64,000 nt of DNA from Pseudomonadota bacterium (GTDB lineage: Bacteria > Vulcanimicrobiota > Vulcanimicrobiia > Eremiobacterales > Eremiobacteraceae): NCBI GenBank assembly GCA_021325335.1, contig JAJPHJ010000067.1, positions 1 through 64,000 on the forward strand, read 5' to 3'. The notes below the pieces were generated by a model that made no database searches, had not been told where the DNA came from, and saw only the letters and a list, made by a program, of their open reading frames with translations. Shown piece by piece: positions 1 to 64,000 of the stretch. How positions within the stretch are numbered: position 1 is the stretch's first letter; each line of letters starts with the position of its first letter. The translations under genes and the position numbers were made by a program.

Positions 1-103
1 GGATCGCTGTCGCGCAGCGACCGGGTGGAAAAATACAATCGGCTCATGGCAATCGAAGAAATGCTCGGCACGGCGGCGAAGTATCCAGGGGCAGCTGTGT
101 TTC

Positions 104-176
104 GGGCCTGTAGCTCAGTGGTTAGAGCGGCCGGCTCATAACCGGTTGGTCGCAGGTTCAAGTCCTGCCGGGCCCA
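104..176 (+). tRNA. tRNA with CAT anticodon (Met elongator or Ile2)
   Basis: GGGCCTG...CGGGCCC acceptor pairing, GGTTCAAGTCC T-arm, anticodon loop CTCATAA; discriminator A, no encoded CCA. Confidence 0.93.
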
Positions 177-192
177 CGCGTACACGCATCGC

Positions 193-265
193 GCCCCCAT
201 CGTCTAGAGGCCTAGGATACCGCCCTTTCAAGGCGGGGACAGGGATTCGAATTCCCTTGGGGGTA
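193..265 (+). tRNA. tRNA-Glu (TTC)
   Basis: GCCCCCA...TGGGGGT acceptor, anticodon loop CTTTCAA, T-arm AGGGATTCGAATTCCCT. Confidence 0.95.
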
Positions 266-288
266 GGATTTAATCCGCCGGCCTGCAG

Positions 289-450
289 CTACTCCTGGCT
301 GTATGGCTGTTCGGACTGAATCGGGCGCTCTTGCCCGCTCTCGTTTTTCACAGCGTCAACGCAGTCGTTACACAATACCATTGTTGGACGGTCGTCCCAC
401 GATAGCAAGATCAATCCGCTTTTGTTTTTCTTGCATCGATCGCACATCAT
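289..450 (-). CDS. small double-CxxC (zinc-ribbon-like) protein, 53 aa
   Basis: Manual translation of the minus strand: MMCDRCKKNKSGLILLSWDDRPTMVLCNDCVDAVKNESGQERPIQSEQPYSQE*; purine-rich AAGAAGGGGG upstream; below the 60-aa cutoff of the ORF track. Confidence 0.6.
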   Translation of the reverse strand: MMCDRCKKNKSGLILLSWDDRPTMVLCNDCVDAVKNESGQERPIQSEQPYSQE

Positions 451-707
451 AACCCCCTTCTTTTACCCGAACGGCCGAAGCGTATGATACCGGACCGTAC
501 CGGTAAAAGAAATCTGCCAGTTTGCATCGTTGTAGTTTGGGCAAAAGTCCAACCTTTGGTATTCAAGATGGACAGCGTTTCCAACGGTGATCTCGAAAGT
601 CGATCCCGTTTTTGGACCATTACGCAAGGGTAAGAATCAAATGGTCAGTGTGGGCTCCAACATCCATGCTGGCCCGAATCCTTGGGACCGGCGGACGAGC
701 GGTTCAT

Positions 708-1238
708 TCAATGAACCGCCCTGGCGCACGTCGTGGGAAGGCCCGTTGGTGAACAGTAGTACCATTCCCAGCCGTGCGTAACGACGGTCAGATATGAGGA
801 TAGACTGGGTTCGTAAATGACGTTCGAGTGAGGCTGTAATGCACCATCAAAGTACAGAACGTATTGGCTCCCCAACGTGACGACCAGGCCGTGATTAGGC
901 AACCGACTATATCCTGGTTTCAGAGGTTGATGAACGTGAACCCACTGGACCTGCGAGTGCAACCTCGTTGGAAGCATCGCCATCACCTGATTGATGATCA
1001 CTTGGTCGGCGTGGTCTGGTGGAATTGGACTAGTGCTTGGTTGAGGCGGTCTTGGAGACACAGCAACCGACGAAGATGCGAAAGTCTCATGGAGTGAAAC
1101 GGTCGGAAGTGGTGCTGGACTGCCGACGGCCGACACGTTCGGCTCGCGTTGACTTATGTGTTGACAGGCTGACAAACAACACATGAGAACACAAACATGC
1201 AGCTGTTTGAAAGTGCGAGATCGTGGACGCACGGGCAC
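708..1238 (-). CDS. putative lipoprotein
   Basis: N-terminal hydrophobic stretch and lipobox-like LSAC; family not recognised. Confidence 0.4.
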   Translation of the reverse strand: MPVRPRSRTFKQLHVCVLMCCLSACQHISQREPNVSAVGSPAPLPTVSLHETFASSSVAVSPRPPQPSTSPIPPDHADQVIINQVMAMLPTRLHSQVQWVHVHQPLKPGYSRLPNHGLVVTLGSQYVLYFDGALQPHSNVIYEPSLSSYLTVVTHGWEWYYCSPTGLPTTCARAVH

Positions 1239-1453
1239 TATGGCTGCAACCGAGCCTTCTCGAGGATTTCAGCGAAATAGGAATCGGAAACCGTATGTAG
1301 CGGCCCTGGACCGATATCATGTCGAAAAAACAGTTCTTCCGCCATCGACAGCCAGGCAGCCTCAGCCTGTTCAGGTACGCATCCTTTATGCGCGTTAACG
1401 TATTCCGCGATGAAAGCGGCGTAAATTTCGGTCATATACAGCGTTCTGCTCAC
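1238..1453 (-). CDS. hypothetical small protein
   Basis: ORF abutting the downstream lipoprotein ORF, plausible amino-acid composition. Confidence 0.35.
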   Translation of the reverse strand: MSRTLYMTEIYAAFIAEYVNAHKGCVPEQAEAAWLSMAEELFFRHDIGPGPLHTVSDSYFAEILEKARLQP

Positions 1454-1587
1454 CAGCCGTACCCCATCCAGCTTGACTTCGCCGGTTCCGTATAAGTGGA
1501 GGTTGTCTCCTTCGCCCGGACCTGCAACGGTTGCGCAAAGAAGGACCGCGGAGGACCGATCGCAGGGAGTTACCTAAGTACTATTGA

Positions 1588-1794
1588 GTGTCTGACCACC
1601 TCGTTTTCTTACTTGTTGCAGTTGCTCAAGCCGCTGTTGGAACCATGTGGCTTCTAATGCCGGAGCGGGTGCTGGCAAATAGGCCTCCTTCGCCAGTCTT
1701 TAGCCCGCGTGGACGGTTGTTATTTTATCGATGTGCGGGAGCTTTTTTTCTTATTCTTGCAGTGATGAATGCTTACATAAGTACACGCCCCTGA
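1588..1794 (+). CDS. small membrane protein
   Basis: two hydrophobic segments in 68 aa. Confidence 0.4.
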   Translation: MSDHLVFLLVAVAQAAVGTMWLLMPERVLANRPPSPVFSPRGRLLFYRCAGAFFLILAVMNAYISTRP

Positions 1795-2486
1795 GCGATG
1801 GGCGCGGGCGTTGCCGTCACGATGCAATCGATCCTTGTCGCGGCATTGTTGAAGTTATGATCCTCCTCCATCACTCCGAGACCCCGGGCATATCCGTAAC
1901 CGTCCGTGGCTGACGAAACTACGTGTGATCCGTCAAAAAATTCATTGACCTGGAACACGCCAAATTTGGTCGGATTCGTGACGCCCCTGCAGCAAAAAAC
2001 ACGGCTGATCAGGCCGCCTTGCTCGGAAGGATAGTCATACGGTTTGTTGCTGGGACCTGGGCTCGCCGGAACGATGAGCGTCGGCGCCACCGCTTGTGGC
2101 GTTGCCGTAGGGTTCGCCATATATCCGTAAATGAGCGTGTTCTGGTTGGCATCGTTGGCCAACAGCTGGATTTGGGTCGCGCTCTTCGTAGGAGAGCTTG
2201 GGATTTGCTCCGCGTACTCGTAGACCAGCGTGCCGCCAACAGTAGTCGTGCCGAGGACGCTATTGGTCTTGGGGAAAGTCGAAGCACCAGGCGCCGGCGT
2301 GCCTAAGTAGCAGGCATAAGTCCACGTCTCGCCGACCGCGAGCGGTAAGTACGGTTGCGGACTCGGCGAGCCGCCGGGCGGAGGGGTTGGCCCCGGTCCG
2401 GGTCCTGCAGCTCCGCCGCCGCATGCAGCGAGCACGAGAACGTACACCGTCAGCACCAAGGTTGTCCGCCACGTCCAGATCGACAT
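1773..2486 (-). CDS. putative secreted lipoprotein
   Basis: signal peptide with lipobox LAAC followed by Gly/Pro-rich linker. Confidence 0.65.
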   Translation of the reverse strand: MSIWTWRTTLVLTVYVLVLAACGGGAAGPGPGPTPPPGGSPSPQPYLPLAVGETWTYACYLGTPAPGASTFPKTNSVLGTTTVGGTLVYEYAEQIPSSPTKSATQIQLLANDANQNTLIYGYMANPTATPQAVAPTLIVPASPGPSNKPYDYPSEQGGLISRVFCCRGVTNPTKFGVFQVNEFFDGSHVVSSATDGYGYARGLGVMEEDHNFNNAATRIDCIVTATPAPIAQGRVLM

Positions 2487-3969
2487 GCGGCGAGCTTACC
2501 AAGGTGGCCGCTTCGAAATCTTAAAAATCTCCTCAAGTATGCCTCAAGAGCCAATCAACGGCAGTCGGTCGCCCTCGAGCTTGCCTGTCATCGAATACCG
2601 GTTTGGCCGGTACAGCGTCCGAAGCGACGACATGGTCCTCCGATTTGGAACAACGGCACTCCCGCTGGCTCCGAAAGTCGTCAAAACGCTCCTCTTTCTA
2701 CTAGAGAACGCCGGACGGTTCGTCTCCAAGGAGCAGCTGTTGCAAGCCGTTTGGAACAGCGAGCCGGTCGAAGAGAGCAATCTATCGCAAAATATCTACA
2801 TGCTGAGGCGTCAGTTCGAAACCACTTCAGGACAGACGTTTATCGAGACTCTGCCAAAGCGAGGCTACAAGTTCTCGCACCGTGCGACCAGACATGTCCT
2901 CGGTCCCGAAAAGGCGCACGCCAGTCGAAGGCCATTGGGTGCGGCTGTCGGCCTCATAGCGCTCCTTCTGATCGGCGCCTGGCTGTTCGCCGCTCGAAAC
3001 GAAAAAGCAAAATCTCCCCTTGGCGATGCCTTGACCGGACCCGCCGAACAAGCGGATGCGTTGGGTTGGTATTACTGGCGCGGCACTAGCGAATCAGACC
3101 TGCGCGAAAGCATCCGGGAGTTCCGGCTCGTGGTGACAGACGACCCGCGCAACCCGGCCGGCTACGCTGGCGAGGCGATCGCGAGCGCCAAGCTCGCGGA
3201 TGTTTGGGAAGGTAGCCCCTCTGCCCAGGTGGAGTCGGTGGATGCCGAACGGCTGAGCCGGCAAGCCGTCGCTCTCAACGACGCTTCAGGCGTAGCTCAC
3301 GCGGCTCGCGGCTTCGTGGAATATGACACCGACGGCGATTTCGCCGCCGCCGCTGCAGATCTGCGCAAAGCGATTACTCTCGACCCGGATCTCGCGGTCG
3401 CTCACTCCTGGTACGGCGCGGTGTTGCTTTGGCAAGGGGATCTCGTTAACGCGCGACACGAACTCGAGCGTGCATCGACCTTGGACGCTAGCTTGCCGAA
3501 TCTCGCGTATCTTCTGGCCCTCGACCACTACATGAGCCGGGACTACAGCGCTGCCATCGCCTATGCGAAAGTCGTGCAAGCCGATAGTTTGTTCGTCGAA
3601 CCGGCTGAACTGCTGCTCGCCGCCGCTCACGAGCAAACCCACCAATACGCAGCTGCCATACACGACATCGAACGCATGCAGTCAGCTGCGTCGGATCTTG
3701 GTGCCCGGGGCGAGCTCGCACACATCTATGCGTCCATGGGCGACACAGCGAAGGCGCGTTCAGAGCTCAAAGTCGTCGAAAGACTAGCCCACGCGGGGCA
3801 AAGCTGTCCGCTGATAACCGCATTGGCGTATAGCGCCAACGACCGGATTGATGAAGCTTTCGCCTGGCTCTCCCAGATGCCGATGGTGGACCGCACCTTG
3901 TTTTCACATGATCCGCGGCTTGACGTCCTTCGCGGGGATCATCGCTTCGCCCGATGGATGCACGGCTAG
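2485..3969 (+). CDS. CadC/OmpR-type winged-helix transcriptional regulator with TM segment and TPR repeats
   Basis: wHTH motif LPLAPKVVKTLLFLLENAGRFVSKEQLLQAVW...IYMLRRQF...IETLPKRGYKF, TM GAAVGLIALLLIGAWLFA, TPR-like C-terminus; true start may be the later Met near 2539. Confidence 0.85.
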   Translation: MRRAYQGGRFEILKISSSMPQEPINGSRSPSSLPVIEYRFGRYSVRSDDMVLRFGTTALPLAPKVVKTLLFLLENAGRFVSKEQLLQAVWNSEPVEESNLSQNIYMLRRQFETTSGQTFIETLPKRGYKFSHRATRHVLGPEKAHASRRPLGAAVGLIALLLIGAWLFAARNEKAKSPLGDALTGPAEQADALGWYYWRGTSESDLRESIREFRLVVTDDPRNPAGYAGEAIASAKLADVWEGSPSAQVESVDAERLSRQAVALNDASGVAHAARGFVEYDTDGDFAAAAADLRKAITLDPDLAVAHSWYGAVLLWQGDLVNARHELERASTLDASLPNLAYLLALDHYMSRDYSAAIAYAKVVQADSLFVEPAELLLAAAHEQTHQYAAAIHDIERMQSAASDLGARGELAHIYASMGDTAKARSELKVVERLAHAGQSCPLITALAYSANDRIDEAFAWLSQMPMVDRTLFSHDPRLDVLRGDHRFARWMHG

Positions 3970-3970
3970 T

Positions 3971-4396
3971 CTACTCAGTTGCGAAAGACTTCATAGGCGA
4001 AGGTTCTCGCACCTTACGTTTCTCCAGCCGCACGATCGTGCCATTGCCGGGCTTGTGTACGTATTCGACCTTATCCATCAGCTTGCGCATCATGTGGATC
4101 CCATATCCTCGGGGTTGGGGTACGTAGTCTTCGACGGGCGACTGCTGTTCAAACCCAATGCCATAGTCTTCGAGTGAGACGGTCAAGCAATCACCTTGGC
4201 ATTCGCAATCCAAGAGGAAGAGCTCTTGGGTTTTGCTATGCTCGATGATATTGCTGCACGCCTCACCGACGGCGACGATGATATCATCGACGACATAGGG
4301 ATAGTAGCCGCACCCAAGGGCGAACTGCCTCAGATCGCGTCTCACGATGGCAGCGGATTCAGGTCGACTAGGATACTTTCTTTGCAATGCCGTCAC
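3971..4396 (-). CDS. anti-sigma factor / serine kinase, HATPase_c (RsbW-like)
   Basis: VGEACSNIIEHSK and DYGIGF...RGYGIHMMRKLMDKVEY GHKL-type motifs. Confidence 0.85.
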   Translation of the reverse strand: MTALQRKYPSRPESAAIVRRDLRQFALGCGYYPYVVDDIIVAVGEACSNIIEHSKTQELFLLDCECQGDCLTVSLEDYGIGFEQQSPVEDYVPQPRGYGIHMMRKLMDKVEYVHKPGNGTIVRLEKRKVREPSPMKSFATE

Positions 4397-4503
4397 CGGT
4401 CACGCGTCCCCTAGAGCCCAGCACCTATCCATTCCCGCGCGGAGGGGGGTGTAAAACCGATCGACGGCCGGAGTTCATACGGTTTAATGAGAAATGCTCC
4501 CGC

Positions 4504-5973
4504 GTGCCTATACGCTCTCTCGCGATCGCATTGCTGTGCATGGTGACACCGCTTGCCGCCCGAGCGGACAACCCTTCGGATCCAGGCGTGAGACAACCAT
4601 CTGCAATAGACGCCAAGAGACCGCTCGCTCCCGAGCTGCAAATGAGCGTCCGCGACGGATTCACGCTGACGACGGTTGGCGACCTCATCATGTCTCGTCC
4701 GCTCTCGCAGTATGCCGCGCGCGAGCCGGCCTTCAAGTCGATCTTGGACATACTCCGTCAAGGAGATGCGCTCTACGGCAACATGGAGACGCCGATCCTC
4801 GACATCCGGTCTTTCAAAGGATACCCATATTCATATGCCGGCGATTGGACATTGAGCGCGTTGCCCTCCGTCGCCAAGGACCTGCGCGCGATGGGTTTCG
4901 ATCTCGTATCGCGCGCGAACAACCACGCCGAGGATTGGGGCATCGAGGGCATGCGAGAGACGAGCCACTGGCTTGACGACGCCGGCATCGTCTGGGCCGG
5001 CGTGGGTGAAGACCGGGGACGCGCGCGGGCGCCGGCCTTCTTCGAGAGCTCGAAGGGCCGGATCGGCATCGTTTCATTTGCATCGACGTTTCTGCCGACC
5101 GCCGCCGCCCTGCCGCCTGAAGATGGCGCGCCGGGCAGGCCCGGTCTGAGCGCGTTGGCGGTGACACAGTACGTCGACGTGCCAAGAGATCTGATGCAAT
5201 CGCTCGCTCGCGCATCGTGCCGGCTCCAACACCAACACTGTAGCGGCGTGCCCCAATCGTTGACGCTCTTCACGCAGAACTTCAAGCTTGCGTCCTCGTA
5301 CGGATACGAATATTCGATGGATCCCGAGGACCAAGCCGAGATCCTGCGCAGCATTAGAGAAGGCAAGCAATACTCCGATTTTCTCGTCGCCACGATCCAT
5401 TCGCACGAATGCTCGCAGGATTGCGACGACCTCGCAAAGCCTGGCCTGGCTGCGGGATTTCTCCGCACCCTCGCACACCAGGCGATCGACGCAGGCGCAG
5501 ACGAATTCGTGACGACGGGCATCCATAACTTAGGCCCGATCGAAATCTACAAGGGCCGCCCAATTTTCTACGGCCTGTCCAATTTTTTCTGGAGCGATAT
5601 CCAGCTGCCGCTCGCGCACGATCTGTACCAACAAAACCACGCGCTCATGCAACAGGTCTTCGCACACCCGGAGCGGATCACGTCGTGGGATCTTTCCTCC
5701 CCGCTCGACGTGACGGGCGGTTTTGCCGAACCGTTCATCTTTCAGACCGTCATCGCACAATCGACGTTTTCCGGTGGAACGCTCAAGCAGATCAAGCTGA
5801 CGGCCGTCGATCTCGGATACGGCAAACGCCTGACAGAAAGCGGCATCCCACAGCTTGCAGGTCCCGCGGAGGCGACCGTTATCTTCAAGCGAATCGCCGA
5901 TGCCACGGCGCAATTCGGCTTACCGCCGTTGAAGATGACGGTTGACGGCAGCGTCGCAATTGTAAGCCCCTAG
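4504..5973 (+). CDS. CapA family protein (poly-gamma-glutamate synthesis-type)
   Basis: TTVGDLIMS...GNMETPI...ANNHAEDWG...IGIVSFAS...IHNLGPIEIYKGRPIFYGLSNFFW; likely GTG start with signal peptide inside track ORF 4387..5973. Confidence 0.85.
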   Translation: MPIRSLAIALLCMVTPLAARADNPSDPGVRQPSAIDAKRPLAPELQMSVRDGFTLTTVGDLIMSRPLSQYAAREPAFKSILDILRQGDALYGNMETPILDIRSFKGYPYSYAGDWTLSALPSVAKDLRAMGFDLVSRANNHAEDWGIEGMRETSHWLDDAGIVWAGVGEDRGRARAPAFFESSKGRIGIVSFASTFLPTAAALPPEDGAPGRPGLSALAVTQYVDVPRDLMQSLARASCRLQHQHCSGVPQSLTLFTQNFKLASSYGYEYSMDPEDQAEILRSIREGKQYSDFLVATIHSHECSQDCDDLAKPGLAAGFLRTLAHQAIDAGADEFVTTGIHNLGPIEIYKGRPIFYGLSNFFWSDIQLPLAHDLYQQNHALMQQVFAHPERITSWDLSSPLDVTGGFAEPFIFQTVIAQSTFSGGTLKQIKLTAVDLGYGKRLTESGIPQLAGPAEATVIFKRIADATAQFGLPPLKMTVDGSVAIVSP

Positions 5974-5981
5974 AGCCGGAC

Positions 5982-6007
5982 CAGGGATTCGAATTCCTTG
6001 CGGGGTA
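5982..6007 (+). repeat. degenerate copy of tRNA-Glu 3' end (possible old att remnant)
   Basis: CAGGGATTCGAATTCCTTGCGGGGTA vs tRNA-Glu 240-265 CAGGGATTCGAATTCCCTTGGGGGTA, 23/26 identical, 16 contiguous matches. Confidence 0.65.
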
Positions 6008-6480
6008 TGGCTTTGCTGGCCTTGAGCGAGGTACATGTCATGGCTTTTAAGCTTGTCATCGCCGCAGCGTTTTTGACCGTTGCGATGCTCTGCTATGCGG
6101 CGCCGGCAGCCGCCGAGTTCACCGTCTGTAATAGCTCCACGTATGGCAAGGCCAACGTCGCGTACGCCATTACTTGGCAAGACAGCCAAGGGAAGGCATA
6201 CGGTGAGAGTCAGGGCTGGTGGATCGTCGCGCAGGACGCCTGCCAAATCATCGTCACCAACGACATCAGCGCCTACACGGTCTACATCTACGCCTTTGCG
6301 GATTCCGACCCGGTACACGATTGGTGGGGCGGCAGCAATAACTTTTGCCTAAACCCGTCCGATAAGTTCCTCTATCACGGTGATGATATGGACACGCCGT
6401 GTTCAACGGGCCAAGCATACGGCATGCGTTTTATCGACACCGGGGGCAACAGCACCTACACGTACTACTTGCGCGACTAA
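5998..6480 (+). CDS. DUF1036-like secreted protein
   Basis: signal peptide then FTVCNSS...VAYAITW...GWWIVAQDACQIIV...; start uncertain (Met at 6040 also possible). Confidence 0.65.
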   Translation: MRGMALLALSEVHVMAFKLVIAAAFLTVAMLCYAAPAAAEFTVCNSSTYGKANVAYAITWQDSQGKAYGESQGWWIVAQDACQIIVTNDISAYTVYIYAFADSDPVHDWWGGSNNFCLNPSDKFLYHGDDMDTPCSTGQAYGMRFIDTGGNSTYTYYLRD

Positions 6481-6618
6481 GCGCGGCCTCGCGTACCTGA
6501 CTCGGTCGCGCCAATAGAGTGGTCGCCCGCGACTTACATTTTACTGGCTTCACCACCCTCGTGCCGCGAGGGTGAGCCGACAACAACGTTTGTCGAAGGA
6601 TGCCGGAGGGTCACACGC

Positions 6619-7134
6619 ATGAGTTGGGAAGCCATCAGTGCCGGAGCCGCGGTCGTCACGACGGTCGTCATAACCGCGACGGCGATCGCCGCACTCATCC
6701 AAATCCGTCAGCTCAAACTAGCCACGCAACTCGAAGGCTTTCTGGCGCTGCATCGCGAGTATGCATCGCCAGAGATGTATGCCGCGCGCGAGTATGTCGC
6801 GAACGAGTTACCCGAAAGACTGCGTGATGCGAAATACCGCGATGAGCTGGAAAAAGGTGCAGCATTCATCGCGACGCATCCTGAGCTGGTGCTTGGGAAC
6901 TTCTGGGAGAAGGTCGGCGGCCTAGTAAGCTCAGGTCTGTTGGAACCAAACCTATATCTCGAGATGGGCGCGTATCGCGCCATTGAAGCATGGGACCAAT
7001 TAACTCATGTGGTCGAACTGCGCAGAAGAAAGGAGCCGCTGCAATGGGCTGCCTTCGACCACATCGTCAAGCTCAGCCATGAGTACCTGGAGCGCCGCGG
7101 CGGCCTCCCACAAGTTGCTATTCAAGACCAATAG
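6619..7134 (+). CDS. DUF4760-like membrane-anchored protein
   Basis: N-terminal TM, family-like layout shared with 25025..25720. Confidence 0.55.
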   Translation: MSWEAISAGAAVVTTVVITATAIAALIQIRQLKLATQLEGFLALHREYASPEMYAAREYVANELPERLRDAKYRDELEKGAAFIATHPELVLGNFWEKVGGLVSSGLLEPNLYLEMGAYRAIEAWDQLTHVVELRRRKEPLQWAAFDHIVKLSHEYLERRGGLPQVAIQDQ

Positions 7135-7188
7135 GAGGACGTAAGCGCAAGCCGCAAGACCCTCTGTGAAGTGGCTTAGCCAAATCGA

Positions 7189-7261
7189 GGGCGAATAGCT
7201 CAGCTGGTAGAGCACCTCCCTTACAAGGAGGGGGTCACAGGTTCGAGCCCTGTTTCGCCCA
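7189..7261 (+). tRNA. tRNA-Val (TAC), integration target of the element
   Basis: GGGCGAA...TTCGCCC acceptor, anticodon loop CTTACAA, T-arm ACAGGTTCGAGCCCTGT. Confidence 0.95.
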
Positions 7262-7262
7262 C
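7218..7262 (+). repeat. attL-side direct repeat (tRNA-Val 3' half)
   Basis: matches 19201-19245 at 42/45 positions. Confidence 0.85.
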
Positions 7263-7332
7263 ACGTTCAAAGCCTTGCAGTATAAGGAGTTGTGAGCACA
7301 GAGCACCTCGACTTGACGCGCGCGAATTCAGA

Positions 7333-7356
7333 TTGGTGACCGTTTTGGTGACCAAA
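7333..7356 (+). repeat. terminal repeat, candidate integrase arm site (left)
   Basis: TTGGTGACCGTTTTGGTGACCAAA; same motif at 19098-19121 (22/24); internal direct repeat of TTGGTGACC. Confidence 0.65.
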
Positions 7357-7387
7357 TCTTCGGAAAGCTGCAAATTGGGAGTCAAAA

Positions 7388-7627
7388 ATGATCGAGAAAC
7401 ATCGCCCTCGACGTGAAGAGGCACTTGCCGACAGGGCCGGGGAGAAGATTGAGTGGGCGCTCGACGCCATCGCAAAGGCAGAACTCTTGCTCAACAATGG
7501 AGACTTTGCGGAATTCAATCGCAACCTAAACCACGCGAAGACACTGCTGCGGCAAGCGTTGGTCCTCGCCGAGGAAGCGTCAAGCAAGTACAGCGAGCCT
7601 CGCTTCGCCGAGCCCACGAGCCTCTAG
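7388..7627 (+). CDS. small helical hypothetical protein
   Basis: 79 aa, coherent alpha-helical composition; overlaps integrase 3' end by 4 nt. Confidence 0.45.
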   Translation: MIEKHRPRREEALADRAGEKIEWALDAIAKAELLLNNGDFAEFNRNLNHAKTLLRQALVLAEEASSKYSEPRFAEPTSL

Positions 7628-8838
7628 GCGGGCAATGCTTTCTCGGCAAGCGCAGCGTTAAGCGCTACGTTCATGCGAGCCGCAGCATCAGACTCAAGGT
7701 CTGGGCTCATGTGCGAGTAGATGTCAAGCGTCATCCGCGTGGTCGCGTGGCCCAACCGATCGGCCACGACCTTCGGGTGAAGACCTTGCCGTAGCATCTC
7801 GGTGGCAGCGGTGTGCCGCAGTATATGGGAGCCGATGCTGCCGATGCCGGCGGCGATCGCACACTTGCGAAAGTCGCGCGAGAAGTTGTGAGGCTCCCAC
7901 GGCCCGCCGGCAAACCCCGCAAAGACCAGATCGTTGTCGACCCATGCCTCGCCCATACGCAAGCGCTCTTTGTTCTGCCACACGCGATGAGCGACCAGGG
8001 CGTCGATCGCGATCTCTGGCAGCGTCACCACCCGTGTCTTCGCGGTCTTCGGTGCCTTGAAACGCAATGCGCCTTTTGTGCTTTCGAGCGATCGGCGGAC
8101 CGCGAGTCGGCGTCGGTCCAGATCCAAATCCTTCCAGCGCAGCGCGAGCAGCTCGCCGCGTCGCAGACCAGTGGCCAAGAGCGTCAGTATCGGCGCGTAC
8201 ATTCGCGAGCTCGACGCCGCGACGAGCAGTGCTTTGAACTCGTCGGCGCATAGCGCTCTGCGCTCGTTCACTGCAAGCTTTGGGAGTTCAAGGCCGGCCG
8301 CCATGTTGCGGACGACCAGATTGTCATCGAAAGCGCTTTGGAGCGCCCCGCGCAGCACCGTATGGATCTTCCGAATTGTCGCCGACGATAGGCTGGCCCG
8401 CTTGGCTTTGTGTGGCTTCTTGCTCTTACGCGGGAGCCGGCCTTCAGCAAGCCACCGAGAATATTGGGCGCGAATGACTTGACGATCGAGCCGATCGAGC
8501 TTGAGCTTGCCAAATGCTGGAATAAGGCGCTGCTCTATTACAGCTTCGTAATCTTCGCGTGTTCCAAGCTCAAGGTCGGTCTTAGTCGCAAACCACCGAC
8601 GCAGAAAGTGTTCAACATCAAGCTGAGACGGGTTTGAACGAACACCAGCGTCGTGCTCGCGCAGTAGGGAGCGGAGCTCTTTGGCCGCGTCGCGTTCCGT
8701 ACCATAGACGGTTTTTGTGCGGCGTTCGCGCTTGCCGTCAGCGCGTCGGCCGAGCTCTACGAATAGACGCCAACAGCTTGTGTGCTTGTCGGACCCGCGG
8801 ACGCGACGAGTGCCGCGCTTGACCATGTAGCCCTTCAT
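7624..8838 (-). CDS. tyrosine recombinase / phage integrase
   Basis: TGLRRGELLALRW ... HILRHTAATEMLRQGLHPKVVADRLGHATTRMTLDIYSHM catalytic motifs (R..HxxR..H..Y). Confidence 0.97.
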   Translation of the reverse strand: MKGYMVKRGTRRVRGSDKHTSCWRLFVELGRRADGKRERRTKTVYGTERDAAKELRSLLREHDAGVRSNPSQLDVEHFLRRWFATKTDLELGTREDYEAVIEQRLIPAFGKLKLDRLDRQVIRAQYSRWLAEGRLPRKSKKPHKAKRASLSSATIRKIHTVLRGALQSAFDDNLVVRNMAAGLELPKLAVNERRALCADEFKALLVAASSSRMYAPILTLLATGLRRGELLALRWKDLDLDRRRLAVRRSLESTKGALRFKAPKTAKTRVVTLPEIAIDALVAHRVWQNKERLRMGEAWVDNDLVFAGFAGGPWEPHNFSRDFRKCAIAAGIGSIGSHILRHTAATEMLRQGLHPKVVADRLGHATTRMTLDIYSHMSPDLESDAAARMNVALNAALAEKALPA

Positions 8839-9626
8839 TGCAGTGTTCCTTTCAGGTCAGCTCGCCGTCCAAGATAGTGGCGAGGGTTTTTCATAACGTC
8901 TTCGATTCTGTTTTTTAGATGTCGCTCAAGGCCACTAGTTGGGATCCCCTTCATTTCCAGCAATGATATTGCGAGGTCGATAAGAACTCGGCTTTCGGAG
9001 AGCGTGAAATACTGCATTGCCGATACCCATATCCCCGATAAGAGGTCCGCCGGAGGACCGCTCACACGCAGTTGGCTCTTGAAATCAAACAATGACGCGA
9101 TCTCATCAGCAAAAGCCTGAAGGGGCCAAGGAACGCCTGGCGGCCAGCCACTGGATTCAGGAACGTCACGCAGTTGGGCTAAGTAGTCTTTGACTTGGAA
9201 CATGGTCAGCAGACGTGCCCGCTCACCAGCATCGAGAGGCTTAAAAAAAGTCCAAAATCGCGCAACCGTCCCAGGCTTGAAATACGCCTGGGCTAGGTCC
9301 AAGCAGTACGAGAGCTGCTTTTCCGCTTTGACGAGTTGAGCCTCGGCGAGAGCCGCCCCGCCGACAAGCTGCAGGTATCCGACCGGTATGCCAAATTTCG
9401 AAGCATAGCTTTCGATCGTCTGAGCACGAGGTGTCTTCCGTCGGAACTGACGGGCAACAGCCGATGCATTCTGCCCCAAGGCTTCCGCAACGCGTTCCTG
9501 TGACAGTCCGCGGTTATGTAAAAGCCTCGCCAATTCTCGCATGACCGCACTTGAGGCTGTTTGGCTTAGCTCGAGCAGTGCATCGTTGATGCGGCCACCC
9601 TCGGGATCTTTGCGTCTCTTTGGCAT
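8835..9626 (-). CDS. XRE/Cro-CI-type helix-turn-helix regulator
   Basis: LLHNRGLSQERVAEALGQNASAVARQFRRKTPRAQTIESYASKFG; 4-nt overlap with integrase. Confidence 0.8.
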   Translation of the reverse strand: MPKRRKDPEGGRINDALLELSQTASSAVMRELARLLHNRGLSQERVAEALGQNASAVARQFRRKTPRAQTIESYASKFGIPVGYLQLVGGAALAEAQLVKAEKQLSYCLDLAQAYFKPGTVARFWTFFKPLDAGERARLLTMFQVKDYLAQLRDVPESSGWPPGVPWPLQAFADEIASLFDFKSQLRVSGPPADLLSGIWVSAMQYFTLSESRVLIDLAISLLEMKGIPTSGLERHLKNRIEDVMKNPRHYLGRRADLKGTLQ

Positions 9627-9668
9627 AGGCTAGAAATTCTGCTCCTTCTCAGCACAATTATAGCCTAT
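9625..9668. promoter_or_regulatory. candidate operator: 8-bp inverted repeat ATAGGCTA...TAGCCTAT in the divergent XRE/Xis intergenic region
   Basis: ATAGGCTA at 9625-9632 and reverse complement TAGCCTAT at 9661-9668. Confidence 0.45.
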
Positions 9669-9706
9669 TATACTGGACTAATCAACTCCGGCCCAAAGGA
9701 GCGATT

Positions 9707-9931
9707 ATGCCCAAGTCCAGCCAGGTTCTCGACAAGCCAGGAGCTAGCGACAATCTTCGCGCCACGCTCGACATCGGCGTCGTCTCGCAGATTCTTGGGA
9801 TCTCGCGCGACAAGCTCTATGACATGGTGCGCAAGGATCAGTTCCCCGCCATCAAGTGTGGACAGCGCTACGTCGTCAGTAAGGCAGTCGTCGATCGGAT
9901 CCTGAGCGGCGAGATCGTCTTGAAGCAATAA
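9707..9931 (+). CDS. excisionase-like / MerR-type HTH_17 DNA-binding protein
   Basis: DIGVVSQILGISRDKLYDMVRKDQFPAIKCGQRYVVSKAVVDRIL. Confidence 0.85.
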   Translation: MPKSSQVLDKPGASDNLRATLDIGVVSQILGISRDKLYDMVRKDQFPAIKCGQRYVVSKAVVDRILSGEIVLKQ

Positions 9932-9934
9932 GAA

Positions 9935-9958
9935 ACCCGCTGGCGCCAACCAGCGGGT
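9935..9958 (+). terminator. strong hairpin downstream of xis-like gene
   Basis: ACCCGCTGG-cgccaa-CCAGCGGGT, no good T-tract. Confidence 0.45.
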
Positions 9959-9959
9959 C

Positions 9960-10283
9960 TTGACTAGGAGAGTTTCCGTGGGCCAGTTTTCGAGTCGCGA
10001 ACGCGGCTCCTTTCAGAGCATCCGCCAACGCAAGGCGATTGAGTCTGCGCGCTCTGTCTCAGTCGAGACACAGTTCGCTCCGGTGCGTGCCGCGCTCGAG
10101 CGGGCTCGCTTCAAGAAAGCATCCACGCCAGAAGAGCGCAAGGCGTGGCTTGAACGCCGGGCGGCTGAGATTCACGCAGAACTGCGCCGCGATCCGGAAG
10201 CCTGCGCCTTCGGCGGTTTGTGGTTCGACGCGCGGGAGCAGGCTCAACGCGAGTACGACGAGTTAGAGTCCTCGACGCAATGA
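9960..10283 (+). CDS. hypothetical protein of the element
   Basis: coding-like ORF upstream of the primase; start (TTG 9960 or GTG 9978) uncertain. Confidence 0.5.
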   Translation: MTRRVSVGQFSSRERGSFQSIRQRKAIESARSVSVETQFAPVRAALERARFKKASTPEERKAWLERRAAEIHAELRRDPEACAFGGLWFDAREQAQREYDELESSTQ

Positions 10284-12355
10284 TAGCAAGCGTCGCCGAC
10301 ACCTATGCGGCTATCACAGGCGTTCGGCAAGGGAAGCGCCGGGGCCATGAGATTGCCGTGTCATGCGTTCGCCGCGAGAACCATAGCCACGGCGATGCTA
10401 ACCCCTCGTTGCGGATCAACCCTGACAAGGACACGTGGTTCTGCGACGTATGCGCCACGGGCGGACAATCGATCGACCTCGCCGTCCATGCAGGTATCGC
10501 GAGCAACGAAGAGGCCGCCAAAGCATGGATGCGTGAGCGCGGGCTCATAACGGACACCGCTCACTGCGTTGAGCGTTACGCCTACGACGACGCCCCGGAC
10601 GACGAGCAGTTCACAAATGGGGCCGTCGATCGTATAGAGCCAGGAAGAAATGGCGAAGCCAAATCCTTCCTGCAATACCGCCGGCTGGCAAACGGTGAAC
10701 TTGAGAAAAAACTCAACGGCAAGAAGCTGCCCCTTTACCATCGCCGGGAAGTCGTCACAGCAGCCCAAGCGGGCAAGGCCATCTTCCTCGTCGAGGGTGA
10801 GCGCAAGTGTGATCGGCTACGCGCGGCCTTGCGAGAGGCGGCCAACGATTCCGCCGTTACGACGATTGCTGGCGGCACAAACGGGAAGCTCCTGCCGAAA
10901 ATGGCGGCCGATCTTTGCGGGGCGAGCAGAGTCATCGTCGTTTGTGATTCAGACGAAGTTGGTCGCAGCACCGCACAAAAGCGCGCTCAAGCGGTCGCCG
11001 ATTCTTATCCGAATATCGAAGTGCGTGTCGTCGATCTCTTTGCAGATCGGAGCGATGGGAGCGATGTACAAGACTGGCTTAATGAACTGCACACCGTTGA
11101 AGAGTTGCTGGTGCTCGTGCGAAGTGCGCGTTCGATTTCGCGTACCCAGAACGTCGAGTCTTCGCAGTCAGCGCGCTTCATCCGGGCGAGCGACCTGCTC
11201 GCCGAATCCGACGGCGACGATCTCACCTTTGTTCTTGAAGGCCTTCTCCCAACAGGAGGCACTGCGATTCTCGCCGGCCGACCCAAGGGCGGCAAATCAA
11301 CCCTTGCGCTAAATCTCGCGCTTCGGGTCGCTCGTGGCGAGTCGTTTCTAAGCCGGCAGACCGAAAAGGGGCCAGTGCTGTACCTGGCGCTCGAAGGTGC
11401 TCGCGGCGGTTGGAAATCGTCACTTCGAAAGCTCGCGATCACAGCAGACGACGATCTGTACTTTTGCATCGAGCGCGCTCCCGCCGGAGCAATCGCATGG
11501 CTGCGCAAGGCGATAGAAGAGCATCGCCCAGTGCTCGTTATCGTAGACACGGCGCAGAGGCTGCTGGGCGTCAAGCAGTCCAACGACTACTCCGAGACTT
11601 CCAATGCCTTCGATGCCGTGATTGAGCTCGCGCGGCAAAGCGGGTCCGCTTTGCTCTTGCTCCACCATTCCGGCAAGAACCGCCACGATCAAATCGTGGA
11701 TGAGATCCTCGGCAGCACCGCCTGGGCTGCAACTGTGGACACCGTGATCGTGCTCAAGCGCACCGAACATTACCGGTCGATCGCAAGCGACCAGCGCTTC
11801 GGTGAGAACCTATCCGACACCGTGCTCACGTTCGACCCCGACAGCTTGCGCGTCGATTCGACCGGTGAGAGCAAGGAGGCCGCTGAGGTCCGGCTCGCCC
11901 GGCAGGCCATCGTCGGATTCATGGATCGACTTGCCTCTGAGAAGCCAGATGAGATGCCGGACACGAGCACCATCTTGGCGGCAATCCCAGGCCGCAAGCA
12001 GCACATCTTGGCGGCCCTTGCTGCGTCCACGGATGAAGGCCAGCTCGAACGTTCCGGCAGCGGCAAAAAGGGCGACCCGTACAGGTACAAATCCAGATTC
12101 GGTTCCGCGGTTCCCAGTATATGTCAGGAACCGCAAAACCGAATCCGCGAAATGACCTCAAAGCCCGATGAAATAGAGCGCAATTCGGTTCCCGGCGTTC
12201 CGGCCTCTTCGAGCACCTTCGGAACCGCATTGGGAACCGAATTCGAGCACCCGGTGGAGAGCCCTCAGACGAGCAACGGAAAGGCGCGTGCCGGGCTGCC
12301 TTTTGCAGACCTCGCACGGGCCGACGAGCCGAGCCGCGAGCTTCACGATCTGTGA
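10280..12355 (+). CDS. replication protein: CHC2 zinc-finger primase + TOPRIM + RecA-like (AAA_25/RepA) helicase
   Basis: CVRRENHSHGDANPSLRINPDKDTWFCDVCATGGQSIDL (CHC2-type); ...VIVVCDSDEVGRSTA (TOPRIM); LAGRPKGGKSTLALNLALRVARGE (Walker A); VLVIVDTAQRLL (Walker B); LLLLHHSGKN. Track ORF starts at 10220. Confidence 0.9.
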   Translation: MIASVADTYAAITGVRQGKRRGHEIAVSCVRRENHSHGDANPSLRINPDKDTWFCDVCATGGQSIDLAVHAGIASNEEAAKAWMRERGLITDTAHCVERYAYDDAPDDEQFTNGAVDRIEPGRNGEAKSFLQYRRLANGELEKKLNGKKLPLYHRREVVTAAQAGKAIFLVEGERKCDRLRAALREAANDSAVTTIAGGTNGKLLPKMAADLCGASRVIVVCDSDEVGRSTAQKRAQAVADSYPNIEVRVVDLFADRSDGSDVQDWLNELHTVEELLVLVRSARSISRTQNVESSQSARFIRASDLLAESDGDDLTFVLEGLLPTGGTAILAGRPKGGKSTLALNLALRVARGESFLSRQTEKGPVLYLALEGARGGWKSSLRKLAITADDDLYFCIERAPAGAIAWLRKAIEEHRPVLVIVDTAQRLLGVKQSNDYSETSNAFDAVIELARQSGSALLLLHHSGKNRHDQIVDEILGSTAWAATVDTVIVLKRTEHYRSIASDQRFGENLSDTVLTFDPDSLRVDSTGESKEAAEVRLARQAIVGFMDRLASEKPDEMPDTSTILAAIPGRKQHILAALAASTDEGQLERSGSGKKGDPYRYKSRFGSAVPSICQEPQNRIREMTSKPDEIERNSVPGVPASSSTFGTALGTEFEHPVESPQTSNGKARAGLPFADLARADEPSRELHDL

Positions 12356-12636
12356 TGACCCTGTCAGGCCTCTTGGCCCGGATCCGCGAGCTCGACATCG
12401 TACTCGAGCGCAACGGTGACCTTCTAAGGGTTGACGCGCCGCCGGGAGCCGTTACGGAAGCACTGCGTGCGGAACTAATTGTCCACAAGGCTGAGATCCT
12501 GACTCTCATCGACGCCGGCGAAGAGCCTTCACTCGACGTCCTCCATCCGTACTTTGTCGACATCGCGCTGCTCTGGCGCGACCGCGCCCTCAAGAAGCGA
12601 GATCGCACACTCGACCTCCCGGGGCTATCAGCGTGA
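12352..12636 (+). CDS. TubC N-terminal docking-domain-like small protein
   Basis: LSGLLARIRELDIVLERNGDLLRVDAPPGAVTEALRAELIVHKAEILTLI resembles the TubC_N pattern; start overlaps the primase stop. Confidence 0.6.
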   Translation: MMTLSGLLARIRELDIVLERNGDLLRVDAPPGAVTEALRAELIVHKAEILTLIDAGEEPSLDVLHPYFVDIALLWRDRALKKRDRTLDLPGLSA

Positions 12637-12741
12637 AAGGCCACGCGTTGAAGCGCGAACGATGCGAACCACTCACCGGTGGGCTCATAGGGGTATATAC
12701 CCCTATCTCCGGCGTTTACAGGCAGGCTGTAGATCGACAGC

Positions 12742-12960
12742 ATGACTAGCTGCGTCGTGTGCGGCGATCCCATTTCGCAGATCCGCGAGGATCACGCGCA
12801 TGCATGCAAGCGACAACCGCTGTACTGCAGTGCCCATTGCCGCAATCTTGCGCGCACCTCTCGCTACTGGTCGCGAAAGTTGAAGACCGAGGCAAGCGAG
12901 AACGGTTCACACGTGAACGGACAGCGCAAGGAAGTCACCAATGCCGATCCCGTGGTCTGA
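12742..12960 (+). CDS. small zinc-ribbon-like protein
   Basis: CVVCGDPISQIREDHAHACKRQPLYCSAHCRNLARTSRYWSRK. Confidence 0.55.
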   Translation: MTSCVVCGDPISQIREDHAHACKRQPLYCSAHCRNLARTSRYWSRKLKTEASENGSHVNGQRKEVTNADPVV

Positions 12961-15430
12961 GATTCCGACCAAGAAGAACAGCTCGAGATTAGACCCAAGC
13001 GTTATCGCACACATCCGTGCCTCTCTCGCCCGCCAGTCGCAGACGCCGGCCGCAGCCTCTGAATCCCCGCCCGGACCCGTCATCGACCTGAGCAAGGCAA
13101 AAGCCGAGGGAAGTACGGGCGCCCCTGGGCCGATCATCGACTCTTCGATTTCATCGGACGTGCTCGGCTACATGCGCCAGCACTTGGGTGACATGGCAGG
13201 CGACACAGGCCGCGCCTTCACAAAGTTCGCGGATCTCCTAGCCAGACCGTCCGAAGCAAACCTCGCTCGTCATCGCGAGAGCTCTGGTTCCGCCGACTTG
13301 GCCGGTCAGCATCGTGGCTTTTGGCGGACGCTCGTGCATGGTGAGTCTCCCGGACAATATCAGTCGGACACGCAGCTTGCGTATAACCAGATCGCCAAGC
13401 TCTTTGGACAGGATCCGAGCAAGGAGAAGTCCTGGCAGCGCGACTGGGTAGACCCGATGCTCGTGCAAACGCTCTATGATCCCACCGTCGTCCTGGGTCG
13501 AGCCGGAGCCGGAGAAAGACTTTTCGGCACTGCCGAGCGTTACGGGTTACCGGCGGTCGTCAAGAGCTCGAACAAACTCGCGCGACTAGCCGCTGGCATG
13601 GCGAGCAAAGTAAGCCCGCAACTCGGCCAAGGCGTCGAGTCCGGGGCCCGCATCTTCGGCAACCTCGCCGCCGCGCCGTTTGAGTTCTTCGGCGTGCATG
13701 GCCCGACGAAGCTGCGCCTTGCCTCTCGACCTGGAGCACAAGGATGGAACTGGCTCGAGGACTACCAGCACGCGGCGCTTGGCGCAAAGAGCGCAGCCAA
13801 CCGCGGAGCGCAGATCGCCAACCTCATGCATCGAGCCTATGACGACGCGGTCGAGGGTCTAAGCGATCGTCAGTATCTTACGATCGTCCGGGCGATCAAC
13901 GGCGGCAAGGTGAACCTGTTACCGAGGGCGCTTCGAGGCCGAGCCCAAGCGATCGAGCAAATCTTCGACACAATGCCCGGCGTCGCCGGGACCCGCCGCT
14001 CGCAAGCGATGCTCGCGCAAAGCGGCTTCGTACTGCCAGACTGGGCCGAAGAGTTCAAGCCATCAAGAGCGCTCGGTACGCGCAAAGAGACACAGTTCCG
14101 CGAGGCCTATCACCCGGTGCCGCACTCCGAAGAAGCCGGTCTGGCATCACCGGGCAAGTTCCGCAAGCGCTATCAGATCCAAAATCCCTTGACGTATCGC
14201 AACCCCCAACTGTTGCGCCGCTCAGGCCAAGCACAGATCGTCTCGCATCCGGACCTCTACAAAGAGGCCGCGCACAAAGCGATCGAACGGTTTGGTCGAG
14301 AGTACGGCGCCGCTGTTGGCCGGCGCAATCTCAAGACGGCGTTCGGCGCGCGACGATGGGCGGATATTCCCGCGGCGATTCGAGGCACGACCGGATCGGG
14401 CGAAGGTGGCATGTTCGCATCCAAGCTCGCCCTGCCAGCCGACAAGCCTTCTCGTTTTGCCGACGTAGCGCAGAGTCTCTCGAAGTACCAGGACTGGTAC
14501 AAAGCGCCGTGGTTCTACAGCGAGTTCCCGCACCAAGCGAACATCTCAAGCCTACTCGCGAGCAGAGATCCAAAGCTCGTGCCGGCAGCGCTCAAGCTCT
14601 ACGGCCGCCTGCTCGGCATGGCGCCAGCTCAACGCGAGCGCGAACTCGCTGACGTACTCGGGGCGGGAGCGACGTCGCTGCGCAGCGTCGAGCGCCAGAC
14701 GCCAGAAATAGAAGTGGCCATGCGCTCGGGGAATAAGACGGCGCGCAATGTCGGCAAGTGGTATGCCGGCGTTTCACATCGCTTGTGGACCTTCGACGAC
14801 GCGGCCAAGGCCTTGCTTTACCGCAAGCTCATCAGACAGGGCATGAAGCCGCACGAAGCGGCCTATGAGGTCAACGCGAGCCTCGTCGACTACTCGACGC
14901 TCTCACCTGCAGCCCAGACAGCGCGGTCGTTCCTTGTACCGTTTGCGAGCTGGCAATCAAAGTTCCGCCCTGCGCTTGCGCGCAATGTCTTGCAGCACCC
15001 GGAAAGCGCCGCCTTTCTCTCTCGCGTATCGCCCGCGCTCACCGGCGGCGAACAGTCCGCGGCCGGCAAGAAGTATCGGTCGTACGGCCCACTCGCCACG
15101 CTGGCGCGAGAGCTATCACTTCCCGGGGGAGGCTATTCCGCAGCGCGATCGGCAATGGGTCCACTTGCGCGCACGGCTGCGAGCCTAACGCACCTGCGTC
15201 CTGAGAGCTACCGCGGCAAGAACTATTTCACATACGGACAGAGCCCGCTGCTGTACGGGGCGGAAAACATTCCGCCCGGAGTTGGCCCCGCACTCAGCCT
15301 CTTCGGCGTCGGTCCTTTTTCCAAGTACAACGCCAAGCAAAGCGCGGGGCAGTGGCTGAAGCACCTCCCCGCCGACGTGCTCAAGAATCTGCTTGAGTCG
15401 TGGACGCGCACGTATCAAGTGGGCAACTAA
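12941..15430 (+). CDS. large phage-type polyvalent/internal protein, LPD38-like C-terminal region
   Basis: FDDAAKALLYRKLIRQGMKPHEAAYEVNASLVDYSTLSPAAQTARSFLVPFASWQSKFRPALARNVLQHPE is like the phage 'DYxxL...R.fiPF..w..kn.p' pattern; 829 aa. Confidence 0.55.
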   Translation: MPIPWSEIPTKKNSSRLDPSVIAHIRASLARQSQTPAAASESPPGPVIDLSKAKAEGSTGAPGPIIDSSISSDVLGYMRQHLGDMAGDTGRAFTKFADLLARPSEANLARHRESSGSADLAGQHRGFWRTLVHGESPGQYQSDTQLAYNQIAKLFGQDPSKEKSWQRDWVDPMLVQTLYDPTVVLGRAGAGERLFGTAERYGLPAVVKSSNKLARLAAGMASKVSPQLGQGVESGARIFGNLAAAPFEFFGVHGPTKLRLASRPGAQGWNWLEDYQHAALGAKSAANRGAQIANLMHRAYDDAVEGLSDRQYLTIVRAINGGKVNLLPRALRGRAQAIEQIFDTMPGVAGTRRSQAMLAQSGFVLPDWAEEFKPSRALGTRKETQFREAYHPVPHSEEAGLASPGKFRKRYQIQNPLTYRNPQLLRRSGQAQIVSHPDLYKEAAHKAIERFGREYGAAVGRRNLKTAFGARRWADIPAAIRGTTGSGEGGMFASKLALPADKPSRFADVAQSLSKYQDWYKAPWFYSEFPHQANISSLLASRDPKLVPAALKLYGRLLGMAPAQRERELADVLGAGATSLRSVERQTPEIEVAMRSGNKTARNVGKWYAGVSHRLWTFDDAAKALLYRKLIRQGMKPHEAAYEVNASLVDYSTLSPAAQTARSFLVPFASWQSKFRPALARNVLQHPESAAFLSRVSPALTGGEQSAAGKKYRSYGPLATLARELSLPGGGYSAARSAMGPLARTAASLTHLRPESYRGKNYFTYGQSPLLYGAENIPPGVGPALSLFGVGPFSKYNAKQSAGQWLKHLPADVLKNLLESWTRTYQVGN

Positions 15431-15439
15431 GGTCGACTG

Positions 15440-15787
15440 TCATTTCTTCGCTTCGTTCTCGTACCAGCGATATTGCTTAGCAGCTCGCTCGAGCGCCGAC
15501 CGAATCGCCGGCAGCGGATCACCCAGCGGATCTCTTTGCACGGCAACCGCGATCTGGAGTCCGAGGCCGACACCAACGTCGAAGCCTGCGCTCTGCCCGC
15601 TAAGGCGTATACGATCATCGTCTGCAAACATGAGGGCCCAGGCGTTGTTGCCGACGCCTAATTCGGGATCGACATCGTCTTTGAGTTTCCTAAGCCAGTA
15701 GCAACCTTGACATTCAATGGGCGACTGTGAGAAAAGCTCCGCGTACTCTGCTTGTGATTGATCCCAATTCCTGAGCGCTTGTTCCAT
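15440..15787 (-). CDS. hypothetical protein
   Basis: MEQALRNWDQSQAEYAELFSQSPIECQGCYWLRKLKDD...; likely internal start in track ORF 15440..15874, with GGAGCTCC upstream. Confidence 0.45.
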   Translation of the reverse strand: MEQALRNWDQSQAEYAELFSQSPIECQGCYWLRKLKDDVDPELGVGNNAWALMFADDDRIRLSGQSAGFDVGVGLGLQIAVAVQRDPLGDPLPAIRSALERAAKQYRWYENEAKK

Positions 15788-16098
15788 GGTGGAGCTCCTT
15801 TGTTGACGCCTAGCAGGCGCGAGCGAACGCGCATCCCGACGGTTTCGACGCTGGCGTCTGAAGATGCCTATCAAGGCGACGCGTGCGATAGGTCGGGGAA
15901 ACCTGTCGCAGCTTGATGGTGATTGAGTTGTCCAAGTGTCTTGCTAATGCGCAAACAATTTGGGCTCATCGCATTGAATGCTCGACGCCAAAAGAAATTT
16001 TTCTTGTTGCTAATGGACGCCGCGTGTCTGTGCGCTGGAGATGCGCGGCGGACATCGAAGGACACATCAAGACCGCGGAACACCCAAAGGAGCGACCG

Positions 16099-16524
16099 AT
16101 GAGAAGAGTCTTCCTTGTCGTCGTTATAACGATATGTCTTTTGACTCCATATGCCGCACGCGCGGATTCTACTCAACTGGACGGGCTGTGGTGGCACGGA
16201 CTTTCCTACGATCGCCGGCTACTCGCCATTCATGCCATGATAGAGGCTTACACAGACGGATACATCATGGCGTGGGTCGGCGACCACCCGTCAAACATCC
16301 CGAAGACGGGGCCGGTTCCGAGCCCAACGCCGCTGCGCTACGCGCCGAAAGATTGGCCCGCGTTCAGCAAGCCGTGGTCGGTCTACGTCGCGCAAATCGA
16401 TAGTTTCTATGCGACGTATCCGAACGCGAACGACGTTGAGGTGGAGCAACTACTGGGCTGCTTGCAGGACAACGCGATCGTCACATGTGACAAGCTTGGA
16501 ACGTTAGCACCCACGCCAAGATAG
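16099..16524 (+). CDS. secreted hypothetical protein
   Basis: MRRVFLVVVITICLLTPYAARADSTQLDG... signal peptide; inside track ORF 15913..16524. Confidence 0.6.
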   Translation: MRRVFLVVVITICLLTPYAARADSTQLDGLWWHGLSYDRRLLAIHAMIEAYTDGYIMAWVGDHPSNIPKTGPVPSPTPLRYAPKDWPAFSKPWSVYVAQIDSFYATYPNANDVEVEQLLGCLQDNAIVTCDKLGTLAPTPR

Positions 16525-16705
16525 AGCGGTAGCGCCCTCTGGGCGAACCATCTGGCCAGGCGGCCAGAATGTCCCGAGACAATGGACGAATGGTTGAACG
16601 GCTGTGGTATACTGGTGTTGGCGGACAAGCGCGGGGCAATCGTAGGCTGGCTTCACGGCCAGCAGGCTTGCAAAAGCTGGGATCCTACGACCCGGGGTTC
16701 GCTTT

Positions 16706-17497
16706 TTATTTTGCCGCTAAGCCCGACAGCCATCGTTCAGCGACGCCGCAATTGCTCAACGGGCCAACGTAGGCTTTCAAGCCAATTCCCCAGATTTTTC
16801 CATCCTTCGTGCAGAGCTTATCAATTAGTGGCTCAAAAAGCCGAGGAAAGACTCTTCCGAAACGGTTTGGCTCAATGGCATTGCCGAATGCACCTATGCA
16901 TATGTCGGCTAACTGCAGGTACCGAAGCTTGGCTGCGGCAAGCGCTTTGAATGGGCCAGGGTTTATGAGCGACGTCTTAAGTGCGTACCTGATGTAATTT
17001 GCAAGATAACCGTAGCTCATTTTTGCCCTAGACGAGAAGACCGGATACAAATAGAAACCACCACTCAAAGCCTGCATGTTGGCGCGCTCCAACACAAGTC
17101 GCGTAATATAGTTGTAAAGTCTAGGCGGATGAAGTGCGTTGCGCATACCGGCCTTACACGCGAACGAAATTATGAGTTTGAAATCTATGTCAACAATGCG
17201 TGATATAACGTAGTCCTTTTTCTCGTGATCCAACTTCCTCCAGTGTATTTCTGTGTTGAGGGGATCCTTGAAAAGCTGAGACGCGATTTCATGCATAATC
17301 TTTAGGGCCGCAGTGCGTTTGGTATCCTCGATTAAGACTCCGCCGATTATAAAATATGGCGATGGCCCCGAACGGTTGGATGGGCGATCACGATAGAGCA
17401 ATGCGTTTGTATGAGGGCTCGGCATACCTTCGTCGCCGGCTTCATCGATGTAGATATAGAAGGCCTTAGCCGGAGCTGGTATAGAGGCACTCATCAA
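16706..17497 (-). CDS. DUF3800 domain protein (predicted RNase H-like fold)
   Basis: FYIYIDEAGDEG...YFIIGGVLIEDTKR...; signature YIDEAGDEG. Confidence 0.75.
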   Translation of the reverse strand: MMSASIPAPAKAFYIYIDEAGDEGMPSPHTNALLYRDRPSNRSGPSPYFIIGGVLIEDTKRTAALKIMHEIASQLFKDPLNTEIHWRKLDHEKKDYVISRIVDIDFKLIISFACKAGMRNALHPPRLYNYITRLVLERANMQALSGGFYLYPVFSSRAKMSYGYLANYIRYALKTSLINPGPFKALAAAKLRYLQLADICIGAFGNAIEPNRFGRVFPRLFEPLIDKLCTKDGKIWGIGLKAYVGPLSNCGVAERWLSGLAAK

Positions 17498-17659
17498 TTA
17501 TCGCCTCGATTCGCTCCGCGCTGGAAGCTCAAAAAAATTTTCCGAGAAATTTGCAGCCCTTACTACTACCTCGGGCGCGCCCTCCGGGGGGCTCGCCCAT
17601 TCCCCACCCCATTTGTCCCTGCGCCAGTATTGGTTGACCTGGGAGATCCATTGTTTCAT
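17498..17659 (-). CDS. possible small ORF coupled to DUF3800
   Basis: MKQWISQVNQYWRRDKWGGEWASPPEGAPEVVVRAANFSENFFELPARSESRR* ends directly at the DUF3800 start; internal Met of track ORF 17498..17863. Confidence 0.4.
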   Translation of the reverse strand: MKQWISQVNQYWRRDKWGGEWASPPEGAPEVVVRAANFSENFFELPARSESRR

Positions 17660-17822
17660 CGCGTGTTGGCGTGAGTTGCTAATGTCTCTGCTAATATCTC
17701 GTTCGTTTCGTCGCAACTGAGCGTAACAACGACAGCGATGGACGCCTAAGGGCGGTGCGCACTGGTCGGGGGAAGCTTTGCTAGGAGAGCAAGTGCTGTG
17801 TGTCAGCGGGCCTTGCGCCCGC

Positions 17823-18071
17823 TTACTGAGACCGACAAAGCTTTTCCTGGTCCGCCTTTGCAACTTCGAGGCCTCGACGTAGCCCGTAAAGGAACACTTT
17901 GCTGACTCCGGTGGCTTCAGCTATTGAGCCGATCGTATAGCCCTGAAGGATCAGGTCAGCGAGCTTTTGATTGTCGTCGGGCGACAGCTTGAAGCAGCGG
18001 TGATCTTTCTTGCTGAGTTTGCTCTCGTCGATTTCCATTGCCTCATACTTATCGGGTACATAGAACCGCAC
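17823..18071 (-). CDS. Hin-type helix-turn-helix small protein
   Basis: LSPDDNQKLADLILQGYTIGSIAEATGVSKVFLYGLRRG. Confidence 0.65.
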   Translation of the reverse strand: MRFYVPDKYEAMEIDESKLSKKDHRCFKLSPDDNQKLADLILQGYTIGSIAEATGVSKVFLYGLRRGLEVAKADQEKLCRSQ

Positions 18072-18096
18072 CCTGCAGACCGGCCGAGGCGATGTC

Positions 18097-19053
18097 CTAT
18101 GGGAGCTCTTTACGTGGAGGAAGCTCCGCCGTCAAATCAAGCGGGCTTTGTTGCGATTGAAGGAGCACGGTTCGCCCGACGATATCGCTGACATAACAGC
18201 GGACGAATGGATCGATAGGCGGGTTTAGTTGCGCGATGGCGGGCACGGTATCGCGAGCGAACTCTACCCATTCGCTTAGAAACATAATCATCCACGTTGG
18301 CACCGGGCGATACTTCCGAGCCGCATTGCGGTGCTTGTTGAGAATTGCGATCGCGGTCCCGGCTGTGTCCGATGTGTCAACGGCCTCAGCGCCGCCACGT
18401 ATCCCAATGTGTGGGAACGCGGAAGGCCGACACCCAAAGTGCGCGCCTCTTTTGTGAAGCAACGGGTACGCGGGTGGAAAAGCCGCGAAGTCTGGATCGT
18501 CGTCATCGGCGATCTGGAAGTGAGCTCGACTTCTAATGAACCGCTGCAACTCGGCATCAATCGACTTGCGTTCGCTCTTTGTGATGCGAGGCGCCGTGAG
18601 ATCGCTGGCAAGGTCCACCCATAAGCTAACCGCCCCCAGCGCCGCGCTGAACGAAGGGTCGGCATCTCGCCGATCAAGTAGGGCAACCTCGAGGTTGGAG
18701 ATCTCCATTTCGCGCGCCTTAATGATCTGGCCGATGCCCTCAGCAACCTCGAGCCCCGTGTGCTCGGGTAAGAAAGCGTCAAGGTCAGGACTTTCGAGCT
18801 TGGCGCCCTCGGCGCTCCTTGAGATAAGTGGCACGCGCTGATAACCAAGCCGGGCGAGCGTATATGCCGCCGATTGGATCTCTGCGCGTCGGTCGCTCAG
18901 CCGCGGATCGTTGCGCGAGCCGCTCACGCTGTCGAACGGTATGGCGCCGAGACGTTCACCGTCCACTGTGAATTCCGCAATCCTACGGTAGATTCGCTCG
19001 TCGTTGCCAGCGCCGTATATGCCGCGGGCCAGAAAGTCATCGATCGTCATCAA
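18097..19053 (-). CDS. hypothetical protein, element cargo
   Basis: 318-aa ORF with coherent composition, no family recognised. Confidence 0.6.
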   Translation of the reverse strand: MMTIDDFLARGIYGAGNDERIYRRIAEFTVDGERLGAIPFDSVSGSRNDPRLSDRRAEIQSAAYTLARLGYQRVPLISRSAEGAKLESPDLDAFLPEHTGLEVAEGIGQIIKAREMEISNLEVALLDRRDADPSFSAALGAVSLWVDLASDLTAPRITKSERKSIDAELQRFIRSRAHFQIADDDDPDFAAFPPAYPLLHKRGAHFGCRPSAFPHIGIRGGAEAVDTSDTAGTAIAILNKHRNAARKYRPVPTWMIMFLSEWVEFARDTVPAIAQLNPPIDPFVRCYVSDIVGRTVLLQSQQSPLDLTAELPPRKELP

Positions 19054-19097
19054 GATTTACTCGGCCAAGACAGCCGCCGGCAACCCGCGTCTGCATT

Positions 19098-19121
19098 TTG
19101 GTGACCATTTTGGTGACCAAG
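19098..19121 (+). repeat. terminal repeat, candidate integrase arm site (right)
   Basis: TTGGTGACCATTTTGGTGACCAAG; 22/24 match to 7333-7356. Confidence 0.65.
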
Positions 19122-19200
19122 CAGAACCTATCGAGCGCGACAGGCACAAACTTAGCCCTATAAAACCTAGTGTGTCAGACGATATCCGCCGACCTTTACG

Positions 19201-19245
19201 CCCTTACAAGGAGCGGGTCACGGGTTCGAGCCCTGCTTCGCCCAC
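19201..19245 (+). repeat. attR-side direct repeat (tRNA-Val 3' half remnant)
   Basis: 42/45 identical to 7218-7262. Confidence 0.85.
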
Positions 19246-19249
19246 CGCC

Positions 19250-19282
19250 AAAAAGTTTGACGCCGCAAGTTATTGCGGCGTC
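19250..19282 (-). terminator. intrinsic terminator for the minus-strand lipoprotein gene
   Basis: GACGCCGCAA-gtta-TTGCGGCGTC hairpin followed on the minus strand by AAACTTTTT. Confidence 0.75.
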
Positions 19283-19311
19283 ATCCTTCCCGAAGCTACT
19301 GAGGAATGGCC

Positions 19312-20865
19312 CTACGGCTGGAACGCCAAGCCTATCGGCGTAACCAGCCCAGTATTGCTTCCGCTGACTGTTCGTAGGGGTGCCTGATTGCCGCTCGCGC
19401 CTTTGGCGTAGACGGTGATCGTGTTGGCGCCAGAGTTCGCAACGTAGAGTTTGCCCGTCGCGTCAAAGGCAACCGTGGTGGGTCCTTGGAGTTGGGTGCT
19501 AGGTCCCCCGAGCGTACGCACCGGTGCCACGTTACCACTCGCGCCAGGGGAATACACGGTGATGGTGTTCAGCGCTGCGTTGCACACGTAGATGAAGCCA
19601 GACCCGTCTATGACGACGCACTCCGGGTCTGAGATGCCGGTGTTCGACCCTCCCAAAACCGAGCTCGGCGCCACGTTTCCAGAACTTCCACCAGCGAAAG
19701 TCAAAATAGACGCCGTGCCGGAGTTGGAGACAAGCAGATTGCCTGAGGAGTCGAATGTAAGCGCGGTGGGTCCAAAGAGGGTGGTGTTGGATCCTTCGAT
19801 CGTGACGATCGGCGCAACGTTACCCGAAGCGCCCGGCGCGAAAGCCAGGATTGCCTGCGCACCGGTAGAGTTAAAACAGGCGCCGCAATTTGCTGCGTAC
19901 AGTGTGCCTGACTTGTCAAAGTCCAATCCGTCGACGCCTGTGAGCCCGGTGTTCGAGCCCGTGATAGTGCGTGCCGGGGAGGCGTTTCCGTTCGCACTCG
20001 GGCCGTAGATGGTAATCGAATGCGCCTCGGACGCGCCGGGAGCGTTCGCAACGTACAGATTTCCTGAACTGTCCGTGATAATTCTTCGGGGGAAGCCGAG
20101 ACCTGTGTTCGAGCCGGCAATCGATCGAGACGGCGTCACGTTTCCGCTCGCGCTCAACGGGTATGCGGTCAGCGCGTTCGAGTTTGCGTCGGTGACGAAG
20201 TACAGCATCGTTGGGCTCGGCCTGGGAGACGGCGACGGCGAGGGAGACGGCGAGGGAGACGGCGCGGGGGATGGGCTTCCCCCGGTGCACGTGTAGGGCA
20301 TGGCGTAGTAGGTGACGTTCGCAGTCATCTCGATGGACGTGCTGCTTGGCGAAAAGGTCACTTTATTGCCCGTCAGCGTCAAGTCGCCCACATGCTTCCA
20401 GCCCGCTGCCGGATCGTAGTAGCCCATTTTCACCGGCAAGCTGGTATACGTGTAACCTTTCGGCAGCGTCAGGGCGAAGCCGGGGATGCCTTGCAAGTTC
20501 ACGGTTTTCGACGACGTCAGCGTGAAGAAAAGAAACGGTTGCGCGACGTGCATGTCGGGGTTGAGCGGGGGCATGTTCGCGGGAGCGGAGCTGGAGATTT
20601 CCAGGTTCAAACTCGTCCCGGCCGGCGCGTTGTTCGCGGTGAGCGTGATGCTTTCGGCAAAACGCGCGACAGCGGGTAATGCCACGGCAGATCCGGCGGA
20701 GCTAAACGGGACCGCCGCCTTCGCAAAAGTAGCAGGGCCAGAGGGTGCAGGCCCGCTGCCTGTATTTGAGACGCTTCCGCCGGTACAAGCGCCAAGCGCC
20801 AGAATCCCAAAAACTATAGCTGCAGCTGCTTCGAGCTTCAGCGCGTTTTTTCGGAGAAACAACAT
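19312..20865 (-). CDS. lipoprotein with NHL/beta-propeller repeats
   Basis: lipobox LGAC; repeated GSNTGL..P.gla.D.sGnLYVaN.g.n.I.vya.gasGN.aP..ti. Confidence 0.85.
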   Translation of the reverse strand: MLFLRKNALKLEAAAAIVFGILALGACTGGSVSNTGSGPAPSGPATFAKAAVPFSSAGSAVALPAVARFAESITLTANNAPAGTSLNLEISSSAPANMPPLNPDMHVAQPFLFFTLTSSKTVNLQGIPGFALTLPKGYTYTSLPVKMGYYDPAAGWKHVGDLTLTGNKVTFSPSSTSIEMTANVTYYAMPYTCTGGSPSPAPSPSPSPSPSPSPRPSPTMLYFVTDANSNALTAYPLSASGNVTPSRSIAGSNTGLGFPRRIITDSSGNLYVANAPGASEAHSITIYGPSANGNASPARTITGSNTGLTGVDGLDFDKSGTLYAANCGACFNSTGAQAILAFAPGASGNVAPIVTIEGSNTTLFGPTALTFDSSGNLLVSNSGTASILTFAGGSSGNVAPSSVLGGSNTGISDPECVVIDGSGFIYVCNAALNTITVYSPGASGNVAPVRTLGGPSTQLQGPTTVAFDATGKLYVANSGANTITVYAKGASGNQAPLRTVSGSNTGLVTPIGLAFQP

Positions 20866-20905
20866 GAACAGCTCCTCATCATAATAGCTGGAGGTAAAGC
20901 GGGTC

Positions 20906-20925
20906 GCCCGGTTTGTAAACCGGGC
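20906..20925. promoter_or_regulatory. near-perfect palindrome upstream of the NHL lipoprotein
   Basis: GCCCGGTTT-gt-AAACCGGGC, 40 bp upstream of the minus-strand start. Confidence 0.4.
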
Positions 20926-21081
20926 ACCCTCGTATCACACCATATAAAGCGTCTCGCGGAAAGCCCTAAACTGGTTTTGAATCGAAAGGCCCAAAGAACG
21001 CTCGGGTTTTATGCACAGACACTAGCTATTCGCCGCTAGCTTGGCTGTTTCAACCCTGGGTCGGGGTCGCTATTCGGGCGC

Positions 21082-21636
21082 CTAGTTGACGACCAATGAA
21101 ATACTTGCCGTGTGGGTCACGCCGTAGCAGCATCCGCCGGAAACGTCCTTCGCAGTTATGGTGATCGTATAAGTCGTTTTCAGCGTTGCGCCGCTTGTCG
21201 AGAAGGTGACGGCTACGCCCGCTTTGGCGTTTGCTCCGAGCGGGATGTCATAGCGCGTTTGGTGCGGTCTGGGTCCGCTTCCATTGTCTGCGGGAGATAT
21301 GCTCGTGGTGCCGACGTTAATGCTCCCTGCAAGGCCGCATTCGCTTGTCAATCCTATCTGGTAAACTTTGGAGGACCCAGCTTGGATCGTCGCGCTCGAT
21401 GGGTCCACCGCAAGAACGAAATCGGGCTTGCATTGCGCGATGCTTTGTTGGAGAGGCGCGCGCGCCGTTACCACGCCCATCTGGCCGCTCGAAGCACAAG
21501 CAGCAAAAGCCATAAACGATGTTGATACGAGGGCGACATAGAGCGATCTGCGGAAAATTGGCACTATGGTATCCTCCGAAAGACGGTAACGCACACTCGA
21601 CGCTATACTTGAATGCTGAAGAACCTGTGAAAACAC
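21082..21636 (-). CDS. putative secreted lipoprotein
   Basis: MAFAACASSGQ lipobox-like; start may be internal. Confidence 0.55.
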   Translation of the reverse strand: MFSQVLQHSSIASSVRYRLSEDTIVPIFRRSLYVALVSTSFMAFAACASSGQMGVVTARAPLQQSIAQCKPDFVLAVDPSSATIQAGSSKVYQIGLTSECGLAGSINVGTTSISPADNGSGPRPHQTRYDIPLGANAKAGVAVTFSTSGATLKTTYTITITAKDVSGGCCYGVTHTASISLVVN

Positions 21637-21939
21637 GAATTCGCTGTCCGCGTCGCGCAGTGAATGTTAAGCGTGTCGTAAGCACCCGCCCCGGGCCACG
21701 GCGTCGAGTCCCCAGGATCGGAAATGGAAACGTCACCGTAACCGCATGTTTTCTTCTGGTGGAACCCCGCGCCCGCAACAAGCTCGCGTGAGTTCAAGGA
21801 GAGGGTCAGGCGCTTGCGAGGTTAACCATCGTTCCTGAGCGCTTTCGGGGCACGGTTTCGAGCCGTGGCGGGGTGGACGTTTTTTGGACACCGGCAGCGG
21901 TGCGATTGGCTCTCAGATGCTGATTTGAGGTGACAGTCC

Positions 21940-23907
21940 ATGTCGAGCCTTTATCGCCTGACGATCATTGCGTGTGTGTGTGTCGCTGCGTTCGTACCAA
22001 GCGCCGTTTACTCCATCGGCTTGCCACCGCTGCCGGTTCCGCCCGTACCGCAAGTGCCCAAGCTTCCGAGTCTGCCTATTCCTGATGTGACGCAGTTGCT
22101 AAACGGCGAGGCGATAACGACCAGCCTCTCGGACGCAGTGACGGGGATACCGTTCTTGAATGACTACAGGCCCGGACTTGCCAGAGATCTGAGCTCAATG
22201 CCGCAGAACTCGAGAGGCGAATTCGACCTCGTATCAGGCTCCTATTGGTACAATGGACGTTCGTATTGCTTGCACGCGGGAAAGCACGCACCCACGTCGG
22301 GCAGTTCGTACCTCTATGCGCCTCTCAAGGGTCCCAGGGCGCCGATTATCGAGGACATTCTGCGCAACTCGGCTTCGCATCTCGAGATCACACAGCCGAC
22401 AGTCCAACAGATCATATGGGCCATTCTCGCCCGGGCCAGAGTCAGTGACATGCAGCCTGACTTGCAAGCCGCAGCGGCTAAGCTTCTCAGTCCCGCCGAA
22501 TTATTGGAGCTGAACACGAACGCGGTGGCATTCGTCCCCGCAGATAAGTTCAACGCCGTGCTTTCCAAGGTGCCCGATCCACTGAAGCCGGTCCTTGACG
22601 CAGAAAATTCCTTGCGCGGCATGTTGACCTCGAACGCGACCTACCAAGACATGGAGCGAGTCGCCGTTCTGCCGAGCCTTCCGGAGCCCGGCAGTCAAAC
22701 ACAGGCTCTTGCTCAGGTACGCTGGTCGTACGATCCGCACGGTTTCTTCCTGTGGTTCATCCCGTACGGCTACTCGTGGACGACGACATACCTCGACGTC
22801 CCAGGCGCGGTCACGGATCGGACGGACCAACTGGGGCGCGTCACAACATTGCAAGATACCAAGGGCGATAGTTTGGCCGTCACGTACGCCGGCCCGGGCT
22901 TAGCGGTAGACGGCGATTCACAGACGCAATTTTATCATATCGCCTCCCTACGATTTATCTGGCAAGACGGCGACGTTCACAAACCAACGCACCACGACGA
23001 AACATGGTCAGCAGACCAGCTCGTCATGGTTGGCGTGCCAAATGGTAACGGCAAGATCTCTGCAGCCGGGGCACAAGCCCAGTACGACGCGGCAAGCGGA
23101 TTGCGCAGCCAGTTCTCCGGCCTGCTGCGACAGATCCACGGTCAGGACAACGCGCTTTCGGAACTGATGGCCTTGGCTGAGTTTCGAAGTGCGCTCAAGG
23201 CCGTTGCAACGGCTAAGTCCAGCCGTACGGAAGCAGGGCAGCTGGCCACGACTTTCCCGGTCAATGCGTGGGAATCGGCGCTGGCGCGTTCCACCGGTGG
23301 CAGGGTGGCTGCCGACGTCCGCGCGGGCGTGGATGCGCCATTTAACCCCTCGAACAACACCGGGGTTCCACAGAATAGTGGCGCTCAGCGTTTGGCGCAA
23401 TCACCGAACCCCGCTGGCGGAGGCTCGCGCCAAGGTTCGGGTTCGAATGGAGGCGCAGCCGGCCAAGGCGGCAAGCCCGGGGGCAAAGGCAAGCCCCCAG
23501 GCAACGGCAAGCCCCCTGGTCCCCAGAATCAGCCACCCGGCCAAGGTTCACCCCCGGGTCCAGGCTCGCCCCAGGGGTCGGGGAGTCCTTGGCAGCAGCT
23601 CATTCAACAAGGGCTTCAGGGAGCGGGTTGGCCCACTTCAGGTCCCAACGGGATCAACTATAGCGTGGTGACCGCGGGGAATAACGCCGCCGATTTAACG
23701 TGGGAGTACAACGGATCAACTTACCAGATCGATGGCCATACATATCCAATATACGGGCCGAACGGATTCGTAGAAGGCTGGGCGACGACCGTAGGCCTTA
23801 ACCAGGGATCCAATCTGACCGGCGATGGCCACGGAGTTGGAGGCAATCCTGCTTCGTCAATAACCGATGCGCTGCAACAGTTGAGGGGTTGCTGTCCTGC
23901 GCCTTAG
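21940..23907 (+). CDS. secreted protein with Gly/Pro-rich low-complexity linker
   Basis: signal peptide; GGKPGGKGKPPGNGKPPGPQNQPPGQGSPPGPGSPQGSGSP segment. Confidence 0.75.
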   Translation: MSSLYRLTIIACVCVAAFVPSAVYSIGLPPLPVPPVPQVPKLPSLPIPDVTQLLNGEAITTSLSDAVTGIPFLNDYRPGLARDLSSMPQNSRGEFDLVSGSYWYNGRSYCLHAGKHAPTSGSSYLYAPLKGPRAPIIEDILRNSASHLEITQPTVQQIIWAILARARVSDMQPDLQAAAAKLLSPAELLELNTNAVAFVPADKFNAVLSKVPDPLKPVLDAENSLRGMLTSNATYQDMERVAVLPSLPEPGSQTQALAQVRWSYDPHGFFLWFIPYGYSWTTTYLDVPGAVTDRTDQLGRVTTLQDTKGDSLAVTYAGPGLAVDGDSQTQFYHIASLRFIWQDGDVHKPTHHDETWSADQLVMVGVPNGNGKISAAGAQAQYDAASGLRSQFSGLLRQIHGQDNALSELMALAEFRSALKAVATAKSSRTEAGQLATTFPVNAWESALARSTGGRVAADVRAGVDAPFNPSNNTGVPQNSGAQRLAQSPNPAGGGSRQGSGSNGGAAGQGGKPGGKGKPPGNGKPPGPQNQPPGQGSPPGPGSPQGSGSPWQQLIQQGLQGAGWPTSGPNGINYSVVTAGNNAADLTWEYNGSTYQIDGHTYPIYGPNGFVEGWATTVGLNQGSNLTGDGHGVGGNPASSITDALQQLRGCCPAP

Positions 23908-23953
23908 GCGGCGATTGAAATCGCTGGAACGTGCAACCGTAAGGAGAGATATC

Positions 23954-25003
23954 ATGCGAGTGCACTCATTTCAACTATTTATCTTGCTAGGACTCGCCAC
24001 GTGTTGTATTTATTTGACGCGCTCGGTCGGGCTGGCCGATGCCAATAGTCGCGAAGGCTGCATGAATCAGTGGTTGTTCAATGGGGTATGGCGCGTCAAA
24101 GTGACCGACGTCGAGCCGGTCATGAACGGCAGCCAACAACAGGGCTGGCAAGTCACCGAGGTTTGGCGCAATGGGACTTCCCGCGAACTGAGTCCAGCAG
24201 ATTCAGTCCTCAAAGACCAGACGTTGGAGCTTGGGAGCGGCTCTATCGCGGCGAGCCAAACCACCGGCGGCACCCTCTCGCTGCAAACCGTTACGAATAA
24301 CAATATGGCGCCGTCCGGCCAGCTCACCTACAAGCAAGTCTTCCTGGCAAGCAACCTCAATGCGGATCCATCCAACAAACCAAAAGGCCTGCAGATCACC
24401 TTCAACGGCACTCAGCTGGCGCAAGAAACGTCGAAGCCCCAGTTCACGTCATCAAAGTACAATTTCCACTTCAATCTTGGTTGCACGGCGACCGGAGCGG
24501 CAGCGAACGCCGAGGGCGGCTCCAGCCAAGTTGCGGCGAACGAAGGTTGCTTGAATCAATGGATGTCCAACAGCATGTGGAGGATGCGGGTGACTGCATT
24601 TACGCCATATCCGCCAGACGCACAACCGCAAGACCAGACTGGATGGAACATCACGCAGACCTGGGTTAACACGACGTCTCGCAAGGTGCAGCCCGGCAAC
24701 TTGTACGGTGGACCAACCGTGCCAGGAAACGTCATGGACGAGTTTATCGCGACCCAGAGCGGAAACAACGTTTCATCCGCGAGCGTGGCGGGCGGACTAA
24801 GCATGAGTTTCCGGCTCCATGTCTTCCAACCACAGGAATCATACACGCTCACCCAGCTCTTTTTAGGTGGCGGATTGAATGGTAACGACAAGCCGGTGCG
24901 CGTGCTTGTCCTTTTCGACACGGCGACGCAAAACAAGATTCCGAACGTGCCGCACTATCATTTGCCCGCGAACTTCAGAATCGATCTGACCTGCACAAAA
25001 TGA
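23954..25003 (+). CDS. secreted protein with internal domain duplication
   Basis: signal peptide; EGCMNQWLFNGVWRVKVTDVEP... and EGCLNQWMSNSMWRMRVTAFTP... repeats; track ORF begins 23915. Confidence 0.75.
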   Translation: MRVHSFQLFILLGLATCCIYLTRSVGLADANSREGCMNQWLFNGVWRVKVTDVEPVMNGSQQQGWQVTEVWRNGTSRELSPADSVLKDQTLELGSGSIAASQTTGGTLSLQTVTNNNMAPSGQLTYKQVFLASNLNADPSNKPKGLQITFNGTQLAQETSKPQFTSSKYNFHFNLGCTATGAAANAEGGSSQVAANEGCLNQWMSNSMWRMRVTAFTPYPPDAQPQDQTGWNITQTWVNTTSRKVQPGNLYGGPTVPGNVMDEFIATQSGNNVSSASVAGGLSMSFRLHVFQPQESYTLTQLFLGGGLNGNDKPVRVLVLFDTATQNKIPNVPHYHLPANFRIDLTCTK

Positions 25004-25024
25004 GGAAGACTCTGATCCTTCGCG

Positions 25025-25720
25025 TCAAAATCGAGCAGAATCGAGAGAGAGAAATTTGTCTTGAATCACCAAGCGCGGCTTGTTTTTGGGATATACCCCG
25101 TCGGGATGTTTCGCTTGCCATTGACGCGCTAGAACGACGAGGTATTCAAAGTTCTCCCAAATGCCGGGACCCTGGTCCCGCCGGGAAATTGCCACGACGT
25201 CCTCCACGATCTCCCACGCCCTGAGGAGACGATACGAATAGACGTCCAGGAACGTGTCAGCCGGGATCAACCCGTGCTTCACGAGACTTCCAACCCAATC
25301 GTACGAATTACCGAGATTGAGCCACGGATTATCCGTGCGATCCATCGTTCCGTGTTGAACGTCGAGTCGATATTGCTGGTCCAATAGCTTCGTCTTGAGC
25401 ATCTCACGGGCCGCATCGACCCAAGCATTGAAATTGGAGTCTTCAACACGTGCAAGGACCGTCAGCAGTCCGGTGAGTTGATTCTGCGCCCGCAGGTGGC
25501 GCAGTTGAATCACTGCCGCTATCGCGGTGGCGGCGATTACGAGAAAGGTTCCAACTGCTGCAGCGGTGCTTAAGGTCTCCTGTGACATGCATAACCTCCC
25601 GGGAGGACGCAAACGACGAATTGGGTCACTACGCAAATCGTTGCTTGCCGTCCCCAACGCAACCTCTCTCGGGGAAAAAGCGGAATGATTGTTTGCTATT
25701 GCCATAAAGATAGGGTACAA
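25025..25720 (-). CDS. DUF4760-like protein
   Basis: TM AAAVGTFLVIAATAIAAVIQLRHL..., NLGNSYDWVGSLVKHGLIPADTFLDVYSYRLLRAWE; same layout as 6619..7134. Confidence 0.6.
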   Translation of the reverse strand: MYPIFMAIANNHSAFSPREVALGTASNDLRSDPIRRLRPPGRLCMSQETLSTAAAVGTFLVIAATAIAAVIQLRHLRAQNQLTGLLTVLARVEDSNFNAWVDAAREMLKTKLLDQQYRLDVQHGTMDRTDNPWLNLGNSYDWVGSLVKHGLIPADTFLDVYSYRLLRAWEIVEDVVAISRRDQGPGIWENFEYLVVLARQWQAKHPDGVYPKNKPRLVIQDKFLSLDSARF

Positions 25721-25876
25721 TAAGCGTAGTTTCGGTCTGTGGTTTGGCCTTATAACCCACCACGGCGGTCAACAATAGGTAGTCTCTCATCTCCTCTTCG
25801 CGGTCGTCGTAGTCCCATTCCTGAAACGCTTCAAACGACAGCGAGTGTCGCCATGCGACACGAGCGAGGAGAAAAC

Positions 25877-26188
25877 ATGATATCCACTGATAGAACCCTG
25901 ACGTGCCGCGACTGCAGCAGACAGTTCACGTTCACGGCTTCGGAACAAGACTTCTACGCCCAAAAAGGCTTCACGCAAGATCCGGGGCGCTGCCCCGAAT
26001 GCCGTGAAGCACGCAAGGCCCAACGCAATGCGGGTGGTGGGGGAAACTACGGTTCGAGCGATCGCCCGAAACGCGAGATGTTCACCGCGACGTGCAGCGA
26101 ATGCGGCGGCGTGGCCGAGCTTCCGTTCAATCCAAGCGGCGACCGGCCGGTGTACTGCCGCGATTGCTTCGCAAGAAAACGGGCATAA
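25877..26188 (+). CDS. zinc-ribbon protein (four CxxC pairs)
   Basis: LTCRDCSRQFTFTASEQDFYAQKGFTQDPGRCPECR...FTATCSECGGVAELPF...PVYCRDCFARKRA; GAGGAG upstream. Confidence 0.85.
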   Translation: MISTDRTLTCRDCSRQFTFTASEQDFYAQKGFTQDPGRCPECREARKAQRNAGGGGNYGSSDRPKREMFTATCSECGGVAELPFNPSGDRPVYCRDCFARKRA

Positions 26189-26208
26189 AAACCAACCCCG
26201 ACCAAATG

Positions 26209-26241
26209 CCGGATGTCGTCATGACATCCGGTTTTGTTTTT
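26209..26241 (+). terminator. rho-independent terminator
   Basis: CCGGATGTC-gtcat-GACATCCGG then TTTTGTTTTT. Confidence 0.9.
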
Positions 26242-26258
26242 GAGTCGAAGCAACGTCG

Positions 26259-26855
26259 CTAGTCACATGCGGCCTGCGCGCGTACGTTGTCGATAACCGG
26301 ACCGAAATATCCGTTCTCGGTGTCGAGGCTCGTGAAAGCAAGCGTCGTTGATGCGGCCTTCGCGACGAAGCTCCACGTCTTGGGCTGCCAGCCCATGCGT
26401 CCGTAGGGTTTGTCCTTCAGATCGTACTGGAAGTCTGCGGTCTGCGATGCGGCCGAGATCTGCATCCGCTTGACGGCCGGTGCACCGTAGCCATTTGCCG
26501 CCAAATCGAAAGACACGACATACGTCTTGCCCGCGGTCGTGTCGAACGTCTGGCTGATGGCGCCGAAGCTCACGCCATCGAGATCGATGCTGTTGTGACC
26601 ATCCGATGCTGGCCAGAGTCCTCCCACGAGGTCGACCGAACCCTTGGTCACCGCCCACGCTCCCAACGTCGTGGAACCTGCAGGTAGGTCGAGGTAGGAA
26701 CCTGGGTAGGGTCCGTCTTCAAAACTTGGATTGACGAGCAGATTCTTGCCGCAAGCAGACGGTGCGGGACTCCCAAGGGCGGGTTTGATCTGGACTACGG
26801 TGGCGAGCACAACAGCAACGAAGCAGATGACGAAACCGATCAGCGATTTGCGCAT
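26259..26855 (-). CDS. secreted DUF642/choice-of-anchor-C-type protein
   Basis: NLLVNPSFEDGPYPGSYLDLPAGSTTLGAWAVTKGSVDLVGGLWPASDGHNSIDLDG. Confidence 0.8.
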   Translation of the reverse strand: MRKSLIGFVICFVAVVLATVVQIKPALGSPAPSACGKNLLVNPSFEDGPYPGSYLDLPAGSTTLGAWAVTKGSVDLVGGLWPASDGHNSIDLDGVSFGAISQTFDTTAGKTYVVSFDLAANGYGAPAVKRMQISAASQTADFQYDLKDKPYGRMGWQPKTWSFVAKAASTTLAFTSLDTENGYFGPVIDNVRAQAACD

Positions 26856-27004
26856 GGCGTCCCCCCGCCCAGCTGTACGCGCTTAGATATGGATGTCCTT
26901 GCCCGTGGCGCCGCGAACGCCCCAAACGACCTGATTTACTTGAGCGGTGTCGGGTATAAGAACATCAAGCCCGGCATCCTGCGTAATGTAAGAAAGGCAG
27001 TGCT

Positions 27005-28207
27005 TTGCCGGGCACATCTATTAGAGCCCTGTCGGGCATGCACGTATGCGCCGTCGCGTTCGTGCTCGCTTGGGCTCTTTACGCTTCAGCCGCGCTCGGA
27101 GCGGAAAAGGCCGTTTCCGCGGCAAGCCCGAGCGTTCGATCCGCGATCGTCGCGGTGGTCGAAAGAGATCGCAAGCTGTATGGCGGCCGCATGCCTCTTC
27201 CCGCAGTTCTGATCGGCGTTTGGCAAGACGGCGGTGCGAGTTTTGTGCGACCCTTCGGCTATTCCGATTTAGCCACGAAGCGCGCCTTGACGACGCTCGA
27301 TCATTTCCGCATCGGCAGCAATACGAAGACGTTCGTGGTGAGCGTCATTTTGCAATTGGTCCAGGAGAAGAAGCTCAGCCTCGAAGACCCGATCAGCCGC
27401 TTCCAGCTCGGCATTCCCATACCCAATGCCGACAAAATCACCGTGCGCGAGCTGTGCAACATGCGTAGCGGTCTCTTCGAGGCCTACAATACGCCGCAAT
27501 TCGCGAAACTGAACATGAAGGTGCCCAAGAATTTTCAACCGCGCATGCTCGTCGCTTGGGCGGCCCAGCAGAGACCGTATTTTTCGCCAGGCGCAGGCTA
27601 CCACTACAGCAACACCAATTATATTGTGCTCGGTCTCATCATCGAGAAGGTCACGAATGACAGCGTCGGAGATCAGATCCGCAAGCGGTTCCTAGGACCG
27701 CTGCGACTGACGCAGACGAGCTATCCGCAAACGCAAGCCATGCCGGAGCCGTGGGCGCATGGTTATGGGCTCGATCCGCAGCGCAACTGGGAGGACGTCA
27801 GCAATACGATTCCCGTCCAGTTCATGGGAGCGGCCGGCGAGATGATTTCGGACATGACGGACATCAAGCGCTGGATCAAGCTGTATGCGACCGGTAAAGC
27901 CGGCGGCCCTGCGGGGTATCGACCGCAGACGGAGTGCATTCCCTTTCTCGGCAACACCTCATTCGGTCTCGGCATCAACTGCAGCGCCGGATGGTACGGC
28001 TACACCGGCGCGCTTCCCGGTTACAACACAGCGGATTATTACTTCCCCGCGCGCGGCATCACCATCGTCGCGTGGATCACGTACCAGGCCGAAAAACCCC
28101 CCGAGGGCGTTGCAAGCGTCATCTTCCGCGACATCGCGCGCATCATGACGCCGGACAGAGTTCCCATGGTGTATACGAGCGAGCAATTGCGCCGTTCGGG
28201 CCTCTGA
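27005..28207 (+). CDS. class C-type serine hydrolase (beta-lactamase/D,D-peptidase family)
   Basis: RIGSNTKTFVV (SxTK-type), YHYSNTNYIVLGLIIEKVT (YxN). Confidence 0.85.
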   Translation: MPGTSIRALSGMHVCAVAFVLAWALYASAALGAEKAVSAASPSVRSAIVAVVERDRKLYGGRMPLPAVLIGVWQDGGASFVRPFGYSDLATKRALTTLDHFRIGSNTKTFVVSVILQLVQEKKLSLEDPISRFQLGIPIPNADKITVRELCNMRSGLFEAYNTPQFAKLNMKVPKNFQPRMLVAWAAQQRPYFSPGAGYHYSNTNYIVLGLIIEKVTNDSVGDQIRKRFLGPLRLTQTSYPQTQAMPEPWAHGYGLDPQRNWEDVSNTIPVQFMGAAGEMISDMTDIKRWIKLYATGKAGGPAGYRPQTECIPFLGNTSFGLGINCSAGWYGYTGALPGYNTADYYFPARGITIVAWITYQAEKPPEGVASVIFRDIARIMTPDRVPMVYTSEQLRRSGL

Positions 28208-28308
28208 TCGCACAACCAAGCGTCACCGCGCTGTTTGAGAGGGTCAAGGGTGGGAATGCTATGACCTATTGACCCCATGAGGGTCCTTGCCAACAGAAAG
28301 CGGATAGC

Positions 28309-28872
28309 ATGAAAGAAACACTTTATGCGGCGTTTGCGGATTACCGGAATGCGCAGAAGGCTTCGGGAGCGCTGCTCGATCAGGGCGCGCGATCCGAAGA
28401 CTTAAGCGTTGTCGCAACCACCGAGGCATATGAAGGCCGCACGCGAGACCCAGACCAAGTCGAGCGCGGCGCAAAGGGCGGAGTCACGACGACGACCGGA
28501 GCCGACGCGGCCAAAGGCGCTGCGAAGGGCGCCGGAATCGGCGTGGCCGTCGGCGCCGCTGCCGTCGTCGCATCGCTCTTCATCCCCGGCCTGGGACTCG
28601 TCACGGGCGCCGGGGCTCTGGCCACTGCGCTTGGCGCTCTTGCCGGGACCACCGCTGCTGGCGCTGCCGTAGGAGCCATCGGGGGTTATCTGAAGGATCA
28701 AGGCGTTCCCGAGCAGGTCGCGACCCGTTACGAGGATGCAATCAAACACGGCGGCGCATTGCTCGCAGTGTCGCTCCCGTCCGGTGATATGGACCGCGTG
28801 ACGGCAGAACAGATACTGATGAAGTACAACGCGACCGATCTGAACAGTTACGGCGTGCAGCCGCTGAACTAA
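28309..28872 (+). CDS. glycine-zipper general-stress-like membrane protein
   Basis: N-terminal stress-protein-like region followed by Gly/Ala-rich hydrophobic segment. Confidence 0.65.
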   Translation: MKETLYAAFADYRNAQKASGALLDQGARSEDLSVVATTEAYEGRTRDPDQVERGAKGGVTTTTGADAAKGAAKGAGIGVAVGAAAVVASLFIPGLGLVTGAGALATALGALAGTTAAGAAVGAIGGYLKDQGVPEQVATRYEDAIKHGGALLAVSLPSGDMDRVTAEQILMKYNATDLNSYGVQPLN

Positions 28873-28890
28873 GCGGTTTGCGCATCGTCC

Positions 28891-28921
28891 AATCAGGCGG
28901 AGCACTCCGCCTGATTTTTTT
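28891..28921 (+). terminator. rho-independent terminator
   Basis: AATCAGGCGGAG-cact-CCGCCTGATTTTTTT. Confidence 0.9.
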
Positions 28922-28992
28922 GTGCGATCGCTCGTTGAAAGGTGCGCGGATGCTAAGGGAAAGGCGACCGTCCGCTCGCACACGAACGGGCG

Positions 28993-30663
28993 ATGCCGGA
29001 GGACAGCGTCATGCACGGTCCCTCGCATAGCCTCGCGCGCGCCGCTCTGACATTCGTCACCGCAGCGGTCGTGTCGACCCTCGCGGTCTCTGGCGCTCCG
29101 GCGAGCGTCGCCGCAAGTTCGAGCACGGGCTCCGCAACCGGCGTGCGCGCGGACATCCGGGCGATTTTCGACAAGCCTCTTTACAAGCACTCGACGTGGG
29201 GACTGCGCGTGCTCGACGGCAAGAACGTGCTCGTCGATTTCAACTCGCAACGGCAATTCTTCATCGGTTCGGTTCGCAAGGTTTTCAGCGTCGGCCAACT
29301 GCTCAACGCGGTCGGCCCCGGTCATACATACGACACGCCGGTGTACCGGGCGGGCACGATCGACCACGGCATCTTGCACGGCAACCTCATCCTGGTCGCG
29401 TCTGGTGACCTGACCATGGGAGGCCGCACGAATCCCGATGGCACGGTCGCGGTGAGCGATTGGGACCATAACGAAGCCGACGGCTTAGGCAACGCAGTTT
29501 TGACAAAGCCGAATCCGCTCGCGGGTTACGCGCGTCTGGCGCGCGCCGTGCGGGCGGCCGGAGTTAGCCGCATAGCCGGTAACGTGATCATCGACGACCG
29601 GCTGTTCCAGCCATTTTGGTTTCGAGGACAATTCGACGTCCGGCCGATCTTCGTCAATGACGATTGCGTGGACCTGACGATCGTCCCCGGCGGCAAGTCC
29701 GGATCGCTTGCGAACGTCACGTCGCGCCCGCTCTCCACGGCCCTCAAAATCATAAATCAGCTAAGGGTCAGCGGGCCAAAGACCAAAGAGACGCTCAAGA
29801 TCGATCCCATCCTTCCCGCGTGCATCGGCAAGCCCGGCTGCGCGTCAACCATCGCCGGAGTCTTGCCGAACGACTTCCAACCGCCCCTGACCGGCCAGCC
29901 TGCGCTGGTGCAAACCGTTCGCATCGTGCAACCCTCGAACTACGCGCGGACGGTGTTCATCGAAGCGTTGAGAGCCGCGGGGGTCACGGTCGACGCACCG
30001 GCGGTGCAGGAGAACCCGGTCAGCCTGCTTCCCCCGAAAGACTCGTACAGCGCCGCAGACAGAATCGCCCAGCTCGTCGGGTTGCCATATCGCGAAGATG
30101 CCAAATTCGTGTTGAAGATCAGCTATAATATCGGAGCAGACACGAGCTTGATGCTGCTGGGAGTCACGGAAAACGCCAACACGTTCGATGGCGCGCTCGC
30201 GTTCGAACGGCGAAATCTTCTCGCGCACTACGGCATCGCGAGCAGCAGCTACCGGTTCTTCGACGGCAGCGGTGGCGGCGATACGACGGCGACGAACGCC
30301 GCGGTCACGCAGATGCTCGAAGAACTTGCGCGAAGTCCAGCGGCGCCCGCATTTGTCAACGCCCTCCCGATCTTGGGCGTCGACGGTTCGCTCGGTTTTG
30401 TCAAGGATTTCCAATCCGATCCCAGCCTTGCTGGGGCAACCGGGCAAGTTCGGGCCAAGACGGGGACCTACGTGGGGGCGTCTGCCGCCAACACCATGGA
30501 GCTCAAAGGGCAAGCGCTCGGGGGCTACGTCACGACCAAGAGCGGCCGGCATCTGACCTTCCAGCTCGTCGTCAATGACGTTCCGATCAGCAGCATCCCT
30601 GATCTCATTCATGTGTTTCAGGATCAAGGCGCTATAGCCGCGATGCTATGGCGCGACTTTTAA
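28993..30663 (+). CDS. dacB: D-alanyl-D-alanine carboxypeptidase/endopeptidase (PBP4, S13 family)
   Basis: SVRKVFSVGQLLNAVG (SxxK), SYNIGADTSLMLLG (SxN), VRAKTGTYVGASAANTMELKG (KTG). Confidence 0.85.
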   Translation: MPEDSVMHGPSHSLARAALTFVTAAVVSTLAVSGAPASVAASSSTGSATGVRADIRAIFDKPLYKHSTWGLRVLDGKNVLVDFNSQRQFFIGSVRKVFSVGQLLNAVGPGHTYDTPVYRAGTIDHGILHGNLILVASGDLTMGGRTNPDGTVAVSDWDHNEADGLGNAVLTKPNPLAGYARLARAVRAAGVSRIAGNVIIDDRLFQPFWFRGQFDVRPIFVNDDCVDLTIVPGGKSGSLANVTSRPLSTALKIINQLRVSGPKTKETLKIDPILPACIGKPGCASTIAGVLPNDFQPPLTGQPALVQTVRIVQPSNYARTVFIEALRAAGVTVDAPAVQENPVSLLPPKDSYSAADRIAQLVGLPYREDAKFVLKISYNIGADTSLMLLGVTENANTFDGALAFERRNLLAHYGIASSSYRFFDGSGGGDTTATNAAVTQMLEELARSPAAPAFVNALPILGVDGSLGFVKDFQSDPSLAGATGQVRAKTGTYVGASAANTMELKGQALGGYVTTKSGRHLTFQLVVNDVPISSIPDLIHVFQDQGAIAAMLWRDF

Positions 30664-30674
30664 GAGGTTCGCCC

Positions 30675-31658
30675 ATGACACGCATCCGCAAAATACTCGC
30701 AGCAGCCTCGCTTGCGCTTGCTTTACTGCCCGCTTTGGCCGGGTGCAGCAACACTGGCGGCGCGCATTCGGCAGCCACCTCGAACGCGAATCTGCCCAGT
30801 CTGCGGATTGCCATGATCACGCACCAAGCACCGGGCGACACCTTTTGGGACATCATTCGGCGCGGAGCCGAGGCGGCGGCCGCCAAGGACAACGTGCAGC
30901 TCATCTACTCCAACGACCAGAACGCGAGCGGCCAAGCGGTGCTCATCCAAAACGCCATCGACCAGCACGTCGACGGCATCGCGGTGACGCTGCCGACGCC
31001 GGATGCGCTCGCGGGTGCGATCGCCAAGGCGCAGCGCGCCGGCATTCCGATCGTCGCGTTCAACGCCGGCTTCGACGCCTGGAAACGCCTCGGCATTCCG
31101 ATGTACATCGGACAGGATGAGATGCTCGCCGGACGTGCGGCTGGGCAGCGTTTGAGCCAAGAAGGCGCACGTCACGTGCTGTGCGTGATTCAATCACAAG
31201 GCGAAGTCCAGTTGGAAGCGCGTTGCGCGGGCGTGCAGCAGGGCTTGACGAACGGCCGCACCGAGAAGATTTACGTCAACGGCGCGGATATGCCGTCGGT
31301 GCGCTCGACGATCACGGCCAAGTTGCAGCAGGATCCCAGCATCGACTACGTCGTTGCGCTCGGCGCCCCGTTCGCGCTCACCATCGTGGACTGCGTGAAG
31401 GCAGCCGGCAGCAAGGCCAAAGTCGCGACCTTCGATACGAACAAGCAACTCGTGAGCGCGATCGAGCAGGGCAGCGTGCGCTGGGCCATCGACCAGCAGC
31501 CCTACGTGCAAGGATACGAAGCGATCGACGCGCTGTGGCTATACATCACAAACGGCGACGTGCTCGGCGGCGAACAGCCGATCTTGACCGGACCAGCGTT
31601 CCTCGACGCTCGCAACATCGCCCGCGTGGCGAGTTACGCTGCCAAAGGGACGAGGTGA
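30675..31658 (+). CDS. sugar ABC transporter substrate-binding lipoprotein
   Basis: lipobox LAGC; periplasmic binding protein motifs (IAMITHQAPGDTFWDIIRRGAEAAA...IPIVAFNAGF). Confidence 0.9.
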   Translation: MTRIRKILAAASLALALLPALAGCSNTGGAHSAATSNANLPSLRIAMITHQAPGDTFWDIIRRGAEAAAAKDNVQLIYSNDQNASGQAVLIQNAIDQHVDGIAVTLPTPDALAGAIAKAQRAGIPIVAFNAGFDAWKRLGIPMYIGQDEMLAGRAAGQRLSQEGARHVLCVIQSQGEVQLEARCAGVQQGLTNGRTEKIYVNGADMPSVRSTITAKLQQDPSIDYVVALGAPFALTIVDCVKAAGSKAKVATFDTNKQLVSAIEQGSVRWAIDQQPYVQGYEAIDALWLYITNGDVLGGEQPILTGPAFLDARNIARVASYAAKGTR

Positions 31659-32692
31659 CATCGCAGCTCGCCTCTCAGCGAGTCGCGCGCCGGTCCTCTT
31701 TGCGCATCTTCTTGATGCGGCCGGAAGTCGGCTCGCTCATCGGCGCTCTCATCGTCGTCGTATTTTTTTCGGTGATGGCGCCCTCGATCCGGCACCCGGG
31801 TTCCGTCAGCACCGTGCTGTATCAGAGCTCCACGCTTGGGATCATGGCGGTCGGCGTAGCCTTGCTCATGATCGGCGGGGAGTTCGATCTCTCGGCAGGG
31901 GTTGCCGTGATCACCTCGGCGCTCGCTGCATCGATGTTCGCCTATCAACTCGGCACGAACGTCTGGGTCGGCGTTGGTTTCGCGCTGCTCGTCTCGCTCG
32001 CGATCGGCGCCTTCAATGGCTGGTTGCTCGTGCGGACCGGTCTGCCGAGTTTCTTGGTCACGCTCGGCACATTCCTCATGCTGCAAGGCGCCAACCTCGC
32101 CGTGACCCGGCTCGTCACCGGGAACGTGGCGACGAATGATATCTCCAACATGGCGGGCTTCAATTCTGCGCGTTCGATCTTCGCGTCCACGTTCAACGTC
32201 GGCGGTACCGACGTGAGCGTGAGCATCTTGTGGTGGCTCGCGCTCGTCGCGCTGGGTACCTGGATCCTCTTGCGCACGCGGGTGGGCAATTGGATCTTCG
32301 CGGTCGGGGGCAATGCGCGGAGCGCGCGCGCAGTCGGCGTGCCGATCGTCCAGACCAAGGTAGGCTTGTTCATGGCGGTCGGGTTGTGCGCGTGGATCTC
32401 AGGCATGCATCAATTGTTTGAGTACAACACCGTGCAATCCGGAGGTGGGGTCGGGTTGGAGCTCGAGTATATCGTCGCGGCGGTCGTCGGAGGCTGCCTG
32501 CTCACCGGCGGGTACGGATCGGTGATCGGCGCTGCCATCGGCGCTCTCATCTTCGGCGTCGTCAGCCAAGGGGTGGTCTACGCGGATTGGAATCCCGATT
32601 GGTTCAAGTTCTTCCTCGGAGCCATGCTCTTGCTCGCCACCCTCGTGAACATGCTCGTCCGCCATCAGGTCAATAGGAAACAGCCAGCATGA
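31655..32692 (+). CDS. sugar ABC transporter permease
   Basis: multiple TM segments, FDLSAGV..., [18 protein letters not shown] start overlapping the upstream TGA; track ORF begins 31181. Confidence 0.9.
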
Positions 32693-33477
32693 CGGATGCC
32701 AGCGCCGTGCCAGCGGTCGTGCAGCTCTCCAATGTCAGCAAGTACTATGGCAATATTTGCGCGCTCTCCGATATCAATCTCACCGTGCGGCGCGGCGAGG
32801 TCACCTGCATCCTGGGCGACAACGGCGCCGGCAAATCAACGCTGATCAAAATCATCTCGGGCATGCATCCCCACGATGCGGGCGTCGTGCGCGTGCACGG
32901 CAAGGATATCCACTTCGCCTCGCCCCGCGAGGCGCTCGATTTCGGGATCGCGACCGTCTACCAAGATCTCGCTCTCGTTCCGTTGATGTCGGTCTGGCGC
33001 AATTTCTTTCTCGGTTCTGAGATTACCACGGGGATGTGGCCGTTTCGCCGGCTCGATGTCGAGCGGATGCGCCGCGTTGCAGACGAAGAATTGAAAAATT
33101 TAGGCATCGATCTGCCCGACATCGACGCGCCCATCGCCCAACTTTCCGGCGGCGAGATGCAAGTGGTGGCGATCGCCCGCGCCATTCATTTCGGCGCTCA
33201 GGTGCTGATCCTCGACGAGCCGACCGCGGCTTTAGGCGTGAAACAGTCAGGCGTCGTTTTGAAATATATCGCAGCGGCGCGAGATGCTGGACTTGGCGTC
33301 ATCTTCATCAGCCACAATCCTCACCACGCATACTTGGTCGGTGATCATTTCGCCGTGCTCAATTTGGGGCGCATGGAGCTCGACGCAAAGCGCGCGGAGC
33401 TCTCCATCGAGCAGCTGGTCCGCCATATGGCCGGCGGCGCCGAGCTGCAGGCGCTCGAGCACGAAATGCATCGTTGA
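32689..33477 (+). CDS. sugar ABC transporter ATP-binding protein (single NBD)
   Basis: GDNGAGKST Walker [15 protein letters not shown] signature, [10 protein letters not shown] Walker B. Confidence 0.95.
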
Positions 33478-33497
33478 AACGGAGCGCGTAAAAAGAC

Positions 33498-33517
33498 GGG
33501 ACCGTGATGACGGTCCC
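33498..33517 (+). terminator. hairpin downstream of the ABC operon
   Basis: GGGACCGT-gatg-ACGGTCCC, short T-run. Confidence 0.5.
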
Positions 33518-33543
33518 ATCTTTCGCAGTAGAGGTCGCTTGGC

Positions 33544-33894
33544 TTAGTAGATCGCGGTCGCGTAAAAGGTGCCGTCGAGCCAGTAGCCGTACGCGACGAC
33601 CATTCGCCCCGCCGCGACCTTACCGGTCTGTTTGGCGTCGAGCGCAGGTTGGTCGTTGATGACCACAGAGCGATTGCTCTGTTGCAGCGTGACCAAGTGA
33701 CCGCTCACGGATGTGATCGTACCTGTCACCTGGTCGTGTCGCAGATGATCATTATCCGGCGGGCAGTTGCCGTTGGGCACCCAGGTATCGTTGACCCACG
33801 TACCGCAGCTCGTGTCCATGTAGGTCTGATCCGCGAGCGCAGGCGCCAAGCCGAACGCCGCGATCAGACCGAGTATCAGCACTAAGCGTTTCAT
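33544..33894 (-). CDS. secreted hypothetical protein
   Basis: signal peptide MKRLVLILGLIAAFGLAPALA. Confidence 0.7.
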   Translation of the reverse strand: MKRLVLILGLIAAFGLAPALADQTYMDTSCGTWVNDTWVPNGNCPPDNDHLRHDQVTGTITSVSGHLVTLQQSNRSVVINDQPALDAKQTGKVAAGRMVVAYGYWLDGTFYATAIY

Positions 33895-33972
33895 TGGTAA
33901 CCCCCCTTTCGAGCTCTTATACCCGAAGGATGGCAGCTTCTAAAACATCGAGCGCCTGGTTGTTCCGGTGAG

Positions 33973-34548
33973 ATGTTGGGTAAAGACGCCCATATGGAGA
34001 CCACGCCCTTCGCCACCAGCACACCAGCTCGCGCAGTGACCCCCGCCCCAAGTGCGGTCGTTCTAGGACTGCCCGAACCAAATGAGATCAGGCGCTTTGG
34101 ATGGGTCGAACCATGGCTTGCGCGCGGCGCTGCGCCCAGCGCCCGGGGCTGGCGGTGGCTCGCCGATAACGAGTTCGATATCGCCGTCAACTTGCGCATG
34201 CGCAAAGAGAGCAAAGCTGCTTCCAAAGCCAATCCGCGCCTTCATTGCATCCACATCCCCGTCAAGAACAACTGTGCGCCGACGGATGAACAAGCATTAC
34301 GCTGGCTGCAGATATGCAAAGCGAATCACCGGCGCAGCCGAATCTTCATCCACTGCGATTTGGGCGAAGGACGCACGTCGACATTTGTGGCGCTCTTTCA
34401 AATAGCGCAGATTTTGCCGCTCGATGAAGTGATCCGAGCGCAACAACGATACGGTTTCAAACCGGATACAGAAAACAAGCTGCAGGCGCGCTACCTCGCT
34501 GACTTCTCTCGGCGCGTGCAAAACAACGAGCTGCTAGTCCGTACCTAA
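33973..34548 (+). CDS. dual-specificity/tyrosine phosphatase-like protein
   Basis: IHCDLGEGRTSTFVAL matches HCx5R(S/T). Confidence 0.75.
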   Translation: MLGKDAHMETTPFATSTPARAVTPAPSAVVLGLPEPNEIRRFGWVEPWLARGAAPSARGWRWLADNEFDIAVNLRMRKESKAASKANPRLHCIHIPVKNNCAPTDEQALRWLQICKANHRRSRIFIHCDLGEGRTSTFVALFQIAQILPLDEVIRAQQRYGFKPDTENKLQARYLADFSRRVQNNELLVRT

Positions 34549-34571
34549 ATCCAGCCGTCGTATGATGGACT

Positions 34572-34949
34572 ATGGCTGTTAGGGCGCTGGGGGCACTCGT
34601 CTTGTTTTCAGTAGACGTTGATCGCACGGTTACGTTCTACCGGGCACTCGGCGTGCAGTTCGAGATCGAGCAGCACGACGAAGGGGAGCCTCATTATGCT
34701 TGCGATTTAGACGGGACCCACTTCGCTATTTTCCCAGCACCCTCCGGAGCTGCCCCTCCATTCCGAAGTGGTGGCTGCACTTTTCCTGGATTCGTCGTTG
34801 AATCGGTGGCAGCATCGCTCGAAGCGGCGCGAGTGCTTGGAGCCAACGTCATCGAAGAGCCTAGCCCCTATCCATGGGGACTTCGAGCAGTACTTGAAGA
34901 TCCGGACGGACGTCCGGTTGAGATATTCGAGCCCAAACCGCCCAATTAG
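34572..34949 (+). CDS. VOC/glyoxalase family protein
   Basis: LVLFSVDVDRTVTFYRALGVQFE...VLEDPDGRPVEIFEP. Confidence 0.9.
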   Translation: MAVRALGALVLFSVDVDRTVTFYRALGVQFEIEQHDEGEPHYACDLDGTHFAIFPAPSGAAPPFRSGGCTFPGFVVESVAASLEAARVLGANVIEEPSPYPWGLRAVLEDPDGRPVEIFEPKPPN

Positions 34950-34956
34950 ACCCAGG

Positions 34957-36210
34957 CTACAGTAAGGCTTGGGGTTCGTTGTTGGCGGGAGCGCCTTCTT
35001 GTCGATCGCTTCTGATCACGACATCGATCTCATGAAGTTCGTGCTCGATTTCGAATCGCAAGCCTTCGGCGATCTCTTCGATCGAGGCGGCATTCTGCTT
35101 GATCGAGCTTGCCTTCTTGTTGATGTCTGCGAAGCGCTCGCAGGCTTTCTGAACGCGAGTGATGACCGAGGCGAGCTTGTTGGCGTCGAGTTTGGTTGAA
35201 AGCTCTTGCCGCCGTGTGAGCACTGCCATCGCTCTGGCAACCCGATAGCTGCTTTCGAGGTAGAAGTCAGCACGCTCAGGGTGGTCTAGATCCAGCCCCA
35301 CCAGAATGTCGTTGTCAACGATTCGAACCGCACCCACCTCGACAGGGCAGCATTCTTGAGAGAAGACCATCACCCCGATGGCAGCGCCACGGTTCTCTCG
35401 CGCCTGCTTCAGTTCTTCAAGTGCGCTCCGAAGGGTATAGCCCTCTTTCTTTTTGGCTTCGATCACGATTCTCACGCCTGCCGCGCCCGAGTCCGAGGCA
35501 AGCGTGCTCAGATAATCACCCGTCTTGCGTCGGGCGGTGTTACCTGGGGTTGCGGTCAGATTCTCGCTGAGATCGCCCATCGAACGACAAACCTCAGCGA
35601 ACCGATCGTACACGTCGGATTCGAAGTCGCGACCTTTTTGCGTTCCCCTGATCGCCTCCTCAGCTCGTCCGCGCTCTAGGCCGTGGAGCTCTTTCAAGTC
35701 CGCGAAGAACCGACCCATGTCGGATTTGATCTGTTCGATTTGCGCACTCATCGCACTCTGCAGCCGCGTCAAGGCCGAGTCGTTCTTGTCGAGGGAGAAT
35801 TGCGAGAGGACGCCGGCAGCTGTTTCTTGCAACTTCGCATCCACCGACTTCTCAATGCGTTGCAACAGTCCCAAACTGTTCAGCGGATCGACGACCTTGC
35901 CGAACTCGCTTTCCGGGCCAACTTGGTCTCTCATTAATCCCGATAGTTCGCGCGAGAAGTCGCGCGTGTACTCCTCGAGGTTACGCTCCAACTCGCCGAA
36001 CTTGCGATCCACGATGCTGGTATCAAGCGCTGGCGTGACCGATCGTAAGGCAATAACTCCGACCCGCAATGCTTCCAGCGCTTTGCCCTCGCGCTCCTCA
36101 GGAGGGAAACTTTGAAGGTAATCGATGACATCGGTATCTTCGATGTGCAATTGCAGAAGGAGAGAAGCTCCCGGTTTGCCAGGATTACAATCGCCGTTTA
36201 ATACCTGCAT
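34957..36210 (-). CDS. putative PD-(D/E)XK-like nuclease domain protein with coiled coil
   Basis: RDFESDVYDRFAEV...RKTGDYLSTL...RIVIEAKKKEGYTLRSALEELKQARENRGAAIGVMVF. Confidence 0.55.
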   Translation of the reverse strand: MQVLNGDCNPGKPGASLLLQLHIEDTDVIDYLQSFPPEEREGKALEALRVGVIALRSVTPALDTSIVDRKFGELERNLEEYTRDFSRELSGLMRDQVGPESEFGKVVDPLNSLGLLQRIEKSVDAKLQETAAGVLSQFSLDKNDSALTRLQSAMSAQIEQIKSDMGRFFADLKELHGLERGRAEEAIRGTQKGRDFESDVYDRFAEVCRSMGDLSENLTATPGNTARRKTGDYLSTLASDSGAAGVRIVIEAKKKEGYTLRSALEELKQARENRGAAIGVMVFSQECCPVEVGAVRIVDNDILVGLDLDHPERADFYLESSYRVARAMAVLTRRQELSTKLDANKLASVITRVQKACERFADINKKASSIKQNAASIEEIAEGLRFEIEHELHEIDVVIRSDRQEGAPANNEPQALL

Positions 36211-36339
36211 GGGTCTTCCTCACGATCTTATTGACGCGGGCAGCAGGGACACGCCATCTAAAGTATAGCCTCGCCCTGCCCGCGAACATAAGCCGGGCGC
36301 ATTTCAACCGGGTCATTTCCTGACACCCTGCCGCTACGA

Positions 36340-37416
36340 ATGTCGGTGCATATGAAGCAAGAAGCTTATAATCGTTTGCTCCGCGAGCTCGACGCGAAGC
36401 GTTCCATCACGGTGAAGCGGGCGAAAGAGCTCTACGGCGCCGACTTCTCCGAGAGCACGTGGAAGCGCCTCAAAAAGACGCTCGAGCGCGTCCATGGCTG
36501 CAAGTTGACCTGGAGTGTAAAAACGAAGTCGTTCAAAGTACCTTCGACCTGGACGCTCTATCCGAGCATCGATCCCGGCAAGCGCGACCAGCTGGCCATC
36601 TTGCGAGCTGCGGCCGCACTCGTCGGGGCACCCTTGACCGATCAGATCAGCGCTTTCATCGACAAACTCGACCGCGAACTCGAGCAACGCGATCCCGAAT
36701 CGCACGCGAAGTCTCCGCTGCGCCAGCCAGCGCCAAGAGCCGACAAGGACTTCTTCACAAGGCTCAACAGCATCGAAATGGCTATCCGGCGGCGCAACAT
36801 CATCACGATCGGCTATCGGAAGTCGGCCGGCGGGAAGCTTGAGGAGCGGACCATAGCCCCCTACGAGATCCACAACCACGCAGGCCGTTTCTACGTTTGG
36901 GCCACGGACGAAGGAGGCATCAAACCCAAGTTCTTCGCGCTCGATCGGATCGAGAATCTGACCAGCGACGTCGACGATAGGTTCGACCGAGACCCGCGGT
37001 TGAGCCTGGACGAAGAGCTTCGTCATAGCTTTGGTATCTGGGTGGGTCCGGGCAGGCCGCAGACAATCGAAGTGGAGATCCGAGAGAACCGCGCTGCGGA
37101 CGTCCGCGCTCGCCGTTGGCCTGCCGAGACGTCTTGTACGACTCTGGCTGACGGGCACGTGCGCATCACCTTCAGCGTGACCGACCCACGGGAGATCGTC
37201 GCCTGGGTCTTGAGCTTCGGTGGCGACGCGTGGATTCGCCAGCCAGCTGGTGCTGCGAAGCTCGCCTACGAGCTCGCGCAAAAGGCGGCCGCCAGCCACA
37301 AGTGGGCTCGAGACGTTCCCGAGGACGAGGGGCTCATGCGCTTTGATTGGGGCGTGGATGGGCTACCGCTCGAGCGCCGAGTTACAGCGCTTACTTCGAA
37401 AGCGCCGCCGCCGTGA
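36340..37416 (+). CDS. WYL-domain transcriptional regulator
   Basis: IEMAIRRRNIITIGYRKSAGGKLEERTIAPYEIHNHAGRFYVWATDE...KFFALDRIENL. Confidence 0.88.
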   Translation: MSVHMKQEAYNRLLRELDAKRSITVKRAKELYGADFSESTWKRLKKTLERVHGCKLTWSVKTKSFKVPSTWTLYPSIDPGKRDQLAILRAAAALVGAPLTDQISAFIDKLDRELEQRDPESHAKSPLRQPAPRADKDFFTRLNSIEMAIRRRNIITIGYRKSAGGKLEERTIAPYEIHNHAGRFYVWATDEGGIKPKFFALDRIENLTSDVDDRFDRDPRLSLDEELRHSFGIWVGPGRPQTIEVEIRENRAADVRARRWPAETSCTTLADGHVRITFSVTDPREIVAWVLSFGGDAWIRQPAGAAKLAYELAQKAAASHKWARDVPEDEGLMRFDWGVDGLPLERRVTALTSKAPPP

Positions 37417-37981
37417 CGATGGCTGCCGCGAGTGCGAGTTTGTGATCCTTGTTCCATGGCGGCCCGACCTTTCGGCGCACTTCGAGAAAGTACGTGTCGA
37501 AGTTCTCGACGTGCAACGCCTCGCCGGCCGAGCCTAGCACCTCCTTGGCGTCATACCAATAGACAGGCACACCGCGCGCCTCGGCGGCGGACGCAAGAGC
37601 TTTGCGGTACATCACCCAGTCGGCAACGTTTCGTGCACGATAGTCCTTGATTCGTTCGGCAATCGTGGCTGGCAACTGTGGACAACTGCGAAGGGCGATG
37701 CCAAGGATCTGTGGGACCGCCGTGGCCACGGCCTCCAGCGCAAATACCGCATATTTCTTGGCTGAAATGCGAACCTGCCCAACCAGAGCCACGGCTCTGT
37801 CGATCGGGAGCAGCTGGCCTTCGTGATGATGAGGAAGACCCGGCAAGGCATCGTCCACAAGCTCCACGCGACGGCGATCGAGGAGCGTCCCATCGCGAGC
37901 CACCGTCACCAACACCGCCCAACCGCCGTGATCCGATACTCCGATGATGCCGCCGCTCTTCGACAAATTTCTTGCTCCCAT
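37391..37981 (-). CDS. hypothetical protein, possibly RNase H-like fold
   Basis: GVSDHGGWAVLVTVARDGTLLDRRRVELVDDALPGLPHHHEGQ...; convergent overlap with the WYL gene. Confidence 0.55.
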   Translation of the reverse strand: MGARNLSKSGGIIGVSDHGGWAVLVTVARDGTLLDRRRVELVDDALPGLPHHHEGQLLPIDRAVALVGQVRISAKKYAVFALEAVATAVPQILGIALRSCPQLPATIAERIKDYRARNVADWVMYRKALASAAEARGVPVYWYDAKEVLGSAGEALHVENFDTYFLEVRRKVGPPWNKDHKLALAAAIVTAAALSK

Positions 37982-38085
37982 CCAGCTTACTGACAGCCAA
38001 ATTCTGACCCGGTCAAAATTTGAGCACCTTGGTGACCCCGGTGAGTTGCGCTAAAATTCGCAGTACCCTTACTGGAGGTGCTACC

Positions 38086-38553
38086 ATGAACAACTCATTA
38101 GTCGAAGTCCCGCCACTCTTCTTCACGGCGCATTGCCAAGTGAGATATATCGAGCGCTTTTTGGATAAAGAAGCCGTCCGTGAGGCTCGCCGGGAGACAA
38201 AATCCGATGCCCTCATCCTTCAAGCGCTCATGGGCGAGTTTGCAGACGATTTGCGGCACTTCCGCCACGTCGTGCAGGTTGGGTACTTTAACACGATCCA
38301 GAAGGCTGGTCAGTTCGTCGAAGGCACGAGCTACCGTCTGAACCTCGGGCCCCTCTCAGTGGCCATTGAGGGGAACCTCTGCAAGACGACGATCTGCAAA
38401 CACCATCCGCCCGCGCCTTCGGACCCCCAAGATGACTACCGTACCTCTGATGAGGTTAAAGAATCCGGCGAGCCTACGCCAGCCTGTCCTCAAATTGACG
38501 ACGTGTCGTATCATCCAGGAACAACAGGTAGCAGCCCTTCAGTCCTCTCGTGA
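38086..38553 (+). CDS. hypothetical protein
   Basis: MNNSLVEVPPLFFTAHCQVRYIERFLDKEAV...; GGAGG RBS upstream; track ORF begins 38020. Confidence 0.55.
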   Translation: MNNSLVEVPPLFFTAHCQVRYIERFLDKEAVREARRETKSDALILQALMGEFADDLRHFRHVVQVGYFNTIQKAGQFVEGTSYRLNLGPLSVAIEGNLCKTTICKHHPPAPSDPQDDYRTSDEVKESGEPTPACPQIDDVSYHPGTTGSSPSVLS

Positions 38554-40348
38554 GCAGCACGCGGTAGACATTCTTTGCATAATCGACGAACTTCTCGCCC
38601 GCTCTCTTGACAACACTATCGTGGGACCGTGCTTTCTGGCCCTCCCATTTGTGGAGGGTGGGATTCCAGATCAGATCCTTTCCGAAGATGACGCCGACGT
38701 AGTCAAATTCAAAGCCTTGAGCAGTATAAATGCAGCCAATCTGGTCGATGCCACCCGGATCTGTTGCCCAGTATTGAGCTTTTGGAATCCCTCGTGCAAG
38801 CCGTGCCGCCTCCGGCTTTGCGTTCCACGGTCGTTGCCAACCACCAATCTCGACGTCGCTCTCTAGCGTACCATCCGATCGCGCGTTGGACCACGGCCAA
38901 CAAAAACCAGCAACCATTCTGGCAGTACTTCCCTCTCGCTGCTTATTACGAATTAGAACCTCTAGATCTTCTGGCGTGTCGACAATTCGAAAATCGAAAT
39001 CCTCATTGGAATCGTACATCAAACCGATTGATGCACGACCACCTATCTCCAGCAGGTCGTCTATCCATTGAACGAATCGATCAGAACCCGCACATCTGAA
39101 TTGTGTGCTCAATCGTTCTCGAATGAGCTTCGCACCAAATATCGCTGCAGCATCTTGCACTAGATCGCTCGATCCTACTTCACCAGGTCGCACGACCTGT
39201 GCGTCATCAATGAAGAAGACGCTTGTTTTTGAGGCTTCAATGAGCTCGGCAATCTGGCTTCGATCAGAGCGGTGCTTCTTTCGAGTGAACCTGTTGTTGC
39301 TTGATTCCCGAATTCGGTGTGCCTCATCCATAATCAGAACATCGATCATCTCCGGGTCTGCTTCAGTGTAACTGTTGAAGTAGCGAAATTGGATTCCGGC
39401 TTTAGATCCTACAGCCTTACGCAGGTTGCCCGTGAATGCTCTTGATCCTGTGGCATACTGAGCATTTATCCCGTGGCGCGATAGCTCAGCCATGACGTTA
39501 ATAGCTATGAGAGATTTTCCAGTGCCAGGCCCGCCATTAACCAGAACTACGGTTCTGTTTTTGGACCGAAGCGCTTTGCGTGCATACGTTTCAATTGTAT
39601 TGAAAACGACAATTTGATCATCGAGAAGGACGTAGACCGGATCCCCCTTGACAATCTCCGCAACGTGCGCAAGCAATTTTTTGGACGGCTGGTACTTACT
39701 GTTGACAATCTTTTCAAGAACGGGTTGCCCCCCGCCGGCGCTCAAACGCTCGCGCAAGTATCTTGACAGCTCTTCGGCCTGATTCCCGGCAAACGCCGGA
39801 GTTTTTGAAAGTGTCCCCGCAAATCTCGAGTCATATATAGCCGACAGAGGATCGTATGGCATATTGTGCAGGTAGCAGCACGAAGAAAGCGCCACAGCAC
39901 CCTCACCTCGGCTGAACGCTCCTACGGTGTTGGCGAGATACTCCTCATAGTGATTCGCCTGAACCGAGGGGTGCGCCGTTGATCTCTGTTGTCCACCCAA
40001 GAAGGTAACAACGCACTCATCAATCTCCGATCTGGCAACGCTTTGCCACTGTTTGAGTTCGATGACGACAGATTGCTCTCGCCCGTGATCGTCGCGGCCA
40101 GCAAGAAGGCAATCCAGCCGTGCAGATGTTAGCGGCAGGCGCATCTCGAGGATAATGCCGTGATCGAGCAGCTTTGAATAGTTTATTTGAAGTGCTAGAG
40201 CGCGGAAAGAGTTCTCCCAAGATCGAAGCTCCGAAATTGACGGAGGATAACCAAAATAGGATGACCAGCTTGACGCCAACATGGAGGCGACGCGGTTGAG
40301 CGTTGTATCTTCAACGAACTCCTTGGAGGTTCCACAGTACAGTTGCAT
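38474..40348 (-). CDS. DUF2075 (Schlafen-related P-loop) DNA/RNA helicase-like protein
   Basis: VLVNGGPGTGKSLIAINVMAEL Walker A; VLIMDEAHRIRESS; YTAQGFEFDYVGVIFGKDL; YRVLLTRGLKGCYLLFLD. Confidence 0.88.
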   Translation of the reverse strand: MQLYCGTSKEFVEDTTLNRVASMLASSWSSYFGYPPSISELRSWENSFRALALQINYSKLLDHGIILEMRLPLTSARLDCLLAGRDDHGREQSVVIELKQWQSVARSEIDECVVTFLGGQQRSTAHPSVQANHYEEYLANTVGAFSRGEGAVALSSCCYLHNMPYDPLSAIYDSRFAGTLSKTPAFAGNQAEELSRYLRERLSAGGGQPVLEKIVNSKYQPSKKLLAHVAEIVKGDPVYVLLDDQIVVFNTIETYARKALRSKNRTVVLVNGGPGTGKSLIAINVMAELSRHGINAQYATGSRAFTGNLRKAVGSKAGIQFRYFNSYTEADPEMIDVLIMDEAHRIRESSNNRFTRKKHRSDRSQIAELIEASKTSVFFIDDAQVVRPGEVGSSDLVQDAAAIFGAKLIRERLSTQFRCAGSDRFVQWIDDLLEIGGRASIGLMYDSNEDFDFRIVDTPEDLEVLIRNKQREGSTARMVAGFCWPWSNARSDGTLESDVEIGGWQRPWNAKPEAARLARGIPKAQYWATDPGGIDQIGCIYTAQGFEFDYVGVIFGKDLIWNPTLHKWEGQKARSHDSVVKRAGEKFVDYAKNVYRVLLTRGLKGCYLLFLDDTTRRQFEDRLA

Positions 40349-40360
40349 TTTAGATCCTGT

Positions 40361-41387
40361 TTAGCGCAAGAGAGCGATCTTTTGCGCCAACTCGTTGCGG
40401 GGCACGAGGTTGCTATTTGACGCGACAACGAGCCCTATGCCCGCCTCTTCAAGCACCGTCGCCCCCCAGGAGGTTTCGCGATCGGGGGGACGACCGAACA
40501 CAAGGATCGGCAACGCGCCTGCAACCTCTGATCGATATCGAGCACGGTAGTCCACTAGCTGACCGATCCCGTACCTCATTCGGTCAACTGCTCGCTGGGG
40601 ATCGCTCAGGCTCTTCGCTTCTACTAGCAAACGCTGTCCGGCCGCTTCTATGAAGAGGTCGATGTTGTTGTTGAACCAAAATCTGCCACCCACTTTGTGC
40701 GTTTGTTCTGCAAAAAGTTTTAGTATGTTTTGATGGTCCGCACGAGCACGCTCTTGTAAGCTAGCAGATTCATAAACATCAATCACGCTATCACCGTGGG
40801 GCGTGTAACCCGCTCCGTGCGGGATCCGGTGGAGTTCACGAAGGCTATCTTTTGGAAAGTCGATGGGCTTGCCCAAGTATCCACTCATGTCTACTTCTTC
40901 AGTGCTCGGCATTTGCGAAATACCTACGAATACCACACCAGCTGCAGCTAGAATCCTGTGGTATGCGATTTGATCGATAACACGGACCGCGGACTGACTC
41001 TGCGGTGCATGATTTGTACCTGTTTCATAGTAGTTGCCTTGAGGATCCTTGAGTGCAACTGAAATTGGAAATCGCTCATAGCGGATAATCGGCGCGAAAC
41101 GATGATCGATTCTGTCCGGGTCGGGCCATGGAAGACCAATCACTCCATGCCCACAGTATGTTTTCGAATCGGGTCAGGGTGTGGCTTCGCCAAGCGGAAT
41201 AGTAGATGAACAGTTCGTACGGTTGGACGCGCTTGAAGTAAACCTGGGGATAATGATACAGCGAGCCTTCGGCGTCCGCGTATACGCGATCGGCCGGCGA
41301 AAAATGCTGGCTTAGAATCAGGGGCACAGCACAAGACTTTGCCCCCGGCAAGGAAGGACCCCGCCAAGCTCCGCCGGTATGGCTCAC
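40361..41387 (-). pseudogene. restriction-endonuclease-like gene split by a frameshift (ORFs 41076..41387 and 40361..41143)
   Basis: N-part ILSQHFSPADRVYADAEGSLYHYPQVYFKRVQPYELFIYYSAWRS in one frame; KTYCGHGVIGLPWPDPDRIDHRFAPIIRYERFPISVALKD... and IDLFIEAAGQRLLVEAKS in another. Confidence 0.6.
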
Positions 41388-41392
41388 CCAAA

Positions 41393-42295
41393 ATGAAGTT
41401 TTATGTTGCCGTGACGGACGATGCGTGGTTTAACAACCTTCGCGCGATGAGTCCTCCGCCAGAGGAAGTTAACTTCTGGACGGGATCCGCTGCTAATCAC
41501 GAGCCTGGAACGCCATGGCTGTTCAAGCTCCACTCGCCCAACAATTTCATAGTTGGAGGAGGTTACTTTACTTACTATACCAAGATGCCGTTGGTTATCG
41601 TTTGGGACGCGTTCGGTCGGCTCAACGGCGTCGATTCATTGGATACTCTAAAGAAGGCGATCGGTCAGTACCGCGATGACTCAACGTCACTTACGACATC
41701 AATCGGATGTGCGGTCCTCTCGCAACCGTTCTTTTGGAGTCGCGATCAATGGCTTCCAGCACCTGAAGACTGGTCGCCCAACATCGTAACTCGGAAATCT
41801 TATGAGACCGAAGACGCCGTAGGCGCGGCAGTCTGGCGGACCGTGATGGATCGATTTCCAAAACCTGTTGCTCCATTGCGCAACAGCGTGACCGGTGGCT
41901 TCGGCAAGCCTCAGCTCGTGCGCCCTCGGCTGAACCAGGGAGCCTTTCGGCTCATGGTAACCGACGCTTATCATCGACGTTGTGCAGTGACCGGTGAGAA
42001 GGCATTGCCTGCTCTGGAGGCCGCACACATTATGCCGTTTGCCGAAGTTCAAACCCATGAGGTAAGTAACGGCCTATTACTGCGTGCGGATATCCACCGC
42101 TTGTTCGACCTCGGGTACGTGACTGTGGCGCCTGACTATCGCTTCCTGGTCAGCAAAGCGATCCGCGATGAGTTTACAAATGGTCGCGACTACTACGGTC
42201 TGAACGGCCGCACCATTGCATTACCTGAAACGCCTTCTACCGTTCCCGATCCAGCGCTACTTGAGAGACATATTTCCACAATATTCCGTGGATAG
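41393..42295 (+). CDS. HNH endonuclease
   Basis: HRRCAVTGEKALPALEAAHIMPFAEVQTHEVSNGLLLRADIHRLFDLGYVTV; track ORF begins 41339. Confidence 0.88.
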   Translation: MKFYVAVTDDAWFNNLRAMSPPPEEVNFWTGSAANHEPGTPWLFKLHSPNNFIVGGGYFTYYTKMPLVIVWDAFGRLNGVDSLDTLKKAIGQYRDDSTSLTTSIGCAVLSQPFFWSRDQWLPAPEDWSPNIVTRKSYETEDAVGAAVWRTVMDRFPKPVAPLRNSVTGGFGKPQLVRPRLNQGAFRLMVTDAYHRRCAVTGEKALPALEAAHIMPFAEVQTHEVSNGLLLRADIHRLFDLGYVTVAPDYRFLVSKAIRDEFTNGRDYYGLNGRTIALPETPSTVPDPALLERHISTIFRG

Positions 42296-42347
42296 TCAGA
42301 CAACTACGCTGCCACCGAGGCGGGCGCAGCCGCACGAAGGTTGGCAA

Positions 42348-43775
42348 TCAATGCGCGGTTTGTGGTGACTTCTGCTGGTCTCGGACAGAAAGGAGCCTTT
42401 CTGTGACAGCTGCCACGTGGCTGCCCGCTTCGCCTTCAGTGCCAAATAACGCGGGTTTCATTGCCGGAACTCCAAGTAAATGTGCTTGTGACAAGTAATT
42501 GGCTGCCGACACAAAATGCTTTTGGAGTTCACTCGGTGATCTATCTGCGAGACCGGCGGCGGCATCGATCTGCTTTGCAGCTTCTCGAACATCCTCAACA
42601 GGCACAACCTCTTGGGCAATACTCGGGCCGGCAAGGGTCAGAGGACAGTCCCCGCGGGGTTGTCGTAACGTTAGTATGTCATCAAAGCGATTTGCGCTGC
42701 CATCCCTTTTTGTCAAGAAACTCCTTAGGTCGAATACCACCTTCAGCGTGGCCGCAAGAGAAGAATGATCGAGCACCTTCTTGACGATGGTTTGCTTTGG
42801 GATCAGCGGTGACACTAAGATCGCAGGAACACGAACGCCAAGCAAACTGAAATCGCATTCGGGCGATACACGCCCGTCGGGGTTGGCTGCAGGCCCTGGT
42901 GCTACGTGATCGTAGAACCCTCCATGCTCGTCCCACAGAACAAGAAGAAGTGAATTGTTCCATTGAGGGGAACTTCGAAGGGCCTCGTAGACCGCGGCTA
43001 TCAGCTTCTCGCCCTCGACGACTCCATTGCACGGGTGCTCGTCGTTGGCGGGTTTCCCCAATTTTGTAAAGTAGCGAGGCTCAATAAATGAGTAGTTTGG
43101 TAAGCGCCCTTGGTTACAATCGCGAAAGAATGCTGAGACATTCTCAAAAAACCTCAAATACTTTAGGTTTCGAAGGTTACTTAACATTATTGACTGGGGC
43201 AGATCGGGTGAATGAAAATATATCCGCCAAGTCTTGCCAACGTCCGAGATATTCTCAAATATTGTCCTCATGTTATAGTCACGTGGGTTATTATCCGTGT
43301 AGCCAAGGCTCGTGCAAGCGTGTAAGAAGAATCTATTGGGCCACGTTGGTCCCGGCACTGATGAAAACCAGTGATCACAAAGAGCAAACTCCTTCGCCAA
43401 AGTCGAGAGCACGGGCAATTTTTTCGAAGCAAAACAGTCCATGACGCGGCGTGCGTCTTTCGCCTGCACTCCAGCAACTTGCCCGTAATCATATACGAAA
43501 CCGTTGTTCATTGGCTGGGCATTTGGAGCTGGGCTTACTGATCCAAAAAGTTGAACCGCAACATCGCGGACGTCATGGTTCGCGTCGGGATCAAGGTCAG
43601 GAACATACGGAGCATTGTCCGATACAAGTTCCATCGGGCTCGCAGGGTCTGAAGGGTTGCGGTAGTTAAACTCTTCGCCGGTAAGACCGTCTATTCCGTA
43701 TCCCGGTTCTTGCAGATAACCAGCAAGATGATCGAAGGAGCGATTCTCTAACATCAATACGACAACAGTATCCAT
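42348..43775 (-). CDS. phosphoesterase/phospholipase C family protein
   Basis: VVVLMLENRSFDHLAGYL...GPTWPNRFF...LLLVLWDEHGGFYDHVAPG. Confidence 0.92.
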   Translation of the reverse strand: MDTVVVLMLENRSFDHLAGYLQEPGYGIDGLTGEEFNYRNPSDPASPMELVSDNAPYVPDLDPDANHDVRDVAVQLFGSVSPAPNAQPMNNGFVYDYGQVAGVQAKDARRVMDCFASKKLPVLSTLAKEFALCDHWFSSVPGPTWPNRFFLHACTSLGYTDNNPRDYNMRTIFENISDVGKTWRIYFHSPDLPQSIMLSNLRNLKYLRFFENVSAFFRDCNQGRLPNYSFIEPRYFTKLGKPANDEHPCNGVVEGEKLIAAVYEALRSSPQWNNSLLLVLWDEHGGFYDHVAPGPAANPDGRVSPECDFSLLGVRVPAILVSPLIPKQTIVKKVLDHSSLAATLKVVFDLRSFLTKRDGSANRFDDILTLRQPRGDCPLTLAGPSIAQEVVPVEDVREAAKQIDAAAGLADRSPSELQKHFVSAANYLSQAHLLGVPAMKPALFGTEGEAGSHVAAVTERLLSVRDQQKSPQTAH

Positions 43776-43807
43776 CGACTAATTCCCTAATCGTCACGCT
43801 TCCTAGT

Positions 43808-44473
43808 TCAGATTGCGAGGGCCCCAAGCGTATTGTCGTCGCCATTGATTCGATCTAGATCGACATCGCCTGTGATCCCATCAATGCGACCATTACTTTC
43901 ATGCTGCCAGATAACCCAATCACGCCAGCCACCTGGCAGGGTGGGCTCAGCGTCACCATTGTATTGAGCTAGCCAGAGGGGATGACCAGCAAAGGCATCA
44001 CAACCATTCATCTTGCTGTTCCAAAAACCATAGGAGGTGTAAACAAGAATGTGTCGGCCACCAAGAGCTTGTTCGATGTGAGTCAGGAACGTTGACAAGA
44101 CATGGACCAAATGCGTCACGTCTGATAGTCCATCGGTGACCTCAACATCCACCATGGGGACAAGATCACCTTTTTTCGGGTTAACTGTCTGCAAGAATAT
44201 GTTAGCCTGAACCGCTGGATCGGTGTTAAAATGCAAAAAGTGATAGGCGCCACGCATGATCGAAGGTTGTTGTGCCAGGGCCCGCCAGTTTCGAGCAAAC
44301 TCCGCGTCGACGCAAGTACTACCCTCAGTCGCTTTTACATATGCAAACTTGACGTTGCTGGACACAGCCACTGTAGCCCAATCTATTAGCCTTTGATAAA
44401 CTGACACATCGACGCCGTTGATCGCATATTGCTGTGACACACCATTTGGCAAACCACCTTTAGCTGTCGCCAT
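43808..44473 (-). CDS. GH25 family lysozyme
   Basis: NGVDVSVYQRLIDWATVA...FAYVKATEGST...RGAYHFLHF...PMVDVEV. Confidence 0.9.
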   Translation of the reverse strand: MATAKGGLPNGVSQQYAINGVDVSVYQRLIDWATVAVSSNVKFAYVKATEGSTCVDAEFARNWRALAQQPSIMRGAYHFLHFNTDPAVQANIFLQTVNPKKGDLVPMVDVEVTDGLSDVTHLVHVLSTFLTHIEQALGGRHILVYTSYGFWNSKMNGCDAFAGHPLWLAQYNGDAEPTLPGGWRDWVIWQHESNGRIDGITGDVDLDRINGDDNTLGALAI

Positions 44474-44530
44474 ATCGTCCTGTCAACGCTCCTTTGAGCC
44501 GCAGGCCATCTGTCAGCTTCCAATCGAAAG

Positions 44531-45754
44531 CTATTTTTGCGGCCCAAACGTGAATCCGATGAACCACATTCCTCTGGAGGCGGTTATTGTCGGCACGGCC
44601 GCACCTACGGCGATCGGGTTATTTACATCATATCCGGGCTGCGGCGTCGCATATGGACCTACGAGGTACCCAGCCGTCACAAAAAGGTACTGAAACAAGC
44701 CCACGGATGGACCGATCCCGTAGGCGAGGTTAGCCTGACCCGAGACCGTGATGCCGGCTCCCGGGCTGAGATAGAAGCATGTTTCTGTGCTCACACATGC
44801 TAGCCTTAAATGCACCATGCCGAAATAAGCGGTATTCGAGCTGGTCCCAATTTGGACTGTCGCTGTCGGCGGGCTGCTTCCGTTTGTCGTTTGTGCCACA
44901 AAGTTTCGCTGAGGGAGAGTTGTAAAGATCACCCCGCCGCTAGCTGTAACCTCCATCGGACAGCTTGCTGTAGCGGTAAAACTCTGACTCTTGGTGGCAT
45001 CGGAACGACTCGTCAGCGTTAGGGTAAAGGTTGTTGTCCGGCCACCCAGCCCTTGAAACGAACATGTCTCTCGCGACGTGCGTTGGAAGTCTCCCTGTGC
45101 TAGCGTGGCGTCTAGGTCTCCAAAAGCCGAGGTGACTTTAAGAGCGGACTTCTTGAAATCATCGACCGACTTTTTATCGGCGGCCGTGGCGCCAGTGTAA
45201 GCAATTAGATCCGCGTCCAACGTGCTCGAGCTCATTACGATCAGTATTTGCAAGTCGCTAACAACATATTTGTCGGCAAGGGAGACGGCGGGATCAATTG
45301 ATGGGTTGCTGACGTAAGCTGAATTGATCGCTGTTGCAACAGCCGCTTGAAGTGTTTCGATATCCGCGGGCGTGGAAGAAAGTGTTGTCTTGGCGAGATT
45401 AAGATCACACTCAAATTTCTTCGCTGGATCACTTTGACCGCAGGCGTTCGAAATCGCTTTGAAAGCTGATACTGCCACTTTAGGGGGGGTGCCGCCTTGT
45501 GGTGGCGTGAACCCAGTTGGCGCATTGGGACCAGCAATATCGATGGCGTTCTTTTTGAGAGCGACGAAGTATGCAACTGGATTGATGCCCACGAAAGTCA
45601 CCGAAGTAGGTGCTTGAAAAGTGTCCCCAACGCCAGCAAGGCTCGTGACGTTGACGTTGTCATCTGCTCCGGCCGGAGTTCCCAAGAAGATAAGAACGAA
45701 TATAACCGATGATGCTATGGTTCTAGAGTGAGGTAGCATCTTTCGCCCTTTCAA
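44531..45754 (-). CDS. secreted hypothetical protein
   Basis: signal peptide HSRTIASSVIFVLIFLGTPAGADD; family not recognised. Confidence 0.65.
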   Translation of the reverse strand: MKGRKMLPHSRTIASSVIFVLIFLGTPAGADDNVNVTSLAGVGDTFQAPTSVTFVGINPVAYFVALKKNAIDIAGPNAPTGFTPPQGGTPPKVAVSAFKAISNACGQSDPAKKFECDLNLAKTTLSSTPADIETLQAAVATAINSAYVSNPSIDPAVSLADKYVVSDLQILIVMSSSTLDADLIAYTGATAADKKSVDDFKKSALKVTSAFGDLDATLAQGDFQRTSRETCSFQGLGGRTTTFTLTLTSRSDATKSQSFTATASCPMEVTASGGVIFTTLPQRNFVAQTTNGSSPPTATVQIGTSSNTAYFGMVHLRLACVSTETCFYLSPGAGITVSGQANLAYGIGPSVGLFQYLFVTAGYLVGPYATPQPGYDVNNPIAVGAAVPTITASRGMWFIGFTFGPQK

Positions 45755-45781
45755 GCCGAAGCTTTTTCGCAGCGCATGCGC

Positions 45782-46159
45782 TTAAGTGATCTTGTCGCCT
45801 GCCCGATAGGCAGGCGCATGTGAGCGCCACATCGAGCCCATTTTCACGACTCGATGCCCGCTAAGGTTGCGTGAGCGACCAACGCGTCGCTTAGATAAGG
45901 CTTGCCTGTAGAGCTCACCCCGCTGGATCTCGACCGCCTGGGCGAAGATAGCGCAGCCAGCGGCAAAGTCCGACAGACCCGAATCATTGCCCGATTGATG
46001 GCGCCAGACGACAGCCTTGCCTTCGAGCACCACTTTCCAGGCGTCGCACAGGCTCACGCCGAGGACTTCGGCCGTTTGCATGACGAGCTGGGGAGCTCCG
46101 TAGAGATTGTGCCGGATCGAGTCGATGTGCTTTTCAAGGTCTTGCGGAATGAGCTTCAT
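45782..46159 (-). CDS. hypothetical protein
   Basis: coding-like ORF only. Confidence 0.35.
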   Translation of the reverse strand: MKLIPQDLEKHIDSIRHNLYGAPQLVMQTAEVLGVSLCDAWKVVLEGKAVVWRHQSGNDSGLSDFAAGCAIFAQAVEIQRGELYRQALSKRRVGRSRNLSGHRVVKMGSMWRSHAPAYRAGDKIT

Positions 46160-46327
46160 GCGTCAGGCAAACTCCGATCGAGGCCACATGAGGCGAGTGG
46201 TGCAAATATGGACCGGACGGTCGCCGAGGGATCGAGACCTTGCCGTCCCCACAGGGCCGGCACTGGACCCCGCAAAAGTGGGCCCCAGCCTTCCCGGACC
46301 CTAAGTGCTAGGCTTTGGCTAAGCTCG

Positions 46328-46486
46328 TTACTTAGGAAGTTGCGGCGTATCGTCTTGAGCCGAACGCGTTGTATTCTGCGAATGAGCCTGGAGCTGCGTC
46401 ATCATGGAACCGGCCGTGCTGCAAGCCGTGAGTGAGAGCACCGCGATAGCAATGATGGGCACGATGAAACGACGCGCCTTATCCAT
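46328..46486 (-). CDS. small lipoprotein, 52 aa
   Basis: MDKARRFIVPIIAIAVLSLTACSTAGSMMTQLQAHSQNTTRSAQDDTPQLPK*; lipobox LTAC; below ORF-track cutoff. Confidence 0.65.
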   Translation of the reverse strand: MDKARRFIVPIIAIAVLSLTACSTAGSMMTQLQAHSQNTTRSAQDDTPQLPK

Positions 46487-46504
46487 AGTGAAACCTCGCT
46501 TCAG

Positions 46505-49294
46505 ATGAAAACGGGGACGAAGACCAAGCTGGACCCTAGCGTAAGCGAGGAAGCCCGCTCACTCACTAGTGGAACCCCTAGTCGTAAGCCCGGGACCCCG
46601 TGGATTTCATCTGCACCGCTCGTAGGCAGACACGGCGTGCTCGCCGTGCTGACCCAAGGCCAGCGACCGTGCACCATCATCTTTGGCGAACCGGGAATCG
46701 GGAAGACCCGGTTGCTGGCCGAGGTTCGCCAGCACCTCGGAGCAGACGCCTATAGCGTCGCTTGCCTGCCAACCAGGTCATCGATCCCGCTCGATCCGAT
46801 CGTCGCTCTCGTTCGTGCAATGCACCGTTCGGGTCGCATCGCGTCGGCGGAAGTCCGAGGCGTATCGGCATCCCCGGAGGGGGACCGCATCGTCTGGGCC
46901 TGCGAGGCGCTCGGCCATGCCGCCTCAGCCGACCCCCTCCATATACAAATCGATGACCTGCACGTCGCAGATGATCGCACGCTCGAGGCGGTGCGTTATT
47001 GCGTGGCGCGCCTGTGCGATCTGCCCATCACTTGGCAACTCGCTTCGCGGCGCAGCAATCCAGGCGTCCTGGATCTAGCCTCAGATCTCGAACGCGCAGC
47101 ACTCGGGCGCGTCATCCATCTTGGTGGGCTCAAACTTGACGATCTGCGGACGCTTGCCACGCGGTTGCGTCCTCATGCCGATTTTGACGACGCACAGATC
47201 GCCGAACTCGCGCGACTCACCGGTGGCAACCCACTCTATGCGGAACTGCTGCTCGTCGCGCCGTTGTTGGGAAGCGGGTCCGCATCGAGCGATTTGCGAC
47301 AAGCCCTTCGCAAGCGGATCCAAGCGTTGTCCAGCGAGACCCGTGGCCTCGCTGGGTGGCTCGCGGTGAATGGCGATGCCCTTTCCAGTACGGAACTGGC
47401 CGTCATCACGAAGCGCTCCCCGGGTCAAGTGGCTCACCAACTTGCAGAGTTGACCAATGAATCCGTCATAGAAGAGCACGACGGCTCATTCCGATTCCGA
47501 CATGAGCTCTTGCGCGAAGCCTGCTACGAATTGTTGGACGAGAGCGAGCGCAAGCAGATGCACCTGTCGTTAGCCGCTCGCTGCAAGAATGATTGGAGTT
47601 ACGCCGAGCACCTCCACGGTGCGGGCTTGTTCGATGAAGCAGCAGCGCGTTACAGAAAAATCGGCTGGGAGAGCCTCGATTGTCAGGCGCCGACAGAAGC
47701 GCTCACCGCTTTTGAAAGCGCACTCGAACGGAGCGAGCGCCTCTCGATCGCAGCGATCGAGTCCGCCGGAGGCCAAGCCGCAGCGCTACTCGCCTTGGGA
47801 AAGGTGAGCGAAGCTCAATCCGCATTCGGTCTCTTCGAGACCAACAGCCGGGATCTGCCCAAAGAGACTTGCGCAAGAGTCCGTACGGTGTATGCCGAGA
47901 CGTTGTGGGACGTCACCGACGACGAGGGTGCTGCCCTGCCGATCGCGCGACAGGCGCTCGAGGACGCCCCCGCGGCGCCCGAGCTCATCCCTCGACTCCA
48001 CTACATTATCGGCTCGATTGAAGAACGCGCGGGCAATCTCGCAGAGGCAAGCGAGATCCTCAATCGTGGAATAGCGATATGCGAACGTCCGCGCGATGAC
48101 CGCGCACGCGTCCGCCTCGTAGGATGGCTGGGTGTGGTCTTGGCACGCTTGGGCAAGGTGCACGAGAGCCTTGCAATGCTTGCGGCCGTCGCGAACGAAG
48201 CCGAGAGGCTAGACCTTCCTGATGAACTCGCACGCTGCTGCGTGATCTTGTGTTATGTGGCCCACATGGCGGGCGATAAGCAGACCTACGAGCACTGGTG
48301 CCGAGTAGGTCTTAACGCGCACGGGCCTCGTTCCAAAGCCATCGAGGCAACGCTTCGTTCGAACCTCGCAACTGTTGCTATCAACCAGGGCCATCTAAAG
48401 GAAGCGCTTGGCTTGACCGTTGCCGCCGAGGCGTCCATCGTGGCGGCGAGGTCAAGCTTGCGCAACCGCCTGGTCTGTTCTCAAGCGCAGCTGTACGCGA
48501 TGCTCGGAGACTTCGAAGCTGCCGTTCGAGTGCTTCAGGCGGCCCGGGATAGCTCGCTCACGAAAGCCGAGCGCAGGGCGACTGCCTTTACGTCGGGGTT
48601 CGTCGACGAACTGCGCGAGCGACATGACGACGCCATGGTGCACTACCGCGCGGTTATTGCAGACCGAGACCGGGCCGATCCGGGAGAAGTCTACGAAGTT
48701 CGGGCCTTGAGCGGTCTCGTACGGTTGACTGCACTGCGAGATGGTCCGACGAGCGCCGAAGCGGGTCTCGTCCAGCTGCGGGAAATAGCCGACCAGGGGT
48801 GGCCGATCGCCATGCGCTCACTGGATGAGGCCGAGGGCTGTCTCGCGCTTATCCGGGGGGATCCCCAAGGCGCGACCACGCTCCTCCAAGCGGCACGGCA
48901 ATGCGAGTATCCTTTCTGGCGTGCGCATCTGGAGTTGCTGGTCGCGCGCCTGACTGAGGATCGGCAACTTTTCTTGGAAGTGATAGAAAGCTTTGACCTC
49001 ATGGGCGCGCGGGTTGCGGCCGATCGAGCTCGAGGTCTGGCTCGAGCGCTCGGACTGAGGCCCGGACGCAAGCGTGAGATGCATGGCGCGCTTTCGTCGC
49101 GCGAAGAGTCGGTCGCGTTTCTCATAGGAAATGGAAAGACCAATGCGGAGATCGGCGAGATCTTGCACATCAGCAGCCGAACCGTTGAATACCACGTGGG
49201 CAACATCTTGAGCAAATGCGGGTTGCGCTCGCGCGTAGATATAGCGAGGTTGCTGGCCGCAGGGCAACCGTTAGGTCCCCCGGCCAGTGCCTGA
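46505..49294 (+). CDS. LuxR-family regulator with N-terminal AAA ATPase and TPR-like region
   Basis: IIFGEPGIGKTRLLAEV Walker A; C-terminal LIGNGKTNAEIGEILHISSRTVEYHVGNILSKCGLRSRVDIARLL. Confidence 0.92.
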   Translation: MKTGTKTKLDPSVSEEARSLTSGTPSRKPGTPWISSAPLVGRHGVLAVLTQGQRPCTIIFGEPGIGKTRLLAEVRQHLGADAYSVACLPTRSSIPLDPIVALVRAMHRSGRIASAEVRGVSASPEGDRIVWACEALGHAASADPLHIQIDDLHVADDRTLEAVRYCVARLCDLPITWQLASRRSNPGVLDLASDLERAALGRVIHLGGLKLDDLRTLATRLRPHADFDDAQIAELARLTGGNPLYAELLLVAPLLGSGSASSDLRQALRKRIQALSSETRGLAGWLAVNGDALSSTELAVITKRSPGQVAHQLAELTNESVIEEHDGSFRFRHELLREACYELLDESERKQMHLSLAARCKNDWSYAEHLHGAGLFDEAAARYRKIGWESLDCQAPTEALTAFESALERSERLSIAAIESAGGQAAALLALGKVSEAQSAFGLFETNSRDLPKETCARVRTVYAETLWDVTDDEGAALPIARQALEDAPAAPELIPRLHYIIGSIEERAGNLAEASEILNRGIAICERPRDDRARVRLVGWLGVVLARLGKVHESLAMLAAVANEAERLDLPDELARCCVILCYVAHMAGDKQTYEHWCRVGLNAHGPRSKAIEATLRSNLATVAINQGHLKEALGLTVAAEASIVAARSSLRNRLVCSQAQLYAMLGDFEAAVRVLQAARDSSLTKAERRATAFTSGFVDELRERHDDAMVHYRAVIADRDRADPGEVYEVRALSGLVRLTALRDGPTSAEAGLVQLREIADQGWPIAMRSLDEAEGCLALIRGDPQGATTLLQAARQCEYPFWRAHLELLVARLTEDRQLFLEVIESFDLMGARVAADRARGLARALGLRPGRKREMHGALSSREESVAFLIGNGKTNAEIGEILHISSRTVEYHVGNILSKCGLRSRVDIARLLAAGQPLGPPASA

Positions 49295-49315
49295 CACCTC
49301 AGGCAGTGCGCTTAG

Positions 49316-49932
49316 TCATTTTGCGGTCGGATGCACGCTCACTCGATAGCCCGCCGATAATACGGCGATCGTTGCTCTCGGTGTGAGAACGACGACGCGG
49401 CCGCTTGTCGGGCGCTTCTGTCGTTCCACGTATCCGGTCGGAGACCAGGCGAGGATCTGTTTTCCGAGGACGAGCCAGGCGCGGCCGTCGATTGCAATGT
49501 ATGACCCGTCTGGCAGCGCGGCTGCGTGCTCTTCGTACGTCCGCTTCGCACGCGGGCCTGCACGCCTGTCGTCCTGAAGCTTGCGGTCGATGATATCGGC
49601 GCTCACCGGCGCGCCGTGGCAACGAACCCACAATTCGCGAAAGCGCTTGTAATCGACGTTGCGGCATTCCGCGCAGGGGCGATGGCCCGCCGCAAACGCC
49701 GTCGCTTCATCGAGAAAGAAGAGCTCGGTGTAGGAGTGCGGCCGCATGACGATCCGGTGCCGGCCGCGGAACTCTAACCGGCATACAAGCCAGTGCCGCA
49801 CCTGCGAATATCGGATGACGCGCCGGGCTTCATCGTGGAGGATCCCGCGGTTGCCCATAACGAGACCGCGTCCCTCGAGAGCGACGATATCCCCAAAAGG
49901 AGTGACGCGGTTTTGCAGCGGCACGTGACCGG
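49316..49932 (-). CDS. conserved protein with Ada-like Cys motif
   Basis: YTELFFLDEATAFAAGHRPCAECRNVDYKRF; likely start near 49930 inside track ORF 49316..50149. Confidence 0.6.
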
Positions 49933-51438
49933 CTATTGCGGTTCTGCGCGCACCGTGCTGAGAATCTCGGGCACGAGGCTCTTGATGTAGTCGCTCCACA
50001 CGGGATACTGGCCGTAGTTCGCCGCCGTTATCAAGAGCGTCATGTCCAGCTGGGGAAACACGAATAACAGTTGGCCGCCATTGCCGCCGGCGCTGATCGC
50101 TTTGATCTTCCGCGCGCCGATCGGATATTGGTAGAGGTGCCAACCCCACCCATAGTCGCCGATCTCCCCTTTTACGGTGCTACGTTTCGTCGCGACTTGC
50201 TGCAGCCACGCGCCGTCGATGATCGGCGTGCCGTTCCAGTGCCCACCGCTCAAGAACAACTGCCCGAACTTCAAGAAATCACGCGGGCGAAAGCGGTCTC
50301 CTCCGCCCATGTAGGCCTCATCCGAGGGCGGCGGCATGAGCCACATGGCGTAGCGCCCGAATTGCATGGGTCCAGCGAACCGCGATGCGAAGTATGCAGG
50401 CAGCCACTGCTGGGTCTGCTGCGCGACGATCGCTCCCAGCAGGTTGATCCCCGCGGTGCAATAGACGGCAAGCGTTCCCGGAGCCGCCTCCATGGGCAGA
50501 TCGAGGGTGTACTTATACCAGTCCGGCTGCTTGGTCTGGGATTGCATGACGTCTTCATTGCCCGGTGAGTTGTCGTCGTTGTCGTCGCAAGCATAGCCGG
50601 ACTGCATCGACATCAGATCGGCAATCGTCATGTTCCTTTTGAGACGATCGTTGTTGGCGACCGGCGCGTCGTTCTTCAGCAGATCGTAGACCCGCGACTG
50701 AGGGTTAAAGGTGGCACCAGGCTCCTCCATAGCACGACCCACGAGCAACGTCGTCACGCTCTTGCCGGCCGAGCGCATGTCGTGCAGCCCGTCTCTTTCG
50801 AATCCATTGAAGTAGGCATCGAGCACCAACTTGCCGTGGCGCGCGATGGTCAGGCTTTGGATGTACGGAGCGCGCAGCGATGTGGGCGCCTGGGCGGTGA
50901 CGCTTTCGATGATCGAGACGAGCTGCGGCGTGTCGATGCCTTCGGTTTGCAGCGAGGCCACTTGCCATCCGTCATCGGTCTGTCGTGGGACCTGATACGC
51001 GTACGGCCCGACGTCGGAGCTTGTCCGATGCAAGACGAATGTGCCTGGAAGCGGATCGAAGTGGAAGCTCAGCGTGTCCGCTTGAGCATCGTACTGGCCG
51101 ACGATGCTTTGCTGGCCTTGAGCCGCAAGCGTGACGGTGTTGCCGTCCACCGCGACCGCGCGAGGGCCGATACCGGCTCCGAAGTTCTGCTCGGGATTGC
51201 GAATGAACGCGGATAACGAACCGTCGGCTCGCGCTGTGATGTAGAGGTTCATGCTCATAATATCTTGGAGCGGCGTGGGCTCCTGCGCGCCCGGCGTCAC
51301 CCACCGATAGGTGAGGGTGCCGGTCGGATCTTGAACCCACAGTCCCTCTCTCGCGCTGCCTTGGCCGGTTGGGTAATTTTGTTGGCCGGCCCACACACCC
51401 ACAAGGTTCAGGGTCAATAACAACAAGGCGACAAGCAT
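49933..51438 (-). CDS. class C-type serine hydrolase (beta-lactamase family)
   Basis: MRSAGKSVTTLLVGRAM (SxxK-like), YCTAGINLLGAIV, GGNGGQLLFVFP; signal peptide. Confidence 0.85.
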   Translation of the reverse strand: MLVALLLLTLNLVGVWAGQQNYPTGQGSAREGLWVQDPTGTLTYRWVTPGAQEPTPLQDIMSMNLYITARADGSLSAFIRNPEQNFGAGIGPRAVAVDGNTVTLAAQGQQSIVGQYDAQADTLSFHFDPLPGTFVLHRTSSDVGPYAYQVPRQTDDGWQVASLQTEGIDTPQLVSIIESVTAQAPTSLRAPYIQSLTIARHGKLVLDAYFNGFERDGLHDMRSAGKSVTTLLVGRAMEEPGATFNPQSRVYDLLKNDAPVANNDRLKRNMTIADLMSMQSGYACDDNDDNSPGNEDVMQSQTKQPDWYKYTLDLPMEAAPGTLAVYCTAGINLLGAIVAQQTQQWLPAYFASRFAGPMQFGRYAMWLMPPPSDEAYMGGGDRFRPRDFLKFGQLFLSGGHWNGTPIIDGAWLQQVATKRSTVKGEIGDYGWGWHLYQYPIGARKIKAISAGGNGGQLLFVFPQLDMTLLITAANYGQYPVWSDYIKSLVPEILSTVRAEPQ

Positions 51439-51528
51439 CTTTTGGCCTCCTACCCGGCGGAGAGTTCCAGGCGCCGTGCTGCGCCGCTTGCCTAAAGAGA
51501 GGCTTATTTTAGACGTTTACGACCAGGA

Positions 51529-52386
51529 TTAACGGACGAGTTGCGCTGCGACTTGGCCCACCTGGGCGAGCGCCGCATCTCGTGCGTCGCGACCCGCAGG
51601 CGATTCGGCGAAATAAGCGGCGATCAACAATGGTTGGCGGTTTGGTGGCCGGGCGATTGCCACGTCATTGGTTTCGCCGTGGCCACCCGTCCCCGTCTTG
51701 TCACCCACGACCCAACTTGACGGCAATCCCGCGCGCAGACGTTGGGCACCAGTCGTGCTCGCGCGTAACCAATCCAGCAGCAGCGCTCGAGACGGCGCCG
51801 ACAGCACGGAACCCACAAGAATCTCGTGCATGAGCGCCATCATCGCGGATGGCGTCGTGGTATCTCGTGCGTCGCCGGGAGTGGCTTCATTGAGATCGGG
51901 CTCGGTCCGGTCGAGCCGCGTCAGCGGATCTCCGAGTGTCCTAGCGTAGCGGGTGAATCCAGATGGTCCGCCGATCGCTCTCAGGATGAGGTTCCCCGCG
52001 GTATTGTCGCTTTGGCAAATCGCCGCACGACACAGAGCTCCCAAAGACATGGATCCGTCTGCCACGTGCGCGCTCGTGACGGGAGAGTAATCGAGCAAGT
52101 CGCGACGGCTGTATGTCACGCGTTCGCCAAGGTGGGTCAGGCCCTTGTCGACCCGCGCAAGCAGCGCGGCGACGGCGAACCACTTAAACGTGCTGCACAG
52201 CGCGAAACGCGCATGGGGTCGGCGTTCGACGCGCGCGCCGTCATCCGTATCCCAAATGACCACGCCGAGGCGGCCGCCGAAACGGCGTTCGATCGTAGCG
52301 AGCCGGTCTTGCGAGGTTGAGACCAACTGACCGGAAGGTCGCATAGCAAGCGACAGAACGCCGAGGACAAAGCCGCTTCGATTCAT
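51529..52386 (-). CDS. class A beta-lactamase
   Basis: CSTFKWFAV (S70xxK), CQSDNTAGN (SDN), RTEPDLNEATPGDARDTTTP (ExxLN omega loop), VGDKTGTGGHGETND (KTG); start at MNRSGFVLG. Confidence 0.92.
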   Translation of the reverse strand: MNRSGFVLGVLSLAMRPSGQLVSTSQDRLATIERRFGGRLGVVIWDTDDGARVERRPHARFALCSTFKWFAVAALLARVDKGLTHLGERVTYSRRDLLDYSPVTSAHVADGSMSLGALCRAAICQSDNTAGNLILRAIGGPSGFTRYARTLGDPLTRLDRTEPDLNEATPGDARDTTTPSAMMALMHEILVGSVLSAPSRALLLDWLRASTTGAQRLRAGLPSSWVVGDKTGTGGHGETNDVAIARPPNRQPLLIAAYFAESPAGRDARDAALAQVGQVAAQLVR

Positions 52387-52440
52387 ATGTTTGGCAGGCG
52401 CTCTGCGGGGAACATCACATGACAATCAGATCGCTCGCGC

Positions 52441-53025
52441 TTGAGCGACGAAGGAGCAGCTATGCCACTACCGCCGTCGGAGACCGTCGCGCTCATCGTC
52501 ATCGCAATCCTGGTGGTCGTGCTCATCGTGATGCTTGCAGTCCGCGCCCAAAGAACGCGCCACCTTCGAGAACAGTTTGGTCCAGAATACGATCGGACCG
52601 TTGCAAATACCGCCGACAGGGCCAAGGCCGAAGCGGCGCTCAGCTCGCGAGAAAAAAAGCGCGAGCGCTTTCAAAGCCGCGAATTGGATCAGGCGGCGCT
52701 CAGGCGTTTCAAAGAGCAGTGGCGCGTGGTGCAGGTGCGCTTTGTCGACGATCCGAGCAACTCCGTGCGCGAAGCGGACGGGCTCGTCAATCAGGTGATG
52801 CTGCAACGGGGATATCCAATGGATACCTTCGATCAGCGTGCCTCCGACATCTCGGTCGACTACCCGCGGGTCGTCGAGAACTATCGCCAAGCTCATCAAA
52901 TCTCGCTTGCAAACGATAGAGGCGAGGCTTCCACCGAGGACCTCCGGCGATCGCTCATCTACTATCGATCGCTTTTTGACGAATTGCTCGCGACACGCGA
53001 TCAGAGCTTAAAGGAGACAGGCTAA
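52441..53025 (+). CDS. conserved membrane-anchored secreted-type protein
   Basis: TM then REQFGPEYDRTVANT...AEAALSSREKKRERF...FVDDPSNSVREADGLVNQVMLQRGYP. Confidence 0.75.
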   Translation: MSDEGAAMPLPPSETVALIVIAILVVVLIVMLAVRAQRTRHLREQFGPEYDRTVANTADRAKAEAALSSREKKRERFQSRELDQAALRRFKEQWRVVQVRFVDDPSNSVREADGLVNQVMLQRGYPMDTFDQRASDISVDYPRVVENYRQAHQISLANDRGEASTEDLRRSLIYYRSLFDELLATRDQSLKETG

Positions 53026-53405
53026 TGGACAAACCCGATGATCGCACTGACGTGGAAGAAACCGAGCGTTCGTCCGACGACGCACGCGCGACCGCGACCG
53101 CCGAACGCCGGAACGGGGACGTAAACCAAGGTCAATCCGAGGGACTGCTCGACGCTGGCCAAGCGCAAGACTACCGGGGCCGCTGGACCTCCATTCAGGC
53201 GGTATTCGTCGACGAGCCCAAGAAATCAGTCGAGCAAGCCGATGCACTCGTCGAGGAAGTGATGAAAAACTTGACGGATACATTCGGCCGCGAGCGCGGC
53301 AATCTCGAGCAACAGTGGTCGTCGGGCGAGGAAGTCTCAACCGAGCAGTTGCGGGTCGCCTTGCAGCGCTATCGCACATTCTTCGAACGGCTGTTGTCAG
53401 CCTAA
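53025..53405 (+). CDS. short paralogue of the upstream gene
   Basis: YRGRWTSIQAVFVDEPKKSVEQADALVEEVMKNL parallels the C-terminal region of 52441..53025; overlaps its stop. Confidence 0.7.
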   Translation: MDKPDDRTDVEETERSSDDARATATAERRNGDVNQGQSEGLLDAGQAQDYRGRWTSIQAVFVDEPKKSVEQADALVEEVMKNLTDTFGRERGNLEQQWSSGEEVSTEQLRVALQRYRTFFERLLSA

Positions 53406-53422
53406 CCGAAGGCGAGGCGGAC

Positions 53423-53989
53423 ATGGCATCTCTCCGTTGGCTGGCGTCGATCGATGATGCACGCGCGCAGGCGGGCGCGGACAAAAAGCTCGTCCTGCTC
53501 GATTTTTTCAGCCCTACCTGAGGGGGTTGCAAAGCGCTGGATACCGTGACGTATCCACAAACCTTCGTCCAAGACATCATCAACGAATATTGCGTCCCCA
53601 TCCAGATCAACAATAGCCTCGACGATAACAAGCCGATCGTCGAGCGGTTTCGCCACGTCTGGACTCCCGATCTGCGAATCCTCGACGACAGCGGTTACGA
53701 GCTGTATCGTTGGAACGGCTATCTTCCGCCAGCCGAGTTTGCAGCCCAGGTGCTCGCGGCGCTTGGCCATGCCCGGCTGCGCCTTCGGCAGTTTGAAGCC
53801 GCGGAAGCCCACTATGCCGACCTGCTGCGCCGCTTTCCGACCGCATTCGTGGCGCCCGAGGCGCAGTATTTCGCAGCCGTTACCGGCTACAGGAAAACCG
53901 GCGAGCCAAACGCCTTGCTGCACGGCTGGCACGAGTTAGAGAAGACCTACCCGAAGACGGAATGGGCGGCCAAACAGAATTTCGATTGA
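53423..53989 (+). CDS. predicted selenoprotein: thioredoxin-like UGGC protein (TGA at 53519-53521 read as Sec, residue 33 of 188)
   Basis: Same frame on both sides of the TGA: MASLRWLASIDDARAQAGADKKLVLLDFFSPT-U-GGCKALDTVTYPQTFVQDIINEYCVPIQIN...; CxxC-position TGA; downstream SECIS-like hairpin. Confidence 0.75.
53538..53557 (+). promoter_or_regulatory. candidate bacterial SECIS hairpin
   Basis: TGGATAC-CGTGAC-GTATCCA: 7-bp perfect stem, 6-nt loop with G at loop position 2, loop begins 24 nt after the TGA. Confidence 0.6.
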
Positions 53990-53995
53990 CAACCC

Positions 53996-55741
53996 TTAGG
54001 TGAGAATCGGTCCGAGAGCGCGCAGTTGGATACGTGCGGTTTCAAGATCGACCGCTCCGGAAGTGACGGCGACGAGCAGCTCGGCGCGCTCGCGAGCTCG
54101 GATCGCGTAAAGCTCCGCAGCGATCGCGTGTGCGGCATCGCGCACCATTCTGATCTCGTCCGGCGCATAGCTCTCCCCATTCGTGCGGCGGCCGCACAAA
54201 AGCGCGCCGATCAACTGCCCTCGCACGACGAGCGCAAAAGCCACCGCATCGCTGCCGAGCGCGCTCGTGACATCGCCGAGATCGACTTGCAAGAGTCTCG
54301 CGCGCAGGCGCACGAAGGCGAGATCGTCGACGCCGACCGTTTGCGGCAAATTCGGCAAGCCCTGGTCTAACGCGAGCGCATACCCATCCTCGCGCCGTTC
54401 GTAGACCGCCGCTCCGGCCGCGTCGAGGGCAGCGGGGATCTCCGTCGTGGCCCGCTGCAAGAGGGCTTGTGCATTCTCGGTGTAGGCGGCTTCATCGGAA
54501 AGCTGTCGGAGCGCAAGGGCCGCCTGAAATTTTCGCCGGAATAGCGTGCGTTCGAGCGCTCCCTCAACCCGCTTGTGCAACGCGTTGAGCGAGAGACCGA
54601 GTCCGAGCGCGACCGCGATCTCGACGGCAAGACCGACGCCCCGGCTGACGGCGACTGCGTTAAGGACGTTTTCCACCAAGATGAAGATCCCGACGACCAG
54701 CGTCGTCAGCACCGTGTAGACGAGGGTCCGGTTGAGCACGAAGTTGACGTCGATGATCCTGTGCCGGAGGATTGCGTACGCACACCCGAGCGGAAAGATC
54801 ATGACCGTGAGCCATTCGACACCGGAGAGATGGATCGGGTGGGGGACGATGCGATTGAAGAGATTGAGGAGCACGCCAAAGCGGCTGATGAGAAAGGCCC
54901 AGAACACCCAGCGAACGCGTTGACGCGCAAGGCCTGTGGTGCGCAGGTAGCTGAGCGCGAAGAACCCGATGATAACGAGCTGCGAGGCGCTGAAGAGCGC
55001 GTTGGCAACCCATGGCGCGACAGGAATGGCCGAACAGCCGGCTCGTGCCTGCGCTGTCGCGTTGATCGTATTGACGAGGAGCTCTGGCACGATCGTCACC
55101 AGCAAGAGCGCGCGTGTTATGGAGACTGCAGCGCGCGAAACCCCTGTGGCGATCGACTCCACGACCAGGTAGAGCATGAACGGCGAGTAGGTCCACAAAA
55201 AAGAAGTCAACGCGCCGCCGGCAAGGCGTCCGGTTATGCTGAACGCGCCCCACCACGCATCGGGCAGCGCAACGGCCACGCCGAGACACCAGATCCCCAA
55301 GACAAGCGACGCCCGATCGCGGCCGCGCAAGAGCACCAAAATACCGACCGCGAGAATGACAAGTTTGAATCCCAACTGCGCCAGGAATTTTGTGAGGCTG
55401 TCGGTGTGGCGGAATTGGTACGGAAGAGAAAGTCGTCGATCGCCGCGTTGCACGGACAGCACCGTTCGCTCGCCCGCATGCGCAGCTTGAGTCGGCGTCG
55501 CGTGAAAGACGGCCGCGATCCGAGCGCTTTCGTCCATTTGGGGCAGCAGCAACCTGTCGCCCTCTCGGAGACCTGCGGCGCGATCCGCATCGTCGACGGG
55601 CAGCAGTTGCAGCGAACATGCCGTGTCCTGGATCGAGCTAGGAGCCAAAGCGGCGCTCTGCGGCCACGACACCACCTCAGCGACCAACAAAGCAGTTGCG
55701 ACGAGCGACAATGCCGCTGCCGCGACCAAGCGCAGGCTCAT
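53996..55741 (-). CDS. membrane sensor-like protein (PDZ-like N-term, multi-TM, GAF-like C-term)
   Basis: multiple TM segments and ALLQRATTEIPAALDAAGAAVYERREDGYAL... GAF-like region; no kinase motifs seen. Confidence 0.6.
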   Translation of the reverse strand: MSLRLVAAAALSLVATALLVAEVVSWPQSAALAPSSIQDTACSLQLLPVDDADRAAGLREGDRLLLPQMDESARIAAVFHATPTQAAHAGERTVLSVQRGDRRLSLPYQFRHTDSLTKFLAQLGFKLVILAVGILVLLRGRDRASLVLGIWCLGVAVALPDAWWGAFSITGRLAGGALTSFLWTYSPFMLYLVVESIATGVSRAAVSITRALLLVTIVPELLVNTINATAQARAGCSAIPVAPWVANALFSASQLVIIGFFALSYLRTTGLARQRVRWVFWAFLISRFGVLLNLFNRIVPHPIHLSGVEWLTVMIFPLGCAYAILRHRIIDVNFVLNRTLVYTVLTTLVVGIFILVENVLNAVAVSRGVGLAVEIAVALGLGLSLNALHKRVEGALERTLFRRKFQAALALRQLSDEAAYTENAQALLQRATTEIPAALDAAGAAVYERREDGYALALDQGLPNLPQTVGVDDLAFVRLRARLLQVDLGDVTSALGSDAVAFALVVRGQLIGALLCGRRTNGESYAPDEIRMVRDAAHAIAAELYAIRARERAELLVAVTSGAVDLETARIQLRALGPILT

Positions 55742-55794
55742 CGCAGGCCCAATTCTGGGGCCGCGGGCGAGTTCCTAAGGCCTGTCTGGGATTC

Positions 55795-57093
55795 TCAAGA
55801 CTTTGTGCGCCCGGCTTCGGCCGCGCGATGGAGCAAAAGCTCGCGCTCGCGTCCGTTTCTGGTCAGCGAAGCCGCCCGCTCGAACTCAGCCCGGGCTTCT
55901 GCGAAGCGCCCGAGCTTTGCGAGAAAATCTCCGCGCGCCGCCGGCAAGTACGGGTAGTTGCGCAAGGATGGCTCCTCGACGAGAGCATCGGTGATCTCCA
56001 GGCCTGCGGCCGGCCCAAACGCCATGGCGACGGCGACCGCTCGATTGAGTTCCACGATCGGCGACGGCGTCAGCTGCGCGAGTGCATCGTAAAGCGCGAC
56101 GATCCGCTCCCAGTCCGTCTCTTGTGCGCTGCCCGCGCGGGCATGGCAGGCGGCGATCGAGGCCTGCAGCGCATAGGGCCCGAGCGTCGTTCCGAGCGCC
56201 TCGGCGCGTTGCAGCGCCGCGAGACCGCGGCGTACGAGCAAGTGATTCCAACGCCCGCGGTCCTGCTCGAGCAGCGGCACGGCTTGGCCTGACGCGCCTG
56301 TTCGCGCGTGCACGCGCGATGCTTGGATTTCCATGAGCGCGACGAGACCGTGGACTTCGGGTTCGTCTGGAGTGAGCGCCGACAAGATGCGTCCGAGACG
56401 AAGCGCGTCCTCGCAGAGCGCGGGCCGCATCCAGTCGTCGCCAGCAGTTGCCGAGTAGCCCTCGTTGAAGATCAAGTAGATCACTTCGAGTACCGACGAC
56501 AGTCGAGCGGCTCGTTCCGGTCCTTGCGGCGTCTCAAAAGGAACTCGCGCCTCGGACAGCGTTCGCTTGGCTCGCACAATGCGCTGCGCGATCGTGGAGG
56601 CGGGGACCAAGAAGGCGCGGGCGATCTCCTCTGTCGTCAAACCGCCGACGAGGCGTAGCGTGAGCGCGACTCGTGCTTCAAAAGGAAGCACCGGGTGGCA
56701 GGCGATGAACACGAGCCGCAAGAGATCGTCGTCGATGTCTTCGCCAAACGGATCGCCATGATCAGGCTCGGCAAGCGCCTGGCGTATTTCCAGATCGCGA
56801 ATCAACTGTTCGTGCTTGCGCTCGAAGCGCTTGTCGCGACGAAACCAATCGATCGCTCGATGTTTCGCGGTGGCCATGAGCCAGGCGGCCGGTTTTTTCG
56901 GTACGCCCGACTCAGGCCATTGTTCGAGGGCGGCGACGAGCGCATCTCCGGCCAGTTCCTCGGCGAGACCGACGTCGCGCACGATCCGCGTGAGACCCGC
57001 GATCAGCTTGGCGGATTCGATCCGCCAGACCGCGTCGACCGCGTCGTGCGTGGCGCCCGTCTGGGCCGATCCATTAGGATGAGGCTTTTGCAT
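55795..57093 (-). CDS. ECF42-like RNA polymerase sigma factor (DUF6596)
   Basis: sigma70 regions 2/4 (AWLMATAKHRAIDWFRRDKRFERK; LRLVGGLTTEEIARAFLVPASTIAQRIVRAKRTL) plus long C-terminal TPR-like domain. Confidence 0.93.
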   Translation of the reverse strand: MQKPHPNGSAQTGATHDAVDAVWRIESAKLIAGLTRIVRDVGLAEELAGDALVAALEQWPESGVPKKPAAWLMATAKHRAIDWFRRDKRFERKHEQLIRDLEIRQALAEPDHGDPFGEDIDDDLLRLVFIACHPVLPFEARVALTLRLVGGLTTEEIARAFLVPASTIAQRIVRAKRTLSEARVPFETPQGPERAARLSSVLEVIYLIFNEGYSATAGDDWMRPALCEDALRLGRILSALTPDEPEVHGLVALMEIQASRVHARTGASGQAVPLLEQDRGRWNHLLVRRGLAALQRAEALGTTLGPYALQASIAACHARAGSAQETDWERIVALYDALAQLTPSPIVELNRAVAVAMAFGPAAGLEITDALVEEPSLRNYPYLPAARGDFLAKLGRFAEARAEFERAASLTRNGRERELLLHRAAEAGRTKS

Positions 57094-57508
57094 TCTCCGC
57101 CATCTTCGGGCCTAGACGCTCCTCGCGTTTTCGAAGCTCAGGCGCGACTTCGTCACCGAAATCATCCGCCTCGAAGATCTGCCGGATTTCGAGCTCGACA
57201 CCGCCGTCGAACAAGGGCGCGCGCTTCATCCACTCGATCGCCTCTTGTTTGGTTTTGGTCTGGATGATCCAAAAGCCGGCGATGATCTCTTTCGACTCCG
57301 TGAATGGGCCATCGATGACGGTACGCTTGGTACCCTCGAATCTGATGCGTGCGCCCTTCGATGTGGGTTGCAACCCGTCGCCGGCGAGCATCACGCCTGC
57401 CTTGACCAGTTCTTCATTGAACTTCCCCATTTCGGCAAACTGCTCGGCTGACGGCAACACGCCGGCTTCGCTGTTCTTGTCGCCCGGGACGATAACCATA
57501 AATCTCAT
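57074..57508 (-). CDS. YCII/DGPF family protein
   Basis: MRFMVIVPGDKNSEAG...VIDGPFTESKEIIAGFWIIQTKTKQEAIEWMKRAP; overlaps sigma factor start. Confidence 0.93.
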   Translation of the reverse strand: MRFMVIVPGDKNSEAGVLPSAEQFAEMGKFNEELVKAGVMLAGDGLQPTSKGARIRFEGTKRTVIDGPFTESKEIIAGFWIIQTKTKQEAIEWMKRAPLFDGGVELEIRQIFEADDFGDEVAPELRKREERLGPKMAENAKASS

Positions 57509-57637
57509 GATTTCTCTCCTTCAAGTTGGGCTACTCGGGTAGCTCCTACCACCACGTCGAACGAGCGGGGCGTACTTCGACATGTCGCCCAAGAATTTTT
57601 TGCGCGAAGGTACCGGCTGGTTGCTTGTGGCGCCTTT

Positions 57638-59485
57638 TCAGTGGTAATCCGGACTCGAGACGCTCAACGTTATGGTGGCGATGCCGGTCGTCGCACCTGA
57701 TGTTTGCTTGGTTGCAATGATGGTCGACCGGTCGTTTTTCAGCTCGCAGACTTGCGTCACGTGCGCGAACAAATAGAAAGGACCGGCTTTCTCATTGCTC
57801 GCGGCGTCGTACTCCCACGGGATGTCCACGGTTTCATGGCCGGGGGCAAAAGGCGGCGTCGCCGGCTGGCGGCCGGACCAAACGTCGTCCGGCTGCGCGA
57901 GCCGCCAGCCCTTGCCGGGGACGAGCGAGGACACCACTTCCGGGTTCTCCACAGGCTTGTGCGACAGTCCGTTCATCCACGAGTAGTAGCCTGAGGCGCT
58001 ATAGATCGCGTCTTGCTCTCGCACCCCGATGTATTCGAAGGAGACCGTATCCGGTTGTAGATAGACGTTCGCTTCAAAGCCAATGTCGGGCCAACCCTGG
58101 TGATGGTGGATTTCCGTGCTCGGAATGCGCTCGAAATAAAGCCCGGTCGGCGCGATGACGTCAAACGTGATGCTGGCAGTCGCCGACGTCGCAGTATCGA
58201 CGGCGACGATCGTTTCGTGTGCCGGGGTGATGCTTGCCGAGTAGATGCTTGTCTTGCCGCTCGGCGTGACGGTCCCTTCGCCGCCCGAAATCGTCCAATT
58301 CGCGTCCGCGCCGGAAAAGGTGAGCTTGACCTGCTCCCCGACCCCGACCGTCAGGCGCGTCCGGTCCGCTGGAGCGGTTGCGACGGTTTGCGAGGTGATG
58401 GTCGCATTCGGCGTCGGTGTTGGAGCCGGACCGTTGCCCGGTTGCGGCGCTTGCGTCAGCGGCTGCACAGACGGCGTTCCTGGATTGTTCACGACATTGC
58501 TGAAGGGCACGGGTGCGCCGCTGCCGGGCGGGCCTAGCCCGATCATGCGCGTGCTGCTCAGGTGCTGCGGATTGAGCACGCGCACCTGATAGGTGCCGGG
58601 CGTCGCATAATTCCCGCTCGTCACGAACCGCACGTAGACCTGATCGGAATAGCGGCTCCACGGTGTCTCGCCGGAGCCGCCCCGCTCGAGGGGGATCAAA
58701 GGGACGAGCTCGTGTGCGAGCTCGGCAAATGTCGGCGGCGGCTGCGCCATCTCTTCCCGCAGCGTCTCCATCTGAAGCACTGCTTGACCGGCCGGCCCGA
58801 GGCGGCCGAGCGCGCTTTCGAACGACGGCATCCCGGGGACTTTCCCCGCAACTTGCTCATACTGCGCTCGGATGCGCAGGTAGACGTCAGCACTGAGGTG
58901 CGATCGGAAATCAGGTATGACGCGATCGACGATGGCACGCTGCGGCGCCTGCATCTCGCTGTAGGCGAGCCCTGCTTGGATCTCCCACGATAGCACCTGT
59001 AACGCGTGGTGCTCGATTTGGTACGACGGCGCGCGTGCGTTGAGCGCGCGAAAGATATCGGCCGCGGAGCCGCGGAGCGCGGCGACCAGATAACGATGGC
59101 CGCTCGGGCTCCCGGCGTGCACTTGCATGCAGAAAACGTCGACCGTGAAGGCGTAGTCCCCAGGCGGCAAAGGCACGGTGCCGTCCTGAGAGCGGCGAAG
59201 CGACGCGGTGATGTCGGGGTTTCGCGGCGTCGCAAAAGGCGGTCCGGGCAGCTGGCTCGTAGGATAGGCGTCCGATGGCGAGACGACGACCGGCAATTGA
59301 GCACCGATCGTTTTTCCAAAAGACGATAGCGCAGCACGAACCGCGACATCCTGAGCGTTGCTGAACGGGTTGGGGAATAATGACTGCGCCCTGGTCGCCG
59401 GCGAGCCTGCGAGCGCAACCACGCAGGTCGCGATCCCCAACGACAAGATTGCTCGAACCGCTATCCCGAGCCGCATGATCCGCAC
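57638..59485 (-). CDS. secreted protein with Ig-like region
   Basis: signal peptide; Ser/Thr/Pro-rich middle; TLSVSSPDYH end. Confidence 0.65.
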   Translation of the reverse strand: MRIMRLGIAVRAILSLGIATCVVALAGSPATRAQSLFPNPFSNAQDVAVRAALSSFGKTIGAQLPVVVSPSDAYPTSQLPGPPFATPRNPDITASLRRSQDGTVPLPPGDYAFTVDVFCMQVHAGSPSGHRYLVAALRGSAADIFRALNARAPSYQIEHHALQVLSWEIQAGLAYSEMQAPQRAIVDRVIPDFRSHLSADVYLRIRAQYEQVAGKVPGMPSFESALGRLGPAGQAVLQMETLREEMAQPPPTFAELAHELVPLIPLERGGSGETPWSRYSDQVYVRFVTSGNYATPGTYQVRVLNPQHLSSTRMIGLGPPGSGAPVPFSNVVNNPGTPSVQPLTQAPQPGNGPAPTPTPNATITSQTVATAPADRTRLTVGVGEQVKLTFSGADANWTISGGEGTVTPSGKTSIYSASITPAHETIVAVDTATSATASITFDVIAPTGLYFERIPSTEIHHHQGWPDIGFEANVYLQPDTVSFEYIGVREQDAIYSASGYYSWMNGLSHKPVENPEVVSSLVPGKGWRLAQPDDVWSGRQPATPPFAPGHETVDIPWEYDAASNEKAGPFYLFAHVTQVCELKNDRSTIIATKQTSGATTGIATITLSVSSPDYH

Positions 59486-59558
59486 CGCCAGACGTGGGCG
59501 CGCCGAGGTCTACGGCGCGCCCGGTCTTGCGAGGTTTCTACTTGTCTTCGAATCGAGG

Positions 59559-60179
59559 TCAGTGCGTCATCGCGGGCATGTCGGGGTGCGCGTACGTGAA
59601 GGTATAGCCGGTGGCCGGGCACTTCACGTTGGCATTGGTCGGGCTGAAAATACCGGCCGGATTGGGCTTCCACAGCCAGACGTGGAGATCGTAGTGGATG
59701 AGGTTCTTCGGCATCGCGGGATAGTGCCCGTACATGGGGCCGTAGAACTTGTGACCGAACAGCACCGGGGGCTGCATGCCTTTCGAATAGGGCATGAACC
59801 ACTCGGCGCCGGTGAGGTGCAGCTTCCCGGCATCATCCTTTTCGTAGAGCAAGACCTGCGGCTTCGCGGGGTCGAGTTTGGGACCGACGAGCGCGAAGTT
59901 GACGAAGTGCACACCCATCGCTCCGGCCGGGTAGGGCATGCCGTTCATCGTGCCGCCTGAGGTGAAGTTGATGCATCCGACCGTGGAAAGATATCCATCG
60001 CGGATCGCGGCGAACGGGTCTTGGTATTTCTCCAGCGCGGTGCGCGCGGCTTGGAGCTGGGGCGTGAGCTGATCCGCGTTGACTCGGTCCGCGCATCCAG
60101 CGAAGAGCGCTGGCAACGCGAGGGCAGCGACGACCGCAAGGACGCGCGAAAGATGGGCAAGTCTCATGAGTACCGCCAT
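59559..60179 (-). CDS. secreted lipoprotein
   Basis: lipobox FAGC; conserved-looking GYLSTVGCINF...GAMGVHFVN. Confidence 0.75.
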   Translation of the reverse strand: MAVLMRLAHLSRVLAVVAALALPALFAGCADRVNADQLTPQLQAARTALEKYQDPFAAIRDGYLSTVGCINFTSGGTMNGMPYPAGAMGVHFVNFALVGPKLDPAKPQVLLYEKDDAGKLHLTGAEWFMPYSKGMQPPVLFGHKFYGPMYGHYPAMPKNLIHYDLHVWLWKPNPAGIFSPTNANVKCPATGYTFTYAHPDMPAMTH

Positions 60180-60296
60180 TTCATACAGAGGGAAAAGTGA
60201 ACGCGCATACGCGTTGGACTCGTACGTCCTTTGAACCTGCCGTGCGCGAGCGCATAAGCGTTCTAGCTCTCCCGCGATGCCTTCACCGGCGGGCGC

Positions 60297-61316
60297 GTGA
60301 AGCCGATGATCTCTAGTATGCGACTGTTTAAAATTGCGCGCACGCCTCTGTTGTGCGCGGTGCTCCTCGCGCTTGCAGCTTGCAGCTCGTCGTCAACCAA
60401 TCCCAATCCGTCGCCGACGAACGTGCCTCCGCCTGCGTTGCTCGCCGAGTACAGCGTTCCCACCGCCGGCGCGATACCGGCATTCATCACGCGTGGGCCG
60501 GACGGAAACATGTGGATCACCGAAGACGCTGCCGCCAAGCTTGCGAAAATCACGACGTCAGGAACCTTCACGGAGTATCCGGTGCCGACGTCCGGTTCGG
60601 CCCCGCTCGGCATCGTCACGGGGCCGGACGGCAACCTCTGGTTCGTGGAACAAAACGGCAACAACGTGGGCCGGTCGACGACGAGCGGCACCATGATCGA
60701 ATATCCGATTCCGACGGCGAACAGCGGGCCGATCGGCATCACCAATGGACCTGATGGCAATTTGTGGTTCACGGAGAGTGCGGGCAACAAGATCGGCCGC
60801 GTCACGCCCGGCGGCACGATCACCGAGTTCTCCATCCCGACGGCGTCGAGCCAGCCGACGGTGATCACGCAGGGTCCGGACGGCAATCTGTGGTTTGCAG
60901 AAGAAGCAGGGAACAACATCGGCAAGATCACGACCGCGGGAGCGATCACGGAATATCCGGTCCCAACCGCTGCGAGCGCGCCGGTCGGGATCGCTCAAGG
61001 TCCTGACGGCAATCTGTGGTTCACCGAGCTCAATGCCGATCGCATCGGGCGGATCACGACGAGCGGCACCGCTATGGACTTTCCGATCCCGACCGCAAAC
61101 GCCGGTCCGTTCGCCATCACGAAGGGCGCCGACAACAATCTGTGGTTCGCGGAGTTCAACAACGCTGCGATCGCACGGATCACGACCGCCGGCGTGGTGA
61201 CCGAATTCCCCGTCTTAGCGGCCGGGAGCCAGCCCGCGATCATCACCTCGGGGCCGAACGGCAACCTGTGGTTCACCGAGACTCAGGCCGACAAAGTCGG
61301 TAAATTCGCGCCGTAA
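60297..61316 (+). CDS. virginiamycin B lyase-like (Vgb) beta-propeller lipoprotein
   Basis: lipobox LAAC; repeats of ITxGPDGNLWFxExxxNxIGrITTxGxxxEfpIPTA. Confidence 0.88.
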   Translation: MKPMISSMRLFKIARTPLLCAVLLALAACSSSSTNPNPSPTNVPPPALLAEYSVPTAGAIPAFITRGPDGNMWITEDAAAKLAKITTSGTFTEYPVPTSGSAPLGIVTGPDGNLWFVEQNGNNVGRSTTSGTMIEYPIPTANSGPIGITNGPDGNLWFTESAGNKIGRVTPGGTITEFSIPTASSQPTVITQGPDGNLWFAEEAGNNIGKITTAGAITEYPVPTAASAPVGIAQGPDGNLWFTELNADRIGRITTSGTAMDFPIPTANAGPFAITKGADNNLWFAEFNNAAIARITTAGVVTEFPVLAAGSQPAIITSGPNGNLWFTETQADKVGKFAP

Positions 61317-61320
61317 GAGC

Positions 61321-63111
61321 TTAGCGTACGCCGGCCGCGGCCTGCACGGTCGCCAGCGGCTTCGACAGATCGTCGAGCAGTTCGGGGCCGACGATGGCGA
61401 GCGGCGTGGTGCCGTAGCACATGAGGCGGTCGTGAAAGTCCTGGAGCGAACCACGTGAGCCCATGGTCCGGAAATATTCGTGCTCGAGCAGATCGATCTG
61501 CTGGCGTCCGACGGTGTACGAAATGACGCCGCCAGGATCGAGCGCGATGCCGTCAACAGCGGCCTTGGCCGCAGCCGGACTGAAACCGGTCTGTTCCGCG
61601 AAATACGCCGCGGCCTGCGGCTCCGTCATCTCTCCGCTGGCGAGCTTCGCATCCACGATGGCGCGTGCGCCGCGGACACGCTCCCACTGCGCGACGTCGT
61701 AGCGCCCGTCGAGATGATCGCCGTAGAGGCCAAGAGCGACGAACATCTCCTCGCCGTAGTAGGCCCAACCTTCGGCGAAGGACGAACTGTCTTGGACCTT
61801 GCGCACGAGATCGGGATTGCGCCGCGCGATGGAGAGCTGGACGAAGTGACCTGGCATCGCCTCGTGAGCCGCAGTCGAGAGGATCCGGTCGCGATCGAAA
61901 TCTTCGTTCGGATCCAGCCGCGCGGCCGCGTCTGCAAGCGACACGGGAGGTGTGATGAAGTAGAATCCGCTCGAGCTGCGGGCGAAGAGGCGCGGCGGAT
62001 TCATCGATGCGCCGGGAGAGACGGGTTGCAGGAACTTCGGCGTTTCCACGACGTCGATGCGCCCGAGCCACGAGGGCACGTCGATCACCTTGTTGACGGT
62101 CACGAATTGGCGTAAGTATGCGATCTGCTTGCGATAGTAGGGGATGAGCGCGGGGCCACCGGGTGCGAGGCCGCCGCCGCTCGCCGGACCGAGCGGCGTG
62201 CCGTGCAGCCGGGCTAGGTGCAAGACCCAATAGGAGGTCGCCCATCCGTGCGCGAGCTCGTCCAACGCCATGGGTTCGATAGTAGCCGCCGAAAATGGCA
62301 ACAACAGCTCGTCGTGGAGCATCGCGTCGTAGGCGCGTCTTCCCATCACGTAGTTCTCGGGCCACGTCGAGACGTGGGCATCGATGTAGGCTTTCTCCTG
62401 GGCGATGGCTGCGAGCGCCCCGTCGCGAGCCGCGGCGAAGCGCGCGAAGGCAGGCGGGCTCATCTGCGCTTTCGCCGCCGCCGTCAACGGGCCGCCGAAG
62501 AAATCCGGGGCACCAGCGAGTTCTGCGGACCCGACGCTGCTTTGCAGGCGGCCGGGGCTGGTGACAAGCGCATCGCCGGCGCGGATGTATGCAGGCGCGG
62601 CTTGCAAGCGCGAGGTGATATCGCTCCAGGCCGCGGCGACGTCGGCGCTCGTCGCGCCTTCCTGCCCCGCAATGGGCAGGTGCTGGAACTGGTTGTAAAT
62701 CGCGTCGACGATCGCGATGCCTGGTCCCGAGTAATCTTTGTGACTCGTGCGGTAGAGCGTCAATTGCCGCTCCATCGTCGTCAAGTGCGCGCGCAGCAGG
62801 GTGGCGTCATCGCGCACCGATCGCGGTTCGCCCGCCAAGGGGATCGCGGCCAGCCGGGCTTGCCAGCCGTGGATGAGCCCAAGATCGCGCGACTCTTCGG
62901 CGGCCGACGGCGCGTCGAGCTTCCCATCGTAACCGGAGATGCCGAGCGAGGTCGCGACGATGGGGTGCAGCGCTGCCCACCGGAACGTCATGTCCTGGGC
63001 GAGCGATTGCAAGGCATTATAGGAAGAATCGGCCGCGAGCCCGCGCGAGGCGAACAGCGCGAGGGCGACGGCCAGGAGCGCGAGGCGGAGCACGAGGGTC
63101 ACTGGCCGCAT
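61321..63111 (-). CDS. DUF885 family protein
   Basis: STAAHEAMPGHFVQL; SFAEGWAYYGEEM; GSRGSLQDFHDRLM. Confidence 0.92.
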   Translation of the reverse strand: MRPVTLVLRLALLAVALALFASRGLAADSSYNALQSLAQDMTFRWAALHPIVATSLGISGYDGKLDAPSAAEESRDLGLIHGWQARLAAIPLAGEPRSVRDDATLLRAHLTTMERQLTLYRTSHKDYSGPGIAIVDAIYNQFQHLPIAGQEGATSADVAAAWSDITSRLQAAPAYIRAGDALVTSPGRLQSSVGSAELAGAPDFFGGPLTAAAKAQMSPPAFARFAAARDGALAAIAQEKAYIDAHVSTWPENYVMGRRAYDAMLHDELLLPFSAATIEPMALDELAHGWATSYWVLHLARLHGTPLGPASGGGLAPGGPALIPYYRKQIAYLRQFVTVNKVIDVPSWLGRIDVVETPKFLQPVSPGASMNPPRLFARSSSGFYFITPPVSLADAAARLDPNEDFDRDRILSTAAHEAMPGHFVQLSIARRNPDLVRKVQDSSSFAEGWAYYGEEMFVALGLYGDHLDGRYDVAQWERVRGARAIVDAKLASGEMTEPQAAAYFAEQTGFSPAAAKAAVDGIALDPGGVISYTVGRQQIDLLEHEYFRTMGSRGSLQDFHDRLMCYGTTPLAIVGPELLDDLSKPLATVQAAAGVR

Positions 63112-63114
63112 CGC

Positions 63115-64000
63115 CTAGCGCGCCCTGGCGGCCGCTGGCGCCTTGTTGCTTTTCTCAGCAAGGATATCCGCGAGCGCGGCCACCACCATGTCCACTTCTT
63201 GCGGCGTGTTGTAGTGGGCCAAACCGATGCGCACCACGCCATCCTCTTCGTCAAGGCCGAGACTGCGCGCCAGCTCCAAGGCGAAGTTGTGGCCCGACCA
63301 GACGAAAATGCCCCGCTGCGCGAGCGCGGAGGCGATCTCGGCCGAGCGGCGGGAGGCGTGCGTGAAAGATACGGTCGGCACGCGATGCTCCATGTGCGCG
63401 GCGTCGCTGATCCCGCGGATCTCGACCCCGGAAATGGCGAGCAAGCCGTCGATGAGCCTTTGTGTGAGTGCTGTTTCCCAAGCGGTGATCTGAGCGAAGG
63501 CGCTCTCGATGCGCGAGCGGCGGCTGTCCGACGCCGCGGCCGATTGGCCGAGCCACTCGAGGTACTCGACGGCTGCGATGGTCGCGGCGTATAGCTCGAG
63601 CTGCGGCGTGCCTACTTCGAAGCGGTCCGGCAGCGTGTCGGGGACGGGACGAACTTTGTAGGCATACATATCCTGCAAGAGGTCTTCTTTGCCCCACAAC
63701 ACGCCGACGTGCGGCCCGTAGATCTTGTATGCGGAACACGTCAGAAAATCGCAACCGAGCGAGGGCGCATCCACGAGACGGTGTGGCGCGAACTGCACCG
63801 CGTCAACGTACACGAGCGCTCCCGTTTTCTTGGCGCGCGCGGCGAGCGTGCGAACGTCGTTGATCGAGCCTGTGAGATTGCTGGCATAGTTCAGCGCGAG
63901 CAGCCGCGTGCGGTCCGAGAGTACCTCATCAAGCGCGTGCGGTTCGATGCGCCACGAATGCTTGTCGAAGGGCAACCAGCGCACCACCATGCCTCGTTCT
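63115..64000 (-). CDS. class V aminotransferase / cysteine desulfurase-like, 5' end beyond window
   Basis: ALNYASNLTGSINDVRTLAARAKKTGALVYVDAVQFAPHRLVD...CDFLTCSAYKIYGPHVGVLWG; frame open to window end. Confidence 0.88.
   Translation of the reverse strand, partial: ERGMVVRWLPFDKHSWRIEPHALDEVLSDRTRLLALNYASNLTGSINDVRTLAARAKKTGALVYVDAVQFAPHRLVDAPSLGCDFLTCSAYKIYGPHVGVLWGKEDLLQDMYAYKVRPVPDTLPDRFEVGTPQLELYAATIAAVEYLEWLGQSAAASDSRRSRIESAFAQITAWETALTQRLIDGLLAISGVEIRGISDAAHMEHRVPTVSFTHASRRSAEIASALAQRGIFVWSGHNFALELARSLGLDEEDGVVRIGLAHYNTPQEVDMVVAALADILAEKSNKAPAAARAR

Follow-up and report, generated by a model that had tools for sequence, protein, structure and literature searches.

The phage satellites known so far interfere with the size of the capsid, the choice of terminase or the expression of phage genes. 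In phage-inducible chromosomal islands (PICIs), the integrase and repressor genes run one way, xis and the primase gene run the other way, and the late genes come next (PMC6092414); capture of late genes has been described there, and published PICIs may hold such genes (PMC10111431). The closest tested precedent for the element described below is EcCIMP1, a tRNA-integrated PICI of E. coli with a size of 19.96 kb, which has been mobilised experimentally by its helper Kapi1; the genes that follow its primase gene include some that resemble those for phage DNA-transfer (ejection) proteins and DUF2824 proteins (PMC11773190). EcCIMP1 is compared here solely through that published description.

The window, meaning the whole stretch of 64,000 nucleotides that was analysed, holds an element of 12.06 kb between two att copies (Table 1). 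As the first-pass annotation had proposed, it is bounded by an intact tRNA-Val and a duplication of the tRNA 3′ half: the 3′ 45 bp of the gene (7218-7262) recur at the right end with 42/45 identity (blastn E 9e-14), which excludes a chance origin of the repeat. The right-hand fragment is the diverged copy, and the intact left copy matches the native tRNA-Val, with 100% identity in G017 and 96-99% in most other relatives. As for the empty site that the annotation had suggested looking for, uninterrupted native tRNA-Val genes were found in relatives. Seven relatives possess tRNA-Val with no 3′ fragment elsewhere in the genome, and in one of them, G022, the uninterrupted tRNA is followed directly by a gene of the same kind as that on the right flank of the element. 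This comparison was based on tRNA-Val itself after the left-flank gene had proved unsuitable; the candidate locus in G019 was rejected as not syntenic because its 79%-identical left-flank gene adjoins tRNA-Pro rather than tRNA-Val. No terminal overlaps indicating circular contigs were found in the contigs checked.

Table 1. Features of the tRNA-Val-integrated element (positions in the window)
Position	Strand	Feature	Evidence
7189..7262	+	tRNA-Val (TAC), intact, left attachment site	ARAGORN; Rfam 73 bits
7321..7355 (pair at 7333-7353)	none	left arm-site-like tandem motif TTGGTGACC-N3-TTGGTGACC	repeat/motif search
7388..7627	+	79-aa ORF between att and integrase, may be spurious	ORF call; no family
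7624..8838	-	tyrosine integrase, 404 aa, transcribed towards tRNA	Pfam PF00589 9e-28; phrog_1 2.9e-66
8835..9626	-	XRE-type HTH regulator, 263 aa, candidate master repressor	PF01381 4e-5
9627..9706	none	divergent regulatory gap with inverted repeat 9625-9635/9658-9668	repeat search
9707..9931	+	HTH_17 / AlpA-Xis-like excisionase or activator, 74 aa	PF12728 3e-9; PF05930 1.4e-3; phrog_66 2.7e-5
9960..10283	+	107-aa ORF, no family; 4-bp overlap with primase start	ORF call, Pfam, PHROGs
10280..12355 (longest ORF 10220-12355)	+	CHC2-TOPRIM-AAA_25 primase-helicase	AAA_25 4.6e-34; phrog_239 9.5e-25
12352..12636	+	TubC_N-domain small protein, 94 aa	PF18563 3.4e-12
12742..12960	+	72-aa Cys-rich protein, probably zinc-binding; overlaps start of 829-aa ORF	ORF call; sequence
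12941..15430	+	829-aa relative of podovirus-type late (virion) protein	relatives in G149, G150, G081 phage contigs and G027 element
15440..15787	-	o144, ~115-aa helical protein, motif DPxGDPxPAIR	related genes in two tRNA-bounded G027 elements
16099..16524	+	small secreted protein, cargo, host-type family	relatives in G023 and G052
16620..16708	+	DUF3800-VII structured RNA (RF02967)	78.3 bits vs gathering score 36.2, full length
16706..17497	-	DUF3800 protein, 263 aa, cargo, candidate defence or toxin-type gene	PF12686 2.8e-8; PADLOC PDC-M04A 2.3e-4
17823..18071	-	82-aa HTH protein	phrog_4102 E 0.002
18097..19053	-	318-aa accessory protein, no assigned function	scattered relatives across 7 further genomes of the phylum
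19086..19120 (pair at 19098-19118)	none	right arm-site-like tandem motif	repeat/motif search
19201..19245	+	displaced tRNA-Val 3′ fragment, right attachment site	repeat; 3 substitutions vs native tRNA

Just inside both ends lies a second repeat pair, which the first-pass annotation had not mentioned. The two 35-nt repeats share 83% identity, and each holds two copies of TTGGTGACC placed 12 bp apart, an arm-site-like arrangement. This is the sole recurring tandem 8-mer pair (offset 11-13) in the 64-kb window, and even a looser form of the motif is expected only 0.085 times per shuffled 64 kb.

Between these ends, the integrase and XRE genes, which overlap by 4 bp, are transcribed leftward, and the genes for the HTH_17/Xis protein, the primase-helicase, the TubC protein, the 72-aa protein and the 829-aa protein follow one another rightward. 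From Xis to the 829-aa gene, the rightward genes are closely packed; starts overlap, and no gap exceeds 110 bp. Pfam bore out the integrase, XRE regulator, Xis and TubC-like protein of the first-pass annotation, and also its fused CHC2-TOPRIM-RecA-like replication protein, in which "RecA-like" is correct as AAA_25/DnaB-like; the CHC2 (1.4e-3) and TOPRIM (1.6e-3) matches lie below the Pfam cut-off. A TubC_N gene follows the primase gene in G107 as well, and probably in G090. No convincing iterons were seen in the three stretches of the element examined. Searches with Pfam, PHROGs, NCBIfam and PADLOC recognised no terminase, portal, capsid, tail-fibre, lysis, relaxase or T4SS family among the element proteins, and no full phage or ICE module was detected, in agreement with the earlier description of the element. 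The nearest packaging-type candidate is the 82-aa HTH protein, whose weak similarity to a terminase-small-subunit HTH is not significant by itself; there is no clear packaging-redirection gene. No major head gene of the helper type (phrog_9953) was found in the host genome (MAG, 94% complete). The element is a bounded integration with a divergent int-XRE | Xis-primase layout. It lacks particle genes, but directly downstream of its replication genes it has a single gene whose family is that of a tailed-phage late protein.

The 829-aa protein had no match in Pfam, PHROGs, NCBIfam or PADLOC, nothing at a useful level in phage GenBank records, and nothing among PDB sequences. Its four known relatives are three tailed-phage proteins and one protein of a tRNA-bounded element in G027. 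Among the phages that carry them, G149 has TerL, portal and major head protein, and G150 has portal and head; in G081 an endolysin was recognised, while the portal and head genes lie on a separate contig. The phage-type character assigned to the protein by the first-pass annotation consequently stands on these late-gene relatives and is confirmed only through them, because no family library recognises the protein itself. In G149 and G150, the relative closes a series of three consecutive late ORFs (194/325/866 aa and 254/677/1018 aa), whose middle proteins are mutually homologous, and the ORFs at the corresponding place in the P22-like phage Kapi1 encode 225/448/723 aa. P22-like phages have the genes for DNA ejection at this place, the gp16-type gene coming last of the three and close to the tail-fibre gene; the ejection proteins of the P22 type are gp7, gp20 and gp16. 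The triplet is not universal among the phage relatives because a 127-aa gene intervenes between the G081 relative and its neighbour. From the gene position of the relatives in these two phages only, we infer that the 829-aa protein is of the ejection type. This role is read from position because profile comparison with hhalign gave no similarity to the gp16-like and gp20-like proteins of Kapi1 (probability <1%), and the AlphaFold model from five sequences was too poor for a fold search (pLDDT 42). In the tree, a fully supported split sets the 829- and 876-aa proteins of the elements apart from the three phage proteins.

Related compact int | xis-primase islands were found elsewhere in the phylum, measuring 9.0 kb at tRNA-Lys (G116), 6.1 kb at tRNA-Glu (G056) and 12.1 kb at a tRNA-Ser-like sequence (G107), all three with no recognised particle gene; in the G116 island, each end bears the same GTGACC arm pair. 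In G106, the int-regulator | primase module is also found together with terminase genes, and in G128 it has terminase-like genes next to it. As for the combination of integrase, primase and 829-aa protein, for which the first-pass annotation had proposed a search in related genomes, a probable second instance that it had not noted was recovered in G027, a different genus, although split over two contigs. On C113, the 876-aa relative stands beside an o144 relative, and the end is a tRNA-Leu fragment with an arm pair, which recurs at the int-primase left end on C182. The window provides the only complete element known with an 829-type gene (n=1). The 372-aa gene preceding the 876-aa gene was not detectably homologous to the 318/325/677-aa partners in phages, and a further locus (L058, G052:C41) ends at the contig edge and gives no boundary.

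Comparison with the described classes showed that the conserved order of integrase and regulator, divergent xis, primase/rep and late zone fits the PICI description (PMC6092414), and that the length falls within about 12-15 kb; the att duplication at tRNA-Val may correspond to the specific att site, not used by prophages, of PICIs. The likeness is one of gene order, the element proteins matching only broad families; genes for head, portal, terminase, tail fibre or lysis were not recognised, yet the family of the 829-aa protein is one of phage late genes. Gram-positive PICIs and SaPIs share the gene order, the cargo at the far end, the size of ~12-15 kb and possibly the specific att site (PMC6092414), but the element has no capsid-remodelling genes or clear TerS, another type of replication protein and an uncultured Eremiobacterota host. 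With gram-negative PICIs (PMC10111431) it shares AlpA/HTH_17, integrase, a replication zone and a late zone with captured late genes; its integrase points outward rather than inward, its late zone comprises one protein only, which is not of the lambda type, and no Bro-network genes or Bro-type domain were recognised in it. PICMI (PMC10803314) are likewise minimal int, HTH_17/AlpA and primase satellites without capsid genes, but they use a site downstream of fis and a DUF3987/DUF5906 primase instead of tRNA-Val and CHC2-TOPRIM-AAA_25. The capsid and packaging genes that a cf-PICI carries are absent from the element, as are the terminase, portal, head, tail and lysis genes of a prophage. EcCIMP1 resembles it in its tRNA site, integrase, AlpA-type regulator and primase and in having no identifiable capsid-morphogenesis or terminase gene; its helper Kapi1 is a short-tailed P22-like phage, and the 829-aa protein is related to a podovirus-type late protein. 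The present element differs in its 12 kb, its phylum, its CHC2-TOPRIM-AAA_25 protein, its XRE repressor and its outward integrase, in being known from sequence alone, and in its single large ejection-type gene, which has no sequence similarity to those of Kapi1.

These comparisons suggest that the element is a PICI-like phage satellite integrated at tRNA-Val, to which we assign a probability of roughly 0.6. Its bounds and arm sites, the uninterrupted tRNA-Val of relatives, the PICI layout, the related islands of the phylum, the phage relatives of the 829-aa protein with their late-gene position, the G027 element, the EcCIMP1 precedent and the described capture of late genes count in favour of this assignment; the outward integrase, the absence of phrog_9953 from the MAG, the lack of a clear packaging-redirection gene, the missing sequence match between the 829-aa protein and the Kapi1 proteins, the single complete element and the non-universal triplet count against it. 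An origin as a full phage at tRNA-Val that was stripped of its genes for packaging, head, tail and lysis and left the 829-aa gene behind would agree with the occurrence of the module alongside terminase genes in G106 and terminase-like genes in G128, with the phage derivation of the late genes and with the decayed attR fragment, but we regard it as unlikely. Fragments of other phage genes are missing, the rightward genes up to the 829-aa gene are closely packed, both arm-site pairs are retained, and a relative of the 829-aa protein recurs in a tRNA-bounded element of another genus. In addition, if the three substitutions of attR reflect neutral age (6.7%), an unselected ORF of 829 codons would be expected to have acquired about six stops; it stayed intact in 0.3% of simulations at this divergence, and in 24% at the low end of 1.4%.

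The first-pass annotation had left the choice between a satellite and an IME, and the satellite half of this claim is favoured by the PICI layout, the bounded and compact form, the related tRNA islands and the tailed-phage late-gene family. Conjugative mobilisation through an unrecognised oriT and the relaxase of a helper, with the phage-type gene as accidental cargo, appears quite improbable: the size and the int-xis-primase content are compatible with it, an oriT is not recognisable from sequence alone, and IMEs having only an oriT exist (PMC11389934), but the element proteins include no relaxase or T4SS family, and a phage late-type gene downstream of the primase in the operon, found again in G027, would be unexpected. 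The locus might also be an anti-phage island that does not travel, in which the 829-aa protein serves as a decoy poisoning virion assembly or ejection and forms a defence locus with DUF3800 and its RNA. The DUF3800-VII RNA, the weak PADLOC match and the fully supported split of the 829- and 876-aa proteins from the phage three, as expected for a changed role, are in line with this reading; a pure defence function needs no complete integration and replication module, and we consider it very unlikely. The anti-phage and satellite readings are not mutually exclusive, because satellites commonly interfere with phages.

For the PICI-like satellite, the best reading is that short-tailed phages would serve as helpers and that the late zone has probably shrunk to one ejection-type gene. 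The XRE protein would silence the rightward operon until a helper phage relieves repression. For excision, the integrase would act with the HTH_17/AlpA-like protein, both of them binding the paired arm sites. The primase-helicase would replicate the excised circle, which the helper terminase would pack into helper particles. The 829-aa protein could be the satellite's own counterpart of the DNA-ejection (internal virion) protein that comes last in short-tailed phages, and its incorporation into helper particles might either deliver the satellite DNA or spoil ejection of the helper, while DUF3800 and the DUF3800-VII RNA, as cargo, may protect the host. We propose, tentatively and with considerable doubt, that a satellite lineage of Eremiobacterota redirects short-tailed phages through its own version of a DNA-ejection protein, exerting control at delivery instead of remaking capsid or terminase, and that the 829- and 876-aa proteins represent a long-separated satellite lineage apart from the phage versions.

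None of the papers searched joined phage satellites with Eremiobacterota, so PICI-like satellites are probably extended here to this uncultured phylum. The ejection-type late gene recurs in two tRNA-bounded elements and has an echo in the working satellite EcCIMP1. This suggests that satellites and their helpers among short-tailed phages may generally interact at the ejection step, and the EcCIMP1/Kapi1 pair makes this idea testable in a laboratory strain. In the right part of the element, the predicted structure of o144 (pLDDT 71) did not match any fold significantly in PDB or BFVD. The DUF3800-VII RNA, a feature that the first-pass annotation did not contain, is convergent with the adjoining DUF3800 gene, and the element, as a putatively mobile island, unites this structured RNA of unknown function with the DUF3800 gene that belongs to it.

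The element is bounded by an intact tRNA-Val(TAC) gene and a copy of its 3′ end, 12.06 kb apart, which bears out the tRNA-Val and 45-bp 3′ duplication proposed in the first-pass annotation as the limits of a 12-kb element. A further repeat pair, absent from that annotation, was located directly inside the two ends. Each of its copies contains TTGGTGACC twice, 12 bp apart, the sole tandem 8-mer pair found at two places in the 64-kb window; a looser form of the motif would turn up 0.085 times on average in a shuffled 64-kb sequence. From this arrangement, the inner repeats are best read as putative arm-type integrase sites. A tRNA-Met/Glu pair in the window belongs to the same cluster as tRNA-Val, and in the relative G027 the Met, Glu and Val genes are adjacent.

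Leftward from 9626 run an XRE-type regulator gene and a tyrosine integrase gene with a 4-bp overlap. The rightward run, with mostly overlapping starts, encodes an HTH_17/AlpA-Xis-like protein, a 107-aa ORF, a CHC2-TOPRIM-AAA_25 primase-helicase, TubC_N, a 72-aa Cys-rich protein and the 829-aa protein. The integrase, XRE regulator, Xis, CHC2-TOPRIM replication protein and TubC-like protein recognized earlier were all recovered, the ATPase part being AAA_25. Past the 829-aa gene, the element encodes o144 (a protein of ~115 aa) and a small secreted protein. These are followed by a DUF3800-VII RNA, of which no other copy scored above cut-off in the phylum (149 genomes), and by a DUF3800 gene, for whose family an RNase H fold has been predicted (PMC10910872). 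The last two genes specify an HTH protein and an accessory protein of 318 aa, the latter with relatives in seven further genomes. Family searches among the element's genes found no terminase, portal, capsid, lysis, relaxase or T4SS families, in line with the earlier claim for all of these but lysis.

Positions of features in the window and in the loci compared
Feature	Source	Position	Strand	Remarks
tRNA-Met/Glu pair	window	104-265		
tRNA-Val(TAC), intact	window	7189-7262		left boundary; ARAGORN
Inner repeat, left	window	7321-7355		
DUF3800-VII RNA (RF02967)	window	16620-16708	+	78.3 bits, full length
DUF3800 gene	window	16706-17497	-	abuts the RNA, convergent
Inner repeat, right	window	19086-19120		
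tRNA-Val 3′ fragment	window	19201-19245		right boundary; repeat of 3′ 45 bp, 42/45 identity
Right-flank NHL gene	window	19312-20865		
tRNA-Lys island	G116			9.0 kb; 44-bp repeat; GTGACC arm pair at each end
tRNA-Glu island	G056			6.1 kb; 24-bp repeat
Third island	G107:C59 (L054)	4140-16255		12.1 kb; 21 bp of tRNA-Ser-like sequence
Integrase relative	G017:C19 (L140)	10377-11540		
Serine protease gene	G058:C148 (L055)	1841-2857		
Element right half	G027:C109 (L138)	75-1732; about 6560-6640		o144 and HTH_17 genes, tRNA-Thr 3′ fragment
~420-bp segment	G027 (L008)	5492-5913		
~420-bp segment	G027 (L138)	5988-6408		
~420-bp segment, part	G027 (L144)	4976-5102		
Lone tRNA-Val 3′ fragment	G023:C39 (L123)	3469-3515		

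Only five members of the 829-aa family came up when the phylum, IMG/VR and GTDB contigs were searched with a profile; three of them are in tailed phages, which confirmed the phage-type character ascribed to the protein. The phage contig G149 encodes TerL (phrog_2), portal (phrog_156) and major head (phrog_9953) proteins, and G150 portal and head proteins; G081 has a GH25-type endolysin on contig C13 and, on C57, portal and head proteins close to those of G149. The 829-aa relative ends a run of three consecutive late ORFs in G149 (194/325/866 aa) and G150 (254/677/1018 aa); proteins of 318, 127 and 962 aa occupy the corresponding place in G081, and the 318-, 325- and 677-aa phage neighbors are mutually homologous. 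The P22-like phage Kapi1 has proteins of 225/448/723 aa at the same place, the 448-aa one annotated "DNA transfer protein". Since no similarity between the 829-aa protein and the Kapi1 proteins was detectable, we infer its ejection-type nature from gene position in the phage relatives. An unrooted tree split the 829- and 876-aa proteins from the three phage proteins (100/100), which, with five sequences, does not prove a satellite clade.

Judged by its anatomy, the element is probably a PICI-like satellite (probability about 0.6) of a short-tailed phage like G149 and G150. Relief of the repressor would start the satellite programme, Xis and Int would excise the satellite, and its own replication genes would replicate it; the helper phage would then package its DNA, and the satellite version of the ejection-type virion protein would join the particles. 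The gene order is that described for gram-positive PICIs (PMC6092414). The outward integrase differs from the gram-negative plan, in which helper late-gene capture downstream of the replication zone is, however, documented (PMC10111431). The best tested precedent is EcCIMP1, which is tRNA-integrated, has no identifiable terminase or capsid-morphogenesis genes, carries, beyond its primase in the downstream direction, genes with similarity to DNA-transfer proteins and is moved by Kapi1 (PMC11773190). Because what is shown of the element is its gene anatomy, and it falls outside the definitions of gram-negative PICIs and PICMIs, we do not class it as a proven PICI. Of the earlier "satellite or IME", the satellite is favored, while an IME with an oriT only is improbable, no relaxase or T4SS family having been found; a prophage remnant appears unlikely, and a defence island in which the 829-aa protein is a decoy very improbable.

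The search for the integrase/primase/829-aa trio in relatives, suggested previously, succeeded partly: in G027 an 876-aa relative stands at a tRNA-bounded end, but the integrase and primase-like genes are on a separate contig. Contig C113 carries genes for o144-like, HTH_17, 372-aa, 876-aa and 157-aa proteins, and its end is formed by an arm pair, two copies of TTGCCCAC at a distance of 12 bp, together with a tRNA-Leu(TAA) 3′ fragment. C182 carries an intact tRNA-Leu(TAA), the same TTGCCCAC arm pair, then integrase, regulator, HTH_17 and primase-like genes. C182 is plausibly the left end of the element on C113, the two contigs not being joined in the assembly. An ejection-type gene is therefore present in two tRNA-bounded elements that belong to different genera and use different att sites, with some doubt left by the G027 gap. 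Two segments of G027 contig C109 match C113, the o144-HTH_17 one at 77% DNA identity and one from the right end at 86%; C109 has no 876-type gene, and an apparent tRNA-Thr(TGT) 3′ fragment is followed by host-type genes. An upstream gene there encodes 204 aa, has no PHROG match and gave the impression that it may be terminase-small-like. The ~420-bp segment common to the two G027 elements (86% identity), and in part to a third G027 locus, may mark an end conserved among the elements or be a small repeat.

The divergent int-regulator and HTH_17-primase pair recurs among 149 Eremiobacterota genomes. In the three islands listed in the table, ORF reading and partial Pfam scans recognized no particle genes; the G107 island has the same int-primase-TubC module as the window element, and its SLFN/AlbA_2 and SIR2-like genes are possibly defence cargo. 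A terminase gene (Terminase_6N, at cut-off) in G106 and terminase-like genes in G128 lie beside the module, indicating that it is common to phages and small islands. The closest integrase relatives (L140, L060 and L061; 41-45% identity) adjoin tRNA-Lys CTT and tRNA-Val GAC without a primase module, suggesting that the integrase moves between element types. A ClpP/SDH-type serine protease gene adjoins the int-primase module of another element (L055).

Native tRNA-Val(TAC) genes were located by DNA search of 61 relatives. The intact window copy matches those of G017 (100%), six other family relatives (96-99%) and G027 (92%), and hence the right-hand fragment, with three substitutions, is the changed copy. 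Among the matches listed, the full gene stands alone in G015, G016, G017, G021, G022, G026 and G027, and a lone 3′ fragment occurs only in the family genomes G000 and G023. In G022, a minus-strand NHL gene with 40% identity to the right-flank gene directly follows tRNA-Val, which is suggestive of synteny for an empty site, although NHL genes are common in these genomes. With 3/45 taken as neutral divergence, about six stops would be expected in an unselected 829-codon ORF, and 0.3% of simulations left it unbroken; with the lowest divergence within the uncertainty (1.4%) that share rises to 24%, making the selection argument supportive rather than decisive. In G023, the lone fragment adjoins an NHL gene, which implies that the tRNA-Val site was probably used by another, unassembled element too.
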